From the NCBI GenBank assembly GCA_037447655.1, contig JBBHKE010000723.1:78300-142299 (forward strand): a stretch of 64,000 nt of DNA, written 5' to 3'. Below the pieces are notes generated by a model that made no database searches, was not told the DNA's origin, and saw only the letters and a list, made by a program, of their open reading frames with translations. Position numbers and translations under genes: made by a program. The DNA comes from Zygnema cylindricum (lineage: Eukaryota; Streptophyta; Zygnematophyceae; Zygnematales; Zygnemataceae). This document shows, piece by piece, positions 1-64,000 of the stretch; the first letter of the stretch is position 1, and each line of letters starts with the position of its first letter.

Positions 1-653
1 ATGCCAGTATAAGATTCTCATCATTTGAAGTTGCATACGGATACCAACTGAGAGAAGCATTAGACTTAATAATAGGGGTCACTTAAGAAAATAGGGTTTT
101 TGGAACGGAGTTTTCGGAATACATTCAAACAATTTGGAAAACAGTCCAAGATGCATTAGTGGAGGTACAAAGAAGGCAAGAATTAAATGCTAACCACAAA
201 CGAGGTGATTGGGTGGTAAGCACAAGTGACAAAGTTTGGCTTTCAACAACTCATTACAAGTGCAAGTTCGAGGGACAATCCGATCCTACGGGGAAATTTG
301 CTCCTAAGTACATCGGACCATTTACTGTAATGGAGATGATATCGTCAATTGCTGCCAAATTGGACATTCTGCCTTCAACAAAAAATCATCCAGTGATACA
401 CATCAATCAGTTAAAACCAGCAAATCTTCGACCGACTGAAGGAGAATTGGAATTGGATCCCTCAATAGTTACAAAAATGTGACGTCGACAGATGGGTAAT
501 AGATTGGGTTGGTCAAGGGTTTAAGGTCGAGAATACTATATTCTGGCAAGTGCATTATCTAGGAAGGCCAGAAGATGAGTTGACTTTAGAAGATAAAATT
601 TTTGAGTTTTTACAAAGGTATTGGAGCGATAATAATATAGAAGTCCCGTCTTA
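1..653 (+). pseudogene. Gypsy chromovirus integrase C-terminus with chromo-like domain (partial)
   Basis: This is the 3' end of a Ty3/Gypsy pol gene; the 5' part lies outside the window. The reading frame through 159-482 contains GDWVVSTSDKVWLS, then KFAPKYIGPFTV and HPVIHINQLKP, the usual order at the integrase C-terminus (GPF-like motif, then the LKP segment). After a stop at 480-482 a +1 frame continues at 481-653 with FWQVHYLGRPEDELTLEDKI, which matches the end of a chromodomain that would read histone methyl marks and steer integration. The frameshift and the stop show it is decayed. A reverse-strand relative lies at 44767-49360. Family assignment is firm; the chromo call is moderate. 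Confidence 0.8.
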
Positions 654-690
654 AGAATGAAATGTGTTTTAACTAAGGTAAGTTAAATAT

Positions 691-703
691 AAGGAGGGGA
701 TGA
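691..703 (+). other. Polypurine tract of the chromovirus
   Basis: The purine run aaggagggga sits just after the pol stop and immediately before a TGTAACAG start, which is where a Gypsy element primes its plus-strand DNA. Confidence 0.6.
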
Positions 704-1673
704 TGTAACAGTAATCGTGGATCGAATTTTTTTGTAAATGAATATTTAAGTGTTACAAATATAGAGTTATGAATTTGGTAGACGTCTGTGAAAGAATCGC
801 ACGATTTAGAGTTGTATTTTAAAAGATATAGCGATTGGTGTATTTAGGCGACATCGCGAGGTCAAAATAACGAGTGGGTGTTCATTGTAACAAAATTAGG
901 GTCAAACTAGCAGCGGAATTTTAGGCACACGTTTAAAAAGTACAAAATGAATCAATATTTTGTTTGGTACGAACGATGGTTTGTTTTGTACAATTTTTAG
1001 TACCAAACGTCATTTTCACTTTATGAAATTTCGTAGTAGTTTAGCGTGTGAAATTTGCGCCACACGTTCGTGCGAAGTCACGTTTCGTTTGGCGCGCACT
1101 TTTGCACGTAAATGTTACGTAGTGAAATGTAGCATTTGATTGGTTAGTAAATCCAACGTAGTTAGTAGGAGATTTCGCACGTTTTTGCATTGGTTAGTCC
1201 GAGTCCTAGCTGCTCTATGATTGGCCTAGGTTAAACCTGTTCAATGGAGAGTTGACTTTGGCCTGGCTAGTACAGGGCGGTGATGGATAAATGGTGAAGT
1301 CTAAGAGAAGAGTAGGCATTTTTTCCTTTGGAAAATTTTGTGGAAATTCTGACTAATCTTGGTATTGAGCGAATAATACCAAATTTGAGCAATGGCATTT
1401 TTGCACTAAAATCTCTTACAAACTAAGTAGTGTTTTAGTAGTTAAGAGATAGAATATTTAAGAGTGGAGAGTAGTGAAAAATACTTTAATAAGAAGGGTT
1501 GAGCCACGAGGGCAAGAGACCAAGCTAATGTTATGTCGACAAAAGCTTATTCTAATTTAAAGTTTATTCTTATGTGAGTGTTTTCCAATGTGGATGAGTA
1601 ATTTCCAATGTGTGGAATTTGTGGTTGAAATTGGTTGTAGTAATGGGATTTTCTGAGAGGTAGGAAATTTTAT
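704..1673 (+). repeat. Chromovirus 3' LTR (start clear, end unresolved)
   Basis: The LTR begins TGTAACAGTAATCG after the polypurine tract. The reverse-strand chromovirus begins with a similar TGTAACAGCATTACG at 49360. No partner LTR is present, so the right boundary cannot be set. The stretch to about 1990 is AT-rich non-coding DNA with no convincing gene, and contains a MITE at 1674-1845. Confidence 0.5.
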
Positions 1674-1845
1674 TACAATATTACTCATTGTTATTAGTGT
1701 TAATAAGTCGCTATTATTTATAGTCTTTACTATTTAAAGACGTGGATTAGAACCTGCCATGTCTCCTTGTATTAAATAGCGTTACTAATCATAATTTTTC
1801 ATTAACAGTAATAGATGCTTAACGCTAATAACAATGAGCGTTGTA
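1674..1845. mobile_element. MITE with TA target site (MITE-1)
   Basis: The ends are inverted repeats: TACAATATTACTCATTGTTA at the left and the reverse complement of a related sequence (TAACAATGAGCGTTGTA) at the right, both ending in TA. The core around 1737-1765 (gacgtggattagaacctgcc) matches in reverse the core of the MITE at 9408-9608 (ggcagattatggtccacgtc). It is 172 bp and has no coding capacity. The TA at each end suggests a Tc1/mariner-type transposase source. Confidence 0.7.
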
Positions 1846-2014
1846 ATTTTGTACTTTTTCGATTTCGGGCGTGTATGGTTAGTCCCGAGAAATCGATTTT
1901 CAGTGAACTTGTATTTTCGTAAACGCCGGTTGGTTAACTGTTAACAATTTTGAAGCGTCACATAACCTTGTCGGGCTTCAATTACTCACATTTTGAAAAA
2001 AAAAACGGTCGGTT

Positions 2015-2783
2015 TCGGTTATGCAAAATTTTGACTTTTGTCAAGCGTGCCTAGGGAACATAGGAGAAGGGCCAACCGCCAGAAATAGAGTGCATTGGGG
2101 TCTTGGAAACCGTGAGGTTTAGGGGAGATGTCCGAAAAGGTGTGCATAGAAGACCTGCAATCCACCCCAAATGCTGATGCGGTTCCGGATGCGTGACCAT
2201 GCCGTTCTTTGTCCCTCCTTTCCCCGGGGATATGCATGGGTAATAATGAGGGAGCGAGTGAAAAGAGGAAAAAGTACCCCGTACTCCCCCAAATTAGTGT
2301 TGATCCGCCGAAAGCCCACTAAATGCTACACTCCTGAATACTATCCAAAGGATGGAAAGGTAATGCGAGTCGTCCAATCCGGCCCACAAGAACTCCGGAT
2401 AGACACAAAGGACGACCACAAAAGTGCGCACATAACTCCCACGCAAAAATATAGAAACAATAAATATCGGCTCTTTCAGATTAAACAATATCACCTTGCC
2501 CTAGAAAATAAAAATAAAAATAGAAGTCAATCAAAATGGTGAAGCAAGCTCACATACCCCGGAGTACGACGAAGACAAAACTTAGAAGAAGATACCTCTC
2601 CAAATTGCCTCGAAGACTGATATGATTCTCCCTCAACCCTCGGTTTTACGCCGTACGGATCCGACCAGACTCTTATAAGTTTGAAATAACGAAAGTCCAA
2701 ACCGCCCAAAGAGAGGATAGTGCCAACCACCCACCCGAGCTACGATTTCCACAAAAGACAATCCAAAACAAAGATGGCAATAG
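2015..2783 (-). repeat. Gypsy-P LTR fragment, reverse orientation, part 1
   Basis: This segment is the reverse complement of the Gypsy-P LTR at about 21880-22600, with many matching blocks such as gacaatccaaaacaaagatg. It continues at 9245 after the Copia-1 insertion. A related copy lies at 16130-16420. The short reading frames here are antisense or chance frames inside LTR DNA. Confidence 0.8.
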
Positions 2784-2998
2784 TGTAGAAATTAATGGTC
2801 TTTTAAAGTATTTTCTAGGTCTGAATAGAAATAAGATAGCAGCCGAGGCAGTCTACCTCTAACTTCTCTCTGCAACTCTCAAACTTGTCGCAGTCACTGA
2901 GAAATTGGAGAGGGAGCTACAGCCATGGCTACCTAGGCTATCCAGAGGTTTACGGGAAAATATATTTTAGTTAGGGGTTTAATTTACTAAGAGATATG

Positions 2999-3075
2999 TG
3001 CCGACCACAGGATTTGATCCTGGTACCTACAGGCCGGCAGACAACCGGTAGCCGGAAGCCTTAGCCGTTAAGTCT
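2999..3075 (-). other. Antisense tRNA-like segment in Copia-1 5' LTR
   Basis: On the minus strand this shows a box B-like GGATCAAATCC (3010-3020) and, upstream, TTAACGGCTAAGG in the box A position. The same arrangement is found in the LTRs at 8406, 17884, 20169, 23555, 29101, 43964, 51424, 57528 and 62819. It is not a functional tRNA gene, because no paired acceptor stem can be seen. Confidence 0.6.
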
Positions 3076-3680
3076 AGAAGTAGTGTTACGTATTATAGTG
3101 TTTGATAATTATTTAAACATTTATACGTAGAAAAGTTCATTTAACTATAACTGATTACGGGAGACATATATCTAGTAAATGTAAAAGTACGGATTCCGGT
3201 ACGGATAAGAAACCAATACCGCGCATTTATTTCTTTAGTGAAACGAATACCGCGCATGTATTTATTACGGCTACGATTAAATGTGAATTTAATGGGACGG
3301 CCGGAATTAACGCCGAGATCGCGGAAGAGGATTTCGGCGGTTTGTGGTCATCGCCACAACAAATGACACGTGGTGGAATGACATTCGATCGCGGCATCTC
3401 CGAGGATTAAGGGAGCGAATTCGGACATACCACGTGTCGACATTTAGGCCATGTCGTACAATGGCCGTACATAAAGTACACCCACAGCTGTACTTTTGTG
3501 TCTGAAACTGAAATCCGATTGGCTCCGTACATCAATAGATAGAGTCTGTGAGAGAGATAGGACTTAGAAAAATTAGAAGATAGGACCCTCTCTCCCAAAG
3601 AGCTTCTGTACAAAAGGTCAACTTTGACCCTCCATAACTTACTGCTCAGGGGAGAAAATTCAAAGATTCTTTTTGCTATC

Positions 3681-3713
3681 GACCCAGGGGAGTCTTGTCT
3701 TCACAAGGGTGAA
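3681..3713 (+). promoter_or_regulatory. Paired hairpins upstream of gag (Copia-1 5' LTR)
   Basis: Two adjacent stem-loops are visible: GACCC AGGG GAGTC (one mismatch) and TTCAC AAGG GTGAA. The 3' LTR has GACTC AGGG GAGTC and CTTCAC AGTG GTGAAG at 9081-9114. Position in the RNA leader suggests packaging, dimerisation or translation control; that role is inferred. Confidence 0.55.
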
Positions 3714-3817
3714 TTGGTGAGAGTTTTTGTCTGCCAGTGTGGCAGTTATTTTGCTGAAACACAAAGGGGTCAGGGTTATCCTAGAGGCTTCTTGGAAGCT
3801 GTCCACTCTGAGGACTT

Positions 3818-4940
3818 ATGGAGGTCTCAGAGTTACAGGTTATGGGCCCACCCTCTAGGGTACCAATCTTTAATGGAACTAGCTTCATATACTGGGAAAG
3901 TATGATGATAGAAGCTCTATGCGAAAAAAGGTTTTGGGGGATAGTGAGTGGACGGTTGGGGCGTCCATCAAGTCTTAGAATTCCTCCAGGGTTTGGAGGA
4001 AGCAGATTCACCAGAAAAGAGGATCCACCTTCAACGGAGGAAACAAAAGAAGGAGAGGTGGTGGACAAAGGAAAGGAGAAGAAGGCGACCACACCAATAA
4101 CAACTGGTTCGGCATTCATGTCACCTATTCCGAGGAACGAGGAGAATGATACTGAAACCTGGGACTTCAACAATATGGCGGCAAAGCACTTCATCCTACG
4201 CCATCTCACTCAAGGACTTGCATGTCCTCATTTGCAGGTAGAAAGGGCATCCGATCTTTGGATGGCTCTCATAGAGATGTACCGAAGTGGTACCATTCAG
4301 CAACAACAGTTGGCTCATCACAAAGTTAAGGAGTATGTATAGAAAGGGGGGAAGATGTTGGATTTTTGCAATGAGCTTGCTACACTCTTCATGGAGCTAG
4401 AGAGTGCAGGAAAAGATTTTAGTGAAAAAGAAAAGGTTAACTGTTTACAGATGAAGTTACCCGATGAGTTCGAGAACATAGTCAACCGTGTGCAGGACTT
4501 GCCGGACTCAAGGTGGATATGGAACTCAGTGGTAGGGATGATTCTCGTTCGGGAGAATACGATTGAGATCCGAAGGGGAGAAAAGAGTGGCCAAGCCTTG
4601 ATAATTGCGACCGATTGGAGGAACAAGGATTCCCGGAAACCGGTCGGAAACTATGGGGGGAGGGAGCTGAAAAATCAGACCGACGAGTTTGGACCAAGGG
4701 CTCCCAAAGGTTTATGTCATTTTTGTAAGAAACGATGGCACTATATGGCAGAGTGCACTAAGCTAACTGAGCTTTGGTTAAAGAAGGGGCAGACCGGTGG
4801 TACCTCGAGAGGAAAAAAAGAGGCCCTTGTGACACAGGTACATGAGGCGGAATCCGAGGACAAGGACGATGAGCTCCTTTTAGATGAGGAGTTTGAGGGG
4901 AAAAACGAGGTCGAAATACCACGAAGTCAGAAATGTGCTT
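3818..4940 (+). pseudogene. gag: Copia-1 gag
   Basis: Gag forms the cytoplasmic virus-like particle that packages element RNA. The ATG at 3818 lies inside the 5' LTR and starts MEVSELQVMGPPSRVP. The capsid region follows, with an in-frame TAG at 4340-4342, and the same frame resumes at 4355 with MLDFCNELATLFMEL. A nucleocapsid zinc knuckle is seen near 4710-4760 as CHFCKKRWHYMAEC (CX2CX4HX4C). An acidic linker leads into the protease. The TAG would truncate the protein before the knuckle. Confidence 0.88.
3838..3852 (+). other. Primer-binding site for a half initiator tRNA-Met (Copia-1)
   Basis: GGTTATGGGCCCACC directly follows the CA end of the LTR and is complementary to the anticodon stem-loop GGUGGGCCCAUAACC of plant initiator tRNA-Met. 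The match stops exactly at the LTR edge. Priming from a tRNA cut in the anticodon loop is the defining trait of hemiviruses such as Drosophila copia and yeast Ty5. Here the site also encodes gag residues VMGPP. Confidence 0.88.
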
Positions 4941-5330
4941 ACGGTGGATTGAAAGGTGAAGTAGGCTGGATTGTAGATTCAGGTGCCTCCATACACATGT
5001 GTAAGGATAGGCACCTGTTCACTAAGATAAGAAATATTCCCACCGTAGAGATAGAGTACGGGGATGGGAGGATAGTCACCACTACTCTTGTAGGATCGGT
5101 AGATTTGAAAGTGTTAGTAGAAGGAAAGACATCCATAGTAACATTCTCCGATGTATTGTTTATCCCGGAGCTGAACAAAAACCTCATCTCTACATCCGTA
5201 TTAGATGATAAGGGTTTTTTTACTAGCACTAGGGAAGGAGTCTTTACTGCTAGTTTTGAGGAGGATGTCTATTTCATTGTTGAGAAAGGTAGCCATGGGA
5301 TGTTTAGGTTGGTTTTAAGTAATGAAAAGA
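4941..5330 (+). pseudogene. Copia-1 aspartic protease region
   Basis: The frame continues from gag and contains GWIVDSGASIHMC, with the DSG catalytic triad of the retropepsin-like Copia protease intact, followed by FSDVLFIPELNKNLIS, the usual hydrophobic segment that closes the domain. It would cut the gag-pol polyprotein inside the particle. No stop lies within this part itself. Confidence 0.85.
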
Positions 5331-6560
5331 AGAAACTTTGTTGTGCTGGTGTTCATGATATTATGATGTGGCATAAGAGGCTTGGACATGTGAATCTAGA
5401 CAAGTTAAGAGAGATGAAAAAGATGGGAGTGGTGGAAGGGATTAAGTGTAGTGAGAATGATAATATAAGTGATTGTAGTGGATGTCTTAAGGTAAAACAC
5501 ACAGATTACCCTTTCCTAAAACAACCACCTATAAAGGGGAAAAAATTCTAGATCTAGTACACACAGATATTTGGGGACCAGCTAAAGTGCCCTCACCGGG
5601 GGGGAAGAGATTTATGATGACTATCACTGATGATTGGTCTCGGTATTCCCGAGTGTATTTTTTGAAAAACAAGTCGGAAGCTCAGGATTGTTTTAGACAA
5701 TATAAAGCATGGAGCAAAAAACTTCATGAAACTCCAATCAAGAGAATAAAGAGTGACAATGGTGGAGAGTATACTTCTAACCAGTTTGAGGATTTTCTGA
5801 GGGAAGATGGGGTCCAACACCAAAAGACAGTTGCAGAATACCCGGAACAGAATGGGGTAGCTGAGCAATTATATAAGACACTAAGTGATAGTGCTAGAAT
5901 TATGTTGTCGGATAAGAAGATAGGAAAAAGGTTCTGGGAAAAAGCAATGAACTGCGCTAATTACCTCAAAAATAGAGTTCTTACCTCAGCTATAAAAGAT
6001 CAAACACCTTAAGAGAGATGGACCAGTCGAATACAAGACATATCTTACTTAAAGGTTTTTGGCAGTCAAGTATTCAGTCTAGATACAGATCGGTCTAATT
6101 GGAAGCTAGATCATAAAGGAAAACCGGGATACTTATTAGGATATGATGAGGATGTTAAAAGATATAGAGTTTATGATATAAAAAAGGGAAGATATAATCT
6201 TAGTAAAGCATCTAGTAGTTATGGATGAAGGAAAGTCTATGGATCCCTTCAAATATACAAAGTCACTAAAAATCAGATTTGAGTCAGAAAATTCCGATAA
6301 CTTTGAGCTCCCTAACTATCCAGGTTTTAGAGAAGATGACATTCTTGAAGATACAAATCAGACCGAAAAGGACTCGGCTGTGGAAACTCGAGTGACAACT
6401 CTACCCGAAGCGGAATACATGGTGGAAATTGATTCGGAATCAAGGGATAGGGGAGAAGCCGAGTTTGTTCGAATGAATCCACGAGAACCATCTATCCCAG
6501 CCTCAGATTTTGAGCGGGGAAGGAGAAGTAGCAAAAGACTACAAAAAAAACAGGTTAATA
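5331..6560 (+). pseudogene. Copia-1 integrase
   Basis: The N-terminal zinc-binding HHCC motif is seen as MWHKRLGHVNLDKL followed by CSGCLKVKH near 5370-5500. One A is missing in the run near 5541-5546, which shifts the frame. The catalytic core follows at 5560-6010, with HTDIWGP, TDDWSRY and SDNGGEYTS. A TAA at 6010-6012 replaces a residue that is Tyr in relatives, and a second frameshift lies near 6188. The C-terminal part, WKLDHKGKPGYLLGYDED, is the Copia GKGY-type region. These breaks make it inactive. Confidence 0.85.
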
Positions 6561-8175
6561 ACAAGGTAACTAAACTATCTCATCAAGATGAACCTCAAAC
6601 TTATGGAGAGGCGATGACTTGTCCAAAAAGAAACCGGTGGAAGACAGCCATCAATGGGGAGATGGCCTCAATTATGGCAGCCGATACTTGGGAGCTGGTG
6701 GATTGTCCACCTCACCGAAAACCAATCGGTTATAAGTGGGTCTTCAAATTAAAACTGAACCCAGATAACACAATCGAGCGCTACAAGGCCCGATTAGTGG
6801 CAAAGGGATTTACACAAAAAGAGGGAATTGACTACGATGAAACCTTTGCCCCAGTGGTCAGATTTCCCTCCGTCCGCATACTTCTCAGCCTGGCACCAGC
6901 GGAAGACATGGAAGTGCACCAGATGGACATCAAGACATCCTTTTTGCATGGATAATTGGAAGAGGAGATCTTCATGCGACAACCCGAAGGGTTTGTAGAG
7001 GAAGGAGAGGAGAGTAAGGTATGCCGGCTGATTAAATCTCTTTATGGTTTGAAACAGGCGCCTCGGCAGTGGAATAAGAAGCTTGATGAGTTTCTTACCG
7101 GTCTGGGATATATCCGGATCAGCTCAGATCACTCAATCTATGTTTTCGAAGATGAGGAAGGTTTTATATTTATTGCAATTTATGTTAATGATTTGCTTGT
7201 TTTAAGTAAATCAATGGAAAAAATTAATAAACTGAAAACCAATCTTAAGGGGAGATTTGAAATGAAGGATATGGGGGAAGCAAAATATATTTTGGGAATT
7301 CAAGTAGAGAGAGACCGAAAAAGAAAAATTATAAGATTGACTCAAAAGGAAGCAATAGGGAACATGCTTGAAAAATTTCAAATGGATAAAGCTAATAGTT
7401 GTACAACTCCAATGGAATTGAAGAAGGGAAGTGAGGGGAGTGAGGAAGAAGGAGTCATAGTCTTAGACGAGGAATTGTCTCCTGATGAACATAAGTTCAT
7501 GCAGACTATTCCTTACAAGCAAGTAGTGGGAAGTCTAATCTATTTTATGAATTGTACCCGACCGGATCTAGCTGCAGCTGTAGGAGTGTTGAGCAGAAGT
7601 CTAAATGCTCCCACTAAGAGGGATTGGGAGGCAGCTAAGAGAGTCCTTAGATATTTGATAGGAACTAGGGATCTATGGTTGCATTTGGGTGGGGAGAATA
7701 CTGACATCACTACTTGGAGTGATGTTAGTTATGGTGATGCTCCGATGAAAGATGCACTTCTGGATATGTATTATATGTGGGTGATGGGGCTTGCTGTTGG
7801 AGTAGCAAACAGCAAAAAGTTATTGCTCAGTCCACCATGGAGGCTGAGTATATGGCCTCTTGCTCTGCTGTAAAAGAATTGATGTGGGTCAAGTCTTTTC
7901 TTGGTGAGCTTGGTCACCTTAAAAGTGGTGTGCATAAATTTTTTTGTGATAATCAGGTAGCAATCGCTTTTTCTGCTAATCCTAAACATCATTTTAAAGC
8001 TAAACACATGGACATTTGACTCAGCTTTGTTAGAGAGAAAGAAGAAAACAAAATAATCAGCTTAGAGTACCGACCAGATAGTGAGATGGTAGCAGATATG
8101 ATGACCAAACCTGTGCCTTCCCCTAAGCTAATTTTCTGCAGGGAAAAGTGTGGTCTGAAATTAAAGATTGACTAG
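6561..8175 (+). pseudogene. Copia-1 reverse transcriptase and RNase H
   Basis: RT begins around TWELVDCPPHRKPIGYKWVF and contains [20 protein letters not shown] and HQMDIKTSFLHG. A TAA at 6953-6955 interrupts it. The catalytic box reads IYVNDLLVLSK near 7170, where YVDD is usual, so one catalytic Asp is lost. RNase H includes a one-base deletion near 7750, then KVIAQSTMEAEYMA, FCDNQVA and HHFKAKHMDI, with a TGA at 8017-8019. The frame ends at 8173-8175 just before the polypurine tract. Confidence 0.87.
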
Positions 8176-8180
8176 AAAAT

Positions 8181-8188
8181 AAGGGGAG
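8181..8188 (+). other. Copia-1 polypurine tract
   Basis: AAGGGGAG abuts the TG start of the 3' LTR. The same octamer precedes the 3' LTRs of Copia-2, -3, -4 and -5, so it is a family signature for plus-strand priming. Confidence 0.9.
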
Positions 8189-9239
8189 TGTAGAAATTAA
8201 TGGTCTTTTAAAGTATTTTCTAGGTCTGAATAGAAATAAGAAACAAGCCGAGGCAGTCTTTCTCTAACTTCTCTCTCCAACTCTCAAACTTGTCGTAGTC
8301 ATTGAGAAATTGGAGAGGGAGCTAGAGCCATGGCTACCTAGGCTATCCAGAGGTTTACGGGAAAATATATTTTAGTTAGGGGTTTAATTTACTAAAAGAT
8401 ATGTGCTGGCCACAGGATTTGATCCTGGTACCTACCGGTCGGTAGACAGCCGGTAGCTGGTAGCCTTAGCCGTTAAGTCTAAAAGTAGTGTTACGTATTA
8501 TAGTGTTTGATAATTATTTAAACATTTATACGTAGAAAAGTTCATTTAACTATAACTGATTACGGGAGACATATATTCAGTAAATGTAAAAGTACGGATT
8601 CCGGTACGGATAAGAAACCAATACCGCGCATTTATTTTTTTAGTGAAACGAATACCATGTATTTATTACGGCTACGATTAAATGTGAATTTAATCGGACG
8701 GCCGGAATTAACGCCGAGATCGCGGAAGAGGATTTCGACGGTTTGTGGTCATCGCCACATCGGATGACACGTGGCGGAATGACATTGGATCGCGGCATCT
8801 CCGAGGATTAGAGAGCGAATCCGGACATATCACGTGTCGACATTTAGGCCATGTTGTACAATGGTCGTACATAAAGTACACCGGCAGCTGTACTTTTGTG
8901 TACGAAACTGAAATCGGATTGGTTCCGTACATCAGTAGATAGAGTCTGTGAGAGAGATAAGACTTAGAAAAATTAGAAGATAGGACCCTCTCTCCTAGAG
9001 AGCCTCTGTACAAAAGGTCAACTTTGACCCTCCATAACTTACTGCTCAGGGGAGTAAATTCAGAGATTATTTTTGTTATCGACTCAGGGGAGTCTTGTCT
9101 TCACAGTGGTGAAGTTGGTTAGAGTTTTTGTCTGCCAGGGTGGCATTTATTTTTGCTGAAACACAAAGGGGTCAGGGTTATCATAGAGGCTTATTAGAAG
9201 ATGTCCACTCTGAGGACTTATGGAGGTCGTAGAGTTTCA
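8189..9239 (+). repeat. Copia-1 3' LTR
   Basis: It runs TGTAGAAATT to AGAGTTTCA, followed by the duplication AATAG. It is close to the 5' LTR but has scattered substitutions, so the insertion is not very recent. It carries the antisense tRNA-like segment (8406-8480), the GTAC palindrome and the paired hairpins (9081-9114). Confidence 0.93.
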
Positions 9240-9244
9240 AATAG

Positions 9245-10046
9245 AGTCCACGACACAATGCAACAATTCTTTAACAGAAAGATTGATTGAATTCTCTAGT
9301 GGTTTTCTCAAGAGACAGTACTGAAATAGCAACATGTCTCCTTCAGCTCCAAGTGCCTTATACCAGCAAAGTTTGCCCTAGTGTAAGTGCCAAAGTCAAA
9401 GCAATACTACACCGTGAATCGTTATTAGACTAAAGAAATTATTAGTGTCAAAAATAATTAGTGTCATTGATGCTAATTTAGTGCCGGCCACGTGGCAGAT
9501 TATGGTCCACGTCTTTAAATAGTATAATATATTCTATTTAAGGTATCAATGTCAAAATTTTGGGGCGCCGATATAGAGTACATAAGTCTAATAACGATTC
9601 AAGGTGTAGAAGCCAATCAACGGCCAGAGATTATTATCGTACGGACATAAGATAAAAGAGGCTGTACTACACTTAGGGCAAAAAGTTTTCGGCGACTAGC
9701 TTCGACTGGATTAGAAGCCAAATGTCCTCCTATGATACACTCATAAGCCACAAAGTCCTGAATTGACGTGAAACGCCTAAGTTTAACCCAAAGTAATAAA
9801 TGCTCTACCAATATGGTGGATCTGAACTAACATCCTATTGACAGCCAACAGCAAAATCTACACGTCTATCCCAAAAGTTACGTGGCATTCCACAATGTAT
9901 CCCCCACAGGGAAAGATGGAAACGGGTCGCATGTAACATAAATGGAAATATTTGAAGCAAAATAACTCTGTCATCCGACCCCGTTAGGCGCAGAGTAAAG
10001 TGTGATCTGCTCAGTTTGGTAAATATAAGGATTTTGTTCGGCGGAG
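9245..10046 (-). repeat. Gypsy-P LTR fragment, reverse orientation, part 2
   Basis: This resumes the LTR broken at 2783: agtccacgacacaatgcaac aligns with the reverse complement of about 21890 and similarity continues to about 9900, apart from the MITE at 9408-9608. It weakens towards 10046, where Copia-6 LTR sequence begins. Confidence 0.75.
9408..9608. mobile_element. MITE with TA target site (MITE-2)
   Basis: A 201-bp element with terminal inverted repeats TACACCGTGAATCGTTATTA and its near-exact reverse complement. Comparison with the unoccupied Gypsy-P copy (reverse of about 21735-21750) shows that removing the element with one TA restores the same spacing, so the duplication is TA. The core holds a CACGTG palindrome. 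No coding sequence is present. Confidence 0.85.
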
Positions 10047-10804
10047 TGCTCTCACTCCTCCATACTTTTTCGGAAAGCTTTCAGTCTCAGAGCAGCACAG
10101 CTGCTTTACAGACTAAGCAGCGCAGCTGCTATACAGATAGAGCAGCGCAGCTGCTATACAACAAAGCAGCGCAACTGCTATACAGCAGCGCAGCTGCTAT
10201 ACAGCAGAGCAGCGCAGCAGCAGAGCAGCGCAGCAGCGAAGTTGCAACACAGACATGACAAGGCAACCACGATTATATTTGATATTGTCCGTACGGACAA
10301 CGCAACGTCTGATATTCTTAATGTGATTCTGTACAGGATAGAGCAACTGCGATAGATACGATTCTAGTTAGCTTAGTGATAGCTCAGTGGTAGCTTAGTG
10401 ATAGCTCAATGGTAGCTTGACAGATTAGTGGTAGCTTGGTGGTTTGATATACCTCTCAAGTACACTGGTGTTGCTAGTTCAAAACAAGTATAAAACTTAG
10501 GACTCATAACATATTATGCATCCAGACTTCCAAGTAGTAAAACTGCAGATAGTTTTTGGGAAACTTCTGAGTATTATATCTTGAGTGTTGTCGAGTCAAT
10601 TGTGTTATAACTTTGGGAGTTATCAGTGTTTATTCTACTCTATATTCTGATAGAGTTTTGTGAGGTTTGAATGCTTGTATAAGAAGTGGTGAGCACTTAA
10701 GAACAGCTGTTTGGTAGGATTCTTGATAGCTTCTGAGAGTGTATCATGTCTACTTCTACTACTACTGCTGCTCCTCCACCTGCACCGGTGGCTGTAGAAC
10801 AACA
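10047..10804 (+). repeat. Copia-6 LTR, left copy
   Basis: This matches the LTR at 15320-16078 from aaagctttcagtctcagagc onward and ends in GAACAACA. It contains a GCAGC-rich array (10088-10250) and an array of GCTYARTGGTA units (10367-10440). A gag start lies inside its end at 10747. A purine stretch (cggcggag) precedes it, so it may have been a 3' or internal LTR of a rearranged element. Confidence 0.75.
10088..10250 (+). repeat. GCAGC-rich tandem array in Copia-6 LTR
   Basis: About seven degenerate copies of a roughly 20-bp unit AGCAGCGCAGCTGCTATACA occur; each contains the palindrome GCAGCTGC. The same array occurs at 15348-15470. The reading frames across it are repeat artefacts. Confidence 0.8.
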
Positions 10805-10981
10805 AAAGGGACCAGCTACCAGAGCGAATCGTCAAGAGACGCTTAGCAACGGCAGATCACCACATCGCACTCTTGGAGAATGTGTGTGTGCAGCTCCATA
10901 ACCAATAGGATACCCTGCGGGAAGAATTTGAGGAGTACCGAGAGGAAACCTACAAAATGTTTCGTCAGCTCCGGTCGCCCT
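10747..10981 (+). pseudogene. gag: Copia-6 gag N-terminus (fragment)
   Basis: An ATG at 10747, inside the LTR, starts STSTTTAAPPPAPVAVEQQ and the frame runs past the LTR end at 10804. A frameshift follows, after which another frame gives a coiled-coil-like ALLENVCVQLHNQ and EEFEEYREETYKMF up to a stop near 10981. The layout (helical gag N-terminus after a Pro/Ala-rich leader) suggests gag, but no knuckle or capsid motif remains. The same start is present in the right LTR at 16020. Confidence 0.5.
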
Positions 10982-11550
10982 GAGTAAGTACCATTCAGCG
11001 GGACGCTGAATCTTTAGTGGGAGGCTCTGTAATAAGGTTACATTATTATGTACAGTATAGGCTGTTGTTGCGGTTTAGAGCAGCGCAGGTGCAATGTAGA
11101 CAAGCACAGTATAGCAGCGGAACAACGTAGCATAGCAGTATAACAATGTAGCGTAGCAATATAGCGACGTAGCGTAGCAACATAGCGACGCAACGTAGCA
11201 GTATAAGCAACGCCGTAGAAGGTAGATTTGACTACATGATTCTAGAAGATAGTTGATAGATCGTGGTTGACCGTGAAGGTCCATGTGTACATAAGGATAG
11301 CACCTAGTTGACTAACAACTGATTAGTTTAAATAGTCCAGTAGACCTAGTCAATAGTAGACTCTTTTGAGTAGACCTTCGCAACGAGCTTTCAACTTGTA
11401 ATCTACTCCCGAATAATAAAGCTCAATCTTTTATCCTTGTGTGTTGTGTACTGTTGCTGTTGCTACGAGGAGATCCTTGGAGTCTTTCCGCTGTGCATGG
11501 TGGTGTGTTGTGGGTTACTTTGCCTCCTTTTACAATAGAGATAGTGCGGC
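10982..11550 (+). other. Non-coding retroelement remnant
   Basis: No gene is visible. The stretch holds a degenerate tandem block at 11070-11205 and an aataaa signal near 11415 followed by tgtgttgtgtact, which would suit the end of an LTR transcript. It is probably a decayed LTR or leader of Copia-6 type. Confidence 0.35.
11070..11205 (+). repeat. Degenerate tandem repeat (GTAGCRTAGCA units)
   Basis: About seven imperfect units of 16-22 bp built from gtagcgtagcaatatagcgac-like words, ending at agcagtataagcaacg. Not coding on either strand. Confidence 0.65.
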
Positions 11551-11554
11551 AAAT

Positions 11555-11745
11555 CTAGAGGGTGAGAAGGAGAGTGAAAGGGAGAGGGAGAGAGAGAGGG
11601 AGAAAGAGAGGGAAAAGGAGTTTTAAAGAGAGAGAGAGAGAAGGGAGAGAAAAAGAGAGTGAAAGAGAGTGGGAATGGAGATAGATTGGAAGTATGAGAG
11701 AGTGGTAGAGGGAGAGGGCATAAAGGTGAGAGAGCACATTTTAGA
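11555..11745. repeat. GA-rich low-complexity tract
   Basis: Almost pure purine on the plus strand (gagaggga and agagag words). The Glu/Arg and Leu/Ser frames over it on either strand are compositional artefacts. Confidence 0.9.
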
Positions 11746-12520
11746 AACCCTCAATAAAAAAATATGGATGTCAACATGGATAGATTCGAGAGAAAAGGGA
11801 GCGTGAAAGAGGGACAGAGGCAATGAAGAGGTAAACGGAGTGACGCGCCATATGCAAAGGGAGAAGGAGCCGCCACATGCGACCTCAACATCCATAGAAA
11901 TGAAATGAAGGTGGCGGCGGTATTTTCGCATGCTTCTTCATGAAACGAATGAGATCTGTTCGTTTGCCAAAATGACGGCGCAGCGTCAGATCCCTAAAAA
12001 AACAAAAAATAAATGGATGGATGAGATTGTTGAATAAGGGATCCATTTTTCTGTGGATTGTCCGCATTTGGCGTTAACCCATCCCAAATATCATCAACGT
12101 CAAATGCTGTATTTTTATTCTATTTATTTTAATTCATTCACTGTAATTTGTGGTCCATTGTCACTTCGACCCCTTATTAACGTATACATTAATTCTAATT
12201 GGGAGTGAAATGACATATAAACACCATATTAGAATAAACATTTACGCCATATTCGTTCGTTGCACCGAAATAGAGTACATATTGACGCTAATTGGACAAA
12301 ATACATGTTATAGTGTTTATATAAACTGAACAGGAAAAGTTCACATGAAGTAAGAGTACGCAGTTTCAAGACGGTTTACGTGGACCTATAAAATAAAAAC
12401 AGTTCACTTCTTTAACCGTAAGATCATGACTTCCCACATGCGAACATATTTGACGTTCACACTGCAGAACAGGCGATTATAGGAGATCGTGTGCGAACGA
12501 GGTTTTTGGCGACGAGATTG
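11746..12520. other. Intergenic stretch without recognisable gene
   Basis: Non-repetitive, AT-rich DNA. I see no frame with domain-like content and no clear element ends. It may include the left part of a MITE whose right end is at 12773-12797. Confidence 0.5.
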
Positions 12521-13467
12521 AACCCATTTTTTCAGCGCACGTTCATATGCATGCGGGTGTCATTTATAATTTATTTTTTATAATTTCAAGTAAAAAGGTA
12601 CATATATGTACGGTCTGACATCATCCGTACACCACACTAATTATATAAAGTTATACTTTCGGTCTTGATGCTATTTTGTACGGAACCTCAATTAAAGTCA
12701 AGGAAAAAATAAAATCATGTATACTATTTTTGGAAAAATATCAAGATTTTAAGAACCTAAATTAGAGTTGTTGACACTAATAACGATGCGCGGTGTAGTT
12801 TCTCACTTCACGTGAGCTCCATTGTTAGAGCAAATACAAACATTTAACTTAGCCACAAAAATGGAATCTAATCGCGAACTGTTACGTAGAACTTGGACAC
12901 AAATTTGACGACGTCATATATATTAACTCGCACGAAACGAAATAAACTTCGTACAAGATAAGAAAGCGTACACCCTAAAAATATGGATAAAACTAAATGA
13001 TAAAAAGCGCGTCGTCACGCGCGACTGAATGAAGCCACGCTATTTAGGAATCAACATTCCTACGTTGACAACTTACTTCACATTGAATTTCATTCAAAGA
13101 AAAAGTAAAATGTGCAAATAAAAACAAAATATAGAACGCACTTAAATGCCAACATGTGCTCTCACAGTGGAGCTCACGTGAAGTGAGAAATCTACACCGC
13201 GAATCGTTATTAGTGTCAATAGCTCTAATTTTGGTTCTTAAAATTTTGTTTTTTTTTCAAATATGATACATGATTTTAATTTTTCCTTGACGTTAATTAA
13301 AGTACCGTACAAAATAGCGTAAAGCCCGAAAGTACAGTAAAATCTAAGGAATGTGGTGTATGGTCGATGTCAGACCGTACATAAATGTACCTTTTCAAGT
13401 GAAAATTTACAAAAAACTAATTAAATCAGACGCGCACGCATAGGAACGTGCACTAAAAAAAACGGGA
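12521..13467. repeat. Large imperfect inverted repeat (arms about 310 bp)
   Basis: The left arm 12521-12832 and the right arm 13157-13467 are reverse complements over most of their length. Matching blocks include gtacggtctgacatc, tcaaggaaaaa, gacactaataacgat and tctcacttcacgtgagctcc. The spacer of about 325 bp has no gene. The arms hold the adjoining ends of two MITEs in opposite orientation, and the pairing extends beyond them into the spacer edge. Confidence 0.8.
12773..12797. repeat. Right end of a MITE (MITE-4)
   Basis: gacactaataacgatgcgcg followed by gtgta is the family's terminal repeat. Its matching left end upstream is not resolved. Confidence 0.6.
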
Positions 13468-13735
13468 TAAGTCTGCCACGTAAATTAATATGGAATGTAC
13501 GGATATTTTAAATTGGCGACGGCGTACGATTTTTTACATTTTGTACGGATACATATATTAATGTATATAATCGTACAGAGAATATTCTATTTTTGTTGTT
13601 ACCAAATTAGCATTAACACCGAAATTAGAATGCACGTCTTTTTTGGAAAATTTTCAAATTCTTAATTAGCATCAAGTACAGTAAATTTTCTTCAACACTA
13701 TTTAAACTTTGACACTAATAACGATTCACGGTGTA
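13193..13735. mobile_element. MITE-3 (543 bp, TA ends)
   Basis: Terminal repeats TACACCGCGAATCGTTATTA at the left and the reverse complement of TACACCGTGAATCGTTATTA at the right. It is longer than MITE-2 but has the same termini and no coding capacity. Its left half forms one arm of the large inverted repeat. Confidence 0.75.
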
Positions 13736-13740
13736 CTTAC

Positions 13741-14314
13741 GCGCAGCCATTTTATTTACATGTGGCTGCCGCATTTTTGTCACCGTAAACTTGCGACAGT
13801 CGTGTGAATTGTTTTTTTTCTAATAACGGTCGACGTTCGCAAGCGCGACACTTTTTTAACTGTCGTTACAATGTTTCCCCAGTCAAAGTTTTTTGACGGA
13901 TTGACTGTCAAATCTTAACTCAAAGGTACGTAACTTGTACTATACTGTACTTCAAATGTACAATTTTTGACAACTACATGCGCGCAACAAAAATTGTCTC
14001 TGCGATTAACAATTCCTTTAAATCAAGGGAAATAATCATGGCAGTGACTGCTTTTGTTGTGCAAAGTCACTTACGTCATTTTGTCAAAGATTGTATGTTT
14101 AAAGTACACATTGGTACAAGGAAAGTATCGTTGAGTCAAAATTTGACAATCGATCGGTTGGAAAGCTTTGACTTTCAAAATATTATTTCAATCGCTTAGA
14201 ATTTTGTCGCGCTTGCGAACGTCGACCGTCATAATAAAATCAACAATTCACACGGCCGGCCAAGGTTTACGGTAACAAAATTGCGGCAACCACATGTAAA
14301 TAAAAGTGTTGCGC
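13741..14314. repeat. Second large inverted repeat, nearly a full palindrome
   Basis: The left arm from gcgcagccattttatttaca pairs with the right arm ending taaataaaagtgttgcgc, and the block ggtcgacgttcgcaagcgcg pairs with cgcgcttgcgaacgtcgacc. Pairing continues inward to about 13976 and 14075, leaving a loop of about 100 bp. It abuts MITE-3. It may be a foldback element or a product of inverted duplication. The 73-codon frame at 13978-14199 lies within it and is not a credible gene. Confidence 0.78.
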
Positions 14315-14930
14315 AAAGTCACTTTATTCTTTGCCCTTTTTCTAAAAGGGAAAAACATTCTAGTCGCATTCGTCTCTGTTGAAAACGACAATTGATCGTC
14401 GATACTTTTTGTGTAAGATCTTGAGCCGTTGAGTGATTTGAGTTTTGATTGGCTTTGTCGTGTTCTAATTTTGATGTAATGAAAAAAGACACGTGTACAA
14501 TCCTATTTGTTGTATTTCTCGTGGTTGTAATGGTAACTATTCGCGGTGTACTGTATTGCACTGTACGGTACAGTACCACTATCGCTCGTAGAGAATCTGC
14601 CAATCGGTGAAAGCAAGAAAATACATATTTTAAATATGGTCGGCTGCCGTGCATCGCGCCTTGCTGATTTTTTCAGCACGGACGTGACCGTCAACAGGCG
14701 AACCAAAACCGACTATTTCTAGCGTATCCGTACTTATTTTTGTGTAAGTACACCACGAATCGTTTTTAGTGTTTATATTACTAATTTAGTACCCGTAAAT
14801 TTTGAACCTCGAACCTAAAATAAGTTTAATATTTATATTTTTTCCTTTAGGTTAATAGGTACGGTTTAAATAGTATCGATGCTACAAATTTAGATAGTTA
14901 ATTAATATTAATTACTGTGCAGTAAGTGTT
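14315..14930. other. Non-coding stretch with MITE-like terminal fragments
   Basis: No gene is seen. taactattcgcggtgta (ending 14550) and tacaccacgaatcg (from 14749) resemble MITE ends in opposite orientation, but no complete element can be delimited. Confidence 0.4.
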
Positions 14931-14935
14931 GATGT

Positions 14936-15160
14936 TTTTTGCTTTATGACCGACACTATGCCATTGCTTCTAACCCGAGTCATCACTTCAAAAGCAAGCA
15001 CATGGATGTACGATTACACTTTGTAAGAGAAAAGGTGTACTCTAGAGTGATTAAATTATGTTATTTGCCAGATGCAAAAATGATTGCTGATATGCTCAGT
15101 AAAGCCCTTCCTGCTCCTATGCTGAAGTATTGTAGAGACGCAGTGGGATTAAGTGAATAG
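14936..15160 (+). pseudogene. Copia-6 RNase H C-terminus (fragment)
   Basis: The frame reads NPSHHFKSKHMDVRLHFVRE and then MIADMLSKALPAP, the conserved end of Copia RNase H, and stops at 15158-15160. Upstream RT and RNase H sequence is missing. About 150 bp later a purine tract and an LTR follow, so this is the 3' end of an element. The protein differs clearly from the Copia-1 to -5 group (LSKALPAP instead of MTKPVPSP), so it is a separate lineage. Confidence 0.85.
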
Positions 15161-15319
15161 TTCAATTGCTGCACTGCTATACTGCCACTTGCGATAATTC
15201 CACCATTGTGAGGTAGTGGGACTAGGTGACTTGCTAATTGCTATATTGCTATGCTGCGATGCTGCGCTAGTTTATCACCGCAGCTGCGCCGGGATACTGA
15301 GTCTAAAGCTTTCGGGGAG

Positions 15320-16078
15320 TGTTGTCTTTTTGGAAAGCTTTCAGTCTCAGAGCAGCGCAGCTGCTTTACAAACAAAAGCAGCGCAGCTGCTATACAAACA
15401 GAGCAGCGCAGCTGCTATACAGCAGAGCAGCGCAACAGCAGAGCAGCGCAGCAGCGAAGCTGCAATACAAACAGGACAAGGCAACCACGATTATATTTGA
15501 TATGGTTCGTACGGACAACGCAACGTCTGATATTCTTAATGTGATTCTGTACAGGATAGAGCAACTGCGATAAATACGATTCTAGTCAACTTAGTGGGAA
15601 CTCAGTGGTAACTTAGTGGGAAGCTCAGTGGTAGCTCAATGGTAGCTTAGTGGTAGCTCACTGGTAGCTCAATGGTAGCTCAATGGTAGCTCAATGGTAG
15701 CTTAGTATTAGCTTGGTAGCTTGACGTACCTCTCAGGTACAGTGGTATTGCCGGTACAACACTAGTATAAGACTAAGGACTCAGAACACATGATGTATCC
15801 AGACTTCCAAGTAGTAAAGCTGCAGACAGTTTTTGGGAAACTGAGTATTATATCTTGAGTGTTGTCGGGTCAATTGTGCTATAACTTTGGGAGTTATCAG
15901 TGTTTATTCTACTCTATATTCTGATAGAGTTTTGTGAGGTTTGAATGCTTGTATAAGAAGTGGTGAGCACTTAAGAACAGCTGTTTGGTAGGATTCTTGA
16001 TAGCTTCTGAGAGTGTATCATGTCTACTTCTACTACTACTGCTGCTCCTCCACCTGCACCGGTGGTTGTAGAACAACA
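15320..16078 (+). repeat. Copia-6 LTR, right copy (3' LTR)
   Basis: It follows the purine tract ttcggggag (15311-15319), starts TGTTGTCTTTTT and ends GAACAACA. It matches 10047-10804, including both internal arrays. An array of tcaatggtagc units at 15594-15715 resembles repeated tRNA box A words. An ATG at 16020 lies within it. Confidence 0.82.
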
Positions 16079-16129
16079 ACTTTGAGGACCGTACCAGTAC
16101 AAAAGGGCTCGAAAATCCTTGGCAATATA

Positions 16130-16424
16130 AATGTGTGCCGGAAACGCAAACGGGCCAGGTGTCAAGCGTGCCTGAGAAACATAAGAGAAGGGCCCACCGC
16201 CAAAAATAGAGTGCGTTCGGGTCCTAGAAACCGGGAGGTTTAGGGGAGATGTCCAAGAAGGTGTGCATAGAGGACTTGCAATCCACCCTAAATGCTTATG
16301 CGGTTCCGGATGCGTGACCATGCCCTTCTCTGTCCCTCCCTTCCCCGAAAATCTGCATAGGTAATAATGAGGGAGCGAGTGAAAAGAAGAAAAAGTACCC
16401 TGTACCCCCCCAAATCCCCCCCCC
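16130..16424 (-). repeat. Gypsy-P LTR fragment (reverse copy)
   Basis: Reverse complement of the LTR start at about 20985-21230, with matching blocks such as gtgcatagaggacttgcaat and gcggttccggatgcgtgacc. It lies directly downstream, on the minus strand, of the polypurine hairpin and the PHD-like region. Confidence 0.75.
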
Positions 16425-16450
16425 CCTCTTAGTCTCGCGTGACTAAGAGG
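16425..16450 (-). other. Hairpin preceding the Gypsy-P polypurine tract (reverse copy)
   Basis: CCTCTTAGTC and GACTAAGAGG form a perfect 10-bp stem with a 6-base loop, followed on the minus strand by a long G run. The same structure is at 20952-20977. It may guide RNA processing or the plus-strand primer; this is inferred. Confidence 0.7.
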
Positions 16451-17169
16451 TTAAGACAAATTAGCCGCCAAATTCGTAGTCCCCACAGAACCACGGATTT
16501 GCGGTTTGAGAGCGGGACTCCCAAGTTGGAGGCAAACATAAGTCATGTCACCCTTGATGAGAGCGATCACACATCGACATGAGGCCAAGCAAAGAAAGAC
16601 ACAATGCAGGGAGAGGAACACGAGGTGGATCTGCAAAGTAAGTGAGGTGGAAAGTGGGTTCATCCTCTAGCCCTCGTAGATGGTAAGGAGCCACATTGAT
16701 CTGGTTCTCCTTAATTTTGCGGCCATCTTTTCTTTTTAAACGCAAAACCCCTTTAATAGAGACCTCCACTACTTTCAAATAACTTGTCTAGCTGAAATGT
16801 CCAAAGTGTCATTCTTTTGTTGCATGCTATACACGAAATCCCCGAGCATAAATCGTCGTTGCCGGGGACATAATTGTCGCTCTTGCGTTGGGAATACCAA
16901 AGTTGATCCTTGTGCTGAGCAACTTGTAAATTTCCCATAGCCAGAGGCATTTCCCGGTGAAATACCTTGGCCCAGTCGGCAATCAGCTTCTCCACAGTCC
17001 CCTGGTTGTCCATCTCCGGAAGTACAACCGCCTGAGCCGATGCAGCTCCAAGAAGGATGGGATGTCGGCCGAAAAGAATGAAGTAAAAGCTATAGGAATG
17101 GAGGGAGGCCTGCCTACTGAATCTGTATCCTATGGCAATCCAAGGCACCCGTTTGTCCCATTCCCCTAA
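16451..17169 (-). pseudogene. Gypsy-P integrase C-terminus with degraded PHD-like finger
   Basis: On the minus strand the frame gives MPWIAIGYRFSRQASLHSYS and FILFGRHPIL, a typical Gypsy integrase C-terminal segment. It is followed by KDGRKIKENQINVAPYHLRG and then a PHD-like tail in which CDRSHQG ends at a stop and later NPWFCGDYEFGG has lost one Cys. The intact equivalent is at 20663-20941. Several frameshifts and stops are present. The upstream part of the gene continues at 18171 beyond the solo LTR. Confidence 0.75.
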
Positions 17170-18170
17170 TGCAATTCTGTGTCCTCCATTGGACTACAGA
17201 ATACAGGAAGCCTCTAGATAGTATTTAACTAACCCACTTTTAAGCCACGACCACTTCTGCCTAAGAAGGCAAACTGACAATTTGACTGCACCACTGTGTA
17301 GCTTGGACTCCCCTGAGTCCGTAGCAAAAAGAATCACTGAAAACGACCAACCAGGCGATAAGTTATAATCGGCAAAAATGCCAATTTACACAAAGCTCTC
17401 TTAGAGAGAGATGTCTATCTACCAAATATTTCCTAAGTCCTAAATCCCTCTCACAACCCCTATCTACTAAAGTACGAACCAATCGTATTATTGTAAAGTA
17501 CAGAAAGGTACTATGGCCGATGTACTTTCTGTACGGCCGGTGTACGACAAGGCTCTTGAGTGGACGCGTGTCATTTTTCCACTTGTCCATATTTCCTCTG
17601 GAATTCCCGTGACCGAATGTTATCCTTCCACGCAGCGCCACGTCATGCCACGTCCATAAAATCCAAAGTGACCATTCCGCGATCTCGGCGACGACGTGCG
17701 CCGTCGGATTAAATCTGACATTAAATGTCGACCGTTCAAAGTGTCTGTTTCATTTGTTTCGTGCGAAATGGCGTTCGCACTAAACCTTAACAAGTTCTAT
17801 GTTCGTTTCGTTTCATATTCCAGTTAAATCATTTCGGTACTATACAACAGTTTATATATGAATGAAACCCTACAGTATCTAAAGGACTTCTACGACAGAC
17901 TGGTTAGAGCTAACGGCTACGCCGCGCTCTACCGGTCGGGGGTTCGAGTCCTGCCGGACTCAACCTTTTGTTTAGAGTGACTTAAGTCACTCTTTAGTCC
18001 TTCCTATGGAGCTGAGGCAGCCATGGCTCCATCGCTCTCTCTCTCCTTCAGTGACTACAACAAGTATGTGGGAGAGAGAGAAGAGATGGAGGCAGGCTGC
18101 CATCATTTCTTATATATGTTTCCGCTAATTTATTTTAAACTAGAGAATACAAAAACTACTTATTTCAACA
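17170..18170 (-). mobile_element. Solo LTR S1 (Copia group), in Gypsy-P integrase
   Basis: Read on the minus strand it runs TGTTGAAATAAGTAG to CAGAATTGCA. It is flanked by the 5-bp duplication CCTAA (17165-17169 and 18171-18175). No internal region is present, so it is a product of LTR-LTR recombination. It holds the best tRNA-like segment (17884-17962), a GTAC palindrome and the paired hairpins (about 17285-17325). Confidence 0.92.
17884..17962 (+). other. tRNA-like segment with canonical box B in solo LTR S1
   Basis: CAGACTGGTTAGAGC resembles the D-arm and box A of tRNAs such as Asn and Ile. GGTTCGAGTCC (17940-17950) is a perfect box B. A small anticodon-arm-like hairpin (GGC TAC GCC) lies between. 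The acceptor strands do not pair, so this is tRNA-like rather than a tRNA gene. It is antisense to the LTR's own transcription. Confidence 0.65.
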
Positions 18171-18560
18171 CCTAAATCCTCTTCCACACCATATTTCTAT
18201 AATAATTGCTTCAGTGTCAGTATGCACTTTTTGGCCAAACCGTCGGCTTACGGGTGGTCTCGGCTGGTCAACCGGTGGTCAATGAGGCACTTCTCTAGAA
18301 GGTTAGAAAATTCTCGGCAAACTCGGACCCCTGATCAGTCAAAACTTTGGTCGGTGCTCCAAATTGGGACTGCACCCTCTGCAAGAATGCATCCGCGATT
18401 GCTTTAGATTCCTTCGGAGGGAGAACCACCTGTTCGATCCACTTGGAGAAGTGCTCAATCATTACCAATACAAAACAGCTTCCCCTCCGGCTGGTGGGAA
18501 GTGGTCCCAGTAGATCTAATGACCATCTGTAAAACATCCCCCGGATAGGGAGGGAGTGAA
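18171..18560 (-). pseudogene. Gypsy-P integrase catalytic core
   Basis: The minus strand shows WSLDLLGPLPTSRRGSCFV with the first catalytic Asp and KVLTDQGSEFAENF with the second, the Gypsy integrase core. It follows the HHCC region at 18562-19285 and breaks near 18295, then meets the solo LTR. Integrase would insert the cDNA in the nucleus; this copy is fragmentary. Confidence 0.82.
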
Positions 18561-18561
18561 G

Positions 18562-19285
18562 TTAAGTTCCACCCTTTTTGTCAAAATCAGCTTTCACTTG
18601 GTCATAGGAAGTACACGTATGCACCACACGATTGACTTGGGCGTGCAACCCATGCCACCAATATGACCCTGTGACTAGTGAGGTGGTGTGTTTATGTCCG
18701 AAGTGCGCGCATTGCTTAAGAAGACGAACAATGAGGGTTTCGCGATTTTCCGGAGGAGGAACTACTTTCCTCGTACCATCCGCCCATTTTCTGAGAAGAA
18801 TGCCTCGGTCCCATTCATACGCCGCCATCCGAGTATGAACACGGGACAAGTGAATTCCGGCCAGGTGGGGAAGAGGGTAACCTTTCTGGATAGACCCAAG
18901 GGAATCGGGGTCATTCCAAATATCCTTGCGGCCGGCTCCAATGGGAGCCTCCCCCTCTACGTTTGCATCAAAAGTTAACAGTTCCCCTTCAGCTCGAGGG
19001 AACCAAGTAAAGGCAAAGGAAGCCCTGATAAGTCCCAAGCTGAGCACGGGGTCTTCATCGTGGCGCGCCCCTGTAGAGTCTTTGGTGGAAGGGTCAGGAT
19101 TCCTGTTGAGTCCATTTGCATTCCCATGGATCTCCCCGGCTCGGTGGATAATGTTGAAGTCGTATTCCTGCAAGATGAGAACCCATTTGGCCAGCTTGCT
19201 GGTCAACTTACTTTTCCCCATTATCCATTTGAGGGGCAGGTGATCTGTATTAAGAGCGTAGCGTACTCCATAGAGGTAAGGCATG
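18562..19285 (-). pseudogene. Gypsy-P RNase H end and integrase zinc-binding domain
   Basis: On the minus strand the frame reads TDHLPLKWIMGKSKLTSKLA and QEYDFNIIHRAGEIHGNANG, the hallmark end of Gypsy RNase H and its connector. Next comes the HHCC-type motif with CAHFGHKHTTSLVTGSYWWH and VHTCTSYDQVK, where one Cys is replaced. The apparent start of the frame (MEPIEF) comes from the adjoining LTR at 19286 and is not Gypsy sequence. Confidence 0.85.
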
Positions 19286-20455
19286 TGAAATTCTATGGGC
19301 TCCATTGCCACACAGAATTCGCAGGTCCAAAGGAAGCTAATCTAGATAGTGCCGACTCCAAGTTAATATAAACCCAAATGATTGACCCCTTGACAATCAG
19401 AACCCCATTACGAAGGCAAACTGGAATTTGACTGCACCCCTGTGCAGCCTGGACTGCCTTGAGTCTATAGCAAAAAGAATCACTGAAAATGGCCAACCAG
19501 CCGATAAGTTATAGGGTGGCAAAGATGCCAATTTATACAAACTCTCAAAGAGAGAGGACTATCTACCTAAGTTTTCCTAAGTCCTAGTTTTTCCTAATTC
19601 CTTCACAGCTCCTATCTACTGCCTGTACGAACCAATCACAAAACTGTATAGTACTAGAAAGTACTACTGCCGATGTACTTTCTGTCAAATATTTGAGGAC
19701 TATCTACCAAATATTTCTTAAGTCCTAAATCCCTCTCACAACCCCTATCTACTAAAGTACGAACCAATCGTATTATTGTAAAGTACAGAAAGGTACTATG
19801 GCCGATGTACTTTCTGTACGGCCGGTGTACGACAAGGCTCTTGAGTGGACGCGTGTCATTTTTCCACTTGTCCATATTTCCTCTGGAATTCCCGTGACCG
19901 AATGTTATCCTTCCACGCGGCGCCACGTCATGCCACGTCCATAAAATCCAAAGTGACCATTCCGCGATCTCGGCGACGACGTGCGCCGTCGGATTAAATC
20001 TGACATTAAATGTCGACCGTTCAAAGTGTCTGTTTCATTTGTTTCGTGCGAAATGACGTTCGCACTAAACCTTAACAAGTTCTATGTTCGTTTCGTTTCA
20101 TATTCCAGTTAAATCATTTCGGTACTATACAACAGTTTATATATGAATGAAACCCTACAGTATCTAACGGACTTCTACGACAGACTGGTTAGAGCTAACG
20201 GCTACGCCGCGCTCTACCGGTCGGGGGTTCGAGTCCTGCCGGACTCAACCTTTTGTTGAGAGTGAATTAAGTCACTCTTTAGTCCTTCCTATGGAGCTGA
20301 GGCAGCCATGGCTCCATCGCTCTCTCTCTCCTTCAGTGACTACAACAAGTATGGGGGAGAGAGAGAAGAGATGGAGGCAGGCTGCCATCATTTCTTATAT
20401 ATGTTTCTGCTAATTTATTTTAAACTAGAAAATACAAAAACTACTTATTTCAACA
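19286..20455 (-). repeat. Chimeric LTR S2 (Copia group)
   Basis: The left part (19286 to about 19690) resembles the Copia-2 LTR end. From about 19695 to 20455 it is nearly identical to 17405-18170 of solo LTR S1. At the join, sequence equivalent to an already-passed LTR position is repeated. The flanks GCATG and TTCCC do not match, so this is not a simple insertion. It contains the tRNA-like segment at 20169-20250. Confidence 0.75.
20169..20250 (+). other. tRNA-like segment in LTR S2
   Basis: Nearly the same as 17884-17962, with box B GGTTCGAGTCC at 20226-20236 and the CAGACTGGTTAGAGC box A region. Confidence 0.6.
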
Positions 20456-20941
20456 TTCCCTATCCTTGTGCCTCTCTTATCTGTGCATGCATTCCTGTTG
20501 GGAGGGATAAGGTCAGCAGTGGGCATTATCATTATTATGGGAAGCATTCGCATTGGTGGGTTCTTTGCAGGACGCCGAGACCGGCCATTCCGGGCAGCGG
20601 GCCCTTCCCTTATGTTTCTCTGGCACGCTCAATAGGAGGTCTCAAACAAACGGGTTCGTACCTTGGAAGGGAAGGATGGCCGCAAAATTAAAGAAAATCA
20701 GATCAATGTGGCCCCTTGCCATCTGCGAGGGTTAGAGGATGAACCCACTTTCCACCTTACTTATTTTGCAGACCCTCCAGCCTGTTCCTCTACCTGCCAT
20801 GTGTCCTCCGTACCCTACCTCCTGTTGGTGTGTGAACGCTGTCACCAGGGGTGGCATGACTGCTGCCTACCTTTGAATTGGGAGCCACGCTCTGAACGCG
20901 CAAATCCGTGGTTCTGTGGGGACTGCGAGTTTGGCGGCTAA
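20456..20941 (+). pseudogene. Gypsy-P integrase tail ending in a PHD-like zinc finger
   Basis: The frame at 20663-20941 reads KDGRKIKENQINVAPCHLRG and then a C4HC3-type finger: CSSTC, CERCHQGWHDCC and NPWFCGDCEFGG, and stops at 20939-20941. The spacing and the WH..C and W.C..C pattern are those of a PHD finger, which in host proteins reads histone H3 tails. In an element it could direct integration, as chromodomains do. Only the last part of the gene survives, joined to the chimeric LTR. Confidence 0.75.
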
Positions 20942-20951
20942 TCTGTCTAAT

Positions 20952-20977
20952 CCTCTTAGTCACGTGGGACTAAGAGG
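20952..20977 (+). other. Hairpin before the Gypsy-P polypurine tract
   Basis: CCTCTTAGTC (20952-20961) pairs perfectly with GACTAAGAGG (20968-20977); the loop contains part of a CACGTG palindrome. An 11-G run and then a 10-G run follow, serving as a purine tract. Confidence 0.75.
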
Positions 20978-20984
20978 GGGGGGG

Positions 20985-22390
20985 GGAAATCTAGGGGGGG
21001 GGGTACAGAGCACCTTTCTTTTCCACTCCATTCCTCCTTACTATCTATGCATATCCCTGGGGGGGGGGGGGTAATGAACAGAGATGGGCATTATCACGGA
21101 TCCAAGGGAGCATCAGCATTTCGGGTGGATTGCAAGTTTCTCATGCACACCTCCTTGGATATATAACCTGGACCTCTCGGTTACCAGGCACGCTCGACAG
21201 CTGTCAAGCGCGTGTGCATCTTCGGCACATTTGCACTCCCAGGTTCCGGGGCTTCATTCCACTTTGTACGGACTCTAGCGTATGGAGAAGGAAGAGGACA
21301 ATCAGCCGGATCAGATCTTTCTATTTTCATCCTGGAACACTACGCAATTTAGTTCACCTTAAACGGAGGTCGAACTGAGGAGTTAGTCCGGTGCAAAGTG
21401 TCTGATCCATTATAGTGTGTGTTCTATGTAGCTCTAGTAGAGGGATACCTTAGAGAACGACACGTAACATTTGGGATTATCCGGTAGATCTTACTGTTAG
21501 CTGTCAGTATGATGTTAGTTCAGGCCCAACCACCGGGCAAAGCATTTATGACGTTGGGACAAAGTTAGGCGGTTTCACGTCGAGTCAAAACTTTGTTTCA
21601 TTTTGTGTGTGATACAAGGACCCTCGGCCGCTAATCCAGCCGGGACCAGTCGTCTAATTTTTAGCCCTGAGTGTAGTACAGTCTGTTTTGTCTTATGTCA
21701 ATACGATAACAATTGCTGGCCGCTGATTGGCTTGTCACATTGCTTTGACTTTGGAACTTGCAGTAGGACAAACTCTGGTTGTATAAGGCACTTGGGGCCG
21801 AAGGAGACAGGGGGCTTTTTCAGTACTGTCTCCTGAGAAAACCCCCAGAGAATTAAATCAATCTTTTTGTTGGAGAACGGTTGCATTGTGTCGTTGACTC
21901 TATTGCCATCTTTGTTTTGGATTGTCTTTTGTGGAGACCGTAGCACGGGTGGGTAGTTGGCACTATCTCCTCTTTGGGCGGTTTGGACTTTCGCTGTTTG
22001 AAACTAAGAAGAGTCTTGTCGGATCCTTGCGGTGGAACCGGGAGGGTTGAGGGAGACTCATACCTGACTTCGGGGCCATTGGGAGAGGTTTTCTTCTGCT
22101 GAGTTTGGTCATCGTTGCACTCCGGGGTATGTGAATTCGCTTCACCATTATCATTCATTTCTATCTTTAATTCCATTCTCTGGGGCAAGGTGATATTGTT
22201 TAATCTGAAAAGCCGATATTTGTTATTTCTATATTTCTGCGTGGGAGTTATTTGCACACTCTTGTGGTCATCTTTGGGTTTGTCCGGAGTTTTGCGGAAA
22301 GGATCGGACGACTCTCATTTCCTTCCTATTCTTTGGAGAGTAGCTGGGAGTGTGGCATTTCGTGGGCTTCCAGCGGAGTAGCACAAAATC
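20985..22390 (+). repeat. Gypsy-P 3' LTR (approximate ends)
   Basis: It lies downstream of the purine tract and matches in reverse 2015-2783 plus 9245-9900, and 16130-16424. It is about 1.4 kb, GC-moderate, with long G runs near 20978, 21000 and 21059. The two sites used by Copia-1 and MITE-2 in the other copy are unoccupied here. Reading frames inside it are not coding. Confidence 0.7.
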
Positions 22391-22597
22391 TAAGGGGGGG
22401 TACAGGGCACCTTTCTTTTCCACTCCATTCCTCCTTACTATCTATGCATATCCCTTGGGGGGGGGTAATGAACAGAGATGGGCATTATCACAGATCCAAG
22501 GGAGCATCAGCATTTGGGGTGGATTGCAGGTTTCTCATGCACACCTCCTTGGACATATAACCTGGACCTCCCGGTTACCAGGCACGCTCGACAAAAG
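22385..22597 (+). repeat. Second partial Gypsy-P LTR start
   Basis: From aaaatctaaggggggg to caggcacgctcgac it repeats the beginning of the LTR at about 20990-21205, so a second LTR begins here and is cut off at 22597, where Copia-4 integrase sequence starts. This is a rearrangement junction. Confidence 0.7.
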
Positions 22598-22824
22598 TAC
22601 TAGATATGGTCCATACAAATATTTGGAGATCGGCAAAAGTACCTTCGGTCGGAGGGAAGAGGTTTATGTTGACAAGCAGATGACTGATCTAGATAATATA
22701 GAGCCTACTTTCTGAAAACAAAGTCTGAAACACCAACTTACTTCAAACAATATAAAGCATGGAGTGAGAAATTGCACATAACCCCCATTAAAATAATAAG
22801 AAGTGATAATGGGGGAGAATATAC
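22598..22824 (+). pseudogene. Copia-4 integrase fragment, left part
   Basis: Frames give KVLDMVHTNIWR and PSVGGKRFML, followed by shifted remnants of the core up to a segment encoding DNGGEYT. It is truncated at its left by the Gypsy-P LTR. It ends exactly at the TATAC duplication of Copia-3 and continues in frame at 40041. Confidence 0.82.
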
Positions 22825-23796
22825 TGTAATTATGTGACCTTGATTGGTACACAGAATGTCCAGCTTATGTGAAGCCTCTAGGATAGTATATGCACTTTTG
22901 ACTTTGACAATGAATAAGTCCCACCCTGGGACGCAAAACCTCTGACCGACTACACCCCTGTGTAGCCTGGACTCCTATGAGTCCGCTGCAAAAAGAATCA
23001 CTGAAATTGCTCCCCTGAGCATTAAGTTATGGCTGACCAAAGTTGGTCATAAATACAGGTGCACTCTGGGAGAGAGGCTCAAATACCAAAAAATATTCCA
23101 AGTCCTAAGCTACCTCTCTAAACCTATTATTAAAGTACGCGACCAATCATATGACTGTAAAGTACAAGAAGGTACAAGTACCGCTATACTTCTTGTACGA
23201 CCATAGTACGGCATGGCCGGTCTGCTGACGCGTGTCAGTTTCGGAGCCGTAGTTGCTCCTCCCGTAATATCCGCTGTCCAACCATATGTTGCCACGTGTC
23301 ATCCGCCGACATTTGGTCCGCAAACCGCCAAACTTCTATTCCGGCATTCCGGCTCCACTGTGAGCTGTTAGATCAGACCCAGACATTTGATTTCGTCCGT
23401 CAAAATTAAATGTCGATTCGTATATTTCGTGCGGTCCGATTTCGTGCTGACCGGTATGTTTCTATGCATAAATCGTCTTGTAAATTGTTAAATGGAATAT
23501 CCGGCGTTGTACATCTTTAAATAAATATCGCGTCATATATGTGTATCGCTACTTTTAGACCGACTGGATAAGGCTGACGACTAGTACGTACTGCGGTCAT
23601 CCGGAGGTCTTTGGATCAAGTCCCACAACTGGCAGCCTATGTTTTGTAGAAAACTATAATAGTGATCTGCCTGTCTCTTTAGCTGCTAGAGGGAGCCATG
23701 GCTGCATGGTTGTCTCCAGGTACTCAGTGACTACGACAAGTATGAGGGCTGCAGTAAGGTCACAAGAATCACTATAAAATACGTCTCTTTTCAACA
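22825..23796 (-). repeat. Copia-3 3' LTR
   Basis: On the minus strand it begins TGTTGAAAAGAGACG and ends AATTACA. Purine tract AAGGGGAG (minus) lies at 23797-23804. It carries the tRNA-like segment at 23555-23638 and paired hairpins near 22945-22985. Confidence 0.92.
23555..23638 (+). other. tRNA-like segment in Copia-3 3' LTR
   Basis: GACTGGATAAGGC resembles the box A of tRNA-Arg, and GGATCAAGTCC (23613-23623) is box B-like. The 5' LTR version of the same segment was split by the Copia-2 insertion. Confidence 0.55.
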
Positions 23797-23804
23797 CTCC
23801 CCTT

Positions 23805-25432
23805 ATTTTCTAGTCTATCTTTTGCTTGAGTCCACACTTTTCCCTACAAAATATCAATTTAGGAGAAGGAACCGGTTTAGTCATCATATCTCCTACCATC
23901 TCACCATTTGGTCTTTATTCCAAACTAATGATTTTATTCTCAACTTTCTCCTTAACAAAGCTCAAACGAATATCCATGTGTTTTGCTTTAAAATGATGCT
24001 TAGGGCTTGCTGCAATTGTAATCGCAGCTTGATTATCACAAAATATCTTTTGTACTACATTCTTCATGTATCCCAATTCATGAAGTAAAGATTTCACCCA
24101 CATTAATTCTTTCACAGGTGAACAAGAGGCCATATACTCAACCCCCATGGTGGACTGAGCAATCACCTTCTGTTGCTTATTGCTCCAACAACAAGCCCCA
24201 TTCCCAACATAAAACACATACCCAGAAGTACACCTCCTCATCGGAGCATCCCCATAACTGGCATCACTCCAAGTAGTGATGTCAGTATTATCCCCACCCA
24301 GATGCAACCACAAATCTCTCGTTCCTACCAAATACCGCATGACCCTTTTGGCCGCTTCCCAATCTTTCTTCCTAGGATCATTCAGACTCCTACTTAATAC
24401 TCCCACAGCTGCAACTATATCAGGACGAGTATAGTTCATAAAGTAGATCAAACTACGGACAACCTGTCTGTACGGAATAGTTTGCATTAACTTGCTTTCC
24501 TCAAGTCCTAGCTAATTATCCAAGACAAAGACTCCCTTCTCTGAGCTCCCCTCATTTCCCTTCTTTAAGTCCATTGGAGTCGTACAGCTATTTGTTTTTT
24601 CCATTTGAAATTTTCCAAGCATATTCCCAAATGCTTCTTTTTAAGTTTGTCTAATTGTTTTCTTTTCTCTATCCCTCTTTATTTGAATTCCCAAAATGTA
24701 CTTTGCCTCCCCCAAATATTTCATTTCAAATATACTCTTTAGATCCTTTTTCAATCTATTAATTTTCACCATTGATTTACTCAAAACAAGCAAATCATCA
24801 ACATATATGGCAATGAAAATTATACCTTCGGCATCCTCAAATAAGTTGATGGAATGATCCGAACTGATTCGAGTATATCCTTAACTCGTCAAAAACTCGT
24901 CCAGTTTTTTGTTCCATTGGCGTGGCGCTTGCTTTATTCCATAAAGGGACTTTATCAATTTGCACACCTTGCTTTTTTCTCCTTTCTCCACAAATCCTTC
25001 CAGTTGTTGCATGAAGATCTCTTCTTCCGATTCTCCGTGTAAGAAAGCGGTTTTGATGTCCATCTGGTGCACTTCCATGTCTTCCGCTCACGCGAGACTA
25101 AGTAGAATCTGGACAGAGGGGAATCTAACAACAGGAGCAAAAGTCTCCTCATAATCGATTCCCTCCTTCTGTGTGAACCCCTTTGCCACTAATCTGACTT
25201 TGTATTGCTCGATAGTGTTATCTGGATTGAGCTTCAACTTAAATACCCATTTGCATCCTATTGGTTTTCTATCCGGAGGACACTCCACCAACTCCCAAGT
25301 GTTTGCTTCCATAATGGAAGCCATCTCATCATTAATAGCTGTCACCCATCTACCAACTTCCAGACTATTAACTGCTTCTGAGTAAGTCTGGGGTTCGCTC
25401 AAATGTGACAGCTTAGTTACCTTGTTGTTCAC
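23805..25432 (-). pseudogene. Copia-3 reverse transcriptase and RNase H
   Basis: From 25432 downward the minus strand reads [40 protein letters not shown] and HQMDIKTAFLHG, with frameshifts near 25085 and 24880. The IYVDDL catalytic box is intact near 24800. RNase H at 24487-23915 has TWSDASYGDAPMRRCTSG, CDNQAAI and HHFKAKHMDI and meets a stop after KIISLE. It is non-functional as it stands but better preserved at the active site than Copia-1. Confidence 0.87.
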
Positions 25433-26730
25433 TTGTCTCTCTTAAAGTCTCTTGTTGCTTCTCCTTCCTTCTTCAATCTCCGATGCTGGAATGGAGGGTA
25501 ATCTTGGGTTTCTCCGAACAACTTCGCCTTCTCCCCTATCCGTGGAGTCCATCTCCGGACGTTCATCGTCCATTTCCAGTCTTTCTTCGTTTTCTTCCTC
25601 GGTTTGAACAGGATGTTGTGACTCCAAGAGAGGATCACTCTTGGTCAGTTTTTCTTCTTTCTCTGCAAAGTCAGGCTGAACCGGAGTTCGGTTAGTAGAA
25701 TCTGAATCTAACTCACTTTTGGATTCAATTCTAATTCTGACCGGTTTAGAATACTTAAAGGGATCTATGGATTTTCCTTCATCCGTAACTACCAAGTGTT
25801 TTACTAGAATTATGTCTTCTCTTCCGAGATCATAAACTCTATACCCTTTTACGTTCTCATCATACCCAAGTAAGTATCCCGGCTTTCCTCTAGCATCCAA
25901 CTTCCAATCAGATTTTTCTGTGTTTAAACTAAACACTTGACTTCCAGGTGTGATATGTTAGATTTTCTCCCGGTCCATCTTTCATAAGGTGTTTGACCTT
26001 TTACAGTTGAGGTAAGGTCCCTATTTTTGAGATAGTTAGCACAATTCATAGCTTCTGCCCAAAAACTTTTCCTTATCTTTTTATCCGTCAACATACTACG
26101 GGCACTATCACTTAATGTTCAATTTAGTCTCTCGGCTACACCATTTTGTTCTGGGTTTTTTGGGACAGTCTTTTAGTGTTGAACCCCTTCCTCTTTCAAG
26201 TAATCCTCAAACTCATTAGAAGTGAATTCCCCCCCATTATCACTTCTCACTCTCTTTATAGGTTTCTCATGAAGCTTTTCACTCCATGATTTATATTCCT
26301 TAAAATAAGCCGAAGCCTCAGATTTGTTTTTCAAGAAATATACTCTAGAGTATCGAGACCAATCATCAGTGATAGTAAGCATAAATCCTTTCCCTCCAAC
26401 TGATGGCACTTTTGCCGGTCCCCATATTTCAGTGTGAACCAAATCTAAAACCTTTTCACCCTTGTATGTTGCGACCTTTGGAAAAGGCAATCTGTGGGCT
26501 TTTCCTTGTGCACACCCACTACAATCATCCAAAGTCTCATTATCCCCAAAATGTATTCCCTCAACTACACCCATTTTCTTCATTTCCTTCAATCTATCTA
26601 GATGCACATGTCCCAATCTTTTATGCCACATCATCAAATCACTTACACCAGCATAGTAAACTCCCGTCTTTCCATTACTCAAATTCAGCCTAAACATTCC
26701 TTGGCTACCCTTTTCAGCTGTGAAGTACAC
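25433..26730 (-). pseudogene. Copia-3 integrase
   Basis: The minus strand shows MWHKRLGHVHLDRLKEMKK and DCSGCAQGKAH (HHCC), then VHTEIWGPAKVPSVGG, TDDWSRYSRVYFL and SDNGGEFTSNEF up to a stop near 26173. The rest of the core and the C-terminal GKPGYLLGYDENVKGYRVYD segment follow in shifted frames, with an acidic linker to 25442. Three catalytic residues can be traced across the frames. Confidence 0.85.
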
Positions 26731-27040
26731 TTCATTCTCATAGCTAGCAACAAAGACTCATTTCTTAGTACTAGTCTCAAAACCCTTATCATCTAAGACC
26801 GACGTAGAGATAAGATTCTTGTTCAACTCTGGGATAAAAAGAACATCAGAGAAAGTGACTATGGATGCCTTTCCATCAACTAAGACTCTCAGATCCACAG
26901 ATGCCACTAAATTAGTGGTGACTACATACTCTATCTCTACAGTAGGGATCTTTCTCATTTTGGTAAACAATGGTTTTTCTCTACACATATCCATAGAGGC
27001 TCCTGAATCAATAATCCATCTTTTCTTCAAGAGCTTCTCT
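26731..27040 (-). pseudogene. Copia-3 protease
   Basis: Frame 27030-26758 (minus) has RWIIDSGASMDMC with the DSG catalytic motif and ends with FSDVLFIPELNKNLISTS. It follows gag after a frameshift. Confidence 0.83.
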
Positions 27041-28181
27041 TACTCCACTAAAAGCACACTTTTGCCTTTTTGGAATCTCTAGCTCACCTTTAACCTCCAG
27101 CTCCTCGTTGAGGAGGAGTTCTCCATCGTCCTCATCGGAGTCCTTTCTGATGACTTGTGTTGCCACAAATGCCTTCTTTTTCTTTGTGGCTGGTTTTCCG
27201 ACCTGTTCCTCCCTCAATCTCAACTCTGTCAGTTTAGTACACTCTGCCATGTAATGTCTCGGCTTCTTACAAAAGTGACAAAGCCCCTTCGGAGGCCTCG
27301 ATCCAGATCCTTCCGATTGATTTTCTCTTCCCCCTCCACCAAAGTTTCCATAAGGTTTCTTCGAATCCTTTTCTCCCCAATTAGTTCCAACAGCCAATGC
27401 GTGAACACTCGTTCCTCCTCTCCGAATCTCAATTGCGTTTTCCCGAACCAAAATCATCCCAACAATGGAGTTCCAGATCCATTGATGATCTGGCAAGTCC
27501 TGAACCCTGTTAACAATGTTTTCATAATCATCTGGGAGTTTCATCAACAAAGTATTCATATTCTCTTTCTCTGTCTCCCTTTTCCCAGCACTCTCCAACT
27601 CCATAAATAACCCTGCCTAGTCATGACAAAAATCTAACATCTTTCCCCCTTTGTACACATATGCATGTACCTTTTGATCTGCTAGCTTCTGCTATTGAAT
27701 CCTACCACTCTAGTAAATATTGACAAGAGCCTCCCACAACTCGTCCGCCTTGTCCACATGAAGATGAGGTGTAGACAGTGCATGGGTGAGACGCGCGAGC
27801 ATAAAATAAGTCGCCACGCTATTGTTGAAATCAACTATCATTAGCCTCGGTTTTCTGAACATCTGCTACCAAAACCGATCTAGTAGGCATCGATGTGAGT
27901 TTCTCCTTCCCCTTCTCCTTCCTTATGTTCGACACGATGCTCTCTCCAACATTCTCTTCTACCTTTGCCCATGGAGATCCTCTTGTGAACCGAGATCCTC
28001 TAAACCTTGGTGGAACTCCCAATTTTGCGGATGGCCGATGCACACGACCACTCACAATGCCCCATAACCGTTTTTCAACTAGTGCACCCCTCATCATGGT
28101 TTCCCAATAAATGAACCCTGTTCCATTTAAAATGGGCACCCTAGAGGGTGGGCCCATAACCTGTAATTTTGTGACCTCCAT
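27041..28181 (-). pseudogene. gag: Copia-3 gag
   Basis: The ATG (minus strand, 28181-28179) lies inside the 5' LTR and begins MEVTKLQVMGPPSRVP. The N-terminal capsid frame runs to a TGA after EANDS at about 27831. Later frames give the second capsid part (MELESAGKRETEKENMNTLL, 27604) and a zinc knuckle CHFCKKPRHYMAEC near 27270. An acidic linker precedes the protease. Confidence 0.87.
28147..28161 (-). other. Primer-binding site for half initiator tRNA-Met (Copia-3)
   Basis: Minus-strand GGTTATGGGCCCACC next to the LTR edge at 28162, identical to the sites of Copia-1, -2 and -5. Confidence 0.88.
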
Positions 28182-28902
28182 TGGTACACAGAATGTCCAG
28201 CTTATGTGAAGCCTCTATGATAGTATATGCACTTTTGACTTTGAAAATGAATGAGTCTCACCCTGGGACGCAAAAAATCTGACCGACTACACCTCTGTGT
28301 AGCGTGGACTCCCATGAGTCCGCTGCAAAAAGAATCACTGAAATTGCTCCCCTGAGCATTAAGTTATGGCTGACCAAAGTTGGTCATAAATACAGGTGCA
28401 CTCTGGGAGAGAGGCTAAAAAACCAAAAAATATTCTAAGTCCCAAGCTACCTCTCTAAACCTATTACTAAGGTACTCGACCAATCTCATGATTGTAAAGT
28501 ACAAGAAGGTACAAGTACCATTGTACTTCTTGTAAGGCTATAGTACGGCATGGCCGGTCCGATGACGCGTGTTAGTTTCGGAGCCGTAGTTGCTCCTCCC
28601 GTAATATCCGCTGTCCAACCATATGTTGCCACGTGTCATCCGCCGACATCTGGTCCGCAAATCGCCAAACTGCTATTCCGGCATTCCTGCTCCCCTGTGA
28701 GCCGTTAGATCAGACCTGGACATTTGATTTCGTCCATATAAATTAAATGTCGATTCATATATTTCGTGCGGTCCGATTGCGTGCGGACCGGTATGTTTCC
28801 ATGCATAAATTGTCTCGTAAATTGTTAAATGGAATATCTGGCATTGTACATCTTTAAATAAATATCACGTCATATATGTGTATCGCTACTTTTAGACCTA
28901 CT
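28162..28902 (-). repeat. Copia-3 5' LTR, inner part
   Basis: It is similar to 22825-23565, including the paired hairpins near 28282-28325 and the GTAC palindrome near 28495-28545. It is cut at the tRNA-like segment by Copia-2 (duplication CTACT at 28898-28902) and resumes at 39805. Confidence 0.92.
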
Positions 28903-29100
28903 TGTTGATATTTGGGTATTTTCTAGGTCTTTATTAGATAGAAAAGAGTAGAGGCAGTCTGCCCCTGACTCCCTTCTCCAAGCCCCCACACTTGTCGTAG
29001 TCACTGAAGGCTGGAAAGGGAGCTAGAGCCATGGCTGCCTAGGCTCTCCAGAGAGACAGGAATAGATAATATAGGTATGTTTACCAAAAAGGCAGTTGAC

Positions 29101-29176
29101 GGACCCAGGAATTGATCCTGGTACCTACCGTCGGTGAATCGTCCCATAGGAGTTAGCTTTGTCCATTTAGTCTAGG
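29101..29176 (-). other. Antisense tRNA-like segment in Copia-2 LTR1
   Basis: Box B-like GGATCAATTCC on the minus strand (29108-29118) with a tRNA-sized spacing to a degenerate box A region. Repeated in LTR2 to LTR4 every 3196 bp. Confidence 0.5.
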
Positions 29177-29522
29177 ACCAGTGCTAGAACATATAGGGTT
29201 TGATAGATATTTATATAGTTACAGGTAGGGAATTCCATTTAACTGGGTTACGGTCTATAGAACATAGAATCAGTTGTACTATTAGTACCGGACGAAACAA
29301 ATAGTACGGACATTTGTTTCGACGGTTCGTATTTAATCTCTATATGAATCGGACGGCCGTGGTTAGCGCCGGTCTCGAGGAAAGGACAATTTGGCGGTTT
29401 GCGGACTCCGCCACTCCGGATGACACGTGGCAACAACGTACTGGATTACGGAATTTACGGAACGGCAGAAAACAAATCCGGAAGTGACAAATGTCGCACT
29501 ATGGCGACATCGTACAATGTAC

Positions 29523-29559
29523 GTACAGAAAGTACTCCAGCACTAGTACTTTCTTGTAC
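29523..29559 (+). promoter_or_regulatory. GTAC palindrome in Copia-2 U3
   Basis: GTACAGAAAGTACT and AGTACTTTCTTGTAC form an inverted repeat around a short spacer. Related palindromes are found at the same LTR position in S1, S3, Copia-1 and Copia-5 (57953-57989). GTAC is the core bound by SBP-domain factors in plants; use here is inferred. Confidence 0.5.
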
Positions 29560-29836
29560 GGTACCGTTTTCTGACGCGGCATGACCTGGCGCCACGTGGA
29601 GAGATAAGATTTGGAGGCAGGAATTCCGAAGAATTCAAGAGCGAATCCGGATAGGACATTTGTTGACTTATTAGCCATGTCGTACGATGTTCGTACAAAA
29701 GGTACACCGGCATTTGTACCTTTATGTACTATACAGTAATGTGATTAGTCCGTACCTCAGTACTAGAGGGTTTAGAGAAGGGTTTATGACTTAGAATATT
29801 TCGGGTAGGTAGCTGACTCTCCCAGAGAGCACCTTG

Positions 29837-29843
29837 TATAAAT
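29837..29843 (+). promoter_or_regulatory. TATA box of Copia-2 LTR1
   Basis: TATAAAT lies about 350 bp before the gag ATG, after the U3 palindromes and before the paired hairpins. Copia-5 has TATATATA at the equivalent place (58094-58101). Transcription would begin about 30 bp downstream. Confidence 0.55.
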
Positions 29844-29907
29844 GGCAAACTTTGGCCAGCCATAACTATCAATTCAGTTGACCAAATTCAGTGATTCTTG
29901 TTGCTGC

Positions 29908-29942
29908 GGACTCAGGGGAGTCCAGGCTACACAGGGGTGTAG
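29908..29942 (+). promoter_or_regulatory. Paired AGGG-loop hairpins in Copia-2 LTR1
   Basis: GGACTC AGGG GAGTCC (29908-29923) and CTACAC AGGG GTGTAG (29927-29942), both perfect 6-bp stems. They sit in the RNA leader between the TATA box and gag. Confidence 0.65.
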
Positions 29943-30192
29943 TCGGTCAGAGTTTTTGCCTGCCTGGGTGGCTGCATTTCTAAGGGAAAGTCAAAGTGGG
30001 GAATGTTATCCTATACTCATATTCTAACTTTGCATTCTGTAGTGAAACTGAGCACACAGAGAGTCTTGCTTCACAGGGGTGAAGCTGTAATGGGGTTCTG
30101 ATTGTCAAGGGGTCAATCATTTAGGTTTATATTAACTTGGAGTCGGCACTATCTAGATTAGCTTCCTTTGGACCTGCGAATTCTGTGTGGCA

Positions 30193-32070
30193 ATGGAGCC
30201 CATAGAATTTCAGGTTATGGGCCCACCATCTAGGGTGCCTATGTTCGATGGAACAGACTTCACTTATTGGGAGTTTACGATGGAGGGATTACTTTTCGAA
30301 AAGCACTTGTGGGGAATTGTTTCGAGACAAGTGAGGTGTCCGCCACCGGGCTTTGGAGGAGATCACTATGGAGAATCATCTGGGGCTGCCCAGAAAACCA
30401 ACCGGAGTTCAGGTGCAACGGAAGGTGAAGAGGAGATCATTACCGTGGAAGGGGAAATAGGGGAGAAGGATAAAGGGACACCTATGGTGAGGGGAGCTAG
30501 GCTCTCGCCTACGGTTCCACTTGTGGGGGTTATAACTGAACCAAAAACTGAAGAAAATGATAGAAAAATTTGGGAATATAAAAACACTATAGCAAAACAT
30601 CTCATACTTAGATATGTGTCTAAGTCTATAGCTATCACTCTTTTAAATCTAACCAAGTCGTCTGAAATTTGGGACACACTAATTCAGATTTATAAGAGTG
30701 AGACTATACAGAGGCAGTAGTTAGTAAGACAAGAGATAGAGGCCTATGTTTATAAAGGCGGTAGCATGATAGAGTTTTGCAATGATATTGCTGGGTTATA
30801 TGTTGAGCTTGCTAGTACAAGATATGTAGAATCTGAGGAGAGAAAGATTAATACACTAATCATAAAGCTTCCATATGAGTACGAAGACATCATTTACCGT
30901 ATGCAGGGAATGGATGTCTCCTCGTGGACTTGGAGCATTACCATGGGAATAATTCTTGTGAGAGAAAGCACTTTGGAGCTTCGTAGGGGAAGTGAAAGGG
31001 TGACTGCATTTACAGCTGGTGGTGACTGGCGGAAGCGTGATGTGAGGAACGGCGGTGACGAGCGGAAGCGTGATGAAAGGAAGAAGGACAAAGGTAAACC
31101 TTATCGGAACTTCGGTGGAAAGAGAGGGAGAGGAAAAGAAAGGGGAGCTTTGAAACAAGGGGTTTGCTTCGCTTGTAGGAAACCGGGTCACTATATGGAG
31201 GAGTGTCCTCGTTTGGAAGAACTTAGAAGTTGGAGTGTGAATGAGGAGGAAGAAGGGGAAGAGGAGAAAGAGGATGAAAAAATCTTGGAGCTTCTTCACA
31301 TCGGTAGAATGGAGAAGAGAGAAAAGTACACACAAATTCCACGAAGGCAACAGTGTGCTTTTGGAGGTATAAGGGAAGTAAAGAGAGAGGAGGTACTTGA
31401 GGATGTCGAGGAGTGTAAAGTGTATGACTTAGAAATGAGAAAGTCAATTCTAGGATCCATAAGTGAAAACGGGAAAAATAAAATTAATGAGGATAATATT
31501 ATAGGTATTTTGGAATTAGAAAACTGGTCGGAAAGGGAGACTTCAACGGATTTCGAGGAAAGGGGAGAAGTGAAACTAGAAGGGGTTTTAAAGGATAAGG
31601 GAGAAGAGGAATATTTAATGAAAGGTTTAGGGGAGGATAAATATTTATTGGGAATAAATTTAGAAAGTGAGAGTGGAAAGAAATCCATGGGAGAGAGTGA
31701 GGAAAGTTCATGTTTTGGGGGTAATGGGTTTGACATCACTAAAGGGAGTGATGACATTTATGAAGGTGTGCCTGTAAAAGGGTTAGCCTCAGGATGTGTG
31801 TTGCAGATTGGAGATGGGGCTGGCTGTTTGAATTGCAAGAGGGAAATCGAATTTAGTGTGGATGGAAAAGAGGTGAGGTGGATAAAAACTTTGCTCGGAT
31901 TTATAATAAGTGGGATGCTAAATGAAATGTGTGATGCAATTATTATTTCATTTCATCTAATGCATTGTTTTAAATACGAGAGCATATTTCTTAAGTTATA
32001 TAAAAGGAAAAAGAAAAGAAAAAGGAAAAAGGGGAGGGAGTGTTTTGTTTATTTTGTTTGTAATAGTTGA
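30193..32070 (+). CDS. gag: Copia-2 gag fused to RT/RNase H relic, unit 1 (one in-frame TAG)
   Basis: The ATG at 30193 is 20 bp inside the LTR and starts MEPIEFQVMGPPSRVPMFDG. The frame is open to 32070 except for TAG at 30718-30720, where relatives have Gln. The capsid part is followed by basic residues and a zinc knuckle CFACRKPGHYMEEC near 31170-31205, then a long acidic linker. The last 150 codons keep traces of RT and RNase H (LGEDKYLLGINLES, then GCVLQIGDGAGC) without catalytic residues, ending in a Lys/Arg-rich tail. Protease and integrase are absent. The product would be a packaging protein; whether the TAG is read through is unknown. Confidence 0.75.
30213..30227 (+). other. Primer-binding site, Copia-2 unit 1
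   Basis: GGTTATGGGCCCACC directly after LTR1; repeated at 33409-33423 and 36605-36619. Confidence 0.88.
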
Positions 32071-32090
32071 AAGGAAGTAGACTAGAAAAT

Positions 32091-32098
32091 AAGGGGAG
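32091..32098 (+). other. Polypurine tract, Copia-2 unit 1
   Basis: AAGGGGAG before LTR2; also at 35287-35294 and 38483-38490. Confidence 0.88.
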
Positions 32099-33408
32099 TG
32101 TTGATATTTGGGTATTTTCTAGGTCTTTATTAGATAGAAAAGAGTAGAGGCAGTCTGCCCCTGACTCCCTTCTCCAAGCCCCCACACTTGTCGTAGTCAC
32201 TGAAGGCTGGAAAGGGAGCTAGAGCCATGGCTGCCTAGGCTCTCCAGAGAGACAGGAATAGATAATATAGGTATGTTTACCAAAAAGGCAGTTGACGGAC
32301 CCAGGAATTGATCCTGGTACCTACCGTCGGTGAATCGTCCCATAGGAGTTAGCTTTGTCCATTTAGTCTAGGACCAGTGCTAGAACATATAGGGTTTGAT
32401 AGATATTTATATAGTTACAGGTAGGGAATTCCATTTAACTGGGTTACGGTCTATAGAACATAGAATCAGTTGTACTATTAGTACCGGACGAAACAAATAG
32501 TACGGACATTTGTTTCGACGGTTCGTATTTAATCTCTATATGAATCGGACGGCCGTGGTTAGCGCCGGTCTCGAGGAAAGGACAATTTGGCGGTTTGCGG
32601 ACTCCGCCACTCCGGATGACACGTGGCAACAACGTACTGGATTACGGAATTTACGGAACGGCAGAAAACAAATCCGGAAGTGACAAATGTCGCACTATGG
32701 CGACATCGTACAATGTACGTACAGAAAGTACTCCAGCACTAGTACTTTCTTGTACGGTACCGTTTTCTGACGCGGCATGACCTGGCGCCACGTGGAGAGA
32801 TAAGATTTGGAGGCAGGAATTCCGAAGAATTCAAGAGCGAATCCGGATAGGACATTTGTTGACTTATTAGCCATGTCGTACGATGTTCGTACAAAAGGTA
32901 CACCGGCATTTGTACCTTTATGTACTATACAGTAATGTGATTAGTCCGTACCTCAGTACTAGAGGGTTTAGAGAAGGGTTTATGACTTAGAATATTTCGG
33001 GTAGGTAGCTGACTCTCCCAGAGAGCACCTTGTATAAATGGCAAACTTTGGCCAGCCATAACTATCAATTCAGTTGACCAAATTCAGTGATTCTTGTTGC
33101 TGCGGACTCAGGGGAGTCCAGGCTACACAGGGGTGTAGTCGGTCAGAGTTTTTGCCTGCCTAGGTGGCTGCATTTCTAAGGGAAAGTCAAAGTGGGGAAT
33201 GTTATCCTATACTCATATTCTAACTTTGCATTCTGTAGTGAAACTGAGCACACAGAGAGTCTTACTTCACAGGGGTGAAGCTGTAATGGGGTTCTGATTG
33301 TCAAGGGGTCAATCATTTAGGTTTATATTAACTTGGAGTCGGCACTATCTAGATTAGCTTCCTTTGGACCTGCGAATTCTGTGTGGCAATGGAGCCCATA
33401 GAATTTCA
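32099..33408 (+). repeat. Copia-2 LTR2
   Basis: 1310 bp, shared by units 1 and 2. It differs from LTR1 at two sites seen by eye (cctaggtgg for cctgggtgg, and cttacttcac for cttgcttcac). Confidence 0.93.
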
Positions 33409-35266
33409 GGTTATGGGCCCACCATCTAGGGTGCCTATGTTCGATGGAACAGACTTCACTTATTGGGAGTTTACGATGGAGGGATTACTTTTCGAAAAGC
33501 ACTTGTGGGGAATTGTTTCGAGACAAGTGAGGTGTCCGCCACCGGGCTTTGGAGGAGATCACTATGGAGAATCATCTGGGGCTGCCCAGAAAACCAACCG
33601 GAGTTCAGGTGCAACGGAAGGTGAAGAGGAGATCATTACCGTGGAAGGGGAAATAGGGGAGAAGGATAAAGGGACACCTATGGTGAGGGGAGCTAGGCTC
33701 TCGCCTACGGTTCCACTTGTGGGGGTTATAACTGAACCAAAAACTGAAGAAAATGATAGAAAAATTTGGGAATATAAAAACACTATAGCAAAACATCTCA
33801 TACTTAGATATGTGTCTAAGTCTATAGCTATCACTCTTTTAAATCTAACCAAGTCGTCTGAAATTTGGGACACACTAATTCAGATTTATAAGAGTGAGAC
33901 TATACAGAGGCAGTAGTTAGTAAGACAAGAGATAGAGGCCTATGTTTATAAAGGCGGTAGCATGATAGAGTTTTGCAATGATATTGCTGGGTTATATGTT
34001 GAGCTTGCTAGTACAAGATATGTAGAATCTGAGGAGAGAAAGATTAATACACTAATCATAAAGCTTCCATATGAGTACGAAGACATCATTTACCGTATGC
34101 AGGGAATGGATGTCTCCTCGTGGACTTGGAGCATTACCATGGGAATAATTCTTGTGAGAGAAAGCACTTTGGAGCTTCGTAGGGGAAGTGAAAGGGTGAC
34201 TGCATTTACAGCTGGTGGTGACTGGCGGAAGCGTGATGTGAGGAACGGCGGTGACGAGCGGAAGCGTGATGAAAGGAAGAAGGACAAAGGTAAACCTTAT
34301 CGGAACTTCGGTGGAAAGAGAGGGAGAGGAAAAGAAAGGGGAGCTTTGAAACAAGGGGTTTGCTTCGCTTGTAGGAAACCGGGTCACTATATGGAGGAGT
34401 GTCCTCGTTTGGAAGAACTTAGAAGTTGGAGTGTGAATGAGGAGGAAGAAGGGGAAGAGGAGAAAGAGGATGAAAAAATCTTGGAGCTTCTTCACATCGG
34501 TAGAATGGAGAAGAGAGAAAAGTACACACAAATTCCACGAAGGCAACAGTGTGCTTTTGGAGGTATAAGGGAAGTAAAGAGAGAGGAGGTACTTGAGGAT
34601 GTCGAGGAGTGTAAAGTGTATGACTTAGAAATGAGAAAGTCAATTCTAGGATCCATAAGTGAAAACGGGAAAAATAAAATTAATGAGGATAATATTATAG
34701 GTATTTTGGAATTAGAAAACTGGTCGGAAAGGGAGACTTCAACGGATTTCGAGGAAAGGGGAGAAGTGAAACTAGAAGGGGTTTTAAAGGATAAGGGAGA
34801 AGAGGAATATTTAATGAAAGGTTTAGGGGAGGATAAATATTTATTGGGAATAAATTTAGAAAGTGAGAGTGGAAAGAAATCCATGGGAGAGAGTGAGGAA
34901 AGTTCATGTTTTGGGGGTAATGGGTTTGACATCACTAAAGGGAGTGATGACATTTATGAAGGTGTGCCTGTAAAAGGGTTAGCCTCAGGATGTGTGTTGC
35001 AGATTGGAGATGGGGCTGGCTGTTTGAATTGCAAGAGGGAAATCGAATTTAGTGTGGATGGAAAAGAGGTGAGGTGGATAAAAACTTTGCTCGGATTTAT
35101 AATAAGTGGGATGCTAAATGAAATGTGTGATGCAATTATTATTTCATTTCATCTAATGCATTGTTTTAAATACGAGAGCATATTTCTTAAGTTATATAAA
35201 AGGAAAAAGAAAAGAAAAAGGAAAAAGGGGAGGGAGTGTTTTGTTTATTTTGTTTGTAATAGTTGA
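33389..35266 (+). CDS. gag: Copia-2 gag fused to RT/RNase H relic, unit 2 (one in-frame TAG)
   Basis: Same protein as unit 1, including the TAG (33914-33916), zinc knuckle and basic tail. I see no difference from unit 1 in the coding sequence. Confidence 0.75.
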
Positions 35267-35294
35267 AAGGAAGTAGACTAGAAAATAAGGGGAG

Positions 35295-36604
35295 TGTTGA
35301 TATTTGGGTATTTTCTAGGTCTTTATTAGATAGAAAAGAGTAGAGGCAGTCTGCCCCTGACTCCCTTCTCCAAGCCCCCACACTTGTCGTAGTCACTGAA
35401 GGCTGGAAAGGGAGCTAGAGCCATGGCTGCCTAGGCTCTCCAGAGAGACAGGAATAGATAATATAGGTATGTTTACCAAAAAGGCAGTTGACGGACCCAG
35501 GAATTGATCCTGGTACCTACCGTCGGTGAATCGTCCCATAGGAGTTAGCTTTGTCCATTTAGTCTAGGACCAGTGCTAGAACATATAGGGTTTGATAGAT
35601 ATTTATATAGTTACAGGTAGGGAATTCCATTTAACTGGGTTACGGTCTATAGAACATAGAATCAGTTGTACTATTAGTACCGGACGAAACAAATAGTACG
35701 GACATTTGTTTCGACGGTTCGTATTTAATCTCTATATGAATCGGACGGCCGTGGTTAGCGCCGGTCTCGAGGAAAGGACAATTTGGCGGTTTGCGGACTC
35801 CGCCACTCCGGATGACACGTGGCAACAACGTACTGGATTACGGAATTTACGGAACGGCAGAAAACAAATCCGGAAGTGACAAATGTCGCACTATGGCGAC
35901 ATCGTACAATGTACGTACAGAAAGTACTCCAGCACTAGTACTTTCTTGTACGGTACCGTTTTCTGACGCGGCATGACCTGGCGCCACGTGGAGAGATAAG
36001 ATTTGGAGGCAGGAATTCCGAAGAATTCAAGAGCGAATCCGGATAGGACATTTGTTGACTTATTAGCCATGTCGTACGATGTTCGTACAAAAGGTACACC
36101 GGCATTTGTACCTTTATGTACTATACAGTAATGTGATTAGTCCGTACCTCAGTACTAGAGGGTTTAGAGAAGGGTTTATGACTTAGAATATTTCGGGTAG
36201 GTAGCTGACTCTCCCAGAGAGCACCTTGTATAAATGGCAAACTTTGGCCAGCCATAACTATCAATTCAGTTGACCAAATTCAGTGATTCTTGTTGCTGCG
36301 GACTCAGGGGAGTCCAGGCTACACAGGGGTGTAGTCGGTCAGAGTTTTTGCCTGCCTAGGTGGCTGCATTTCTAAGGGAAAGTCAAAGTGGGGAATGTTA
36401 TCCTATACTCATATTCTAACTTTGCATTCTGTAGTGAAACTGAGCACACAGAGAGTCTTACTTCACAGGGGTGAAGCTGTAATGGGGTTCTGATTGTCAA
36501 GGGGTCAATCATTTAGGTTTATATTAACTTGGAGTCGGCACTATCTAGATTAGCTTCCTTTGGACCTGCGAATTCTGTGTGGCAATGGAGCCCATAGAAT
36601 TTCA
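35295..36604 (+). repeat. Copia-2 LTR3
   Basis: 1310 bp, shared by units 2 and 3, and carrying the same two variants as LTR2, so LTR2 and LTR3 descend from one another. Confidence 0.93.
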
Positions 36605-38462
36605 GGTTATGGGCCCACCATCTAGGGTGCCTATGTTCGATGGAACAGACTTCACTTATTGGGAGTTTACGATGGAGGGATTACTTTTCGAAAAGCACTT
36701 GTGGGGAATTGTTTCGAGACAAGTGAGGTGTCCGCCACCGGGCTTTGGAGGAGATCACTATGGAGAATCATCTGGGGCTGCCCAGAAAACCAACCGGAGT
36801 TCAGGTGCAACGGAAGGTGAAGAGGAGATCATTACCGTGGAAGGGGAAATAGGGGAGAAGGATAAAGGGACACCTATGGTGAGGGGAGCTAGGCTCTCGC
36901 CTACGGTTCCACTTGTGGGGGTTATAACTGAACCAAAAACTGAAGAAAATGATAGAAAAATTTGGGAATATAAAAACACTATAGCAAAACATCTCATACT
37001 TAGATATGTGTCTAAGTCTATAGCTATCACTCTTTTAAATCTAACCAAGTCGTCTGAAATTTGGGACACACTAATTCAGATTTATAAGAGTGAGACTATA
37101 CAGAGGCAGTAGTTAGTAAGACAAGAGATAGAGGCCTATGTTTATAAAGGCGGTAGCATGATAGAGTTTTGCAATGATATTGCTGGGTTATATGTTGAGC
37201 TTGCTAGTACAAGATATGTAGAATCTGAGGAGAGAAAGATTAATACACTAATCATAAAGCTTCCATATGAGTACGAAGACATCATTTACCGTATGCAGGG
37301 AATGGATGTCTCCTCGTGGACTTGGAGCATTACCATGGGAATAATTCTTGTGAGAGAAAGCACTTTGGAGCTTCGTAGGGGAAGTGAAAGGGTGACTGCA
37401 TTTACAGCTGGTGGTGACTGGCGGAAGCGTGATGTGAGGAACGGCGGTGACGAGCGGAAGCGTGATGAAAGGAAGAAGGACAAAGGTAAACCTTATCGGA
37501 ACTTCGGTGGAAAGAGAGGGAGAGGAAAAGAAAGGGGAGCTTTGAAACAAGGGGTTTGCTTCGCTTGTAGGAAACCGGGTCACTATATGGAGGAGTGTCC
37601 TCGTTTGGAAGAACTTAGAAGTTGGAGTGTGAATGAGGAGGAAGAAGGGGAAGAGGAGAAAGAGGATGAAAAAATCTTGGAGCTTCTTCACATCGGTAGA
37701 ATGGAGAAGAGAGAAAAGTACACACAAATTCCACGAAGGCAACAGTGTGCTTTTGGAGGTATAAGGGAAGTAAAGAGAGAGGAGGTACTTGAGGATGTCG
37801 AGGAGTGTAAAGTGTATGACTTAGAAATGAGAAAGTCAATTCTAGGATCCATAAGTGAAAACGGGAAAAATAAAATTAATGAGGATAATATTATAGGTAT
37901 TTTGGAATTAGAAAACTGGTCGGAAAGGGAGACTTCAACGGATTTCGAGGAAAGGGGAGAAGTGAAACTAGAAGGGGTTTTAAAGGATAAGGGAGAAGAG
38001 GAATATTTAATGAAAGGTTTAGGGGAGGATAAATATTTATTGGGAATAAATTTAGAAAGTGAGAGTGGAAAGAAATCCATGGGAGAGAGTGAGGAAAGTT
38101 CATGTTTTGGGGGTAATGGGTTTGACATCACTAAAGGGAGTGATGACATTTATGAAGGTGTGCCTGTAAAAGGGTTAGCCTCAGGATGTGTGTTGCAGAT
38201 TGGAGATGGGGCTGGCTGTTTGAATTGCAAGAGGGAAATCGAATTTAGTGTGGATGGAAAAGAGGTGAGGTGGATAAAAACTTTGCTCGGATTTATAATA
38301 AGTGGGATGCTAAATGAAATGTGTGATGCAATTATTATTTCATTTCATCTAATGCATTGTTTTAAATACGAGAGCATATTTCTTAAGTTATATAAAAGGA
38401 AAAAGAAAAGAAAAAGGAAAAAGGGGAGGGAGTGTTTTGTTTATTTTGTTTGTAATAGTTGA
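36585..38462 (+). CDS. gag: Copia-2 gag fused to RT/RNase H relic, unit 3 (one in-frame TAG)
   Basis: Same protein as units 1 and 2, with the TAG at 37110-37112. Confidence 0.75.
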
Positions 38463-38490
38463 AAGGAAGTAGACTAGAAAATAAGGGGAG

Positions 38491-39799
38491 TGTTGATATT
38501 TGGGTATTTTCTAGGTCTTTATTAGATAGAAAAGAGTAGAGGCAGTCTGCCCCTGACTCCCTTCTCCAAGCCCCCACACTTGTCGTAGTCACTGAAGGCT
38601 GGAAAGGGAGCTAGAGCCATGGCTGCCTAGGCTCTCCAGAGAGACAGGAATAGATAATATAGGTATGTTTACCAAAAAGGCAGTTGACGGACCCAGGAAT
38701 TGATCCTGGTACCTACCGTCGGTGAATCGTCCCATAGGAGTTAGCTTTGTCCATTTAGTCTAGGACCAGTGCTAGAACATATAGGGTTTGATAGATATTT
38801 ATATAGTTACAGGTAGGGAATTCCATTTAACTGGGTTACGGTCTATAGAACATAGAATCAGTTGTACTATTAGTACCGGACGAAACAAATAGTACGGACA
38901 TTTGTTTCGACGGTTCGTATTTAATCTCTATATGAATCGGACGGCCGTGGTTAGCGCCGGTCTCGAGGAAAGGACAATTTGGCGGTTTGCGGACTCCGCC
39001 ACTCCGGATGACACGTGGCAACAACGTACTGGATTACGGAATTTACGGAACGGCAGAAAACAAATCCGAAAGTGACAAATGTCGCACTATGGCGACATCG
39101 TACAATGTACGTACAGAAAGTACTCCAGCACTAGTACTTTCTTGTACGGTACCGTTTTCTGACGCGGCATGACCTGGCGCCACGTGGAGAGATAAGATTT
39201 GGAGGCAGGAATTCCGAAGAATTCAAGAGCGAATCCGGATAGGACATTTGTTGACTTATTAGCCATGTCGTACGATGTTCGTACAAAAGGTACACCGGCA
39301 TTTGTACCTTTATGTACTATACAGTAATGTGATTGGTCCGTACCTCAGTACTAGAGGGTTTAGAGAGGGGTTTAGGACTTAGAATATTTCGGGTAGGTAG
39401 CTGACTCTCCCAGAGAGCACCTTGTATAAATGGCAAACTTTGGCCAGCCATAACTATCAATTCAGTTGACCAAATTCAGTGATTCTTGTTGCTGCGGACT
39501 CAAGGGAGTCCAGGCTACACAGGGGTGTAGTCGGTCAGAGTTTTTGCCTGCCTGGGTGGCTGCATTTCTAAGGGAAAGTCAAAGTGGGGAATGTTATCCT
39601 ATACTCATATTCTAACTTTGCATTCTGTAGTGAAACTGAGCACACAGAGAGTCTTACTTCACAGGGGTGAAGCGTAATGGGGTTCTGATTGTCAAGGGGT
39701 CAATCATTTGGGTTTATATTAACTTGGAGTCGGCACTATCTAGATTAGCTTCCTTTGGACCTGCGAATTCTGTGTGGCAATGGAGCCCATAGAATTTCA
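38491..39799 (+). repeat. Copia-2 LTR4
   Basis: 1309 bp. It has several private changes (for example ccgaaagtg, gattggtccg, gaggggtttaggac, ctcaagggag and one deleted base near 39673), so it represents the original 3' LTR. It is followed by CTACT and the rest of the Copia-3 5' LTR. Confidence 0.93.
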
Positions 39800-39804
39800 C
39801 TACT

Positions 39805-40035
39805 GGATAAGGTGGACGGCTAGTACGTACTGCGGTCATCCGGAGGTCTTTGGATGAAGTCCCATAACTAGCAGCCTATGTTTTGTAGAAAAATATACTA
39901 GTGATCTGCCTGTCTCTTTAGCTGCTAGAGGCAGCCATGGCTGCATGGCTGCCTGCAGGTCCTCACTGAATACGACAAGTATGAGGGATGCAGTAAGGTC
40001 ACAAGAATGACTATAAAATTCCTCTCTTTTCAACA
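39805..40035 (-). repeat. Copia-3 5' LTR, outer part
   Basis: It resumes the Copia-3 LTR from GGATAAGG of the tRNA-like segment, has box B-like GGATGAAGTCC near 39852, and ends at 40035 before the TATAC duplication. Confidence 0.92.
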
Positions 40036-40040
40036 TATAC

Positions 40041-41131
40041 CTCTTACCAATTTGAGGAATACTTGAGGGATGAGGGAGTTCAGCATCAAAAAATTGTACC
40101 AAAAAACCCAAAACAAAATGGGGTAGCTGAGAGGTTGAACTGGACTTTAGAAGATAGTGTACGGAGTATGTTAGCTGACAAGAATATAGGAAAAAGGTTT
40201 TGGGCAGAAGCCATGAACTGTGCTAACTACAATAAAAATAGAGTCCTTACCACGGCCGTAAAAGAGATGACACGTTATGAGAGATGGGTTGGAAGGAAAC
40301 CAGATATTTCTCACCTTAAAGTATTTCGCAATCAAGTTTACAGCTATAACACAAATAGGAAAAATTGGAAACTAGATGCTAAAGGGAAACCGAGGTATTT
40401 TGTGGGATATGATGAAGATGTCAACGGATATAAAGTCTATGACTTAGATAAACAATATATCATTTTTGTAAAGCACATAATTGTCATGGATGAAGGGAAG
40501 TCATTTGATCCCTTCAAATATACCAAGAAGATAAGAATCAGTTTTGAGTCCGAGAGTGAGGAGGACTCCGATTTTCTCGAAAGGGACATGAGGGAAAACG
40601 TGATTGCAAATTCAGGGGTGATCGAAGATAGGAGAGATACACTGGAATCTCCTCATATTCCTATACACGCCAAGGAGACGGAGGAGGAGGAGCCAGAACC
40701 GGCTTCCATGGATAGGGGAGCCGATAAGACAGTGAGGAGGAACCCGAGTCTTCCCTCTATTCCAGCTTTGGACTTTGAGGGAGGACGAAGAAGCAGCAAA
40801 AGACTATATGAAAAGCAGGCTGCTTACAAGGTAACTAAGCTATCTCATCCTGATGAGCCTCAGTCATACTCAGAGGCAATAAACAGTCCAGAGAAAGACA
40901 CATGGGTTAGAGTCATAAATGATGAGATGACCTCTATCATGGAAGCAAATACTTCATAGCTGGTGGACTGTCCTCCGGACAAAAAACTGATTGAGTACAA
41001 ATGGGTGTTTAAAATGAAACTAAACCTAGATAATACCATTGAGAGATATAAGGCTCGGTTGGTAGCAAACTTGTTCACCCAAAAAAAGGGGATAGATTAT
41101 GAGGAGACTTTTACTCTAGTGGTTCGGTTCC
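40041..41131 (+). pseudogene. Copia-4 integrase end, linker and RT start
   Basis: The frame resumes from 22824 after Copia-3: FEEYLRDEGVQHQK, PKQNGVAERLNWTLEDSV and FWAEAMNCANY complete the integrase core. The GKPRYFVGYDEDVNGYKVYD segment and an acidic linker follow. RT begins after a TAG at 40957-40959 with VDCPPDKKLIEYKWVFKMKL. It is interrupted by solo LTR S4 within the segment that reads VVRFP. Confidence 0.86.
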
Positions 41132-42473
41132 TGTTGTTTTGGAAGATTCAGTTTCGTACTTGCGTGCGCGTGTTTGCGTGCGTACGTATTTACCGAAATT
41201 AATGTGGTGGCACGAATGCATTTTCAGGTTAAGGGAGAAGTGAAATTAATTGAAGTTCGACGTACGGAAGTACGAATTGAGTGACGCGAACAAACATATG
41301 TAAAAGTACGGTTCGCGTAAGTGAAATGGACGGCGGATCGCGAAGCGATCCGATGTATGATATTCGAAGTATGTAAAATCGTAAAATTGTACGTCGCACG
41401 TACGAAACATAATGCGACAGGTGACATTTATTACATGGGACGCCGCCGGTACATAGAATCTATATTTGACAGGTGTACTGATTAGGTGTACTTTATTTGT
41501 GACATGCATTTATCGAAAATGACGTGTACCTTATATGCGACAAGGCGCATTTATGAAGGAGTACGCGGTTTCGGTACGGACAATATTTGGACGGTACCGT
41601 GTCGTTTCGACAATGGATTGTGTTGTACTTTGAAGGCGGACGCCGTCCGCCGCCTTTGATGGTTCACACTATTTTGAGGATGTATGATCAAGTGGGCCGT
41701 ACGCATGTGATATCGGCTTGCTGCGTGGACTTATCGACAAGTGACTAAGCAAGTTGTCACTTATGATGCGGATTTGTGGATGCGTCGGTGTAATTATTTG
41801 AAACATCCATATTTTGTTTTATGCGAACTAATGATTTAGTGTTGATTAAAATAGTTATATTTTACGTGATTAATGAGGATATCGACACTTTAATTTATGT
41901 GTCGTATTTGCAGACAAGTGTACGCTTACGATTGCTTGACTTTCAGGTGTACGCTTACCATTAGTGTTTCTTAGTAATTGGCTATCATGGTTAAATATGA
42001 CTTAATGACAGTTACGTAATTTACGTTGGTTATTTTGACACTTAGTGATTTGTTGACAGCTCACAAGTGTATATATAGGAATGAGCTTTGTTTGGAATAG
42101 ATCATCAATGCTAGTTAGTAAAGTGGGGACAAAAGATGTAGAATTTTAGGGTTGTCGATTAGGTCATGCACTTTGAATGTTTGATATGCATTGTTTATGC
42201 ATTTGTCCTAGGGTTTGTTTATGTCGATTATTCCATCAAACCTTAGATGTTGTCATAGGGTTTGTTTATGTCGATTATTCCATCAAACCTTAGATGTTGT
42301 CATAGGGTTTATTTATGTTGATTATTCCATGAAACCCTAAATGTTGTTTGTTGCGTCTGTGTAAGCATATGGAGGATGCATTTCAAATGATTGTTCATTG
42401 GCCTAGCTTTGCTTAGCTTTTTGCATGATAGTTTGGGTTGCTTCTGCGGTCTATTTTAGACCAAAGAACAACA
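41132..42473 (+). mobile_element. Solo LTR S4 in Copia-4 RT
   Basis: 1342 bp, TGTTGTTTTGGAAG to AAAGAACAACA, flanked by GTTCC (41127-41131 and 42474-42478). Removing it and one GTTCC restores the Copia reading frame. It is unlike the Copia LTRs in the window and its parent family is not present. Orientation cannot be proven. It contains the 47-bp repeats at 42209-42349. Confidence 0.9.
42209..42349 (+). repeat. Three 47-bp tandem repeats with telobox motifs
   Basis: Units begin TAGGGTTTGTTTATG at 42209, 42256 and 42303 and each holds TAGGGTTT with AAACCTTAG or AAACCCTAA. TAGGGTTT is the reverse of the plant telobox AAACCCTA. Confidence 0.85.
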
Positions 42474-42478
42474 GTTCC

Positions 42479-43750
42479 CAGTAGTAAGAATTCTCCTCAG
42501 TATAGCGGCAGCGGAAGAAATGGAAATATATCAGATGGATATTAAGAAGGCAACCAGAGGGGTTTGTAGAGGAAGAAGACGAGAGCAAAGTCTGCAGACT
42601 CATAAAGTCCTTATATGGACTAAAGCAGGCTCCCACACAATGGAATAAGAAACTAGATGAGTTTCTCACCAGTCTGGGATATATCCAGATCAGCTCTAAC
42701 CATTCTATTTATATGTTTGAAGATGAGAATGGTGTTATTTTCATTGCAATTTATGTGGATGATTTGCTAGTGTTAAGTAAGTCTATGGAAAAGATCAATA
42801 AGTTAAAAAAAGATCTTAGAAGCATATTTGACATGAAGGATTTATGGGAGGCAAAATGTATTCTGGGAATTCAAATGGAAAGAGATAAAGAGAAAAGGAT
42901 TACCAAACTTACTCAGAAAGAAGTTATAGGTATTATACTTGAGAAATTCCAAGTGGAAAAGGCAAACATTTATACCATTCCCATAGACTTGAAGAAAGTA
43001 AGTGATGGGAAAGTAGAAGGAGGAGTGATAATCTTAGATTATTAAATGAGTCCAAAAGAGAGGCATTTTATAAAGTGTATTCTTTACAAGCAGGTTGTAG
43101 GAATCTTAATCTATTTTATGAACTGTACTAGGCCGTACATAGCGGCAGCAGTTGGAGTCCTCAGTAGGAGTCTTAATGATCTTAGGAAGAGAGACTGGCA
43201 GGCAACTAAGAGAGTCATGAGATATCTGGTGGGAACAAGGGATTCATGGTTGGATTTGGGAGGGGACCACACTAACATCACTACTTCGAGTGATGCAAGT
43301 TATGGAGATGCTCCTATGAGAAGATGCACTTGTGGGTATGTGTTGTACGTGGGAGAAGGTGCTTGCTATTGGAGTAGCAAGCAACAAAAGGTGGTTGCTC
43401 AGTCCACTATGGAGGTTGAGTATATGGCCTATTGCTCTGCTGGGAAACAATTGATGTGGGTCAAATCTTTGTTACAAAAACTAGGGTATATGAAAGAGGG
43501 AGTGCATAAAATGTTTTGTGATAATCAGGTTGCCATTGCAATTGGAGCCAATCGAAAACATCACTTTAAGGCTAAATATATGGACATAAGATTGAGTTTT
43601 GTGAGGGAAAAGGTTGAAAACAAAATAGTGAATCTTGTGTATAGAGCCGTGGGGTATGATGGCTGATATAATTACCAAACCTGTGCCATCTCCCAAGTTA
43701 AAATATTGTAGATAAAAATATGGACTAAAAGAGAAATCGAAACTAGACTA
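42479..43750 (+). pseudogene. Copia-4 reverse transcriptase and RNase H
   Basis: It resumes with ILLSIAAAEEMEIYQMDIK, then lacks about 15 codons (the TAFLHGEL region) before RQPEGFVEEE in another frame. IYVDDLLVLSKSMEKI near 42750 keeps the catalytic box. A TAA lies at 43043. RNase H follows with SDASYGDAPMRRCTCG, CDNQVAIA and HHFKAKYMDI, and the end is frameshifted near 43655. Confidence 0.86.
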
Positions 43751-43756
43751 AAAAAT

Positions 43757-43764
43757 AAGGGGAG
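43757..43764 (+). other. Copia-4 polypurine tract
   Basis: AAGGGGAG immediately before the LTR start at 43765. Confidence 0.88.
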
Positions 43765-44766
43765 TGTTAAAATCAATATATTTAGAGGGTATTTTCTAGG
43801 TCTGAATAGATTAAGTAAAAGCGCAAGCAGTCTGCCTCCACCTTCTCTCTCTAGCCCCTATACTTGTTGTAGTCACTAAAGGTGAGAGAGAATGGTGGAG
43901 CAATGGCCGCCTTAGCTACACAAGCAGGACTGTAGATTGACATAATTCACTCTTAATAAAAAATGTTGAGTCCGGCAAGACTTGAACCTTCAACTCGCAG
44001 AGCTAGGCGTAGCCGTCAGCTCTAACGGGTCTGTCGTAGAAGTTCGTCAGAGGATATAGGGTTTGATTGTTATTTAAACAGTGCTAAAGAACCTTAATCA
44101 GATTAACTCAATTAGAGATAACAACCATAGAGACTCGTTGTAATATAGTGCGAACAAAGACCCGCACGGAACAAATGTACCGGACATTTGTTTTAACAGC
44201 TAATATTAAAAGTCAGTTTAGATCCGACGACACGCATCATCGCCGAGACCCCGGAATGGCAACTTTGGCGGTTTTTGGGCGTAACATGAACTGGCGCCAC
44301 GTGGCACGATAAAATTGGAAAGTGTGAATCCTAAGAATCATGGTTACAAGTCTAGATGGGACACACGTCTACTCCATGACCTTGTCGCACACATGCCGTA
44401 CAGAAAGGATATCGTCCATAGTACCTTTCTTTACTATACAGTTCTCTTATTGGTTCGTACATCAGTAGATAGGGTGTAGATATGGAGGGGTTTAGGACTT
44501 AGAGGATTGAGGAGGTAGCCGCCTCTCTTCTAATGAGCTTGTATAAATATTGGCATCTTTGACCACTTGAAATTTAATCGCCTGGTTGGGCGTTTTTCGG
44601 TGATTTTTCTTGTCGCGGACTCAGGGGAGTCCAGACTGTAGGAGGGTGCTGTCAGCTTGTATTTTTGCTTGCTTGGGTAGCATCGGTTCTAGTTGAAGAA
44701 GGGTTAGTCAAAAACTATCTAGAGGCTTCCTGAATTATGTAGTCCAATGGGGGATATAGAGTTGCA
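43765..44766 (+). repeat. Copia-4 3' LTR
   Basis: 1002 bp, TGTTAAAATCAATAT to AGAGTTGCA. The 5' LTR is missing, because the element is truncated at 22598. It carries the antisense tRNA-like segment (43964-44042), telobox TAGGGTTT near 44058 and hairpin GGACTC AGGG GAGTCC at 44617-44632. The second hairpin is degenerate here. Confidence 0.88.
43964..44042 (-). other. Antisense tRNA-like segment in Copia-4 LTR
   Basis: Minus-strand box B-like GGTTCAAGTCT (43978-43988) and CCCGTTAGAGCTGACGGC in the box A region. Clearly related to 17884-17962 but in the opposite window orientation, as expected for a plus-strand LTR. Confidence 0.58.
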
Positions 44767-45353
44767 GAAAGCCAAACCTTGCACCTATGCTTCCCACCAA
44801 ATCACCTTGTTTGTGGTTAGCATTTAATTCTTGCCTTCTTTGTGCCTCCACTAATGCATTTCGGACTGTTTTCCAAACAGTTTGAATGTTTTCTCAAAAC
44901 TTTGTTCTAGAACCCCTATTCTTTTGAGTGACCCGCGTTATTAAGTCTAATGCTTCTCTCGGTTGGCATCTGTATGCAACTTCAAACAGTAAGAATGTTG
45001 TACTAGCATGTTTAAATGAATTGTTTGCAAATTCCATTTATGGCAGTTTAGATTCCCATGTGTTCTGAACTCTAAACTTTAGGTTTCTGGTTATTAGGTT
45101 TACTCTATTAGCAAGGGACACAACTTTCCACGTGTTTTGACACCTTGTTTGCCATCCCGGGCGAAAACAATCTACTCTGCAATCGACTAAGAGTTTTATC
45201 TCGACTTAGATGTCCTAAATGCTCGTGGGCTTCTTGTAAAAGTTGTTTTCTTAAGTCTCTCCCATTTTCAGAATGCGTAATCTATCCCATGTTCCCTAAT
45301 AGAGTAAACCATATTCTATTTTAAAGTTTTTGACATGCCTCTCATTCAATGGG
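44767..45353 (-). pseudogene. Gypsy-C integrase (internally deleted)
   Basis: The minus strand shows HEHLGHLSRDKTL, the HH half of the zinc motif. This soon gives way to KFRVQNTWESKLP and FEVAYRCQPREALDLITRV, the late core, so the central DDE region is deleted. It then runs to AQRRQELNANHKQGDLVG, equivalent to 150-220 of the window, and is cut by the Copia-4 LTR at 44766. Confidence 0.82.
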
Positions 45354-46690
45354 TCAGAATTCCCTCCTGAAAATATTCTTGCAAATCACAACAAAATAAG
45401 GATCTTTATTAAAACCATTTCTAACAACATCTGAAAACAATTCATCCCGAACCATCACAATTATTTGAAAACATCTATTTAAAGGATTTGCGACTACATT
45501 TGACTTTCCAAGAATATGTTTGAAATTAAATTTGAAATATGCCAATTTCTGTATCCACCTAAACTGTCTACCAGTCATAATCTGTGCATCACTTAATCTT
45601 CGTAGATAGGAGAGTGCCTTATTATCAAATTGATATGTAAATTTTTAATTATGCAAATAACAACGCCTTTCACCAATGCATGAACAATTAAAACTATTTT
45701 TTTTTCTTGTGCTAGATAGTTTTTTTCAGCATCATTGAATTTCCTGGACTCAAAAGGAATAGGATATAAATGTTTGCCGACATTTTGACTTAGGACTGCA
45801 CCTACACTTTCATCACATGCATCAGTAGTGATTAGAACATAAAATTCCCTAGCAAGATCACGATACACCATTGTAGGGGCAGAGGTCAACTTATCTTTTA
45901 GTTCTGCGAAAGATCTCTCTTGATCACTTCCGGACACAAACGTCTCCTTCTCCTGAAGTAAATGTGTCAAAGGTGCGGCGATCATATTGAAGTTCTTGAT
46001 AAATTTCCTTTAATAATTAACCAATCCCAAAAATGATCTAACTTTTTGTGACATTAGTGGGTTTCTTCCAATATTGGATTGTGGTCATTTTGGATGGATC
46101 TGTTTTAACACCTTCCCCACTAACTATACGTCCCAGAAATAATTGTTCACTTTTAAGAAAACTGGATTTTGACAATTTTCCATATAGTTTTATTTCTCTT
46201 AACCTTTCCAACACTTTGTTTAAATGAATTACATGTTGTTCTTTAGATTCGTTGTAAATTGGAATATCATCTATAAACACCCAATCAAACTCATCCATAT
46301 AATCTGAAAGGTTTGGTTCATTAATTTCTGATAAGTAGGCGGTGCATTCGTCAAACCAAATTGCACCACTATCCATTCAAAATGACAGACTTTAGTTCTA
46401 AAAGTAGTTTTGTCAACATTTTCGGTTTTAATTCGCACCTGATTAAAACTAATACCCAGATCAATCAAAGAAAATAATTTAGCACATTTCAAACAATCTA
46501 TCAAATCAGAAATTAAAGGAAACGGACACTTATCCTTCACCGTAATCTTGTTCAGACTCCGATAGTCGACACACATTATCAACGTTCCGTCTTTCTTTTT
46601 GGCGAAGAGAACTGGTGCTTCGTACGGTGATTTGCTACGCTGAATATGTCCTTTCTCTAGAAGCTCATTGATCTATTGTTTTAACTCCTC
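45354..46690 (-). pseudogene. Gypsy-C reverse transcriptase and RNase H
   Basis: From about 46582 downward the minus strand reads MIMCVDYRSLNKITVKDKCP, then VQFGLTNAPPTYQKLMN and FIDDIPIYNESKEQHVIHLN, with the FIDD catalytic box. Frameshifts separate this from ERSFAELKDKLTSAP and AVLSQNVGKHLYPIPFESRK (RNase H). The end TGRQFRWIQKLAYFKFNFKH at 45578 is the connector to integrase. Confidence 0.87.
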
Positions 46691-47028
46691 TTGTTCAAAG
46701 AAAGAGTGCTTATAAATTCGTGTGATATGAGGATTACATCCAAGTTTAAGGTTAATAACATTTTTCACATCTGGGGAAGGTGGCCTCCTTGAGGGTAAGT
46801 CACTTGGGAAAAAACCTCTAAATTCAAAAATCAAATCTTTAACAACAGCATCAGATGTATTAGTGTCAGTTACAAAATCAAAAATTTTTTTTTAAGAGTT
46901 TTAATGGTGTCTGATTTAGGAAAAACATCAATGTTAGTGTTTTCTCCCCCCCCTTCATCAATAACTGCCTCAGTTACTAATAACAAGAAAGTATGATTTG
47001 TTTTATCTTTTAAATGCTTTTTAAATTG

Positions 47029-47660
47029 TTAAGCAGTAATTACACCTTCTACAACCAATTTGGTATTGTTATTTATATGATTTCTATAGAACTTCTTCGA
47101 AGGTAATGCTTGCAAAACCTTCCAATCCTTTTCAGACTTCACTCCCATGGTGTTAGTTTCCCAATTAATTTGAGGGTTATGTTCAGTTAACCAAGGCTTT
47201 CCCAATATTAGCTCCTCACTACCCAAATTCATTATTTCGCACACAACTTTCATGTTGTGACCTTGGATATCAACTTCTATTGTGTCAGTTTGTAAATCTA
47301 ATGTGGACTTATTACCATTTGCCACTTGAACATGTAAAGGTTTTTCCCTTATGACTGTAGGAATTTAATTTTCCTCTCCAAACTTATGTGAAACAAATTA
47401 TGTGTAGAGCCTAAATCTACCATAACTCTCAATGGTTTCTTTTCCACTAAAGACTCGAATTTGATCAAACTGTGTCTGGTGTCATCGTTACTTAAATGTC
47501 CTAACATAGGTTGGTTGTTAAGAGTTTCATCAGAAGGATTCTTTAAAATATGCAATGTAGTTACCATCATAATAAATTCAGCTATCTTAGCCTTTCCATT
47601 CATTAGCTTGCCCTCCACAGTTAACTCCTTAACCTCTAGATGTGGTCGACTCAATTGAGG
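47029..47660 (-). pseudogene. Gypsy-C aspartic protease
   Basis: Frame 47654-47349 has RVMVDLGSTHNLFHISLERK, where the DSG triad reads DLGSTHN (Ser replaced by Leu). Frame 47325-47029 holds the later part with IMNLGSEELILGKPWLTEHN, the usual C-terminal protease segment. The substitution and the frameshift make it inactive. The intervening stretch 46691-47028 is AT-rich linker without a clear domain. Confidence 0.8.
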
Positions 47661-47769
47661 ACTTTCAGCTAGTCCTTTCTGTTTCCCACCTTCTAGGCGT
47701 TTTGTTTAGCTAGGTATAATGCAATATCTTCCTGAAGATCTTAATTGTCATCAACTGTTTTAAGAGATC

Positions 47770-48951
47770 TCTTATGTGTAGAGTCTTTAGCGTAATGATT
47801 TGGACCTCCGCATGTAAAACAAGCGACTTTCTTTCTCGGTTTTGTGTACCCTATGCTAAAATATCCCTCCTCTCCACAGTTATATCAGTTAATTTTCTTC
47901 AGTTATGCACATTTAAATGCCCTATGACCTCTTTTTTGACAGATAGTGCATGTGGGAATGCTAAGATTTTGTTTTTGAGCATTAATACTTCGTTTAAGAC
48001 TCTTATTATATCCTCGTTAATTGTTAAATTTGTTTCCTGCATTAACACTCTGCCACCTCACCTCTCTGATTTCCCCTAAAAATGTTTTGCATATTCACCA
48101 GACCTGTATTCAAACTCTCTTCCACAAATTCCTCCTCACCCCACTCTGATACTTAATTCAAATTACCCCTTAGTGATCGAGTTTCCCAACTAGTCCTCTA
48201 ATTCCAATGACTTATCTTGTAATTCTTTCAATTTAATAAATTTTTGATGTTTCAGTTTTGATTTCAGTATGCGATTCAAAAAGTTCAAGAAATGAAACTT
48301 AGCTATTTCATTAGTCAAGCCTATGACATGAATGCTAAACGAGTCAAATTCTACAATGTAATCTTTCACACATCTAGTCTGTTCACACTTCAACCATTTT
48401 TCTTCCATTTTTGATTGATAAGTGACAGACAAGAAACGGGATTTGATCGCAGTCTTAAAAACTTCCCTATCAGCATTATGAAGAATTAGGTTAGACCTTA
48501 TCTGAATGTTATACCAAATCTGAGCGTCACTTTTCAGACAACTAACAACAAAAGAAGTGTAATCATCACAATCACAATTCCTAGATTCCAAATAATACTG
48601 CATATGAAAAATCCAAGCATCTAACTTATCAATCATCCGACCATCAAAGGATGGTGCTTCATTGATACACAATTTCATATCTCTTATCTTGTTATGCCTA
48701 TCGTGATCATCTTCCCTAAAACTGACATTCCTCTTACTACACTCATTATTTTGGTCATTAACATCATTTTTGGAGTGAATTAGATTAATTGGTTCATCGA
48801 ATTTCTGATTTGAAATATTCTTGTTTTCCTTAACATATTTCAATTCACTCTTCAATTTAGAAATTCTTTCATCTACAGCTTCAGCATGACTTTTACATAT
48901 TTTGACCAATTTCACACTACCTTTCTTTATCACATTCAAGTTATTTTCCAT
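47770..48951 (-). pseudogene. gag: Gypsy-C gag
   Basis: Frame 48951-48190 starts MENNLNVIKKGSVKLV with a coiled-coil-like N-terminus, then NEAPSFDGRMIDKLDAWIFH and FVVSCLKSDAQIWYN, the retrotransposon gag capsid pattern. Downstream are zinc knuckles: CTICQKRGHRAFKC near 47940 is complete, while CFTCGGPNHYAKDS near 47815 has lost its last Cys and one between them is degraded. Confidence 0.85.
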
Positions 48952-49054
48952 TTCATGTTTCTATGCAAAATTTGCCATTATCACACAATAAAATCAAGCA
49001 AAACGAAAGATAGAATATAATTTCCAAAAGAAATTTGTTGCAGATTTTAATTCC

Positions 49055-49066
49055 TCAGATTGCTCT
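49055..49066 (-). other. Possible Gypsy-C primer-binding site
   Basis: Minus-strand TTATATTAGAGC differs at three positions from the usual TGGTATCAGAGC complement of the initiator tRNA-Met 3' end. The position upstream of gag fits. Low certainty. Confidence 0.3.
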
Positions 49067-49360
49067 AATATAAGACTTTTTCTCCTTAACAAATCCTTTA
49101 AAAATGATCAAAAAATGAGAAATCAATAAGACATTGAAAGTAAGTTAGTACAAATTCGATTTTCAATTTCCTAAATATTTATGCAGAAAGGTAAAAAATT
49201 CCCCACAAATTTACAATAGCAAAATTGAAAGCTCTCACAGGTAAGATTCAATCATAAATTTTCCAACAGCAAAATTGAGAAACTCTCAATGGTAACAATT
49301 CGGGCCTCAACTTTAAACATATAGCATTTTCTTCAGGGAATTATGCGTAATGCTGTTACA
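49067..49360 (-). repeat. Putative Gypsy-C 5' LTR
   Basis: On the minus strand it begins TGTAACAGCATTACG at 49360, like the chromovirus LTR start at 704. The inner boundary is set only by the possible primer site. The segment includes an imperfect repeat of agcaaaattgaaagctctca-like units. The element sits directly against Gypsy-M gag. Confidence 0.45.
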
Positions 49361-50498
49361 GTTGAGACTCCTCCAAAACAGCTAGTGAGGCAACCCTCTC
49401 CTCCACCTCCACCTGTCTTTTCTTCCGAATTTCCCAACTTTGTCCGAGGCTGCCAGATCTAGGGCCGCGGAGAAGGTGGAGAGACAGACATTATCCCCTA
49501 AATCACATAGGAAGGGTTTAGCACATAAAGAAGTGGTCTCGGTCACCCTCCCGAAGTAGGACGCCATACGAGATCTAAGGCTCCGATAGCGGAGATGTAT
49601 ATGGATCTTGAAATTTTGGCAGATCCTAACCGGCCAGGTCGCAAAGAAATCTTAGCATTTCACAATCTCCATGAGTTGAAGGTTAAGAAGGAGTTGGTGC
49701 AGCGGGTAGCCAGGTTAGACCGAGCCAAGATCGTATGACTAGAGGGAGCTGTAGTGAAAATATTGAGCAGTTCATCAGAGTGTGACTCTTCAACTTCTGT
49801 CCGAAAACAACAAGAGATACCATCAACTTCGCACCGGTATCCTCCCCAATCTCTGAAAATTGCAACCAGTGGACCGTCTAAGGGAAGGGCAACCTCAAGG
49901 GACCGGGCCGGGGAAGGAACCAGTAAGCAGGGGTTACTAGAGCCCAAGAGAGTGCACCGGTTCAATCATCGAGACAACAAGGGCAGATTCGCTCCTTGAC
50001 CTAAAAATGAGTCGTTCTTCCCTTCCTCCTCAGTGTCTCCAAGCGCCCTGTCTCTATAAGTGCCAATTGTCCGATCCTCCGAAGGGTTGTGGCGTTCGAG
50101 ACTTACAAACCCCGAAGTACGAGCTAGGGGATTGCGGATCTCTCGGGTGTGGTGAGCGGCACACAAAAGCTAGTTGATATCTTGCGGTCTCAAAGTAAGG
50201 CTACGGTAGAGGCCGAACCCATCACCATAGAATGGGAGGGTAACAGGAAGTGATCCTCATCCGGGAGGCTAGACGGAGAGTAGGAGGGATCCTTAGTGGA
50301 CAGGTCGATCCCCCTCGTAGAACAGGTTCTTCTGCGGGAGGACAACCTCAGGGTCAAGTAACTCCTCTTGCAACACAAGCCTCGAGGACTCACCCAGGAC
50401 CTAGACCAGAATCTCCCCTTCAATGGGAAGGGGGGGGGGCAACAGGGCCTAACGAAGAGGGGTTGGGTGTAGATCTACTGGGTAACTTAACAGTTATT
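49361..50498 (+). pseudogene. gag: Gypsy-M gag, N-terminal part
   Basis: The frame starts abruptly at the chromovirus edge (ETPPKQLVRQPSPPPPP) and continues through several frames: RRKGLAHKEVVSV-like basic stretches, an RVARLDRAKIV helix, then SSSECDSSTSVRKQQ and NHRDNKGRFAP to a stop at 49997-49999. Another frame resumes at 50250 and is open across the S3 solo LTR, joining 51696. The low-complexity Pro/Ser-rich content fits a gag N-terminus. I recognise no conserved domain in this part. Confidence 0.55.
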
Positions 50499-51690
50499 TG
50501 AAACTCTGAGACCTCCATTGGCCCTCAGAGTAGGCAGATCCAAAGAAGCTAATCTAGATAGTGCCAACTCCTAACTTGATATAAACCCAAATGACTGACC
50601 CCTTGACAATCACAACCCCAATATGGATTCACCCTTGTGAAATAACACTTTATGTGTGCTCAGTTCCACCACAGAATGCAAAGTTAAAATATGAGATTTA
50701 GACACATTCACCCACTTTGACTTTCCCTTATAAATGCAGCCACCCTGGCAGACAAAAGCACTGACCGACTACACCCCTATGTAGCTTGGACTCCCCTGAG
50801 TCCGCAGCAAAAAGAATCTGTGAAAATGGTCAAGTAAATTGATAGTTATGGCTGGCCAAATTTTGCCATTTATACAAGGTGCTCTTTGGGAGAGACAGCT
50901 ACCTACCCAAAATTTTCTAAGTCCTATTCCCCCTCCAAAACTCTATCTATTGAAGTACGGCACCAATCAAATTACTGTGTCGTACAGAAAAGTACAAGTA
51001 CCGGTGTACTTTTTGTACGACCATCGTACGACATGGCAAACATGTCGACACGTATCATAGCCGGATTTGTTCACGCAATCTCCGGAGTCGCCCCAATCCA
51101 ACATTGTCGCGCCACATGTCATATGACGTGGCGATGGCTGAAAAACGCCACAAGTACATATTTCGTCATCGCGGCGCTTATCGTGGTCGTCTGATCAAAC
51201 CGGATACAATTGTAGCCGTTGAAAATACACGCGCGATATTTGTTTCCCGTTCGAAACAAATGCGCGGTATCCGTTTCATAGACTACATTAAAATCGTACT
51301 CCGTACTGTACAAAACTGTATCTATGCATTACGTATCTATTTTCCGTCATACGAACTAGTCTACGTGTCAAAATATAAATATCTGTCAAACCTGTTATAC
51401 TCTAACACTGGAATTAAACTTATTGGTTAAAGGAAACGGCTAGTTTGATGGACGAAAGGTACCTGGATCAAATCCTGGGTGTGTCAAACCTTTTATATAA
51501 TTCTATCAAGATTTGCCTTCCTGTCCTCTTTGGACAGCCTAGGCAGCCATGGATCTAACTCCTCTTCAAGTCTTCAGTGACTGGGACAAGTGTGGGGACT
51601 TGTGTGAAGAGTTAGAGGTAGGCTGTAACTGTCCCCTTTTTGCCTTTTATTTTACAATCTCTAGACCTAGAAAATACTTAAATTTCAACA
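50499..51690 (-). mobile_element. Solo LTR S3 (Copia group) in Gypsy-M gag
   Basis: On the minus strand it runs TGTTGAAATTTAAG to CAGAGTTTCA, 1192 bp, flanked by TTATT (50494-50498 and 51691-51695). Removing it restores an open frame. It carries the tRNA-like segment (51424-51488), the GTAC palindrome (about 50980-51020) and both hairpins (about 50778-50812). Confidence 0.92.
51424..51488 (+). other. tRNA-like segment in solo LTR S3
   Basis: TTGGTTAAAGG and GGATCAAATCC (51465-51475) hold box A-like and box B-like positions; antisense to the LTR. Confidence 0.5.
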
Positions 51691-51695
51691 TTATT

Positions 51696-52854
51696 TCCAT
51701 TGGGCATCCTACCTTTGTTCCTGTGGCGAGAACTTCCACTGTGGAGGCTGTGGTGAAACTACAACCCGACCAGAGATTACACATTTCTCTTCGACTGTTC
51801 ACTCCTCCCCCATCACCACCTCAAGCCTCCTCTGATTCACCATCCTTTTCTCTTGCTGCAGGCGTCCGTGGGTCCCAAGATCCGCCTATTTACCCTACAA
51901 ATACGACGTCCCCGCCTACTAACCTCCTCACAGACATTCCCCATCTTCGAGCGTCGAAAATCCTCCTCCCGAGACCTCTAGAAAGATGCCCAGGAGACAA
52001 ACGCCTTTTCATCAAAACCCCAAGTCGTCTTCGTCTCCGCCACTGTCACAAAGGCCTTTGAACAGACCTTGTCTCTACATCCCATCGGTGGAGGCACTTT
52101 TAAGAGAGAAACAATACTTTCTTAGATATAGAGCAGCTAGAAATTACACACCTCCTTTGACAGCAAGACCATCCTAAGTAGGGGGGGGATCCAAATTGTT
52201 ACACCCGGAGGAGAAACATGTTCCAATATAGAAGGGGCAGATCCCGGAGCCATTTCATCGGCTCAGTTTGATAGCCCCACCAGACCAGCCTCTTCACAGT
52301 TCACCCACCTTGTTGAGGAGGAAAAAGAAATGGGGGACATAAGGATCTTTACGGGGGATAGCTCGGGGATTGCTTTTTCTGATTTTGAACTGCTATGGAA
52401 ATCCTTCACGCACTCCGAAATTAACAAATAGAGGGGAGGTGCCATCTCAGGGGATTTTGAGACCACTCTTTTTCCTATGATGGTAAACTATCTAGCCGGA
52501 GGAGCTTTGGCCGACTATATGGAGCGTCAACCGTCTTTGATGGCTCCTAGCATCAAAATCTCAAATCCTGCGCTTAACGCTGAAGCCCTTGACGCAGCCG
52601 CCGACCTAGCTGCCGTCGCAGGAGTCCGTGTTACCGCCACTTTCATTATGGACATGAAACTGCAGGCCCAAGGTAGAGCTTATGTTAACCATCTGCAAGC
52701 CGTACAGGCCGTTGAGGCAGCTACCCGGATGGTGGCCAACCGAACTCTTTGCACCACTCTTCTGGCCGCCTGGAGACTCCTTTATACCGAAAGGAACAAA
52801 ACTCCAATCAAGGAATTTATGGAATTCCGATGTTTGAAAAGTGAAACCCCGTAG
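51696..52854 (+). pseudogene. gag: Gypsy-M gag, capsid part
   Basis: After the S3 insertion a frame continues to 52061 (Pro/Ser-rich). Another frame from about 52187 gives DIRIFTGDSSGIAFSDFELL, then a TAG at 52429-52431, then MMVNYLAGGALADYMERQPS and LLAAWRLLYTERNKTPIKEF up to a stop at 52852-52854. The helical, Ala/Leu-rich composition and position before zinc knuckles mark it as capsid. Confidence 0.65.
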
Positions 52855-53683
52855 ACGGTGTTCAACCGCCTCTCGAGCCTCTTTCAGAAAACTAAGTTGT
52901 CTACCATTGACACACCAGCCATATCCACGTAATATTATGTCGCTATTCGGAATTCGTTCGGACCAACAGGAAACACAACTCTTGACAATTGGAGTGTCAG
53001 TCAGGCAATCCACGACAGGAATCCCACGACGCAAGAAATCTCATTGGTTGCAATGAAGTTATATGATCATTTTGTAAACAACGAGGCCAGAGAAAAAGAT
53101 GTTACCGGCAAAACGCGAGACAATTTTGCAGGTTTCACGAGGGAATCCTCTCTTAACCAAGAGGAACAAACAGATTTTCAAGCTTTGCGAAAGCTTAAGG
53201 GGAAACAAGAAGTTGAGATCAGATCTGAACCTGCAATGGGTGCGGATGAAAATGTTTACCTGTACAACTACCTGAACTGCAACTAAACCAATCACGGGTG
53301 GAAACAATGCCTCAAGAAGCTATCAGAAGAACTCGGAACTTACTATCAAGCAAAAAGAGTTTGAGAAAGAACGTGCAGAAAGACTCCGGAAGCAGTAGGA
53401 ACGCAAGCAGGGAGGAGGGGAATAGTACCGCATGTCGGTCACTAAAGAAACTTATAAACCTACTCCCCGCTCCGAAACTGCTAAAATAACTCATTCCCAC
53501 TTAAGACAAATCAGACTTCCTAAATTTGATGATGCTCAGATCTCTAATGAGTTAAGAGGGAAGTACACCACCGAGGGGTCAAAATGTGAGGCTTGTGGGT
53601 TCATGGGCCATAAGGAAGGCCAATGTCTCCGGAAGAATGGGGTCCCAAAAGAAATGATGCAATATGCTTTGTTCACACGTTAG
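52855..53683 (+). pseudogene. gag: Gypsy-M gag, C-terminal part with zinc knuckles
   Basis: Frames include FNRLSSLFQKTKLSTIDTPA-like sequence and MKLYDHFVNNEAREKDVTGK, then a damaged knuckle (CN stop TNHGWKQC near 53280-53310). In another frame, CEACGFMGHKEGQC (53588-53630) is a complete CX2CX4HX4C knuckle. This nucleocapsid part would bind element RNA. The frame stops at 53681-53683. Confidence 0.75.
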
Positions 53684-54733
53684 GGGGAAACAACCGTTAA
53701 TCCTCCGCCATTGCAACTTTTGTATCTTTGGGGACGTCAATCTCCAGATGAACTGGGATCAAGTAACATGACGCCGAAACACATCATTCAGCGACAAAAC
53801 ACTCAATTGGCTGCCATGGCAGCAAAATTGGCCGCTCTCCGCTTGGGATCGAAGGCCCGCACACCTCCACCTCTAACGCACGCTCAAAAACTGCATAAAC
53901 AGAAACAAGAACGGCTACGAAAGCTACCGGAGCCAGAACAGCAACCCACGGTGGTTGGAGATGATGATGACCTCATGGGTTGGGATATGGAGCCTCCAAA
54001 GGCTCATCATGCTCGGACATTTCTGTCCGGAGCCAGAAACGTCGGAGTCTGGGACAATTGCAGGCAACTCCGCTCTACCACGTCTGCACAGAGAAAGGAC
54101 ATACAACCGTTGGACCGAAAGGACCACAGCCGCAAAGCCACTGGTCCTTTATCCTTCACACCGCGAGCTGTCTTGTTGAATAGTGACATTGGGCTGGGCC
54201 TAAAACCGACCCATCCGCCTCCTCCGGCTCCAAAGAAACTTCCTCCCGGTTTTGAGGGTTACAAGAAACCACAGCCGGAAAAAGATGCTTCAACCACTGA
54301 AACAGATCACGAATGGTTCGACCGATACTTGGCTGAAAGACCAACAGAAGATCCACCAATTACACCTCCAACATGTAACTCTAATGCAAAAGATGAAGAA
54401 GTAAGGGGGGGGGAACACGAAAAATCGCAAGACGAGGACTCACCCATTTCATCGCCCAATCCTCACCCTCCTTCTTCCAAACCGACAGTTATGTTATTAC
54501 GACACCTGATGCCCTACAACTTGACCCACGTCAAAATGCTAGCTTCCTCCCAAAATTTGACCGAAAAAAACCTCATTCAAGCACTAGGGGAAGAGATTCA
54601 CACCAGAAGGGAAAGGGTCACGTTGGTAGAACCACTAAAGATAGTCTTAATGTTGGCAAAACCGAAAAATTCTATAGCGAATAGAGATTATAAGGCCCTG
54701 TCGGTGGCTCCTATTGTTGGCTCCTATTGTTAA
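53684..54733 (+). pseudogene. Gypsy-M gag-pol linker region
   Basis: A 340-codon open frame (53711-54733), charged and proline-rich, with QLAAMAAKLAALRLGSK, KLPPGFEGYKKPQPEKD and an acidic stretch DEEVRGGEHEKSQDEDS. It lies between the knuckle and the protease. I recognise no enzymatic domain. It may be a spacer of the polyprotein. Confidence 0.5.
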
Positions 54734-55295
54734 CAGGACAGGTAATTTTAAACTTAATGGATACGGCCGGTATCAAGATGTAGTAGTGGATACTAGAGCC
54801 CTCCTTAACCTCATAACCAACTCAGCATTAGAGAAAATGCCCGAGGAAATCATGCGAAAAATCAGTCCTAGTGAAATATGCCTGAGTGCGGTCAGTATTG
54901 GGAGCCAACCAGTATATGGCATCATTAAAGCAATGGAAATCAAATTCGCGGATGACGCAGGCGAACACGTACAAATTCAGCTCCCCTTCCTCGTGGTGGA
55001 AGGTAAGTAATTTGAAATAATGCTGGGTATGGCTACGTGGACAAGGTTGAACATAGAGTAAAGCATGTGGAAGGGCTAAGTTATAGTTTCAGACCAGGAA
55101 GATCCCGAGGGCACCAAAGTGGTAGGCCCCTTGGATTTATGGAACCGGGGGAAAACGACTATTTCTGTGGCTGGATGCTATCCGGTGTTCTCAGCATCCA
55201 CCCCTTCAAAGTTATTCAAAGATTCCACTGATATCGCGAATTCCATCTAGCAATTCCCCATTTCCAAGCGGTGGGAGAGGGAGTATCAAAATAGA
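54714..55295 (+). pseudogene. Gypsy-M aspartic protease-like region
   Basis: The frame to 55010 reads GRYQDVVVDTRALLNLITNS, where the catalytic DSG/DTG triplet is now DTR, so the Gly is lost. LPFLVVEGK fits the later beta strand, and after the stop FEIMLGMATWTRLN resembles the closing ILGxxxL segment. Inactive. Confidence 0.65.
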
Positions 55296-56440
55296 TTGGT
55301 ACAGACGACCACCCTTCTAGGGGGAGTGGACAGAAGCTTTGAAGCCATATCATCCCGGACAGCAAGGTTTATCCGGCCCGAACTCCCAACGGTTCCTAAC
55401 CCAGAGAAGGACTTCAACCGAGAAGTGGTGTCACTGGAAATCCCGCCGTCAAGACTTCGGATTCTCTCGCTATTCTTCGGCATCAGTTTTGACCTGGAAG
55501 CAGTCCTGATAGCTGGATATTAAGTAGAAATGTACTCGGCAGTCGAGATTCACCCAGACGCCTGTGCAGTTAGTGAGTATCGACTGCAACAGCTGCACCA
55601 ACTTTACCCACAACAACTCCCAGTGTCCCCCATGTCTAACTCTCACCGTACGCTGTCTCACCGTACGCTTCCCCAAAATGTCGACAATATCACGGATTCA
55701 CATTTGGAGATGCTTGGAACGGTAGACCTGGTGATTGCTGGATGGCCTTGCCAGGGGTATTCGTTAGCGGGATAGGGCAGGGGACACCAGGATGTCCGTA
55801 GCAGAACATTTTTTCAAATGACTCGACTGATAACAGGGTTACAGGACACAACAGTGGGGTATGTGTTGGAAAATGTTCACCCCACAGATGATATAAGGAA
55901 ACAGGTAGTCAACACCTCGAACCAAGTGACCAAGGTTCTGGGGACTCACATTGTGCTTGATGTAACTCACGTCGGATCGAGAGCCCACCGAGTTTGGGCT
56001 TATTGGAACAACTTCGCTCCACCTCCCGTCCTCCAACAACTGTTGAAAACACAAGTCCCGGATCCCAACATCACAGTTCAACAAATTCTCCGATCTGGGC
56101 GAATGGCCACCTTGTGACCACAGCCGACCGAACACCCTTTTTCGGTTGTAATAAACCCGCGTATCCACGAAGGGCCCTATCGACACTAGTATCTTTCCTT
56201 AATATCCATGCTTACTGGGAAGGCGCACCAGGAATGATCTTTGACACTACGACCGCTAGTTGGACGACACCATGTCTTGAGGAATAGGAACAAGCAATGC
56301 TATTTCAACCGGCAACCACAGCAGCACCAGGGGTCTCGGCCTCAAAAAGGTGCAATTTAATCGAGCAAAGTATGGATTTGAATGCAATTTCATGGGTGCT
56401 ACAACATTCTCTGGCATTCTCCAGCCTTCAGTCTTCAAAG
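55296..56440 (+). pseudogene. Cytosine-5 DNA methyltransferase domain inside Gypsy-M pol
   Basis: One frame, broken by TAA (55521-55523) and TAG (55773-55775), shows motif I (LRILSLFFGISFDLEAVLIA) and VEIHPDACAVSEYRL. The catalytic motif IV follows (DLVIAGWPCQGYSLAG, Cys codon 55749-55751), then FFQMTRLI, motif VI ENV (55869-55877) and SRAHRVWAYW. After a frameshift near 56112 another frame carries NIHAYWEGAPGMIFDTTT, a TAG at 56285-56287 and LIEQSMDLNAISWVL (motif X-like). Motifs are in DNMT order. The SRAHR and ENV contexts recall the DNMT3/DRM type. It sits between protease and RT of the retroelement. It would add methyl groups to cytosines; this copy is broken. Confidence 0.88.
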
Positions 56441-56831
56441 TCACCGTCAAAATACCTTCAAGCTCCACAGTTGTTGGCCATGCAAGCAACTCTACAGCTT
56501 GAGGGGGGAAGAGAGGCAAGAAGGGAAAAAATCAACAAATTACATTCAAAGAAAACATTTAACCCATGATTTTCCTCAATGGGGGGGAGCGAATGCTTAG
56601 AACATGGCATCTTAGGGGAAGTTGTCAGTAGCGTTTTAGCAGTTGACCAAAGGACAGATCCACAGGTAGAACTGGAATTCGACATTTCATTTTGGGTAGG
56701 CAACCAGAAGCATTGGCGGCAATAGAACTCGGGAAGCAGCTGAGCAAGGGACAAATCCAGAGGTAGAACTGGAATTCGACATCTCCCTTTGGGTCGGCCA
56801 CCAGAAGCATTGGCGGATGTGAACTCGGAAG
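56441..56831 (+). pseudogene. Gypsy-M spacer with a 97-bp duplicated segment
   Basis: No domain is recognised between the methyltransferase and RT. Two copies of a segment containing ggtagaactggaattcgaca start near 56650 and 56747, 97 bp apart. They encode VELEFDIS(F/L)WVG.QKHW in different frames, because 97 is not a multiple of three. Confidence 0.6.
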
Positions 56832-57322
56832 ATGGATTGGACTTTAGTGGAACAGCTAGACCCACAGCAAAAGGCTTGGCTCTCGAAGATATTAGAGGAG
56901 AACGTGCAGGTGTTCTCCTGGTCTGACAAAGATATAGGGATCTATAAGGGGACCCTTTTTTGCATTGACCTGACCAACGAGAGGGTGACTATTTGGCAGA
57001 AACAGTACCCTCTCAGCTTCAAGGAGAAAGAGTTCATCACGGCAAAGGTAGAGACTTTGGTGGCTCGGGGTTGGTGTTGGAAAGTATATGGTTACATGGG
57101 TTTGCCTCTCTAACAGTGCTCCCGCCAAAAAAAGACTCATTAGGGAAAAAGGTAGATTTCCGGATGTGAGGGGACTATCAGATACTCAACGCGGCAACTG
57201 TCTCCGACCGTTATCCCATGCCCACCCCGGAAGAAATCTTCAACTCTCTTGTTAGGGCCAACATTTACTTCACGTTGGATATGAAAAATGGGTTCCACTA
57301 GATTGCAATGGAGCCAAAGCAC
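56832..57322 (+). pseudogene. Gypsy-M reverse transcriptase, N-terminal part
   Basis: The frame reads LEENVQVFSWSDKDIGIYKG and QYPLSFKEKEFITAKVETLV to a stop at 57113. Another frame carries VDFRM, then GDYQILNAATVSDRYPMPTP and NIYFTLDMKNGF, with the catalytic LDM motif, interrupted by TGA (57166-57168) and TAG (57299-57301). It is cut at codon 3' of MEPKH by the Copia-5 LTR. Confidence 0.83.
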
Positions 57323-57527
57323 TGTTGAAATCACTAGATTTATGGGAGATATTTTCTAGGTCTTAATTAAAATAAAAATGAAAAGCAAAGGCAGTCTGCC
57401 TCCACCTTCTCCCTCTAGCCCCCATACTTGTTGCAGTCACTGAAGAAGAGAAAGGGCGGTGGAGCCATGGTTGCCTTAGCTCCATAGGCAAGACTTAAGA
57501 GTGACATAAGTCACTCTCAACCAAAAG

Positions 57528-57605
57528 GGTTGAGTCCAGCAGGACTCGAACCTCCGACCGGTAGGGCGAGGCATAGCCGTCAACCCTTACCAGTCTGTCG
57601 TAGTA
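57528..57605 (-). other. Antisense tRNA-like segment in Copia-5 5' LTR
   Basis: Minus-strand box B GGTTCGAGTCC (57542-57552) is a perfect match to the pol III consensus, and CAGACTGGTAAGGG lies in the box A position. Confidence 0.62.
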
Positions 57606-58166
57606 GTCCGTTAGGATACATAGGGCTCGACAACTATTTAAGTAATAGATAGACGACTAATCCGATTAACGGAATTACAAATAGGATACATAGAAACCAG
57701 TTGGGGAATTAAGTGCGCACGAAACAAATGTACCGGACATTTGTTTTTGAACGGCTGGGAATTAAAGCCGGTTTGGATCCAACGGCCCGCACCATCGCCG
57801 GGATCCCTGAATGGTCGTTTTGGCGGTTTGCGGATGTAACATGACCTATCGACACGTGGCAAGATATCATTGGGAAGCAGGAATCCCGGGGAGCATAAGG
57901 GCAAGTCCAAAGGAGACAGACGTCCACTCCATGGCCTTGTCGTACACTAGCCGTACAGAAAGTACATCGGCCATAGTACTTGTCTGTACTGAACAGTCTT
58001 CTGACTGGTTCGTACATCAGTAGATAGGGGTTGTGAGAGGGGTTTAGAACTTAGAGGATTGAGGAGGTAGCCGCCTCTCTCCCAACAAGCTTGTATATAT
58101 ATTGGCATCTTTGCCACTTGATAATTAATCGCCTGGTAAGGCGTTTTCAGTGATTCTTTTTGCTGT

Positions 58167-58201
58167 GGACTCACGGGAGTCCAATCTGCACAGGGGTGCA
58201 G
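58167..58201 (+). promoter_or_regulatory. Paired hairpins in Copia-5 leader
   Basis: GGACTC ACGG GAGTCC and CTGCAC AGGG GTGCAG. Relative to Copia-2 the second stem has the compensatory pair change A-T to G-C. Confidence 0.65.
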
Positions 58202-58315
58202 TCAAGTAACCTATTTGTCTGCTAGGGTAGCAGTTGCTCTCGTTGAAAGTGGGTTAGTCAAAAACTACCTAGAGGCTTCCTAATTCTTGGTCTAAATAGA
58301 GGACACAGAATTGCA

Positions 58316-58330
58316 GGTTATGGGCCCACC
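58316..58330 (+). other. Primer-binding site, Copia-5
   Basis: GGTTATGGGCCCACC right after the LTR, as in the other Copia elements here. Confidence 0.88.
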
Positions 58331-59440
58331 CTCTAGGGTGCCCATATTCAACAGATCTGGATTCATTTACTAGGAAGCTTTGATGACAGGGGCATTATGT
58401 GAGAAACGATATTGGGATATTGTTAGTGGACAAGTGAAACGTCCATCTCAAGGAACTCCACCAAGGTTTGGAGGAGTGAGGTTTTCTGCAGCAAGATCTG
58501 CTCCAACGGACGAGACAGATGATGGGGACAGCAGTGTGTCCGAAAAAGGGAAAGGAAAGGAGACACCTCTCACTCTTATTGACATGGCATCCGGAGCGGT
58601 GGCCGTGAAGACCGAGGAAAACGACATTCAGATGTGGGAGTACACGAATATGAATGCAAGGCACTTCATTCTAAGACACCTCACCAAAGCGTTGGCAACT
58701 TCTCACCTTCAAATCTTCAAGGCTGAGGAGTTGTGGATGACCTTAGTGGAGATCTATAGAGCTGGCACTATTTAGGAGCTTCAGCTGGCTGAGCAAAGGT
58801 TCATCAGTTACACTTTCAAAGGGGGAAAGATGTTGGACTATTGCACCGATCTCTCTTGTCTATACATGGAGATGGAGAGTGCCGGATTGACAGGCACTAT
58901 GAAGATGAAAGTTAGCACTCTCATCATGAAGTTTCCGGAGGAGTATGAAAATATAGTGTACCGAGTGCAACAAATGGATGATAGTGCTTGGAAGTGGAGC
59001 ACCGTGGTTCAAATGATACTCGTACAGGAAAACACTATTGAGATCCGAAGAGGAGGAAAGAGCGTACAAGCTCTAGCTGCCGGAACTGACCGATGGAGGA
59101 AGGATCCGAAGAAGCCGTACCACAGCCTCAAAGGGGAGAAAGATCAATCTGGAGAACTGAGGACTCCAAAGGGCCTTTGTCATTTCTGCAAAAAGCCGGG
59201 GCACTTTATAGCTGATTCCATCGAGCTATTGGATTTGAGGCTTCAAGAAAATCGTGGAGGTGGTTCTTCCGGAGGAAAGAAGAAAGCACTTGTGGTCACA
59301 CGAGTGAAAGGAGAGACTGAGGAGGACGAGTCCTCCGAGGAGGAGGATGGGGAGCTTCTTCTTGACGAGAATCTAGAGGAGAAGGAGATCCCTCAAAAAC
59401 AGAAGTGTGCCCTTGGAGCCATTCGGGAAGCACCAGAGGA
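58331..59440 (+). pseudogene. gag: Copia-5 gag
   Basis: The expected start is ATA (58296) instead of ATG. The frame continues with MMTGALCEKRYWDIVSGQVK and has a TAG at 58773-58775 at a Gln position. It resumes with MLDYCTDLSCLYMEMESAGL and carries the knuckle CHFCKKPGHFIADS near 59180, in which the last Cys is replaced by Ser. An acidic linker leads to the protease in the same frame (58830-60389). Confidence 0.86.
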
Positions 59441-59760
59441 GGGATGGATCATCGACTCAGGTGCATCCATGCATATGTGTCGTGACAGGCACCTCTTCAC
59501 TAAGCTAAGAAAGATCCCTACTGTGGAAATAGAGTATGGGGATGGGAGAGTAGTTACCACAGATCTAGTGGGATCGGTAGATCTGAAAGTCTTAGTGGAG
59601 GGTAAGACTTCTATTCTCACCTTCTCAGATGTGCTCTACATTCCTCAGTTGAGTAAGAATCTTGTGTCTACTTCTGTATTAGATGACAAGGATTTTGATA
59701 CCTTCACTAGAAAGGGAGTCTTTACAGCTAAGTATGGAGATGAAGTCTACTTCACAGCTG
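59441..59760 (+). pseudogene. Copia-5 protease
   Basis: GWIIDSGASMHMCRDRHLF shows an intact DSG catalytic motif and FSDVLYIPQLSKNLVSTSVL ends the domain, in frame with gag and integrase. Confidence 0.86.
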
Positions 59761-61020
59761 ATAAGGGTAGCCAAGGAATGTTTAGGCTTAACCTGAGTAA
59801 TGAAAAGAGTGTTCTCTACTCGTGTGCAAGTGAGATGATGCTTTGGCACAAAAGGTTGGGGCATGTGCATCTAGATAGATTAAAGAAAATGAAGAAAAAT
59901 GGAATAGTGGAGGGTATTAATTTTGAGGATGATGAGACCTTTGATGATTGTAGTGGATGTGCCCAAGGGAAGATTCATAAACTTCCATTTCCAAAGGCAA
60001 CCACATATAGGAGAGAGAAAGTATTGGATCTAATTCACACTGATGTTTGGGGACCTGCTAGATATGTTTCACATGGGGGGAAGAGGTGGATGTTAACTAT
60101 CACAGATGATTGGTCTAGATACACGAAGGTATACTTTCTCAGACATAAGTCAGAGGTATTGAGATGTTTCAAAGAGTATAAAGTATGGAGTGAAAAACTA
60201 CACGAAACCTCAATAAAAGAGATAAGAAGTGATAATGGGAAAGAATACACCTCAAGGGAATTTGAAGAATATCTTAAAGAAGAAGGAATTCATCACGAGA
60301 AAACTGTTCCCTATAATGCGGAACAAAATGGAGTAGCAGAAAGAGTGATTAGAACTTTAGGGAGATATGTCCAGAAGTATGTTAACTGATAAGAGGATAG
60401 GGTTGCAGTTTTGGGCGGAGTGTATGAACTATGCTAATTTCATCAAAAATAGAGTTCTAACTTCAGCAAATAAGGAGGAAACTCCGTATGAGAGGTGGAC
60501 AAGAAGAAAGCTTGATTTGTCTAGTTTGATAGTGTTTGGAAATCAAGTCTACAGTTTGGATTCTAATAAGACTAAATGGAAGTTAGAGGGGAGAGGGAAG
60601 CCAGGATATCTTGTAGGATATGATGAGAGCACAAAAGGATACCGAGTGTATGACTTGAAAAAGAAAGATATAATTTTGGTAAAACACATAGTGGTGATGA
60701 ATGAAGAGATGTCCATTGATCCATTCAAATATAATAAGGAAGTCAAAATCAGATTTGAAACGGATCAGTTTTCTGACTTTGACTTTGAAAATGAAGAGAA
60801 GGAAGAGGGAGAAAAAGAAAAATCTGCAGATTTACCAAAGGAGAAGGAGGAAAGGACAACATCCAAGGCAACACCACAATACGAAGTGGAAACCGAAGAG
60901 GAACTTGATGAGACACCGGAATTGGAAGATAGGGGAGCTGAAAATCTCCCTAAACGAAACCCAAGGATGCCTTCCGACCGGCGTCCGATTTTGAAGGGGG
61001 AAGAAGAAAGTAGTAAACGA
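59761..61020 (+). pseudogene. Copia-5 integrase
   Basis: It is intact from WHKRLGHVHLDRLKKMKK and CSGCAQGKIH through HTDVWGP, TDDWSRYTKVYFL and SDNGKEYTSREFEEYL to AEQNGVAERVIRTLG. A frameshift near 60360-60370 follows. The next frame (60367) carries FWAECMNYANFIKNRVL, GKPGYLVGYDESTKGYRVYD and an acidic linker. All three catalytic acidic residues are present in the first frame, making this the best-kept integrase core in the window. Confidence 0.88.
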
Positions 61021-62657
61021 CTTCAAGAAAGAGAAGTAAATAACCAACTCACAAAGATGTCTCACCCATATGAACCTCAGACATACTTAGAGGCCATAAA
61101 CACTCCAGAAAGTAGCCGGTGGATCACAGCTATAAATGAAGAAATGGCCTCTATCATGGAAGCCAATACATGGGAGTTGGTAGATTGTCCACCGGACCGA
61201 AAACCGATCGGATGTAAGTGGGTTTTTAAACTTAAATTAAACCCGGATAATACCATTGAGAGGTACAAAGCTAGGTTAGTTGCAAAAGGATATACTCAGA
61301 AAGAGGGGATAGACTATGAAGAAACCTTTGCACCTGTTGTCGGATTTCCTTCTGTTAGAATCCTTTTAAGTATACCCGCAGCGGAGGATATGGAAATCCA
61401 CCAGATGGATATTAAAATGACATTTTTGCACGGAGAGTTGGAAAAAGAAATTTACATGAGGCAACCGGAAGGATTCGTGGAAAGTGGGGAAGAAAACAAA
61501 GTTTGCAAACTAATAAAATCACTCTATGGGCTTAAGCAAGCCCCGTGACAGTGGAATATAAAGCTCGACGAATTTTGACCGGTTTGGGGTATATCATAAT
61601 TAGTTCAGATCACTCCATATATTTATTTGAGGATGAGGATGGAGTGATATTTATTGCTATTTATGTGGATGATTTGTTGGTCTTAAGCAAGTCATTAGAT
61701 AAAATTATCAAACTAAAACGGGATCTTACAAGCCGCTTTGACATGAAAGATCTCGGTGAAGCAAAGTACACTTTGGGAATTCAAATGGAGAGAGATAGAG
61801 GGAATAGGATTATTTGACTCGCTCAGAAAGAAGCAATTGGTAATATGCTAGAAAAATTTCAAATGGAGAAAGCAAACGGATGTATTACTCCTATGGATTT
61901 GAAGAAAGTGAGTGAGGGGAGTGAAGAGGGAGGAATATTGATCATAAATGATGAGATAGATGAGATAGAAAGAAGATTTACGGAAAATATCCCTTATCGG
62001 CAGATTGTAGGCAGTTTAATATATTTTATGAATTGTACCCAGCCGGATATAGCTGCAGCCGTAGGAGTCCTCAGCAAGAGTCTAAATGAACCAAAAAAGA
62101 GAGACTGGGAGGACGCCAAAAGGGTGATGAGGTATCTGGTGGGGACAAGGGAATTGTGGTTGCATTTGGGAGGGGAGCACACTGACATCACAAACTGGAG
62201 TGATGCCAGTTATGGAGATGTGCCTTTAAGGCGGTGTACGACTGGATATGTGTTGCAAATTGGATCTGGTGCATGCTGTTGGAGTAGCAAGCAACAGAAA
62301 GTAGTCGCTTAGTCTACTATGGAGGTTGAATACATGGCTTCTTGTGCTGCTACCAAAGAATTAATGTGGGTGAAATCTCTTCTTGAAAAACTTGGGTTCA
62401 TGAAGACAGGAACTCAGAATGTTTTTTGTGATAATCAAGCTGCTATCTCTATTTCAGCTAATCCGAAATTTCACTTCAAAGCTAAGCATATGGATATTAG
62501 ACCAAGCTTTGTCAGAGAGAAGGTTGAAAATAAAATCATTAAATTGGTTCATAAAACTGATAAAGATATGATTGCAGACATGATGACAAAACCAGTACCT
62601 TCCCCTAAGTTGATTTATTGTAGAGAAAACTGTGGATTAAAATTGAAAAGTGACTAA
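61021..62657 (+). pseudogene. Copia-5 reverse transcriptase and RNase H
   Basis: RT runs from [20 protein letters not shown] through [20 protein letters not shown] and MDIKMTFLHGELEKEIYMRQ to KSLYGLKQAP, then TGA at 61546-61548. A frameshift follows, and IYVDDLLVLSKSLDKI near 61660 keeps the catalytic box. TGA occurs at 61815-61817 and TAG at 62310-62312. RNase H has WSDASYGDVPLRRCTTGYV, CDNQAAISIS and HFKAKHMDI and ends with DMMTKPVPSPKLIYCRENCG before the stop at 62655-62657. Confidence 0.88.
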
Positions 62658-62662
62658 GAATT

Positions 62663-62670
62663 AAGGGGAG
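62663..62670 (+). other. Copia-5 polypurine tract
   Basis: AAGGGGAG before the TG start of the 3' LTR at 62671. Confidence 0.88.
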
Positions 62671-62818
62671 TGTTGAAAAGAGGTAATTAATAGTTCACTT
62701 CTATAGTTTAGTTAGAATGTAAAGAGAGAGAAAGAGAGAACCAAAGGCACGCCATGGCTGTCGCGTAATTTAGGAGGGAGAATGAATTAGAACGTATTTT
62801 ACTATTTGTAGCAAAATA

Positions 62819-62893
62819 CTGCCTCTAGCCGGATTTGAACCGGGGTCTACGGAAAACGTCTTAGACCTTAGCCTTAACCATTAAGGCACTAAC
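62819..62893 (-). other. Antisense tRNA-like segment in Copia-5 3' LTR
   Basis: Minus-strand TGGTTAAGGC (62871-62880) matches box A of tRNA-Leu and Ser types, and GGTTCAAATCC (62831-62841) is a perfect box B with a CCGG/CCGG T-stem. GGTCTA and TAGACC form an anticodon-arm-like stem, and TGCCT/AGGCA may form a short acceptor stem. It is the most tRNA-like copy here. Confidence 0.65.
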
Positions 62894-63409
62894 GAATCAA
62901 TATACGTATTACGTTTCACGCATACTTATCTATTTGTTAAACGGGCTAATTTGCAACAGACTAACGAAAACACGCATAAATCAATTCATGCATGGAAGCG
63001 AATCGAAGCCGTATAAATACAAATGATCGGACGGCCACAATTGCAGCCGCCACCCGCTATAAACTTTCAACAGCCTTTGGGGATAGCGTCACGCGACGCC
63101 ACGTGGCACCATACTATTGGATACCAGAGAAGATGGGAGAGAAACCATGGCTTCGTTTTGACAAGCGTCACTTTGAAAACCATGTCTTACAATGGCCGTA
63201 CAATAAGTACATTGCCTAATGTGCCTTCTTTTACTATATAGTGTTTCTATTGGACTAGGGTTTAGTAGTAGGCAGTCGTAAGTAGGCCGACCAGAACTTA
63301 GTGAAATTTAGGTACCTCTCTCTAAGAGAGCTTGTAACTATAAAGGTCATCTTTGACCAACCATAACTTACTACTCAGGGGAGCAAATTCAGTGATTCTT
63401 TTTGCGTTT

Positions 63410-63442
63410 GACTCAGGGGAGTCTTCTCCTCACAGGGGTGAG
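63410..63442 (+). promoter_or_regulatory. Paired hairpins in Copia-5 3' LTR
   Basis: GACTC AGGG GAGTC (63410-63423) and CTCAC AGGG GTGAG (63429-63442), the second with yet another compensated stem. Confidence 0.6.
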
Positions 63443-63568
63443 AGTGGTCAGAATATTTGTGTGCGTGGGCGGCGCTTATTCAGCGGGAAAGTAGAAGAGG
63501 CAAATATTATCCTAGAGGCTTTACATAGGCTGCTCATTCTCTGGGTCAATGGAGACCACAGAATTGCA

Positions 63569-64000
63569 TAGGGATTTATAATGGGACCCCTTTTCGCATT
63601 AACTTGACCGATGAGACGGCGACCGCTTGGCAAAAACATACCCTCACAGCTTCAAGGAGAAGAAGTTCATCACCGCAAAGGTGCAAACTTTGGTGGACGC
63701 GGGGCTAGTGCTGGAAAGTACAGGGCTACATGGGTTTACCTCTCCAACATTGCTACCGCCAAAGAAAGACTCATCCGTAAAAACTGTAGATTTTCGGATG
63801 TGTGGGGACTATCAGATGCTCAACGCGGCAACTGTCTCTGACCGTTATCCTATGCTTACCTCGGAAGAGATCTTCGACTCTCTTGCTAGGGCCATCATTT
63901 ACTCTACGTTGGATATGAAGAATGGGTTCCATCTGATTGCAATGGAGCCAAAACACTGAGAGAGGACCGTTTTTTGGGCTGGATCTAGGTTGTATGATTT
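63569..64000 (+). pseudogene. Second Gypsy-M-type reverse transcriptase (partial)
   Basis: It starts at the point equivalent to 56937 of the other copy. A frame from 63627 reads HSFKEKKFITAKVQTLVDAG, KTVDFRMCGDYQMLNAATVS and IYSTLDMKNGFHLIAMEPKH, meeting TGA at 63957-63959; ERTVFWAGSRLYDF continues in frame to the window end. It is better preserved than the copy at 56832-57322 and shows the sequence expected there beyond the Copia-5 insertion point. Confidence 0.85.

Follow-up and report, generated by a model that had tools for sequence, protein, structure and literature searches.

Chromoviruses are Ty3/Gypsy elements whose integrase is followed by a chromodomain, and PAT/DIRS-type elements are built on split direct repeats in the layout A1-coding-B1-A2-B2. 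Retrotransposons with a Dnmt3 inside Pol have been described from Klebsormidium nitens (KnitGypsy-Dnmt3) and from Symbiodinium (SymbioDIRS-Dnmt3) (PMC5890265), and the available text of another paper, with reference to de Mendoza, assigns some DNMT3s to the retrotransposons 'LTR Copia and DIRS' (PMC12344493). KnitGypsy-Dnmt3 combines Gypsy domains and a Dnmt3 of canonical motif order with DIRS-like split repeats, according to the legend of Fig. 4c; its Ka/Ks lies below 0.2, indicating purifying selection, and de Mendoza et al. interpret the K. nitens element as acquired within its host lineage, and SymbioDIRS-Dnmt3 as an unrelated acquisition (PMC5890265). In yeast, two SymbioDIRS copies methylate CG and the KnitGypsy-Dnmt3 domain gave no methylation; since DNMT3B failed as well, the authors regard this negative assay as inconclusive (PMC5890265). 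In the literature searched, mostly outside subscription papers, KnitGypsy was found by name in PMC5890265 alone, and a search for a PHD finger in such elements returned only one endogenous-retrovirus paper.

Here we describe retrotransposons of Zygnema cylindricum in which the replication protein of a jumping gene carries a DNA-methylating enzyme of the type that cells use to silence such elements. They belong to the KnitGypsy-Dnmt3 kind, having a Dnmt3 in a Gypsy Pol and DIRS-like repeats as in families F1 and F2 described below. They differ from it in that far more copies were scored here than the 'fewer copies' of the paper imply for K. nitens, in that two or more families are present, one of them with GluCysGln in motif IV, and in that a PHD finger is present, whereas the available text on KnitGypsy-Dnmt3 contains no mention of 'PHD', which a figure may show (PMC5890265). 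SymbioDIRS-Dnmt3 shares the Dnmt3 inside Pol and the split repeats but has a tyrosine recombinase where an rve integrase is found here (PMC5890265). The repeat layout is likewise shared with PAT/DIRS-type elements, whereas the integrase here is of the DDE type (rve) and a tyrosine recombinase was not found in the two pol ORFs scanned. As in chromoviruses, a chromatin reader follows the integrase; here it is a PHD finger, and a methyltransferase is carried as well. Figures and supplements apart, the PHD reader, the GluCysGln sister family and the wider host range are undescribed in the literature searched.

The methyltransferase of the window copy

The window, the whole stretch of 64,000 nucleotides that was analysed, contains the main body of a dead F1 Gypsy copy, from gag-like sequence to reverse transcriptase (RT), at 52237..57322 (+; 80-82% identity to the natural C1374 copy in blastn), and a 5' internal part of the same copy at 49355..50474 (+; 75-78% identity). 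A sequence-only reading had proposed that a cytosine-5 DNA methyltransferase (DNMT) is embedded here between the protease and the RT of a Gypsy element, and its coordinates proved correct to within about 150 bases. Reading positions 54700-57400 in three frames gives first a protease-like stretch, then a methyltransferase and finally an RT. Upstream of the methyltransferase lie a zinc-knuckle-like CEACGFMGHKEGQC at the gag end (53585..53629, +; read from the sequence) and the protease-like region (54702..55007, +), in which VVDTRALLNLI (54783-54815) has DTR where relatives have DTG. The N-terminal part of the RT follows at 56856..57322 (+), where it is cut, and matches with 71-81% identity in two pieces (56856-57062 and 57071-57322; tblastn).

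Between these, positions 55449..56395 (+) are confirmed, on motifs, profile match and identity to the F1 relative L013, as a decayed methyltransferase of apparent DNMT3 type, in support of the proposal. Motif I LSLFFGI (55464-55484), motif IV GWPCQGYS with the catalytic Cys (55740..55763), motif VI LENVHP (55866-55883) and motif VIII SRAHRVWAYWNN (55977-56012) were read in the window, and motif IX PRRALSTLVSF (56165-56197) and motif X QSMDLNAISW (56366-56395) in a shared neighbouring frame, all on the + strand. The profile search that the sequence-only reading had called for matched PF00145 to 55527-55772 (E 4.5e-4; at 20.2 bits slightly short of the 22-bit cut-off), while the other five of the six window pieces, protease and RT included, gave no Pfam match. 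In tblastn the window is 78% identical to L013 across 224 aligned residues (55449-56111), with two in-frame stops. Since the matching ORFs of the relatives L013, L014, L017 and L025 score 44-52 bits with PF00145, a chance match is not a reasonable account. The window copy itself is a dead pseudogene, with stops, a frame change after about 56112, DTR in the protease and a match that ends at 57322.

Copies in the genome

The 352.8-Mb assembly (2689 contigs) was searched with the PF00145 profile, giving 123 matches, all above the cut-off (123 scored of 782 candidates), with the F1 DNMT (361 aa of L013), giving 114 matches that are 100 to 62% identical (113 scored of 1905 candidates), and with the F1 RT, giving 90 matches (89 scored of 4572 candidates). 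Only the best candidates were scored, and the F1 copy numbers are therefore lower bounds. When the 89 RT places were paired with 113 of the 114 F1 DNMT places and 20 places chosen from the PF00145 search, a listed DNMT match lay 222-916 bp upstream of the RT in 48 of them. All ten places fetched from the other 41 also have DNMT sequence just upstream of the RT; four keep most of the domain and six only its C-terminal part (one through a run of N), among them L043 with only the last stretch. The sequence-only reading had raised the possibility that other copies lack the domain; in the part of the family looked at, the 48 of 89 and the ten of ten fetched hold it at least partly, so that none of these 58 RT places is without DNMT sequence. 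The DNMT of the window copy is thus not a one-copy capture, and the family is large. One exceptionally long open frame among the tabulated F1 RT matches proved to be a run of N and was discarded as an artefact. Two further copies, L014 (contig C412) and L025 (C1100), form a third DNMT subfamily near F1, with about 50-57% identity, in which motif VIII reads SRAFRLRSYWTN in place of SRAHRVRAYWTN.

Coding order and split repeats

In intact relatives the order is protease, DNMT, RT, RNaseH, integrase and PHD finger. The 2395-aa ORF of L017 (F2) has Pfam matches to a zinc knuckle and a protease, both below the cut-off, followed by DNA_methylase (2e-11), RVT_1, RNaseH, Integrase_H2C2, rve and PHD (1.5e-9). 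The 1525-aa ORF of L013 (F1) has DNA_methylase (2.2e-11), RVT_1, RNaseH, H2C2, rve and a PHD match that, at 2.4e-4 and 21.5 bits, lies below the 24-bit cut-off and is counted against the explanation preferred below. The F1 protease occupies a separate ORF just upstream (L011:4977-5813; Asp_protease_2, 2.1e-4, below cut-off). Before it stands a 716-aa ORF of L011 that ends in a zinc-knuckle-like CEAC...C; it matched no Pfam family, and the gag of F1 is for this reason a putative one. All eight zinc ligands (Cys/His) of the PHD finger are invariant in seven copies, and the PHD profile finds the PHD fingers of KMT2C, KDM5/Lid, BAZ2 and ATXR5. Both L013 and L017 have the Ty3/Gypsy order RT-RNaseH-integrase (H2C2, rve), and in Pfam scans their pol ORFs gave rve and Integrase_H2C2 and no match to phage integrase, the tyrosine recombinase by which DIRS elements are recognised. 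F1 is a large family of Ty3/Gypsy-type retrotransposons with the order gag, PR, DNMT3, RT, RNaseH, integrase, PHD finger.

The repeats follow another plan. In the C1344 copy (F2), a 931-bp repeat A at the element start recurs, 100% identical, near the end, and a 243-bp repeat B (99.6%) stands before and after this second A, giving the layout A1-coding-B1-GC-A2-B2. The same complete LTR at both ends together with a target-site duplication, by which Ty3/Gypsy elements are recognised, was not found, the repeats of C1344 being split. A guanine tract before or at the start of repeat B resembles a polypurine primer. The palindrome GACAGCTGTC marks the B/A joint, with both repeats confirmed, in the window (21196), L012, L015 and L017, and the same decamer is present, as a decamer match alone, in L021, L023, L025 and L028. 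If B followed by A is taken as an ordinary LTR, the inserted element would correspond to a two-LTR circle opened at the B/A palindrome. C1344 is flanked by a 4-bp TTGG duplication, the single case on which target-site duplication rests. None was found at C1374 and C1042, and the first A of C1042 matches the reference at only 84%, where the second reaches 98%, so these two copies may be rearranged. C1344 and C1407 have 6.57 kb in common at 99.92% identity, with different 5' sequence; this identity, together with that of A1 and A2 in C1344, makes recent activity of the element likely.

Affinity to DNMT3 and variants of motif IV

For the identity of METHYLTRANSFERASE, a single-sequence PDB search put DNMT3A at the top (3.9e-13), with HhaI at 2e-5 and DRM2 at 1.8e-3. 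A profile of eight copies likewise scored best with DNMT3A (4.4e-18) and DNMT3B (5.9e-16), HaeIII, HhaI, DRM2, DNMT2 and DNMT1 scoring 5.4e-8, 4.2e-7, 7e-7, 2.9e-6 and 0.13. For the predicted fold (pLDDT 75.8, pTM 0.81), all 50 matches listed are DNMT3A/B/C entries. Judged against solved structures, the DNMT therefore appears closest to DNMT3 in both sequence and predicted fold. In the alignment, motifs I, IV, VI, VIII, IX and X stand in the canonical cytosine-5 order, and because of this order the domain is not a DRM; a DRM origin was rejected on this and on the DRM2 scores, which lie far under those of DNMT3A. Of the DNMT3/DRM-like contexts that the sequence-only reading had pointed to, the DNMT3 side thus stood, on motif order, sequence rank and predicted fold, and the DRM side did not, since the rearranged order was not found. 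Direct capture of a bacterial methylase is not favoured, given the profile scores of HhaI and HaeIII against that of DNMT3A. The catalytic domain is alike to those of DNMT3A and DNMT3B at only about 25% identity, and it is carried by a retrotransposon. None of the ADD and PWWP companions of animal DNMT3s stands beside the DNMT in the ORFs scanned with Pfam; these are not required for membership, since protist and algal DNMT3s lacking companion domains are reported (PMC12344493, available text).

The catalytic Cys of motif IV is kept in 144 of the 148 aligned DNMT domains with letters at that place; P0006, which reads PYQ, is counted against the explanation preferred below. F1 rows have GWPCQ, whereas GWECQ stands in six of the eight F2 rows, GSECQ in a seventh, and ECQ preceded by a stop in the last. 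Two or more families are present in this genome, F2 having GluCysGln instead of ProCysGln. Across the alignment, distant domains included, WPCQ was found in 82 of 156 and WECQ or FECQ in 46 of 156, the GluCysGln form occurring in F2, in Closterium and in the type II proteins described below.

Selection on the DNMT and the RT

The dN/dS comparison that had been suggested for the DNMT and RT regions was run with NG86 on natural frames with stop codons skipped, omega being estimable at dS above 0.05; NG86 is crude, pairs share sequences and some copies have stops, and the tables cover copies other than the window copy, L014 and L025. No DNMT or RT pair above this dS threshold reached an omega of 1. 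In F1 it was 0.06-0.49 for the DNMT (median 0.13; 10 copies, 23 of 45 pairs estimable), 0.02-0.69 for RT-RNaseH (median 0.09; 8 copies, 17 of 28 pairs) and 0.05-0.40 for the integrase (six of six pairs). Between F1 subfamilies dS of the DNMT is mostly saturated and its dN is 0.15-0.21, against 0.04-0.09 for RT-RNaseH. In F2, omega was 0.11-0.55 for the DNMT (8 copies, 4 of 28 pairs estimable) and 0.07 in both estimable RT pairs (2 of 28), the L026 row of the RT table being another Gypsy element with no estimable omega. On these comparisons the DNMT is constrained, though more loosely than the RT, and its omega, below 1 throughout, is not always below the 0.2 published for Ka/Ks in K. nitens. 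The L023/L027 RT pair gave an omega of 1.44 at a dS of 0.003, which is under the threshold and uncounted. An exchange of modules between these two copies, considered because dS is 0.18 in the DNMT and 0.003 in the RT, proved mostly a frame effect, and recombination is not claimed; the copies are 98.6% identical across 8.9 kb, with nucleotide identity of 96-97% in the DNMT and 98-100% elsewhere.

Relatives in other genomes

Protein searches with the DNMT part (45 matches), the DNMT profile (68) and the RT part (best 120 of 1344) together gave 230 proteins, and an RT match was found in 150 of those 230 proteins plus three own ORFs. Type I, with the DNMT before the RT, accounts for 34 of the 150 (two of them own; PHD in 13), and type II, with the DNMT between RNaseH and integrase, for 39 (PHD in 31). 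A further 60 are RT-first, with the RT within the first 450 residues and the DNMT absent from the ORF (PHD in 42), 13 are long ORFs without DNMT (PHD in 6), and 4 are of other build. The DNMT of RT-first elements may lie in a separate upstream ORF, since Marchantia polymorpha has, besides the type I proteins P0163 and P0184, four proteins with a DNMT and no RT (P0003, P0007, P0014 and P0019). In K. nitens, P0035 is of type I and P0150, P0180 and P0218 are RT-first, P0218 with a PHD finger. Relatives also occur in Closterium NIES-53, NIES-54 and NIES-64. In the chlorophyte Haematococcus lacustris, P0189 and P0190 have the DNMT in the type II position, though their gene models contain only pieces of it and lack the middle of the domain; no DNMT was found in P0170. 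Carriers of the host's silencing enzyme are not confined to one charophyte and dinoflagellates: another green genome harbours many such elements, diverse in kind and under selection, and related ones occur in Closterium and a liverwort and, with a second layout, also in a chlorophyte.

Trees of the DNMT and of the RT, made from the 24 proteins with both, each split type I (7) from type II (17), with support 100/98 and 100/100, showing that the two domains were inherited together at this depth; the DNMT tree carried a warning of two long branches meeting within type I. P0035, the putative published KnitGypsy-Dnmt3, falls in type I in both (100/98 for DNMT, 100/100 for RT), which points to shared descent of the present elements with the K. 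nitens element. In a DNMT tree of 46 rows, a single branch (98) unites the type II with the DNMT-INT rows. For 135 of the 150 RTs, a FastTree drawn with midpoint rooting has 33 type II rows in one clade of 35 and 29 type I rows in a clade of 75 (support 88) together with 44 RT-first rows; the third group, 25 rows that include Cordylochernes, Cydia, Osmia and one Haematococcus protein, yielded no DNMT. Three DNMT-less long ORFs stand inside the DNMT clades, one with a weak 14-bit remnant, and may be losses. The Closterium proteins form an RT clade of their own, from which F1 and F2 are absent.

These trees are consistent with a single capture of the DNMT, and transfer between hosts is also compatible with them. 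The spread over green hosts argues for something older than an acquisition in the K. nitens lineage, or for mobility between hosts. It is conceivable, as a tentative reading that we hold with some doubt, that an old lineage of split-direct-repeat elements with a DDE integrase, now in Haematococcus, Klebsormidium, Closterium, Marchantia and this genome, captured a DNMT3 once and inherited it with the RT as a writer beside a PHD reader, that the DNMT moved once within Pol (before the RT, or between RNaseH and integrase), and that the GluCysGln form in several branches still methylates. If this is true, the picture of a recent capture by the K. nitens lineage would give way to that of an ancient element that methylates itself.

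Possible role of the DNMT

Chance capture of a host gene by the window copy alone, or a chance match of motifs, might be suspected since this copy is broken and borderline in Pfam; it is next to impossible and is refuted by the recurrence of the domain at this position in each of the 58 copies shown and in other species. The best explanation, to which we give an even chance, is that the DNMT3 carried by Pol methylates the element's own cDNA and that the PHD finger tethers the integrase to chromatin. The activity of the enzyme, its timing and its benefit would, as far as can be read from sequence, be as follows. The protease would cut the polyprotein; the DNMT3 would act in or next to the reverse-transcription complex and methylate the new double-stranded cDNA de novo before integration; and the PHD finger, attached to the integrase, would bind the histone H3 tail and tether or steer integration. 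The copy would enter chromatin already marked, and would so avoid recognition as naked foreign DNA or limit harm at the site. The sequence-only reading had likewise proposed that the element may use methylation to mask itself or survive silencing. The domain order in the natural ORFs of L017 and L013, the DNMT standing beside the RT, its affinity to DNMT3A, the kept Cys, the omega values, the PHD ligands and the agreement of the trees on the deep split support this explanation. The CG methylation seen in yeast also speaks for it, although the two relatives in question are SymbioDIRS copies. Against it count the negative yeast assay of the K. nitens domain, the F2 family without the Pro of motif IV, and the DNMT-free Gypsy and Copia elements that thrive. 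CG observed/expected is 0.62-0.68 in F1, 0.89-0.94 in F2 and 0.64-0.86 in other window DNA; a consistent CpG depletion, as a sign of self-methylation, is thus not seen across F1 and F2 relative to other window DNA, and this too is counted against it.

Some of the same observations would fit a DNMT retained for a structural or nucleic-acid-binding role in Pol, as a module that grips cDNA or an RNA-DNA hybrid and whose methylation chemistry is weak or lost. GluCysGln in F2 and many relatives (the 46 of 156 aligned domains), a DNMT dN between F1 subfamilies about two to four times that of the RT, and the yeast result for K. nitens (PMC5890265, available text) speak for such a module, which we nevertheless consider unlikely, as the DNMT is under purifying selection, most aligned rows retain motifs I, VI and VIII and the Cys of motif IV, and rows that extend far enough retain IX and X. 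Quite unlikely, in our view, is a DNMT whose target is host chromatin in trans, whether at integration sites or at host genes, and whose effect would be a change in host silencing instead of a mark on the cDNA. The PHD finger, showing that the element touches chromatin, and the effects on the Symbiodinium methylome discussed by de Mendoza et al. would agree with it, but the methylome of K. nitens, a host of this kind of element, is plant-like and ordinary (PMC5890265, available text). With a Pol that joins writer and reader, and with ProCysGln and GluCysGln families in one genome, the question of why a transposon methylates DNA becomes directly testable.

Other sequences in the window

Behind the cut in the RT of the F1 copy lies a Copia-type element (58380..62657, +; ORFs, assigned by eye), followed by an RT fragment at 63569..63997 (+). 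The fragment was rejected as the other half of a copy split by the Copia element; the two RT pieces overlap in element coordinates, and the second therefore belongs to another F1 copy. Sequence matches to F1 further identified parts of RNaseH, integrase and PHD of another copy at 16223..19282 (-) and the 3' end of a further copy at 20635..22594 (+), with the PHD finger, B1, GC, A2 and B2. In the latter, B1 (20998..21199, +) and B2 (22395..22594, +) both end in CGACA, the palindromic joint lies at 21196..21205 (no strand), and A2 (21202..22385, +) is 95% identical to A1 of C1374. By eye, no recognisable host gene was found among the 22 stop-to-stop frames of at least 180 aa in the whole window, which looks like nested transposons. 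The F1 repeats A and B also survive as diverged remnants (75-86%) at 2104-2783 and 9240-9903 (-), and positions 28901-38488 hold a tandem array of three 3196-bp units, mutually 99.9% identical, with Copia-like gag frames. Elsewhere in the genome, LHC genes gave 88 matches, which mark the host as green and likely a streptophyte, whereas a RuBisCO large subunit was not found. By whole-sequence score one LHC protein matched the multi-repeat chain 9vfj_2 first, followed by 8htu and 7xqp, two moss structures, along its full length. Contigs C519, C2590, C1116 and C610, C1077, C889 carry LHC genes in clusters, as well as clustered short frames resembling LHC, which by eye may be of ELIP type.
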